Source of the DNA: Planctomycetota bacterium
GTDB lineage: Bacteria > Planctomycetota > Phycisphaerae > WQYP01
Direction of reading: 5' to 3'
NCBI GenBank assembly: GCA_021852225.1
Contig: JAJZOA010000111.1
Location: 1 to 16,553, forward strand
DNA length: 16,553 nt
Shown: one piece after another, positions 1 through 16,553 of the stretch
Numbering within the stretch: the first letter of the stretch is position 1
How the letters are laid out: each line of letters opens with the position of its first letter
Made by a program: the position numbers and the translations under genes
The notes under the pieces: model-generated
Told to the model about the DNA's origin: nothing
Database searches by the model: none
Seen by the model: only the letters and a program-made list of their open reading frames with translations

Positions 1-1213
1 GTACCTTACATTTGCTACCTCTCCCGGTCAGCGCCAAGGTGCTGCCGAGGTTACCACTGAGGGCCAGCCCCTTATCAAACGTGGTGTTGGCCGCCAACGT
101 TGCGCTGGTATTGACCACAATTGAGGGTCCGGTGAGTTCCAAGGTATTTGATCCGCTGCCCGCGATGGTGTAGTTGCCGCTGGTGGCCGGGTTAAATGTC
201 AAACCGCCCGCTTGGATATTGGCTCCCAGTGTAACTGTGCCGGCTGTACCGTTATTCGAACCGAACGATACCGGGTCGCCACTGTCTGAGGTATTGTTCC
301 AAGCGGCATCGGATGTGCCGTTGGACCAGTTGGTGGATGTGGTGTTCCATGTTCCGGAACCATCGACCGGTGCCCCTGGATTGGTCCCGCTGCTGTCCCA
401 AGTGAGCGGTACGGGAGCGGCTGCGGATGTGAGCGAGAAGTTGCTGACCTGGGCGATACCAAGACCGTTTTGCAACCCCACCGCATTGATGAATGTATTG
501 GCGGGAAGCGTACCCGATCCAACCAGATCGTTGGTTACTGCTGAATTGGTCAGATACACTTGGTAGGAGTACGCGGCGGAGCCTGTGTTGAGCATGATTG
601 AATAGGTATTTACGCCGCTGGTAATTCCAGGTGAAAAGGCTTGGCCACCGCCAGTGCCGGGACCGGCGAAAACGGCGTCATTGGCCGCCTTGTACCCGCT
701 TAGCACCCATGGCTGGGCACCGCTACCGTCCCAACCGCCTGAGGTGGATGGAGTGGTTATAAAGCCCAGAGCTGCCCAATAATTCCCGTCCGATGAAGCG
801 GGCGTGCTTGAACTCCCCGTTCCAGTCACATCAATTCCCGCAGTGAGCGTGTAGAGCTGGCCGGGAGAAGTGGCAAATGTAAGGTACGCAGTTTGCCTGG
901 GATTTCCGCCATCACTGGTATAGCCGCTATCCGCCCATGCGCTGCTGGCGGTCCATGTGGAACTTGCGCCACCGTTGTCCACCGTCGGGGCCGAGCCATT
1001 AAGCGTCCCGAGCGTTGAACTGCCACTGAAGTTGTCCTGATAAATGATTGTTGTCGCGGGTGCAGCCGCAGCCGCGGCCGAACCAACCGCCAGCCCCGCA
1101 AACGCCGACAATGCGGCTCCAGCCATGCCTACCGGCAGGCAGGCGATGGCCGCCCTGGCCACCAAGGAAGAACTGTGACAACCACGAGAATTTTGAAAAG
1201 ATTTGGAAAACAT
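1..1213 (-). CDS. Secreted PEP-CTERM-family-like protein with autotransporter-type beta-strand repeats, 3' end outside window
   Basis: Reading the minus strand from ATG at 1213 gives about 404 codons without a stop up to the window edge. AGGAG lies at 1220-1224. Residues 1-50 form a signal peptide resembling those of the genes at 2942 and 7805 (MFSKSF start, SSLVARAAIA, then an Ala-rich core). The next part (IIYQDNFSG, LNGSAPTVDNGG) is homologous to the same two neighbours. From about residue 270 the sequence turns into the Gly/Asn/Thr-rich pattern of autotransporter-associated beta-strand repeats (GTWNTTSTNWSNG, LGANIQAGGLTF). The likely role is a cell-surface or extracellular protein; the PEP-CTERM tail would lie beyond the edge and is inferred from the paralogues. 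The last ten or so codons (positions 1-32) look foreign to the repeat, because that DNA is an inverted copy of 856-887, so the true continuation is uncertain. The ligand is unknown. Confidence 0.8.
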   Translation of the reverse strand, partial: MFSKSFQNSRGCHSSSLVARAAIACLPVGMAGAALSAFAGLAVGSAAAAAAPATTIIYQDNFSGSSTLGTLNGSAPTVDNGGASSTWTASSAWADSGYTSDGGNPRQTAYLTFATSPGQLYTLTAGIDVTGTGSSSTPASSDGNYWAALGFITTPSTSGGWDGSGAQPWVLSGYKAANDAVFAGPGTGGGQAFSPGITSGVNTYSIMLNTGSAAYSYQVYLTNSAVTNDLVGSGTLPANTFINAVGLQNGLGIAQVSNFSLTSAAAPVPLTWDSSGTNPGAPVDGSGTWNTTSTNWSNGTSDAAWNNTSDSGDPVSFGSNNGTAGTVTLGANIQAGGLTFNPATSGNYTIAGSGSNTLELTGPSIVVNTSATLAANTTFDKGLALSGNLGSTLALTGRGSKCKV

Positions 1214-1274
1214 GAAAAACTCCTGCTCCCTTTGGGAGCCTCTCGAATTTCCCGCCGAACCGGGCGGACTACGG
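1214..1274 (-). promoter_or_regulatory. Conserved two-hairpin 5' leader, copy 1
   Basis: Read on the minus strand, this leader has a distal stem CCGCC/GGCGG (1263-1267 with 1252-1256, 6-nt loop), then AAATTCGAGAG, then a perfect 6-bp hairpin GCTCCC-AAA-GGGAGC (1239-1225). The Shine-Dalgarno AGGAG follows immediately, 6 nt before the ATG. The same layout precedes the PEP-CTERM genes at 2942 and 7805. The CUCC in the hairpin could pair with either GGAG or the Shine-Dalgarno, which would allow translational control; that is inference. I do not recognise it as a known riboswitch class. Confidence 0.65.
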
Positions 1275-1304
1275 ATCCACACACCACCACGGTTGCGGAC
1301 ATTC

Positions 1305-1332
1305 TTTATATAACCCTAAGAGCTTGTGGCAA
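1305..1332 (-). promoter_or_regulatory. Possible sigma-70-like promoter of the first PEP-CTERM gene
   Basis: On the minus strand TTGCCA (1332-1327) and TATAAA (1310-1305) are separated by 16 bp, close to the -35/-10 consensus. Transcription would begin near 1298, giving a leader of about 85 nt that contains exactly the two conserved hairpins. The equivalent place in the 7.9 kb copy has a weaker TGTAGA, so the call is tentative. Confidence 0.3.
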
Positions 1333-1588
1333 TCCTAACTCCAGTAAAACCCATCAAAAATCGAATCCCCAAACTTCTTACATCACAAGCCAGCCTATGC
1401 TTCGCTCCAAAAATTCAACGCTCTTAATATGGCAAGTCGAATTTGATAGGATCGGCCTGCCTTAGTTCAATGATAAGTATATTCCGACTCGCCGCGTAAC
1501 ACAAGAAATATGGGCATTGTTTTCGCATTACTTTACCACCAAACAAACCACTCACGCTTAATTTCTACTAAAAATCGAAAAATAAAAT

Positions 1589-1597
1589 GGTTTAACC
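1589..1597. promoter_or_regulatory. Candidate operator half-palindrome GGTTTAACC, copy A
   Basis: GGTTTAACC is a near-perfect palindrome kept unchanged in both duplicated upstream blocks (second copy at 8181-8189), within the longer context AATGGTTTAACCTTA. Centred short palindromes of this kind are typical of LacI-family operators, and a LacI-family stub adjoins the second copy. It could equally be conserved only because the duplication is recent. Confidence 0.2.
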
Positions 1598-1735
1598 TTA
1601 CCAACAATTCCGGACGTCAATACACTTTGTCGGCCCATGAATAAGAACAATGAAGCGAAAATCCGCCCCAAATAACGTCAAGTATAGACCTTTTACGGAG
1701 ACCGGATCGCAGGATTATCAACCCGTCCGTGCATG

Positions 1736-1966
1736 AATAATGGGGGGGCGTTTCCGCCACCGGTGGCGATGCGGCGTCGACGGGAAGTCGACCCCTCGCC
1801 GAAAACCGAGCTGCTCCTGTGCCGCTGACATAATAATCCGTACCTCATGCCGAAATATTATTCACATCCCGAAGTTTCGCGGTAGGCGCGGTTTATAGCG
1901 CGGACACGTCTACTGCGAGGTTGCCGGGCCCGACGATCGCCGCATCAGATGAACGGCACCGCGCAT
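1736..1966. other. Gene-free stretch between two PEP-CTERM genes
   Basis: No convincing coding sequence is seen. The visible structure is a perfect 14-bp palindrome CGCCACCGGTGGCG at 1755-1768 and a GTCGAC pair around 1777-1792. A 37-codon minus-strand frame ends in HARTG-stop, sharing its stop with the LacI remnant family, but its upstream part has no recognisable LacI sequence. Confidence 0.5.
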
Positions 1967-1995
1967 AAAAAACGGAGCGGTTTTTAACCGCTCCG
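1967..1995 (-). terminator. Rho-independent terminator of the PEP-CTERM gene at 2037-2942
   Basis: A perfect 10-bp stem CGGAGCGGTT/AACCGCTCCG (1995-1986 with 1982-1973) has a 3-nt loop. On the minus strand it is followed by six U residues (1972-1967). It lies about 40 bp past the stop codon of the upstream gene. This is a textbook intrinsic terminator. Confidence 0.9.
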
Positions 1996-2036
1996 CTGTA
2001 CGGAAACAAACTCTGGTCAGTGATCCGTGGCATTGA

Positions 2037-2942
2037 TCAGTGGATTTTCGCCATCCGCCGCCGCAGAGCCAACAAGGCTAATCCGCCGATGGCGAATAAC
2101 CCCAGCGTGGCCGGTTCCGGCACAGCGGTGAGGCTAAAATTAGTGATAGTACCGGTTGCGGGTGGAACTATAACGAAGCCGATCTGGTTCGCCACGGTCG
2201 TACCACCCAAGGCCGTCACCGCACTCGTCACGCTATCTGCTGGATTGGTCAGATCATTCCACTTGAACTGCACCGTCCAGTTGCTTGGCGTGGTGGTGTC
2301 TAAGATCATCGAAGTGACAATCGTGTCTGAAGTATAGGTTCCGCTCGAGCTCGTGCCCCCGGCTGTGGGACCTCCGACGAAACCGGCAGTGTGACTCACA
2401 TAACCAGCGTCGCTGTGGGCACTGAGACTGGGACGGACAAACGTCCACGGATTCGTACCCGCCCCCCACAGCCCGGAGGAATTATCGAAGAAAAATCCGA
2501 TCCAATCGGCGGCAGTCCCCGTTGTGCGAGCCACAATCGTGGTCTGGGCCGTATAAACTTGGCCGCTTTGCGGTGTAAACGGAATCCATGCGGTCGCATC
2601 ATATGCTGGCGTTGACGGATTGCCGGAATAATTCAGTTGACCGCCGCCGGTGGTGCTGGTCGCCCAACCGGTGTCGGCAACATTCCCGTTCGGGTTGATC
2701 GCCGACCAAGTCGCCCCCGCCGTTCCGCCGAGGCCGCCCGTGTCGATCGTGGGAGCCGAACCGTTTAACCCGCCCGTGCGATTAAAGCTATCTTGGTAAA
2801 TCGTCGTATTGGCCCGTGCGGTCGCGGCAGCAAACAGCCCGGGGCCTGCGGCCACCGCCAGTGCGGCACCGGCGATTACGGCTCGCGCCGCCAGTGAGGA
2901 ACCGTGAGAAACATGAGAAATTGATAAACGTTTGGGAAACAT
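2037..2942 (-). CDS. PEP-CTERM sorting-domain surface protein
   Basis: A 301-residue exported protein. Residues 1-44 form a signal peptide with a basic start (MFPKRLSISH), an Ala-rich core and ATARA as probable cleavage site. The body is Gly/Ser/Thr-rich and probably a beta-sandwich; IYQDSFNRTGGLNGSAPTID resembles the other two family members here. The tail is a complete PEP-CTERM signal: VPEP at about 274-277, a hydrophobic helix, then RRR near 294-296. Such tails are cut and the protein re-anchored or released by an exosortase/archaeosortase-type enzyme, which is not encoded in the window. The ATG at 2942 is chosen over the longer frame (to 3077) because GCAGGAG precedes it at good spacing and the longer version would translate the conserved hairpin leader. 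A strong terminator follows. The ligand or structural role is unknown. Confidence 0.9.
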   Translation of the reverse strand: MFPKRLSISHVSHGSSLAARAVIAGAALAVAAGPGLFAAATARANTTIYQDSFNRTGGLNGSAPTIDTGGLGGTAGATWSAINPNGNVADTGWATSTTGGGQLNYSGNPSTPAYDATAWIPFTPQSGQVYTAQTTIVARTTGTAADWIGFFFDNSSGLWGAGTNPWTFVRPSLSAHSDAGYVSHTAGFVGGPTAGGTSSSGTYTSDTIVTSMILDTTTPSNWTVQFKWNDLTNPADSVTSAVTALGGTTVANQIGFVIVPPATGTITNFSLTAVPEPATLGLFAIGGLALLALRRRMAKIH

Positions 2943-3004
2943 AAAAAACTCCTGCTCCCTGTGGGAGCCTCTCGAATTTCCTGCCAAACCGGGCAGGCTG
3001 CGGA
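2943..3004 (-). promoter_or_regulatory. Conserved two-hairpin 5' leader, copy 2 (carries the compensatory change)
   Basis: The layout matches the copies at 1214 and 7806. The distal stem here is CTGCC/GGCAG (2996-2992 with 2985-2981) where the other copies have CCGCC/GGCGG, so one C-G pair has become U-A with pairing kept. The Shine-Dalgarno-proximal hairpin is GCTCCC-ACA-GGGAGC (2968-2954), with a loop change only. Upstream DNA beyond the leader does not resemble the other copies, so selection on the leader itself is likely. Confidence 0.7.
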
Positions 3005-3029
3005 CCCACACACGAACATCCCAGATAAC

Positions 3030-3047
3030 GTCCCGGCGTACCGGGAC
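3030..3047. repeat. Small REP-like palindrome
   Basis: A perfect 7-bp stem GTCCCGG/CCGGGAC with loop CGTA. Its GTCCCG core recurs in the intergenic hairpins at 3121-3134 and 6306-6326. It has no U-tract, so it is not a terminator. Confidence 0.6.
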
Positions 3048-3120
3048 TGTGGATATCGGGACATGGGTTGTGGGCATTGTTTAGACTGCTTCGGAGCCAG
3101 CCTACACAGGCGGCCCCTTC

Positions 3121-3134
3121 CCCGGCGTTCCGGG
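3121..3134. repeat. Small REP-like palindrome
   Basis: CCCGG-CGTT-CCGGG, followed by AC, is nearly the same core and loop as the palindrome at 3030-3047, about 90 bp away. Confidence 0.5.
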
Positions 3135-3254
3135 ACGGCTTTTCTATCTCATGCACCTCCTTGTCCGGCAGCGTCCAGAACTCCAAGAACACACATCCCC
3201 CCCGGCCTACCGACCAATAGACAAGCCAATCCGGGCAGAGTGATCACTTTCGCC

Positions 3255-3276
3255 GCCTGTCTGCAAATAGACAGGC
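3255..3276. repeat. Perfect 8-bp hairpin
   Basis: GCCTGTCT and AGACAGGC flank the 6-nt loop GCAAAT. No U-tract follows on either strand. It resembles the dispersed GCCTG...CAGGC intergenic palindromes of many uncultivated bacteria. A related TGCCTACCGGCAGGCA occurs inside the signal-peptide region of the first PEP-CTERM gene, near 1126-1141. Confidence 0.55.
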
Positions 3277-3326
3277 AGGATGCGACCGATGGTTAGTAAT
3301 TATTTCTCTCAACCAGGCCGCAATGA

Positions 3327-3372
3327 TTCTCCAAGCGATTCGGAATCGATTTGGGAGAAAATATTCCGAATC
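3327..3372. promoter_or_regulatory. Inverted repeats with mutually exclusive pairings
   Basis: GATTCGGAAT (3337-3346) is perfectly inverted at 3363-3372 (ATTCCGAATC, 16-bp spacer). An overlapping alternative hairpin pairs TTCTCC (3327-3332) with GGAGAA (3354-3359) and CGATT with AATCG inside it. The two folds compete for the same bases. This could be an operator or an RNA switch; no target gene is evident. Confidence 0.4.
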
Positions 3373-3796
3373 ACTATGATTAGGAGTGTAACCCGATTCA
3401 AGGCCGTGTCAAGTGATTTTACAAAATTTAAAAAAAGTCACCGTACCCGCGGTTGGCGAACGGGTATCATCCAATAGTGTCCGGCCCGGTTTTTGCTGTG
3501 AGTGTTTTTGTGATGTGCAGGTGATCGACCGCGTGTTGTGCGAGGTTGGCAACCCAGCGGCCACGGTGCGGTCTGCGACTGCGGTGCTTCTTCGTCTTAT
3601 CCTGAAATACCCGCCCGCAGTCGAACACCTTCCCGGTGCTGCAACAGTGCCGAATGCCCAACCCGCAGCGATATAATGCGCCTCCACACCATGCGATGAA
3701 GCTTCAGCATTAGGCTGTACCCTTTTTATTTGCATTTACGGTCAGTTCCGGAAAATGTCGCTAAGGTGAATGACATCGTGATTGACAATCGATCAG

Positions 3797-6121
3797 CTAC
3801 GAGCGGTGAATATCAACGGTGAGTGCCGTTACGGAATTGGCAAAGCAAATGCGCAGCAAACCATCGGCGTAATCCCATGCGGCGGCAGGCAACGGTTTGC
3901 CCGCCACCCATACCGCACGGGGGACACGGACCATCGTTACGCAGACCACGGCCTGCGTATCCTCGATGCCATCGGCCAGAAAGGTGATGTGGGAACTGGT
4001 CACCTTTTGCCCGTCTATGCGGCAGGCGGCGGCTACGACACCCTCGCTGCCCTGCGGCAGCGCGTCGAGATCGACCAGCACATTCCTGGTGCCAAGTGCA
4101 ACCGTATAACTTGTAACCAGCGGCAGCCGAGCATTGAACAACGGAATAAACCGGCCATGCAGCGTCGTTGGCCGGGTACCGGGCTTTAACTCCGTTAGCC
4201 CGGACGTTATGATGTATGGTCCGCGCCGTAGTACCAGCGATGAAGATTCTTTCCACGGCAACAATGCCAATTTACAGGCCAACCGCATCTGGTCACAAAC
4301 TGCCTCGTCGCCGTTTTTTTGATAACTCAGTGCCGCCGGCGACAGGGGTTGATAAATCACAAAACCGTTGCCAACGACTGATGCACCGGATTTGCTTACC
4401 GGCACGTCCAATAATTCAAACAAGTGATCGCGTGGAGTGGCATAGCGCATCGGCGCGGTGTTCCACCATTCGTGTACGGCATTGTATGGATCATTGTCAT
4501 TATCCATCACCACCAAAACTCCGCCCCGCTTCACCCATGCCGTTAGTGTAGTATGAAATTCCGAAACCGGCGGTTTCTGGCCTTCGTAGGTCAATATGAG
4601 TATGCGATAACGATCCAAAAAGCCGTGGGAGGCTGCATATTCAATCTGTACGCTTTCCACCGGCATTCCCCGTTTAAGCAGGGGCATGGCCAAGCCATAG
4701 AACGACCCCAAGTAAGGGTCGGACGGGGTGGGGGCCGCGCGTTGAAAAAGCATGGTGTCGGAAACCAGCACGCCGATGCCGGTTGTGCCGCGGGCCAGCC
4801 AGCGAATCGCATCGGGCGGCTGATGCATACCGGGCAATGCCGCCATGGCCGACTGAAGTTCGGTGGCGTAATCGGCTGGAATGCCGACGGCATGAGATTT
4901 AAAGAATTGAGAGCCAATATGCTGTGGATCGGTCGAGTGAACATCAGAAGCGTTTGCCTTCTTCAACAACTTGTTGGACACAATGTGGCGCGTACCCTGA
5001 AACACCCGCTCCGGCCACGGCATGACCTCATACCGCGCCACTTCCGGATAAAACAGCGAGGCGGTCAGCACATCCTGCCAGTGGGTGCGGTAATCCTCCC
5101 AGGTATGATGGGGATTATCCGAAGCGGGATCCGCGAGAAACCACATTAAGCGATTGCGGCCGGGGCCGCGGATGAAATTCCGGAATACGCCAAATTCGAG
5201 AAATGCAGTCTCGAACGGGCGCGACAGCAGCCGCCCGCGGTAAACATTGGGAACGCGGGCCGTGCCGGTCCAAACTTGGGCGATGTAGCCATCGCAGGGT
5301 ACTTCTATCAGCGATGACTCGGGACTGACGATCCTCCAACTGGCATAATTGAGCAGGGAGTGCGTGGCCACATAAAACGGGTTGTTTCGGCCATGCCGCG
5401 CCCCGTACCCGCGCAGAGCGCTTCCCACGGTTTTCAGCAGCCGTCGAAAAAGAAAATACTTAAGCTTGGACGCGCGCCATTGGGCGTCAACGGAACTGTC
5501 AGGAGCGATCCAGTTTTCGTGATAATAATTTTTCCACTGCCTGCGAAAGCCTTTTTCCCAACCCGCACCGGCCCAGAATTCAGGCTCTTCGAGGTAAATG
5601 GCCCGTGCTCCGGCATGGGCCATTTTCTTCACGACCTGCGTAAAAAACAAATCGTAGGACTCCGTGGGACAGAGGTAGCCGCCGGTTACACCGCCGTGCT
5701 CATAAGGCTGATTTTGAGCGTTGCGTTGAACATCATCCCCATGGCGCACGCCGTTCCACTTGCCGTCAATAAAATCCGCGCAGGTGCCCCAGGCCACACC
5801 GGTCATCGCATCGGTTTGATAACCGTGTTTGGCCCAATCGACCAGCCGTGAACGAAGATTGTTGATGCCATACACCATCACGCTATCGGTATTGAGGTTG
5901 ATTCGGCCCGACCATTCCGCGCCGGTTTGAAATGTCGTGCGCGACGCCGTGGCGGCGGTCACCGCAGAGACGATCGGTTCGGAACCAGGCGGTTTTCCGA
6001 TGGCAACGCCGGATCGATCGGCAACGGCCCACGCGGCGGAAGCCGCCAGAAGCGATTGAAGAAAGTGTCTTCTATGAGCCGTCGGCTCAGAAGCGGCTTG
6101 ATTGATAAATTGTCGCATCAT
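3797..6121 (-). CDS. Tat-exported putative glycoside hydrolase with GATase-like domain
   Basis: A 774-residue protein. The N-terminus carries a twin-arginine-type signal: HRRHFLQS at about residues 16-23, followed by an Ala/Leu core. Residues about 75-400 look like a TIM-barrel glycosidase related to the GH42/GH-A group: VMVYGINN, then GARAIYLEEPEFWAGAGW where an acidic active-site residue would fall on a strand end, then long helical segments rich in Trp and Tyr. Around residues 500-545, RYRILILTYEG and LTAWVKRGGVLVVMDNDND match the class I amidotransferase-like fold that follows the barrel in GH42-type beta-galactosidases. The C-terminus is probably beta-rich. The role is inferred as extracytoplasmic polysaccharide or oligosaccharide breakdown, fitting the neighbouring surface proteins and LacI stub. 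The substrate cannot be read. Start: tandem ATGs at 6121/6118; a tiny 7-codon frame just upstream ends in TGA overlapping them. Confidence 0.75.
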   Translation of the reverse strand: MMRQFINQAASEPTAHRRHFLQSLLAASAAWAVADRSGVAIGKPPGSEPIVSAVTAATASRTTFQTGAEWSGRINLNTDSVMVYGINNLRSRLVDWAKHGYQTDAMTGVAWGTCADFIDGKWNGVRHGDDVQRNAQNQPYEHGGVTGGYLCPTESYDLFFTQVVKKMAHAGARAIYLEEPEFWAGAGWEKGFRRQWKNYYHENWIAPDSSVDAQWRASKLKYFLFRRLLKTVGSALRGYGARHGRNNPFYVATHSLLNYASWRIVSPESSLIEVPCDGYIAQVWTGTARVPNVYRGRLLSRPFETAFLEFGVFRNFIRGPGRNRLMWFLADPASDNPHHTWEDYRTHWQDVLTASLFYPEVARYEVMPWPERVFQGTRHIVSNKLLKKANASDVHSTDPQHIGSQFFKSHAVGIPADYATELQSAMAALPGMHQPPDAIRWLARGTTGIGVLVSDTMLFQRAAPTPSDPYLGSFYGLAMPLLKRGMPVESVQIEYAASHGFLDRYRILILTYEGQKPPVSEFHTTLTAWVKRGGVLVVMDNDNDPYNAVHEWWNTAPMRYATPRDHLFELLDVPVSKSGASVVGNGFVIYQPLSPAALSYQKNGDEAVCDQMRLACKLALLPWKESSSLVLRRGPYIITSGLTELKPGTRPTTLHGRFIPLFNARLPLVTSYTVALGTRNVLVDLDALPQGSEGVVAAACRIDGQKVTSSHITFLADGIEDTQAVVCVTMVRVPRAVWVAGKPLPAAAWDYADGLLRICFANSVTALTVDIHRS

Positions 6122-6305
6122 AATTCCATATCCATATACATGTCACTCAAACTACTTGGAAGCATTCGGGGGCTGGTTTTTTCTGCCTTCTCTCAAAACG
6201 CGTTTTCCGTATTTCCGCTGGAACACCGGCAAATCAAGTCGTTATATATGGAACATGTCTCCAGGGAAGTTGTTTCAAGATTATTACCAGCGAGTTCCGC
6301 ACCAA

Positions 6306-6326
6306 GTCCCGTCGGCACAACGGGAC
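6306..6326. repeat. Small GTCCCG palindrome downstream of the prepilin-like gene
   Basis: GTCCCGT (6306-6312) pairs with ACGGGAC (6320-6326) around the loop CGGCACA. It sits 8 bp past the stop of the minus-strand prepilin-like gene but lacks a U-tract. It could stabilise the 3' end or be another member of the local REP-like family. Confidence 0.5.
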
Positions 6327-6333
6327 AGAAGAG

Positions 6334-6855
6334 TCACCAACCTTGGTAGGCCATATTAATCCAACTGAAGCGTACCTTAATGTTGGACATCGGTACCCAC
6401 CGCACGGAACCATCGTTGTACATTTCATGTTCGCCAGCGGGCAGGGCGTTACCCAATCCTTCATCGACATAATTGGAAAGAGGTCCAGTAATCCAAGGGA
6501 TCTGTTGCCCGGTTGCACCCTGGGCACCAGTCTGGTTGACGAAAAGGGCGTTGTCCGTAACCAATAACGTGCCGCCGCCGGACTGGGGATTCAGTGCCGG
6601 CTGATGCTCCGGATCGTAGTTGAAACGTCCCAGCGGACCACCGCCATATTGATTTTGCATATCCGTGGCCCAAGCCGCCGTTCCACCGTTGTAGATGGCG
6701 GCAAGATCATAGCTTGGAGTGTAATCCTGGCCTTCATCAAGCAATTCGATGAGGGTGAAACCGTTGCGGCCTGCGGGCCGCGAGGATTTAGGAGACAGGA
6801 GACGAGAGACAGTAGCACATGTCGGCGATTCGCAGTTTATCAGGTTGGTATTCAT
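6334..6855 (-). pseudogene. Prepilin-like (DUF1559-type) protein with deleted membrane helix
   Basis: A 173-residue frame from ATG 6855 with AAGGAG upstream. Residues about 28-39 are the prepilin processing motif GRNGFTLIELL. The normal continuation, a hydrophobic VVIAIIALL-type helix of about 20 residues, is missing: the chain jumps to DEGQDYTPSYDLAAIYNG. The C-terminal part keeps GEHEMYNDGSVRWV, the H...DG-V-W ending of planctomycete prepilin-like DUF1559-type proteins. Members usually have well over 200 residues, so an in-frame internal deletion is the simplest reading. Without the helix it should not assemble into a pseudopilus. It lies 83 bp downstream of the PEP-CTERM gene at 7805 and could be co-transcribed with it. 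The alternative is a diverged but functional non-pilin protein. Confidence 0.65.
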
Positions 6856-6938
6856 GACAAACTCCTTTTGCCAAACGTTAAGCGAAGAAAGAAGCGGGCA
6901 AAATCGCCCCTCCTCCCAGAATGTCTTATCCAGCAACT

Positions 6939-7805
6939 TCACACCGTCTTCCGCCGTTTCAGCAGCAGCAGGCCCAATCCGCCCAGTGCCATCAGCCCCA
7001 GCGTCGCCGGTTCGGGCACGGGCGACGAGGTAAGCTCGAAGTTGCTGAACTGGCCATTTATAACGCTTCCATCGTTACCTATGCCAACCGCGGTGATGTC
7101 TGGATTGGTGGGGAATGCCTCGATCGGAGATACGGCGACTCCGTTAAGGAAGAGTTGCCAAGTCCAGGTACTACCTCCGGTGTTAAGAACGGATGACAGT
7201 GTATTAACTCCGGCGACGGCATTATTAAAATTTTGCCCATAGGTGTCGACTCCGGGGCCCGTGAACAGCGTGCCATCGTTTTGGCCGACGACGGGATTGT
7301 TAACTACTGTTCTTAAGAGCCCCCAGGCATAGGCACCTTCACTGGTTGGAGCATCGAAACGCCCACTGGTATTGGGGGTTTTCAAGAAGCCAATCGACAG
7401 CCAGTCATTACCGGTTCCGGGGTTGAGCCCTGTTATAGGATTGAGACCCGCCGACAAGGTGTAGATGTTCCCAGTGACTGGCGAGAACTTAAGGTAAGCA
7501 GCACCGCCTCCACTGTTGAGGCCCTCCGATGTGTAACCACTGTCCGCAAATCCAATGTACCCGGAACTGCTACCGGAATTATCGGCGGTCCATGTGGTGC
7601 TGGTGCCGTTATCAATAGTTGGTGCCGCACCGTTCAGCGGGGTCGTCGCGCTGCCGGTGAAACTGTCCTGATAAATGATGTTACTGGCTGAGGCCGCACC
7701 AGCCGTCATGCCCAACATTGCCAGTGTCCCGATGGCTATCGGGGCGATGGCCGCCTTGGCCACCAGAGAAGAACCACGAGAAATTGGGAAAGATTTGCAA
7801 AACAT
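6939..7805 (-). CDS. PEP-CTERM sorting-domain surface protein
   Basis: A 288-residue exported protein. The signal peptide spans about 1-40 (MFCKSFPISRGSSLVAKAAI, ending AASA). The body begins NIIYQDSFTGS, LNGAAPTIDNG and is Gly/Asn/Ser-rich, homologous along its length to the genes at 1213 and 2942. The tail is a complete sorting signal: SPVPEP at about 261-266, a Leu-rich helix, then KRRKTV. The protein is expected to be processed by an exosortase not seen in the window. The ATG at 7805 is preferred to the longer frame (to 7895) because GCAGGAG lies just upstream and the longer frame would run through the hairpin leader. The duplicated upstream block shows that this gene and the one at 1213 arose by duplication. 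No clear terminator separates it from the prepilin-like gene. Specific function unknown. Confidence 0.9.
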   Translation of the reverse strand: MFCKSFPISRGSSLVAKAAIAPIAIGTLAMLGMTAGAASASNIIYQDSFTGSATTPLNGAAPTIDNGTSTTWTADNSGSSSGYIGFADSGYTSEGLNSGGGAAYLKFSPVTGNIYTLSAGLNPITGLNPGTGNDWLSIGFLKTPNTSGRFDAPTSEGAYAWGLLRTVVNNPVVGQNDGTLFTGPGVDTYGQNFNNAVAGVNTLSSVLNTGGSTWTWQLFLNGVAVSPIEAFPTNPDITAVGIGNDGSVINGQFSNFELTSSPVPEPATLGLMALGGLGLLLLKRRKTV

Positions 7806-7867
7806 AGAAAAACTCCTGCTCCCTTTGGGAGCCTCTCGAATTTCCCGCCGAACCGGGCGGACTACGG
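7806..7867 (-). promoter_or_regulatory. Conserved two-hairpin 5' leader, copy 3
   Basis: The stem CCGCC/GGCGG (7860-7856 with 7849-7845) and hairpin GCTCCC-AAA-GGGAGC (7832-7818) are followed by AGGAG and the ATG at 7805. It is nearly identical to copy 1, as expected from the shared duplication. Confidence 0.65.
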
Positions 7868-8335
7868 TTCCACGCACCAACGCTGTTGTGGACATTCTCT
7901 ACATAACCCTAAGAGCTTGCGACACTCCTACTCCAGTACAATCCATCAAAAACTGAACGCCCAAACCTGTTGAATCACACACCATCCGCCTGCCGCTCAA
8001 AAAACTCCAACGTAGTCTGACATGGCAAGTCGAATTTGATAGGGTCGGACCGCCTTAGTTCAATGAAAGTATATTCCGACCCACACACTGACGCAAAAAA
8101 CATGGTCATTATTTTCGCATTACTTTACCACCAAACAAGCCACTCACGCTTGGTTTACGGTAAAACATGAAAAACAAAATGGTTTAACCTTACCAACAAT
8201 TCCGGATATCCATCCACGTTATCGGCCCATCAATAAGAATAATGAAGCGAAAAGCCGCTCCGAATAACGTCAAGTATGGACCTTTTCCGGAGACCGAATT
8301 GCAGGCATATCAACCCGTCTGTGCATGGACAATTA
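7806..8335. repeat. Duplicated upstream block, copy B (partner 1214-1735)
   Basis: See the partner for shared blocks. In this copy the distal edge runs into the LacI-family stub, and the last codons of that stub (VHAQTG-stop) lie inside the block. Beyond about 8335 the two loci have nothing in common. The block contains GGTTTAACC at 8181-8189 at the same relative place as copy A. Confidence 0.85.
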
Positions 8336-8546
8336 ATTCCGCAGTTACCCCAATGTGCATTGGAGGAAGCTGTGGCTCGTTGATCCGTTGGAACATGGTG
8401 TGCAACGCAATGGCACCGATTCCGGCCGCCGGTTGCCGGATGGTGGTCAACGGAACGGATAAATGAGAAGCCATGGGCAGGTCATCAAAGCCCCCTATGA
8501 ATACCACCTTATGACATGCCTCACACAGTGGCAGTACATAATTGGA
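8310..8546 (-). pseudogene. C-terminal remnant of a LacI-family transcriptional regulator
   Basis: Minus-strand residues VVFIGGFDDLPMASHL, SVPLTTIRQPAAGIGAIA and LPPMHIGVTAELIVHAQTG match the conserved last 65 or so residues of the LacI/GalR sugar-binding domain, including the GFDD-P-A and LTT-RQP motifs. The frame is closed upstream by TAG at 8549-8547. The DNA-binding helix-turn-helix and most of the ligand domain (family length about 340) are absent. A second frame around 8550-8620 may hold shifted remnants (LAVFW...YLVQLC), but this is uncertain. The stub probably once regulated the neighbouring carbohydrate/surface genes; it cannot bind DNA now. Confidence 0.8.
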
Positions 8547-8724
8547 CTAAATACGTCCCCGCTACGCTCCTTAACCAAAAGACCGCGAGTCGACCACACC
8601 GCTGTTTTGCAGCACCTTTCACAAAACCCGCCAGAAACCGGCACATCCGCCGTGTTTGATGTTTAAACCAGCGAGCCTGTCACACATAAGTAGATCATCA
8701 TTTCTTTCGGATAGGACTTTATCC

Positions 8725-8798
8725 TAGATATCGTTACGCAACTGAACCTATTGCGAATGCAGCACTTTCCCTATTTTATTAGATCTCTGCGATATCTA
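8725..8798. promoter_or_regulatory. Widely spaced 9-bp inverted repeat upstream of dsrA
   Basis: TAGATATCG (8725-8733) is perfectly inverted at 8790-8798 (CGATATCTA), with 56 bp between. The AT-rich spacer is a plausible promoter zone, so paired regulator sites are possible. Chance is not excluded. Confidence 0.3.
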
Positions 8799-8820
8799 AC
8801 ATTGAAATTGTGACGCCGCG

Positions 8821-8859
8821 AATGCCGGCTGGGAGTGATTGTGGCTTCCACCCGGCATT
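8821..8859 (+). promoter_or_regulatory. Stable hairpin in the dsrA upstream region
   Basis: AATGCCGG (8821-8828) pairs with CCGGCATT (8852-8859). After one C-C mismatch the helix continues with TGG/CCA and further pairs (one G-U). There is no U-tract on either side, so an intrinsic terminator is unlikely. It ends about 95 bp before dsrA and could be an operator or part of the mRNA leader. Confidence 0.5.
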
Positions 8860-8954
8860 GCAAAACACCATGCGTCAGGCGTGATGGAGTAAATCGGGGA
8901 GCAGCTTAAAAAGCCACGCAGGAGTTGATCGTCACATGTATTAACACAAAGAGA

Positions 8955-10397
8955 ATGGATATGGAAAAAATTCAATTATGTTGTGCCAAGTGCGGATTTG
9001 TTGTGGAGGAATACACAGCTAATGAACTGGCGGAAATTCCACGCAAAGTAAAACGCTACGAATACCTGCTGAAAAAATCCTCAATCTGCCCGTCATGTCT
9101 GGCGTCGGGCCGGCTTAAAGAACTTCGCGCTACCGAGCAAGCCGATGTGGCAGGCCCGAAGGTGCAGGTAAACGCCTCGACGCGCGCGCCGGTCGGTCAT
9201 GAGGAACACGCCGATTCACCCACACCGATGATGGATGCGATTTCTCAAGGATCCTGGCCCAGCCATGCGGCGGAACTCAAGAAGACTCGGTATCCCCTTC
9301 AGATGTATGAACAGGCACTGCAAAAACGCGCAACGCAATGGGGCTACGGTGGCTATGTTTCCCTGCCGGGTGTGGCTACGGGCGTGCTGGTTCGATCTTC
9401 CGCCCGACCTGATATTACCAAGGGATCGAATTTTGTTCGCATCATGGATCCGTGCGGAAATTTCTTCAAAACCGACGGCATGCGGAAACTTTGCGACATC
9501 GCAGACAAGTACGCTTACGGTCTTCTTCACTTATTGAGCACCGGCGGCGATCTGGAAATGCTGGGTATCCCGACGGAAAACCTCAAGCCGGCGGTGGATG
9601 AAATAGTCCAGCTCGGGTTTGATGTAGGTTCGACCGGCGATGATTTTCGTACCAGCGAAGAGTGCATCGGGCCAGCCAAGTGCGACTTGCCGCTTTATGA
9701 CACGCTGGGGTTTCGTGCGGCGTGGTATAAGCGATTTTTGGATGATGTTCAGTACCCGCGCTTTCCACATAAGGTCAAGTGCAAGTTCTCCGGATGCCCT
9801 AATGATTGCGTGCGCGGTGGACAGAAAGCGGATATTTTTGTCTGTGGCGTATTTCGGGACTTGCCGGTCATTGACCAGAGCAATGTTAAAACGTGGGTCG
9901 AAAACGGCGGCGATATCGGAACCGTTTGTACCCGGTGTCCGGGCGGAGGCCTTAACTGGGATCCCAAAACCGGATTGAGCATTGACGGCGACAGTTGCCT
10001 GCGATGTATGTATTGCATTAATAAAATTCCCGGCGTGCGGCCCGGAGGGGACCGGGGAGTGGCGATTCTCGTGGGCGGCAAATTGCGTGGTAAATATGGC
10101 CCCATGCTGGCCAAAGTGGTTGTGCCGTTCATGAAAGCAGTGCCGCCGGATTATAAAGAAGTCTTCGACATGATTGAGAAGATTACCGAAGTTTATGACG
10201 AGCACGCTCGCAAGAAAGAACGCATGGGTGATTTCCTGTTACGCATCGGCCCGAACGAATTTTTCCGATTAATCGGCGTGCCATTGTCGCCGCGACTTTT
10301 CGCTCAGCCGCGAACCAATTTGTATTATCACTGGGAACCCGAGGAAATCAAAGACGAACGTGTTTCAGCTACCGAGCCGATTCAAGGCCCCAATTGA
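8955..10397 (+). CDS. dsrA: Dissimilatory sulfite reductase alpha subunit with N-terminal zinc-ribbon-like extension
   Basis: A 480-residue subunit of the siroheme enzyme that reduces sulfite (or runs in reverse). DsrA homology starts near residue 94 (ISQGSWPSHAAELK). Siroheme/[4Fe-4S] ligands are C237-x5-C243 (CIGPAKC) and C281-x3-C285 (GCPNDC). The ferredoxin domain has C325/C328 (CTRCPGG) and C348-x2-C351-x2-C354 (CLRCMYCIN), followed by GVAILVGGK. Residues 1-60 are extra compared with the roughly 440-residue DsrA of Desulfovibrio: C10-x2-C13 (CAKCGF) and C45-x2-C48 (CPSC) make a probable zinc ribbon or rubredoxin-like metal site, followed by a flexible linker. Start: ATG 8955 or 8961; a TTG at 8925 is possible, but AGGAG there directly abuts it. 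It forms an alpha2beta2 complex with DsrB, encoded 10 bp downstream. It is the first gene of the operon. Reductive or oxidative direction is not decided by the sequence. Confidence 0.93.
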   Translation: MDMEKIQLCCAKCGFVVEEYTANELAEIPRKVKRYEYLLKKSSICPSCLASGRLKELRATEQADVAGPKVQVNASTRAPVGHEEHADSPTPMMDAISQGSWPSHAAELKKTRYPLQMYEQALQKRATQWGYGGYVSLPGVATGVLVRSSARPDITKGSNFVRIMDPCGNFFKTDGMRKLCDIADKYAYGLLHLLSTGGDLEMLGIPTENLKPAVDEIVQLGFDVGSTGDDFRTSEECIGPAKCDLPLYDTLGFRAAWYKRFLDDVQYPRFPHKVKCKFSGCPNDCVRGGQKADIFVCGVFRDLPVIDQSNVKTWVENGGDIGTVCTRCPGGGLNWDPKTGLSIDGDSCLRCMYCINKIPGVRPGGDRGVAILVGGKLRGKYGPMLAKVVVPFMKAVPPDYKEVFDMIEKITEVYDEHARKKERMGDFLLRIGPNEFFRLIGVPLSPRLFAQPRTNLYYHWEPEEIKDERVSATEPIQGPN

Positions 10398-10407
10398 GGA
10401 TTATATT

Positions 10408-11466
10408 ATGCCAGGCATAGGAATACCACCGCTGGAAGCCAATTTGCCGCCGATTGTAAAACGTAATTACGGCAAATGGATAACACACGAACACCCCCGC
10501 CCCGGCGTCATCAAGCATGATTCCGAATCAGGAGAGGCCTGTTTTACCGTGCGTGCCGGAATGCCGCCAAATGCTCGCATCAGCACGCAAACGCTGCGGA
10601 CTATTTGCGATGTCGCCGATGAGTTCTGCGAAGGCTACTTCCGCGTGACTCAGCGCAATAGCTGCGAGTTTGTCGGCGTGCCGGAAAATCGCATTGATCA
10701 ACTCATCGCACGTTTGGCCCAAATGGGCTTTCCCGTCGGCGGCACCAATCGCTCACTGCACAATACCGTTTGCTGCACGGGTTATCTGCATTGCCATCTC
10801 GCGGCCACCGACCCGCCGGCGATTATGAAGGCGGTTTCGGAAATGCTGATGAAGGAATATACCCACGATTGTCTGCCCGCCAAGCTGAAAATTTCCGGAT
10901 CCGGTTGTCTTAACAATTGCGGTGAATCTTCCACCGCGGACATCGCGATTATCGGAGTTCATCGTGATCTGCCGCCGATCCATGAAGAGAAGCTCAAAGG
11001 CTGTGAATTGCCGCTGGTGATTTCGGTTTGTCCGGTCGGTGCCATCCGTCCTAAAGGTCCGGGCATGATTGAAATTGATCCGAAACGCTGCATCCATTGT
11101 CCCGCCTGTTCGGTTTCGTGTGCCGCGATGGCACCGATCGGCAGTCCAATCGGTGACGGCGTGGCGATTGTGGTCGGCGGTAAAGCCGGTAACACCGGCG
11201 ATGGACCGGCGATGGCCAAAGTTGTGGTTCCCTATTTGCCCAACAATCCGCCCTACTGGCCTGAAGTTACCAGCGCGATTCGGAGCATTGTTGATGCGTG
11301 GTCGGCCAACGCCCGGAAGGACGAGCGCGTCGGCGAGTGGATCAACCGCATCGGCTGGGAAAAGTTTTATCAACGCACCAGTTTGCCGCTCTCATTCAAA
11401 ATTGTGGACAACTATGACGCGCGTGCCCTGGAGTACGCCAAGGCCAATGTGCGCTTTACATGGTAG
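10408..11466 (+). CDS. dsrB: Dissimilatory sulfite reductase beta subunit
   Basis: 352 residues. In characterised enzymes DsrB carries the catalytic siroheme. Candidate cluster/siroheme ligands are C123-x5-C129 (CTGYLHC, preceded by C122) and C167-x3-C171 (GCLNNCG). The inserted ferredoxin domain has C208 (SVCPVGAIRP) and C228-x2-C231-x2-C234 (CIHCPAC, then C238). The ending GVAIVVGGKAG...AKVVVPYLP is shared with DsrA, reflecting the ancient duplication. Common bacterial DsrB has CC-x3-C at the second motif; here there is a single Cys before x3-C, which suggests a divergent lineage, though I cannot place it. Start ATG 10408 has GAGGA at 10396-10400 overlapping the dsrA stop, implying translational coupling. 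The longer frame from 10360 would overlap dsrA and is rejected. dsrC follows after 19 bp. No dsrD lies next to it. Confidence 0.93.
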   Translation: MPGIGIPPLEANLPPIVKRNYGKWITHEHPRPGVIKHDSESGEACFTVRAGMPPNARISTQTLRTICDVADEFCEGYFRVTQRNSCEFVGVPENRIDQLIARLAQMGFPVGGTNRSLHNTVCCTGYLHCHLAATDPPAIMKAVSEMLMKEYTHDCLPAKLKISGSGCLNNCGESSTADIAIIGVHRDLPPIHEEKLKGCELPLVISVCPVGAIRPKGPGMIEIDPKRCIHCPACSVSCAAMAPIGSPIGDGVAIVVGGKAGNTGDGPAMAKVVVPYLPNNPPYWPEVTSAIRSIVDAWSANARKDERVGEWINRIGWEKFYQRTSLPLSFKIVDNYDARALEYAKANVRFTW

Positions 11467-11485
11467 CCAAGATACGGAGTCTTTT

Positions 11486-11803
11486 ATGTCTGTTGTTACA
11501 CTTGCCGGAAAGCAATTTGAGGTCGATGAAGACGGCTTCATGCAGGATACCACGCAATGGACGCCGGATGTGGCCATCGGTCTGGCCAAGTCCGAAGGCA
11601 TTGATGCACTCACGGATGATCACTGGAAGGTGATCAACTATCTGCGTGAGTACTATCAGAAATTCAATGTTGCGCCGCCAATTCGGATGGTCTGCAAGCA
11701 AACCGGATTTCCGCTCAAGCGCATTTATGAATTATTCTCAACCGGGCCGGCTAAAGGGGCCTGCAAGCTCGCCGGATTACCCAAGCCCACCGGTTGCATA
11801 TAA
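11486..11803 (+). CDS. dsrC: DsrC sulfur-carrier protein
   Basis: 105 residues, the usual DsrC size. The C-terminal arm is intact: GACKLAGLPKPTGCI gives Cys93 and the penultimate Cys104, the two redox cysteines that take sulfite-derived sulfur from DsrAB as a trisulfide. The FSTGPAKGACKLAGLPKPTG stretch is the family hallmark and separates true DsrC from TusE-type homologues lacking Cys93. The fold is helical with a winged-helix-like surface (WKVINYLREYY, PIRMVCKQTG); Cys70 is additional. GGAG at 11476-11479 precedes the ATG. It lies between dsrB and dsrM, so the carrier is made together with the reductase that loads it and the DsrMK complex that should regenerate it. Confidence 0.96.
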   Translation: MSVVTLAGKQFEVDEDGFMQDTTQWTPDVAIGLAKSEGIDALTDDHWKVINYLREYYQKFNVAPPIRMVCKQTGFPLKRIYELFSTGPAKGACKLAGLPKPTGCI

Positions 11804-11827
11804 GCCAGCCGACGCGCGATCAATAGA

Positions 11828-11876
11828 GAAATGGCACGGCATGCGACACAGCCCGAAGGCACGCAGGCCCCATTTC
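11828..11876 (+). promoter_or_regulatory. Hairpin between dsrC and dsrM
   Basis: GAAATGG (11828-11834) pairs with CCATTTC (11870-11876), and TGCG (11842-11845) can pair with CGCA (11862-11865) inside. This 86-bp gap is the largest in an otherwise tightly packed operon. With no U-tract it is more likely an mRNA-stability or processing element that raises DsrC relative to DsrMK than a terminator; that is inference. Confidence 0.4.
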
Positions 11877-11889
11877 AGGGCGTATACGT

Positions 11890-12660
11890 ATGATCACACA
11901 ATTCCTCCCAGCACTGTTATATGTATCTGCCGTGATCTTTATTATCGGCATGGGGCGGCGTATATACATCTGGGTACGCACGCCCGTGCCACTGAACATT
12001 GTGCTCACGCCCGCGCCAAAACATATCCCAGGAGTCATCGGGCGTCTGGTCGGGGAATTGTTCGGATTCCACGCCTTGGCCAAGGCGGATCGTTCGCTTT
12101 GGACTCCGGCGTGGCTATTTCATTTTTCGCTCGTGCTGCTGTTACTGGGACATCTTGGCGGCTTGGTGATTCCCCACTTTGCGCAGACGGCTATGGGACT
12201 CAATGAAAAACAATTTGAACATATGGCGCAGATCGTCGGCGGCGCGGTGGGCATTTTGGCCATTGCGACGCTTTTATGGTTGCTGATCCGTCGGCTGATT
12301 TTGCCGCGGGTGCGATGGATTTCAACCTTCAGCGACTATTTCGCGCTGGTTCTGCTGCTTCTGATACTTGCCACCGGAAACGCCATGCGATTCATGGGTG
12401 GTCTGGACATCGTGCAAGCCCGGAACTTCGTCGCGGGCTGGCTGGCGCTGCATCCGGTGGCCCCGCCGAGCGATCCGGTTTTTTCCATCCATATCGTTCT
12501 TGTGTGCATGTTGCTGATCTATATTCCATTCAGCAAACTTGTGCATATCGGAGGAGTTGCCCTTTTGAGTCCGACGCTCAATCAACGCAATAATCCGCGT
12601 GAACACCGTTATGTTAATTCCTGGGATAAGGCCAATGACAATTCCACAACTTCATCCTGA
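11890..12660 (+). CDS. dsrM: DsrM-type membrane cytochrome b (NarI-like)
   Basis: 256 residues with about five membrane helices (roughly 3-22, 74-95, 115-136, 148-168, 198-216). Four histidines sit where the two haem b ligands pairs of the NarI/DsrM family belong: H78 and H88 (LFHFSLVLLLLGHLGG) in helix 2 and H201 and H219 (SIHIVLV, KLVHIGG) in helix 5. The role is to take electrons from the quinol pool and pass them to DsrK. It is shorter than the roughly 330-residue DsrM of Desulfovibrio. The ribosome site is weak (CAGGGC). The 3' end overlaps the dsrK start, so the two subunits are translationally coupled. The hydrophilic tail after residue 235 is low-complexity (DKANDNSTTSS), partly because it shares DNA with dsrK. 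Confidence 0.88.
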   Translation: MITQFLPALLYVSAVIFIIGMGRRIYIWVRTPVPLNIVLTPAPKHIPGVIGRLVGELFGFHALAKADRSLWTPAWLFHFSLVLLLLGHLGGLVIPHFAQTAMGLNEKQFEHMAQIVGGAVGILAIATLLWLLIRRLILPRVRWISTFSDYFALVLLLLILATGNAMRFMGGLDIVQARNFVAGWLALHPVAPPSDPVFSIHIVLVCMLLIYIPFSKLVHIGGVALLSPTLNQRNNPREHRYVNSWDKANDNSTTSS

Positions 12661-14026
12661 TGCCGCCGCCAAGGTGCAGGCCCATCGCGCAAAAAAAGAG
12701 CTGATGGTGTCGCTGGGCTTGGCACCGGAACTTCCCGCGGACTGGCGGGAGAAGGCGTTGTGTAAATTTGATGAACTATTGCATCAACGCCGTTCGCTGG
12801 CGCTGTACATGGATATTTGCGTCCGCTGCGGGGCCTGCGCCGATAAATGTCCGTTCTTTCTCGGCACGGGCGATCCGAAGAACATGCCCGTCGCCCGTGC
12901 GGAACTTTTGCGTAAAGTATATCGTCGGCATTTTACCGCCGCCGGAAGGGTCTCGGGGCATTTGGCCGCCGGTGAAGAACTTACCGATACGGTGCTCAAC
13001 GAGTGGTTCACTTATTTTTACCAATGCTCGGAGTGCCGTCGTTGTGCAGAATTCTGTCCGTTTGGCGTGGACACGGCGGAAATAACCATGGCGGCTCGAG
13101 AAATCATGGCGTCAATTGGCGTGGCGCCAAAATATGTCACCGAGGTCATCAAAAAAGCTCATGAGCTTGGCAATAATATCGGTATCCCGGAAGCCGCATG
13201 GATTGATGGCTGCCAGTTTCTCGAAGAGGAACTCAAGGCGCAAACCGGGCTGGATATCAAGGTTCCGGTCAATCAGGCCGGTGCTGAAGTCCTGTTGGTA
13301 CCACCGTCGGCTGATTTGTTTGTCAATACCGACACGATGGTGGGATATGCCCTGATGTTTCACGCGGCGGGCATCAGTTGGACCACGAGTTCCTACGCCA
13401 GTGAAGCGGGAAATTTTGGCTTGTTCCTGAACTATGAGCATCTCAAAAAAATCAACCTGCGTATCGTGGATTCCGCCCGGCAACTCGGCGTCAAACGGCT
13501 GGTAATGGGTGAATGCGGCCACGCCTGGCGTGCGGCACAGGCTTTTATGAACACGCTAAACGGACCATTGGATTTTCTGGAGCCACCCTGCCCGGAACAT
13601 ATTTGTGAGCTTGCGGCGCGGCTTATCCGCGCAGGCCGGCTGAAGCTGAATAAATCCGCCAACGATGGCTTGGTCGTTACCTATCATGATCCCTGCAATC
13701 TTGCCCGGGGCGGCGGTCTTATGGAGGAACCGCGGGAAATTTTACGTGCGGTAGTCAATGATTTTCGCGAAATGCCCGCCAATACGATCCGGGAAAAAAC
13801 ATTCTGCTGTGGTGCCGGCGGCGGTCTGTTGACCGAAGAACTTATGGAAACCCGGATGAATGGCGTCAAACCGAGATTAGAGGCCTTCCGCACCAGCGGC
13901 GCAACGCACCTGGCCACGCCTTGCGCCATCTGCAAGGCGCAGTTTCCGGTGGCGTTTAAACATTATGCCATGAATGCCCAGGTTGTCGGCGTCATGGATT
14001 TATTGGGTAAGGCCCTTGTGCTCTGA
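12635..14026 (+). CDS. dsrK: DsrK-type iron-sulfur heterodisulfide-reductase-like subunit
   Basis: 463 residues, HdrD-like. Two classical [4Fe-4S] motifs: C62-x2-C65-x2-C68-x3-C72 (CVRCGACADKCP) and C131-x2-C134-x2-C137-x3-C141 (CSECRRCAEFCP). The C-terminal CCG domain carries C354 (YHDPCNLARGGG), C391-C392 (FCCGAGGG) and C430-x2-C433 (TPCAICK), which bind the non-cubane cluster that reduces disulfides or trisulfides. An earlier half-motif is GEC-GHAWR at C294. With DsrM it should accept quinol electrons and reduce the DsrC trisulfide. Start: ATG 12635 (AAGG upstream) is taken, overlapping dsrM by 26 nt; ATG 12611 and GTG 12599 are alternatives. No dsrJOP follows, so this is a minimal DsrMK complex as far as the window shows. 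Confidence 0.92.
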   Translation: MTIPQLHPDAAAKVQAHRAKKELMVSLGLAPELPADWREKALCKFDELLHQRRSLALYMDICVRCGACADKCPFFLGTGDPKNMPVARAELLRKVYRRHFTAAGRVSGHLAAGEELTDTVLNEWFTYFYQCSECRRCAEFCPFGVDTAEITMAAREIMASIGVAPKYVTEVIKKAHELGNNIGIPEAAWIDGCQFLEEELKAQTGLDIKVPVNQAGAEVLLVPPSADLFVNTDTMVGYALMFHAAGISWTTSSYASEAGNFGLFLNYEHLKKINLRIVDSARQLGVKRLVMGECGHAWRAAQAFMNTLNGPLDFLEPPCPEHICELAARLIRAGRLKLNKSANDGLVVTYHDPCNLARGGGLMEEPREILRAVVNDFREMPANTIREKTFCCGAGGGLLTEELMETRMNGVKPRLEAFRTSGATHLATPCAICKAQFPVAFKHYAMNAQVVGVMDLLGKALVL

Positions 14027-14043
14027 AAACAAAGGAGTTTTTT

Positions 14044-14229
14044 ATGTATCTGATTGTTATCGATGAAAAAAAATGCACCATCTGCGGCGAATGTATCAAT
14101 ATATGTCCCAATGAGGTCTACAAGCTTGAGGCTGGCCACGTGATCGTGGCCAATGCCACGGATTGCAGCAATTGCCAAAGCTGCGTTTCCATGTGCGAAC
14201 CGCAGGCCATTACGATTTCGGAAGTCTAA
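14044..14229 (+). CDS. Small 2[4Fe-4S] ferredoxin
   Basis: 61 residues with two complete cluster motifs: C11-x2-C14-x2-C17-x3-C21 (CTICGECINICP) and C41-x2-C44-x2-C47-x3-C51 (CSNCQSCVSMCE). This is a soluble electron carrier of the clostridial type. AAAGGAG at 14031-14037 gives a strong ribosome site, and the gene starts 17 bp after dsrK. Its place in the dsr operon suggests it feeds electrons to DsrAB or exchanges them with DsrK. That is a guess from context; a stand-alone ferredoxin is not part of the canonical dsrMKJOP set. Confidence 0.9.
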   Translation: MYLIVIDEKKCTICGECINICPNEVYKLEAGHVIVANATDCSNCQSCVSMCEPQAITISEV

Positions 14230-14238
14230 GAGGTACTT

Positions 14239-14640
14239 ATGAGTCTTATTTCCATTAAACATGAAAACGCTCTGCGCGTGAGAGCCGATATTCGCGGCCA
14301 CAAGCTCGTTCTTGATGTTCCGGCCAATTTGGGAGGCGCGGATGCCGGCCCGGAACCGGTTGAGCTTTTCACCGCCTCTCTGGGCGCGTGCATGGCCATG
14401 CACATCGCAAAATATTGTGAAACGGCCAAGCTCCCCCATGAAGGATTTGAGATAGACCTCGATTTTCAAGTCGTGAAGGGGCCGTTGCGGGTTGGATCTG
14501 TGATGGTAGACATAAGGTTGCCTGCGGAATTTCCGGAATCCCGCGTAGAAGCCATTAAGCGAGCAGCGCAGCAATGTACGGTCAAAAACACGCTCAAAGA
14601 CACGACGGCTGTGGATGTAGAAGTCTACCGCGGCGCATAG
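14239..14640 (+). CDS. OsmC/Ohr-family thiol protein
   Basis: 133 residues. The two family cysteines are present: C51 in ELFTASLGACMAMHIAKYC and C113 in QQCTVKNTL (the family's C-P/T-V-x-NTL motif). Size and order match stand-alone OsmC-like proteins, which use this Cys pair to reduce organic peroxides or handle reactive thiols and persulfides. The gene begins 9 bp after the ferredoxin stop with AAGAGGT as ribosome site, so it is most likely the last gene of the dsr operon. Relatives occur fused to TusA/SirA sulfur-carrier domains, so a role in sulfane-sulfur or oxidative protection is plausible but unproven. A weak hairpin GGCCT/AGGCC (14648-14662) follows; no intrinsic terminator is seen. 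Confidence 0.85.
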   Translation: MSLISIKHENALRVRADIRGHKLVLDVPANLGGADAGPEPVELFTASLGACMAMHIAKYCETAKLPHEGFEIDLDFQVVKGPLRVGSVMVDIRLPAEFPESRVEAIKRAAQQCTVKNTLKDTTAVDVEVYRGA

Positions 14641-14786
14641 GCGAGATGGCCTTGATGAGGCCTGCCAAAAACAACGGGCAAGCCCGGCTGCGCAAATGTA
14701 TCCGCTTGAATAGCCAAGCTGCGGCGGGCAGGCAGTCTGCGCACCGCGTCATGGCATACTTTTCCAGCATGACTTTACAAGTGATG

Positions 14787-15695
14787 CTACCGTATAAAAT
14801 TCGACACCGCCAAGTCGATGACTTCATCGCCACGGCCATTTAAGACCGCCTTCAACGCCCATAGATTGAATCCTACTGCCTGATCCCACTTAATCGACGG
14901 CGGCAGGGAGAGTTCCTGTCGATTCACCACCACATCCACCAGAGCGGGTCCGTCATAAGCATTGTCATAAGCATTGTGTTCCAGACCGCGCAGGGCCGAG
15001 ACAATCGGCGATTTAAGCTTCTCCGCCACCTGCATTAGTTCGCCGTGCGCTCCGGCGCAGCCGGCTCCGCCAAGAATTGTCACCGCTTTAGCCTGGTTCA
15101 ATGTTGCGGCCAATTGCTGAATTTCCTGCTCCGATGGCTCAACGGTGGGATGCAATTGCCGGACGCTGGCGCTGGGCTTGCGATAGTTGGTTTGCTTTAA
15201 TGCAATGTCGCCCGGAATTGCCACCACTGAAACGCCCCGCTTTGTCAGCGCCGTCTGGATTGCAATTTCCAATACCCGCGGAATTTGCCCGGGCTGGGAC
15301 ACCAGTTCACAGTAATGACTGCAATTACGGAAAAGCTGATCCGGATGCGTTTCCTGAAAATAATTGCTCCCTATTTCCACACTTGGAATATGAGCTGCTA
15401 TGGCCAGCACCGGCACCCGACTGCGCTGACAGTCATATAAACCGTTGATCAGATGCATATTGCCCGGCCCGCAACTTCCCGCGCAGACCGCCAGTTCGCC
15501 GGTAATATGCGCCTGTGCACCGGCCGCAAACGCCGCCGTCTCTTCGTGTCGCACGCCAATCCACTGTATATCCTTGCCTTTTCCCATCTCCTCCAAAATG
15601 CCATTGAGCGAATCCCCCGCCACGCCATAAATACGCTTCACCCCGGCTGCAATGAGCGTCTCAATAATAATTTCAGCCACACTTTTCTGTACCAT
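14787..15695 (-). pseudogene. poxB: Pyruvate oxidase/dehydrogenase (PoxB-type) with large in-frame internal deletion
   Basis: 302 residues against about 570 for E. coli PoxB, a thiamine-diphosphate flavoenzyme that converts pyruvate to acetate and CO2 and reduces quinone. Residues 1-247 follow PoxB closely: GVKRIYGVAGDSLNG, catalytic Glu in RHEETAAFAAGA, CAGSCGPGN, FQETHP, GGAGCAGAH and ALRGLEHNAYDNAYD. The next residues are GPALVDVVV...GRGDEVIDLAVSNFIR, which match the very C-terminus including the membrane-binding end. About 270 residues between are missing: the rest of the FAD-binding middle domain and essentially all of the diphosphate-binding domain with its GDG motif. The frame is intact across the join. 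It should not be an active oxidase. Start ATG 15695 has AGGGG upstream; the longer frame (to 15767) has no family match there. It is convergent with the dsr operon. Confidence 0.8.
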
Positions 15696-15981
15696 ATAAT
15701 GCCCCTGAAACACGGCGAGCCAGCCGTGCGAAATCCAGACGCAATGCGCCCGCAACGAAAATCGCACCGCCCACTTACAACATCATAACCCCTCCCCGAC
15801 ACTCGTGCTCTGTGACGCCTACCAATTAGGGTTGGCGGATGGCAACGGGGCCGTGGGCACGGAGCGAGGAGGATCGCGTATGGGTTCATACGCTGCCGCC
15901 GCCGAGGTTTTAGGTTACAGGTTACAGGTAGTTTTCAGTTTTCAGTACTATGCCGGAGCAAGGGGGCCAAGTCGTTTTCGA

Positions 15982-15996
15982 GGCCGCTACGGGGCC
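15982..15996. repeat. Palindrome GGCCGCTACGGGGCC
   Basis: A 15-bp near-palindrome (one mismatch pair), repeated almost exactly at 16397-16411 as the perfect version GGCCCC-TAC-GGGGCC. It is a dispersed small hairpin. Confidence 0.5.
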
Positions 15997-16141
15997 ACTA
16001 GAAGTCCTTTTCACTGATCAAAGAACACTGATCACGGATCAATATGGCAACGGGCAACGAACAACGAACAACAGCTTTTCGGGCTGCCGAGGCAAGGATG
16101 CCAAGTCGGCGCTGCGCTCAATGAACAATGAGTAATGAGAC

Positions 16142-16157
16142 ACCCGTTGCGACGGGT
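16142..16157. repeat. Palindrome ACCCGT-TGCG-ACGGGT
   Basis: A perfect 6-bp stem with a 4-nt loop. It is flanked on both sides by the direct repeat TAATGAGAC (16133-16141 and 16158-16166), so the hairpin appears to interrupt or separate heptamer-type units. A second small hairpin GGTGC/GCACC follows at 16170-16183. Confidence 0.5.
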
Positions 16158-16396
16158 TTAATGAGACGTGGTGCCTGCGCACCGCTTAAAATGTTTGGAG
16201 CCTAGCGGCGACATTGTTTTAGAATCCAGAATCCGGAAGGCAGAAGGCAAAATAAGGAAGACTTTTGCTTGCGGATTTCAAGGTGGCCAAGATGTCCAAG
16301 TTAGGGAAGCAAGGTGTCCAAGTTGGACATGTTGATGGAAGCCTTATAAATCGCGGGGTTCATTCATGTTGTCCAAGATGTCCAAGATGTTTTCTA

Positions 16397-16411
16397 GGCC
16401 CCTACGGGGCC
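16397..16411. repeat. Palindrome GGCCCCTACGGGGCC
   Basis: A perfect 6-bp stem GGCCCC/GGGGCC with loop TAC; the partner copy is at 15982-15996. It sits between the TCCAAGATG repeats and the GCATTTA heptamer island. Confidence 0.5.
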
Positions 16412-16532
16412 AGCATTTAGCATTGAGGAGTTAGGAGTTAGAAGGCATTTGGGCGCGCGGATTGGGCGAGGGCGGTTCGCTTCAACGAACAACGAAACAC
16501 TGCGTTTAACGAACAACGAGCAATCCCGATAC

Positions 16533-16547
16533 GCGATTTCAAATCGC
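16533..16547. repeat. Palindrome GCGATTTCAAATCGC
   Basis: A perfect 7-bp inverted repeat around a single C at the right edge of the window. The continuation outside the window is unknown. Confidence 0.45.
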
Positions 16548-16553
16548 ATCGCG

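Follow-up and report, generated by a model that had tools for sequence, protein, structure and literature searches.

Organisation of the locus

The window, a stretch of 16,553 nucleotides of a Planctomycetota bacterium (contig JAJZOA010000111.1) considered at its full length, carries a set of dissimilatory sulfite reduction (dsr) genes on the forward strand between positions 8955 and 14640, and all the genes named in the original prediction were found there. The operon opens with dsrA (8955..10397, 480 aa including an N-terminal extension, with an alternative start at 8961) and continues with dsrB (10408..11466, 352 aa, with the motifs CTGYLHC, CLNNC and CIHCPAC), dsrC (11486..11803, 105 aa), a short dsrM (11890..12660, 256 aa) encoding a NarI-type cytochrome b with five hydrophobic segments, dsrK (12635..14026, 463 aa), the gene of a 2[4Fe-4S] ferredoxin (14044..14229, 61 aa) and that of an OsmC-like thiol protein (14239..14640, 133 aa). 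Intergenic gaps measure 10 bp between dsrA and dsrB, 19 bp between dsrB and dsrC, 86 bp between dsrC and dsrM, 17 bp between dsrK and the ferredoxin gene and 9 bp between the latter and the OsmC gene, while dsrM and dsrK overlap by 26 bp, counted from the ATG at 12635. This codon fits as the dsrK start because most DsrK homologues are 463 aa long; the longest frame begins at a GTG at 12599, inside dsrM. As had been noted before, neither dsrD, dsrN nor dsrJOP lies within the operon. Scans for promoters and terminators gave no excess over shuffled sequences, no Rfam model matched at its gathering score and no tRNA was found.

The neighbouring genes, which lie outside the system, include a remnant of a LacI/RbsR-type gene reduced to its C-terminal part (8313..8543, reverse strand) upstream and, downstream and convergent, a PoxB-like fragment missing much of its C-terminal half (14787..15767, reverse strand). 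The fragmentary state of the LacI, prepilin-like and PoxB-like neighbours had previously been overlooked.

The nearest genome, G001, matched positions 8496-16553 at 98.7% identity and served as a stand-in for the window's own genome; together with the PEP-CTERM proteins and the LacI-type remnant next door, this match bears out the planctomycete setting. On the question of whether the contig is a chimera, the right half was thereby confirmed in an independent metagenome-assembled genome (MAG); for the left half, G001 offers no synteny and only partial paralogous matches, many of them in PEP-CTERM-type genes. A misjoin between the two halves, though not demonstrated, is still conceivable.

Features of the encoded proteins

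TIGR02064 is the best-matching family of DsrA, at a score (331.6 bits) under its cut-off of 392.85, and the protein is therefore regarded as divergent. The C-X5-C/CPNDC ligands of the siroheme-[4Fe-4S] centre are present, and across 68 chosen rows C237, C243, C281, C285, R162, R232, K273 and K275 are invariant and K277 is kept in at least 90%. R162, R232, K273, K275 and K277 align with Archaeoglobus fulgidus residues which we take to be those contacting the substrate, so that DsrA combines the cofactor ligands with the substrate Arg/Lys set of a DsrAB enzyme. With ligands and core intact, it is predicted to work like a DsrA. DsrB exceeded the cut-off of TIGR02066 (374 against 341.5 bits), and DsrC matched PF04358 at 129.3 bits and ends in CKLAGLPKPTGCI, a C-terminal C-X10-C arrangement that retains both redox cysteines, as originally predicted.

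DsrM scored 142.9 bits against NF038037, under the cut-off of 300 that marks the DsrM equivalog of DsrMKJOP, and 94.2 bits against PF02665, the NarI-type cytochrome b family. DsrK, at 537.4 bits, exceeded the cut-off of NF045796 (400). A DsrK equivalog thus adjoins a NarI-type cytochrome b, the composition of a two-subunit DsrMK, and a search at the operon level found none of the J, O and P subunits of DsrMKJOP.

A feature overlooked in the original prediction is an extra domain of about 61 residues at the N-terminus of DsrA (8961..9143, forward strand), which carries four conserved cysteines and a KRxxYLxxK helix in the order CxxC ... KRxxYLxxK ... CPxC. The domain is predicted to be zinc-ribbon-like and probably binds metal. 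Canonical DsrAB (A. fulgidus 3mm5, Desulfovibrio vulgaris 2v4j) shares the core fold and the cofactor ligands with the window's enzyme but has no such domain; all five solved DsrA alpha chains lack it, their matches starting at profile position 86 at the earliest (at least 86). In one archaeal MAG its homologue is a separate gene directly 3' of dsrB. Since the DsrA proteins P0052, P0069, P0070 and P0074 and that of locus L014 are devoid of it, the domain is not essential everywhere. In the predicted structure the linker has a pLDDT of 35-47 and the whole model a pTM of 0.60, for which reason no placement on the DsrAB dimer is claimed. No N-terminal extension or zinc ribbon on dissimilatory DsrA was found described in the open-licence literature, and the words N-terminal, rubredoxin and zinc do not occur in the main text of PMC12948486. 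The viral contigs searched yielded no relative. On the plasmids searched there were five matches, all weak; three of these carry the label nirB and two have no annotation.

Distribution and phylogeny

The operon was found again in planctomycete and verrucomicrobial MAGs. Ten short-DsrM operons lie on contigs that reach far enough to show the order A-B-C-M-K-ferredoxin, a count that leaves aside L013, whose contig ends inside dsrK; nine of them have it (L008, L009, L010, L011, L012, L014, L018, L024 and L031). The exception, locus L023, has the same DsrMK type with no ferredoxin or OsmC gene adjoining, which weakens the case for a general role of either protein. Operons of Rokubacteria and Opitutae (L015-L017, L019-L022) share the N-terminal domain of DsrA, and their DsrB and DsrC are 58-81% identical to those of the window, whereas their DsrM (32-36%) and DsrK (49-50%) represent another type, which is set apart by a branch of support 100 in the DsrK tree. 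DsrM and DsrK of L015 pass the DsrMKJOP-type models, and a ferredoxin-domain gene that comes next may be DsrO.

The window falls in a clade of 40 of the 65 rows (SH-aLRT 95) of a DsrA tree, a quick tree rooted on a long-branched phage sequence and built without canonical reductive or oxidative cellular DsrA; the clade comprises Planctomycetota, Verrucomicrobiota, Rokubacteria and Chloroflexota. The DsrB tree backs only its Planctomycetota/Verrucomicrobiota part (13 rows, support 100). The enzyme clusters with sequences from the phyla in which "basal type II" DsrAB has been described (PMC12948486); the sequences of that publication are not among the rows of the DsrA tree. As far as its main text describes, that type spans Verrucomicrobiota, Planctomycetota, Chloroflexota and Methylomirabilota, which form one clade in the DsrA tree; it also includes Hydrothermarchaeum, yet this archaeon lies outside the 40-row clade. 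The same text infers an ancestral DsrABCNM with DsrK unresolved, whereas DsrK is encoded in the operon of the window and cobB/DsrN went undetected in its clade. Archaeal DsrABCMK(N) sulfite reducers, in the available account of PMC10504309, likewise couple DsrABC to DsrMK at the level of sulfite and not of sulfate; they differ in encoding DsrN nearby, undetected in the window's nearest genomes, and in the extra N-terminal domain of the window's DsrA.

Sulfur metabolism in related genomes

Gene content was assessed in G001, which is 88% complete, in its close kin G002, G004, G007 and G008 and in further MAGs, for all of which no completeness figure is available. Of 13 genomes, eight (G001-G004, G007-G009 and G011) had none of the genes aprA, sat and cobB/dsrN over its cut-off. 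Scores over cut-off were obtained for aprA in three and for sat in four of the 13, none of them G001 or its close kin, in which the pairing of sat and aprA characteristic of a dissimilatory sulfate reducer was thus not detected. Because both genes are below cut-off in the nearest genomes, the acceptor is likely to be sulfite rather than sulfate. The amidase that usually modifies siroheme seems to be missing, given the cobB/dsrN scores in the eight genomes; TIGR00379 (CobB/CbiA-type), a single model applied to incomplete MAGs, was over cut-off in six of 14 genomes, again neither in G001 nor in its close kin. No dsrD was matched in the 14 genomes, nor in the control genomes. G001 encodes a further, probably assimilatory sulfite/nitrite reductase, which argues against an assimilatory role of the Dsr set, although respiration is not thereby supported.

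The original prediction of a sulfite-level Dsr set in a planctomycete is thus supported; its proposal that the sulfite derives from sulfated or sulfonated organics is unsupported. Sulfated polysaccharides were rejected as a source because sulfatases, of which G001 has three, yield sulfate, which these genomes seemingly do not activate, sat and aprA not being over cut-off. Cleavage of sulfonates by Xsc or glycyl-radical enzymes is unsupported in the window's clade: Xsc was over cut-off in none of the 14 genomes and in no control genome (sub-cut-off matches, expected from other TPP enzymes, occurred in 12 of 14 genomes and 13 of 14 controls), and no glycyl-radical enzyme was over cut-off in G001-G008, where G007 gave one match of 19 bits.

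Proposed function and alternative explanations

Most probably, the operon encodes a minimal module for the respiratory reduction of sulfite and belongs to the basal type II lineage of DsrAB. DsrAB, with its siroheme and [4Fe-4S] centres, would partially reduce sulfite and load the sulfur on the two DsrC cysteines as a trisulfide, which the membrane pair DsrMK would then reduce with electrons from menaquinol, freeing sulfide. We infer the direction of the reaction, the source of its electrons and what the extra domain and OsmC do. DsrAB probably receives its first electrons from the ferredoxin of the operon, because early-diverging types are reported without DsrL; in the available published text these consistently lack both dsrD and dsrL, and cultured reducers belong to the group. 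OsmC probably handles thiols or persulfides, and the zinc-ribbon-like domain most likely has a structural, docking or regulatory function in this lineage, which is devoid of DsrD. Points against the respiratory module include the siroheme, which in the absence of DsrN would stay unamidated, in contrast to most Dsr organisms, and the published interpretation of other Verrucomicrobiota with DsrL-1 as oxidisers.

A bolder and doubtful extension is that the domain and the operon ferredoxin stand in for DsrD and DsrL, activating the enzyme and providing the entry point for electrons, and that the enzyme works with an unamidated siroheme because DsrN is absent. If true, this would be a third way to run a dissimilatory sulfite reductase, the domain being part of DsrA in bacteria and a protein of its own at some archaeal-type loci.

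It is unlikely that the Dsr set serves sulfite detoxification or the disposal of excess reductant, with no energy conserved. Proteins of the OsmC type often serve in stress responses, the operon of L009 is followed directly by a rhodanese gene, JOP are not in the operon beside the two-subunit DsrMK, and neither type of sulfite-generating enzyme searched for (Xsc and glycyl-radical) was found in the window's clade, all of which would suit such a function. The membrane protein DsrM and the two-cysteine DsrC, however, point to a quinone-linked step, and archaea with DsrABCMK(N) alone are mostly reported or interpreted as sulfite reducers in the available descriptions.

Operation in reverse, as sulfur oxidation with sulfite as the product, is more improbable still. 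Deep-branching Methylomirabilota genomes encode DsrEFH, according to the part of the literature available, and tandem DsrE-fold genes are present in G012 and G013; G001, in agreement with what the original prediction implied, has no tandem set but three isolated DsrE-fold matches on three contigs, and aprA and sat, which would process the sulfite, are not over cut-off in the window's clade. Moreover, the expected separation from sulfur oxidisers holds in the DsrA tree as far as the oxidative phage rDsrA is concerned, the sole oxidative reference in a tree devoid of canonical cellular DsrA.

The fragmentary neighbours could suggest that the operon is itself a decaying remnant, a very remote prospect that is largely refuted by seven open genes conserved across phyla, all parts of which show purifying selection (dN/dS between 0.04 and 0.18 when compared with L011 and between 0.04 and 0.13 with L009, with dS near or past saturation and the DsrA extension saturated in the L009 comparison).

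To our knowledge, no member of the window's clade is in culture. Sulfite reduction in planctomycetes was rightly described as poorly known: a 2026 census, in its available text, added two planctomycete sequences to basal type II. To this lineage, whose branching point is placed close to where biological sulfite reduction is believed to have arisen, are now added planctomycete operons that include DsrK, apparently without DsrN, and a conserved, testable extra domain of DsrA.

Structure and conservation of the dsr operon

The window (16,553 bp, GC 54%) carries a single tight operon on the forward strand (8955-14640), composed of dsrA, dsrB, dsrC, dsrM and dsrK followed by genes encoding a ferredoxin and an OsmC-like protein, as correctly recognised in the original prediction. 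Successive intergenic gaps measure 10, 19 and 86 bp, followed by a 26-bp overlap of dsrM and dsrK and by gaps of 17 and 9 bp; the overlap presumes that dsrK starts at 12635, which gives a protein of 463 aa, the usual size among DsrK homologues. DsrB and DsrK passed the NCBIfam cut-offs; DsrA (331.6 bits vs 392.85) and DsrM (142.9 bits vs 300) fell below theirs and are thereby marked as divergent. Cofactor ligands are kept in DsrA, as are the positions aligning with the A. fulgidus substrate residues, and DsrC retains both C-terminal cysteines. Comparison of the operon genes with two related loci gave dN/dS values of 0.04-0.18 (L011) and 0.04-0.13 (L009, where the N-terminal extension of DsrA was saturated), with synonymous sites near or past saturation in all cases.

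The order A-B-C-M-K-ferredoxin was found in nine of the ten operons with window-like DsrM and DsrK (short-DsrM type) that had enough sequence, including that of the nearest strain itself (L008); the remaining one, from Chloroflexota (L023), has no ferredoxin. OsmC comes next in six of the nine judgeable operons (L008-L011, L014, L018) and is not in place in L012, L023 and L024, the count leaving out L013 and L031, whose sequence ends too early. Upstream of the operon in L011, a Phycisphaerales MAG, lie fucose-isomerase-type and FGGY sugar kinase genes (2885-5820).

DsrAB lineage and probable exchange of the membrane module

A quick DsrA-core tree (65 rows), which was built without canonical DsrA and whose root is a long phage branch flagged by a program warning, placed the window within a 40-row clade (SH-aLRT 95) of Planctomycetota, Verrucomicrobiota, Rokubacteria and Chloroflexota. 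By phyla, this clade matches the 'basal type II' group of PMC12948486. In the DsrB tree, three Opitutae (L015-L017) fall inside a group of planctomycetes and verrucomicrobia (13 rows, support 100). The DsrK tree joins the same three to Rokubacteria instead, a support-100 branch splitting seven Opitutae/Rokubacteria rows from 28 of the short-DsrM type. These discordant placements are most simply read as an exchange of the membrane module while DsrAB stayed.

Further arrangements were also recorded. Rokubacteria carry tandem dsrA-dsrB pairs, one locus with the extra domain on both DsrA (L019, 7497-12462) and one with the first dsrA off the contig (L021, 3-3434). An archaeal MAG (128-326; L025 and L034) has two different dsrAB pairs, one with a stand-alone zinc-ribbon-like gene, representing either two copies or a mixed bin. 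In the metagenomic protein P0085 (370 aa), an extended DsrA passes straight into a complete DsrC, the remaining DsrA and DsrB being absent, through either a deletion fusion or a misassembly.

Proposed mechanism and pathway genes

Electrons would flow from menaquinol to the DsrM haem, then to DsrK and to the DsrC-trisulfide, DsrC being loaded by DsrAB; this is the accepted scheme for these families. The operon ferredoxin may donate electrons to DsrAB, and the extra DsrA domain could be a docking, regulatory or structural element. OsmC may handle thiols or persulfides; a rhodanese gene adjoins it in L009.

Among the 13 operon-carrying genomes, aprA exceeded the cut-off in three (G005, G006, G012) and sat was present in four (the same and G013), while cobB, the model expected to catch DsrN, exceeded it in six of 14 (G005, G006, G010, G012, G013, G405). 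All three were below cut-off in eight genomes (G001-G004, G007-G009, G011), among which the nearest genome, G001, is 88% complete (the only figure), G002 measures just 1.5 Mb and G003 has a partial cobB match (24.7 bits). Weak aprA matches under the cut-off occurred in most genomes and in 5/14 controls. The values for sat and aprA in G001 and the other seven support the proposal that sulfite, rather than sulfate, is the acceptor. DsrD was matched in none of the 14 genomes, nor in any control. G001 has three isolated DsrE-fold matches. Its contig C63 (L007) also bears, in a single 621-codon frame with two NIR_SIR matches, a further sulfite/nitrite reductase, which is probably assimilatory.

In published work, the minimal module is DsrABCMK plus DsrN. 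Of 2070 assemblies, that work records DsrN as absent from 460, and 446 of those 460 are incomplete; a clade-wide DsrN gap such as this one therefore merits testing rather than dismissal as missing data. The extra DsrA domain, itself testable, and an apparent lack of DsrN distinguish the system.

An origin of sulfite from sulfated or sulfonated organics, also suggested in the original prediction, was unsupported: sulfatases yield sulfate and, at E <= 1e-10, are few in the window's clade (three each in G001 and G004, two in G008, one in G007, none in G002), and Xsc passed the cut-off in 0/14 genomes, as in no control. Sulfatases are numerous in G005 (28), G006 (21) and two verrucomicrobia (70 in G009; at least 84 in G010, 84 of 250 candidates scored). 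Of the 14 genomes, G009 and G012 alone had glycyl-radical enzymes above cut-off. Free environmental sulfite, thiosulfate or another sulfonate route are possible sources.

Genomic context

Positions 8496-16553 align at 98.7% to a 20,173-bp contig of G001; L008, a Planctomycetota MAG, is taken to be the same record, and the close relative L011 is labelled Phycisphaerales. DsrA matches at E <= 1e-20 are encoded in five of 392 genomes sampled from the phylum of G001. The window type occurs in G001 alone, and the matches of the remaining four show 36-38% identity. No syntenic counterpart of the left half (1-8495) was found in G001, which gave just 49 partial matches, many in PEP-CTERM-type genes; these fit the same lineage. 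A misjoin at about 8496 is possible; a LacI/RbsR-type C-terminal fragment (8313-8543, reverse strand) spans this point, where synteny stops.

On the reverse strand at 6334-6942, a prepilin-type GFTLIELL start joins an unrelated-looking stretch at once, as if the middle were lost, and family searches with this gene gave no match. A PoxB-like (pyruvate oxidase/dehydrogenase) fragment (14787-15767, reverse strand) has lost a large share of its central and C-terminal regions; it lies within one 8,072-column alignment to G001, so an independent MAG shows the same gap.
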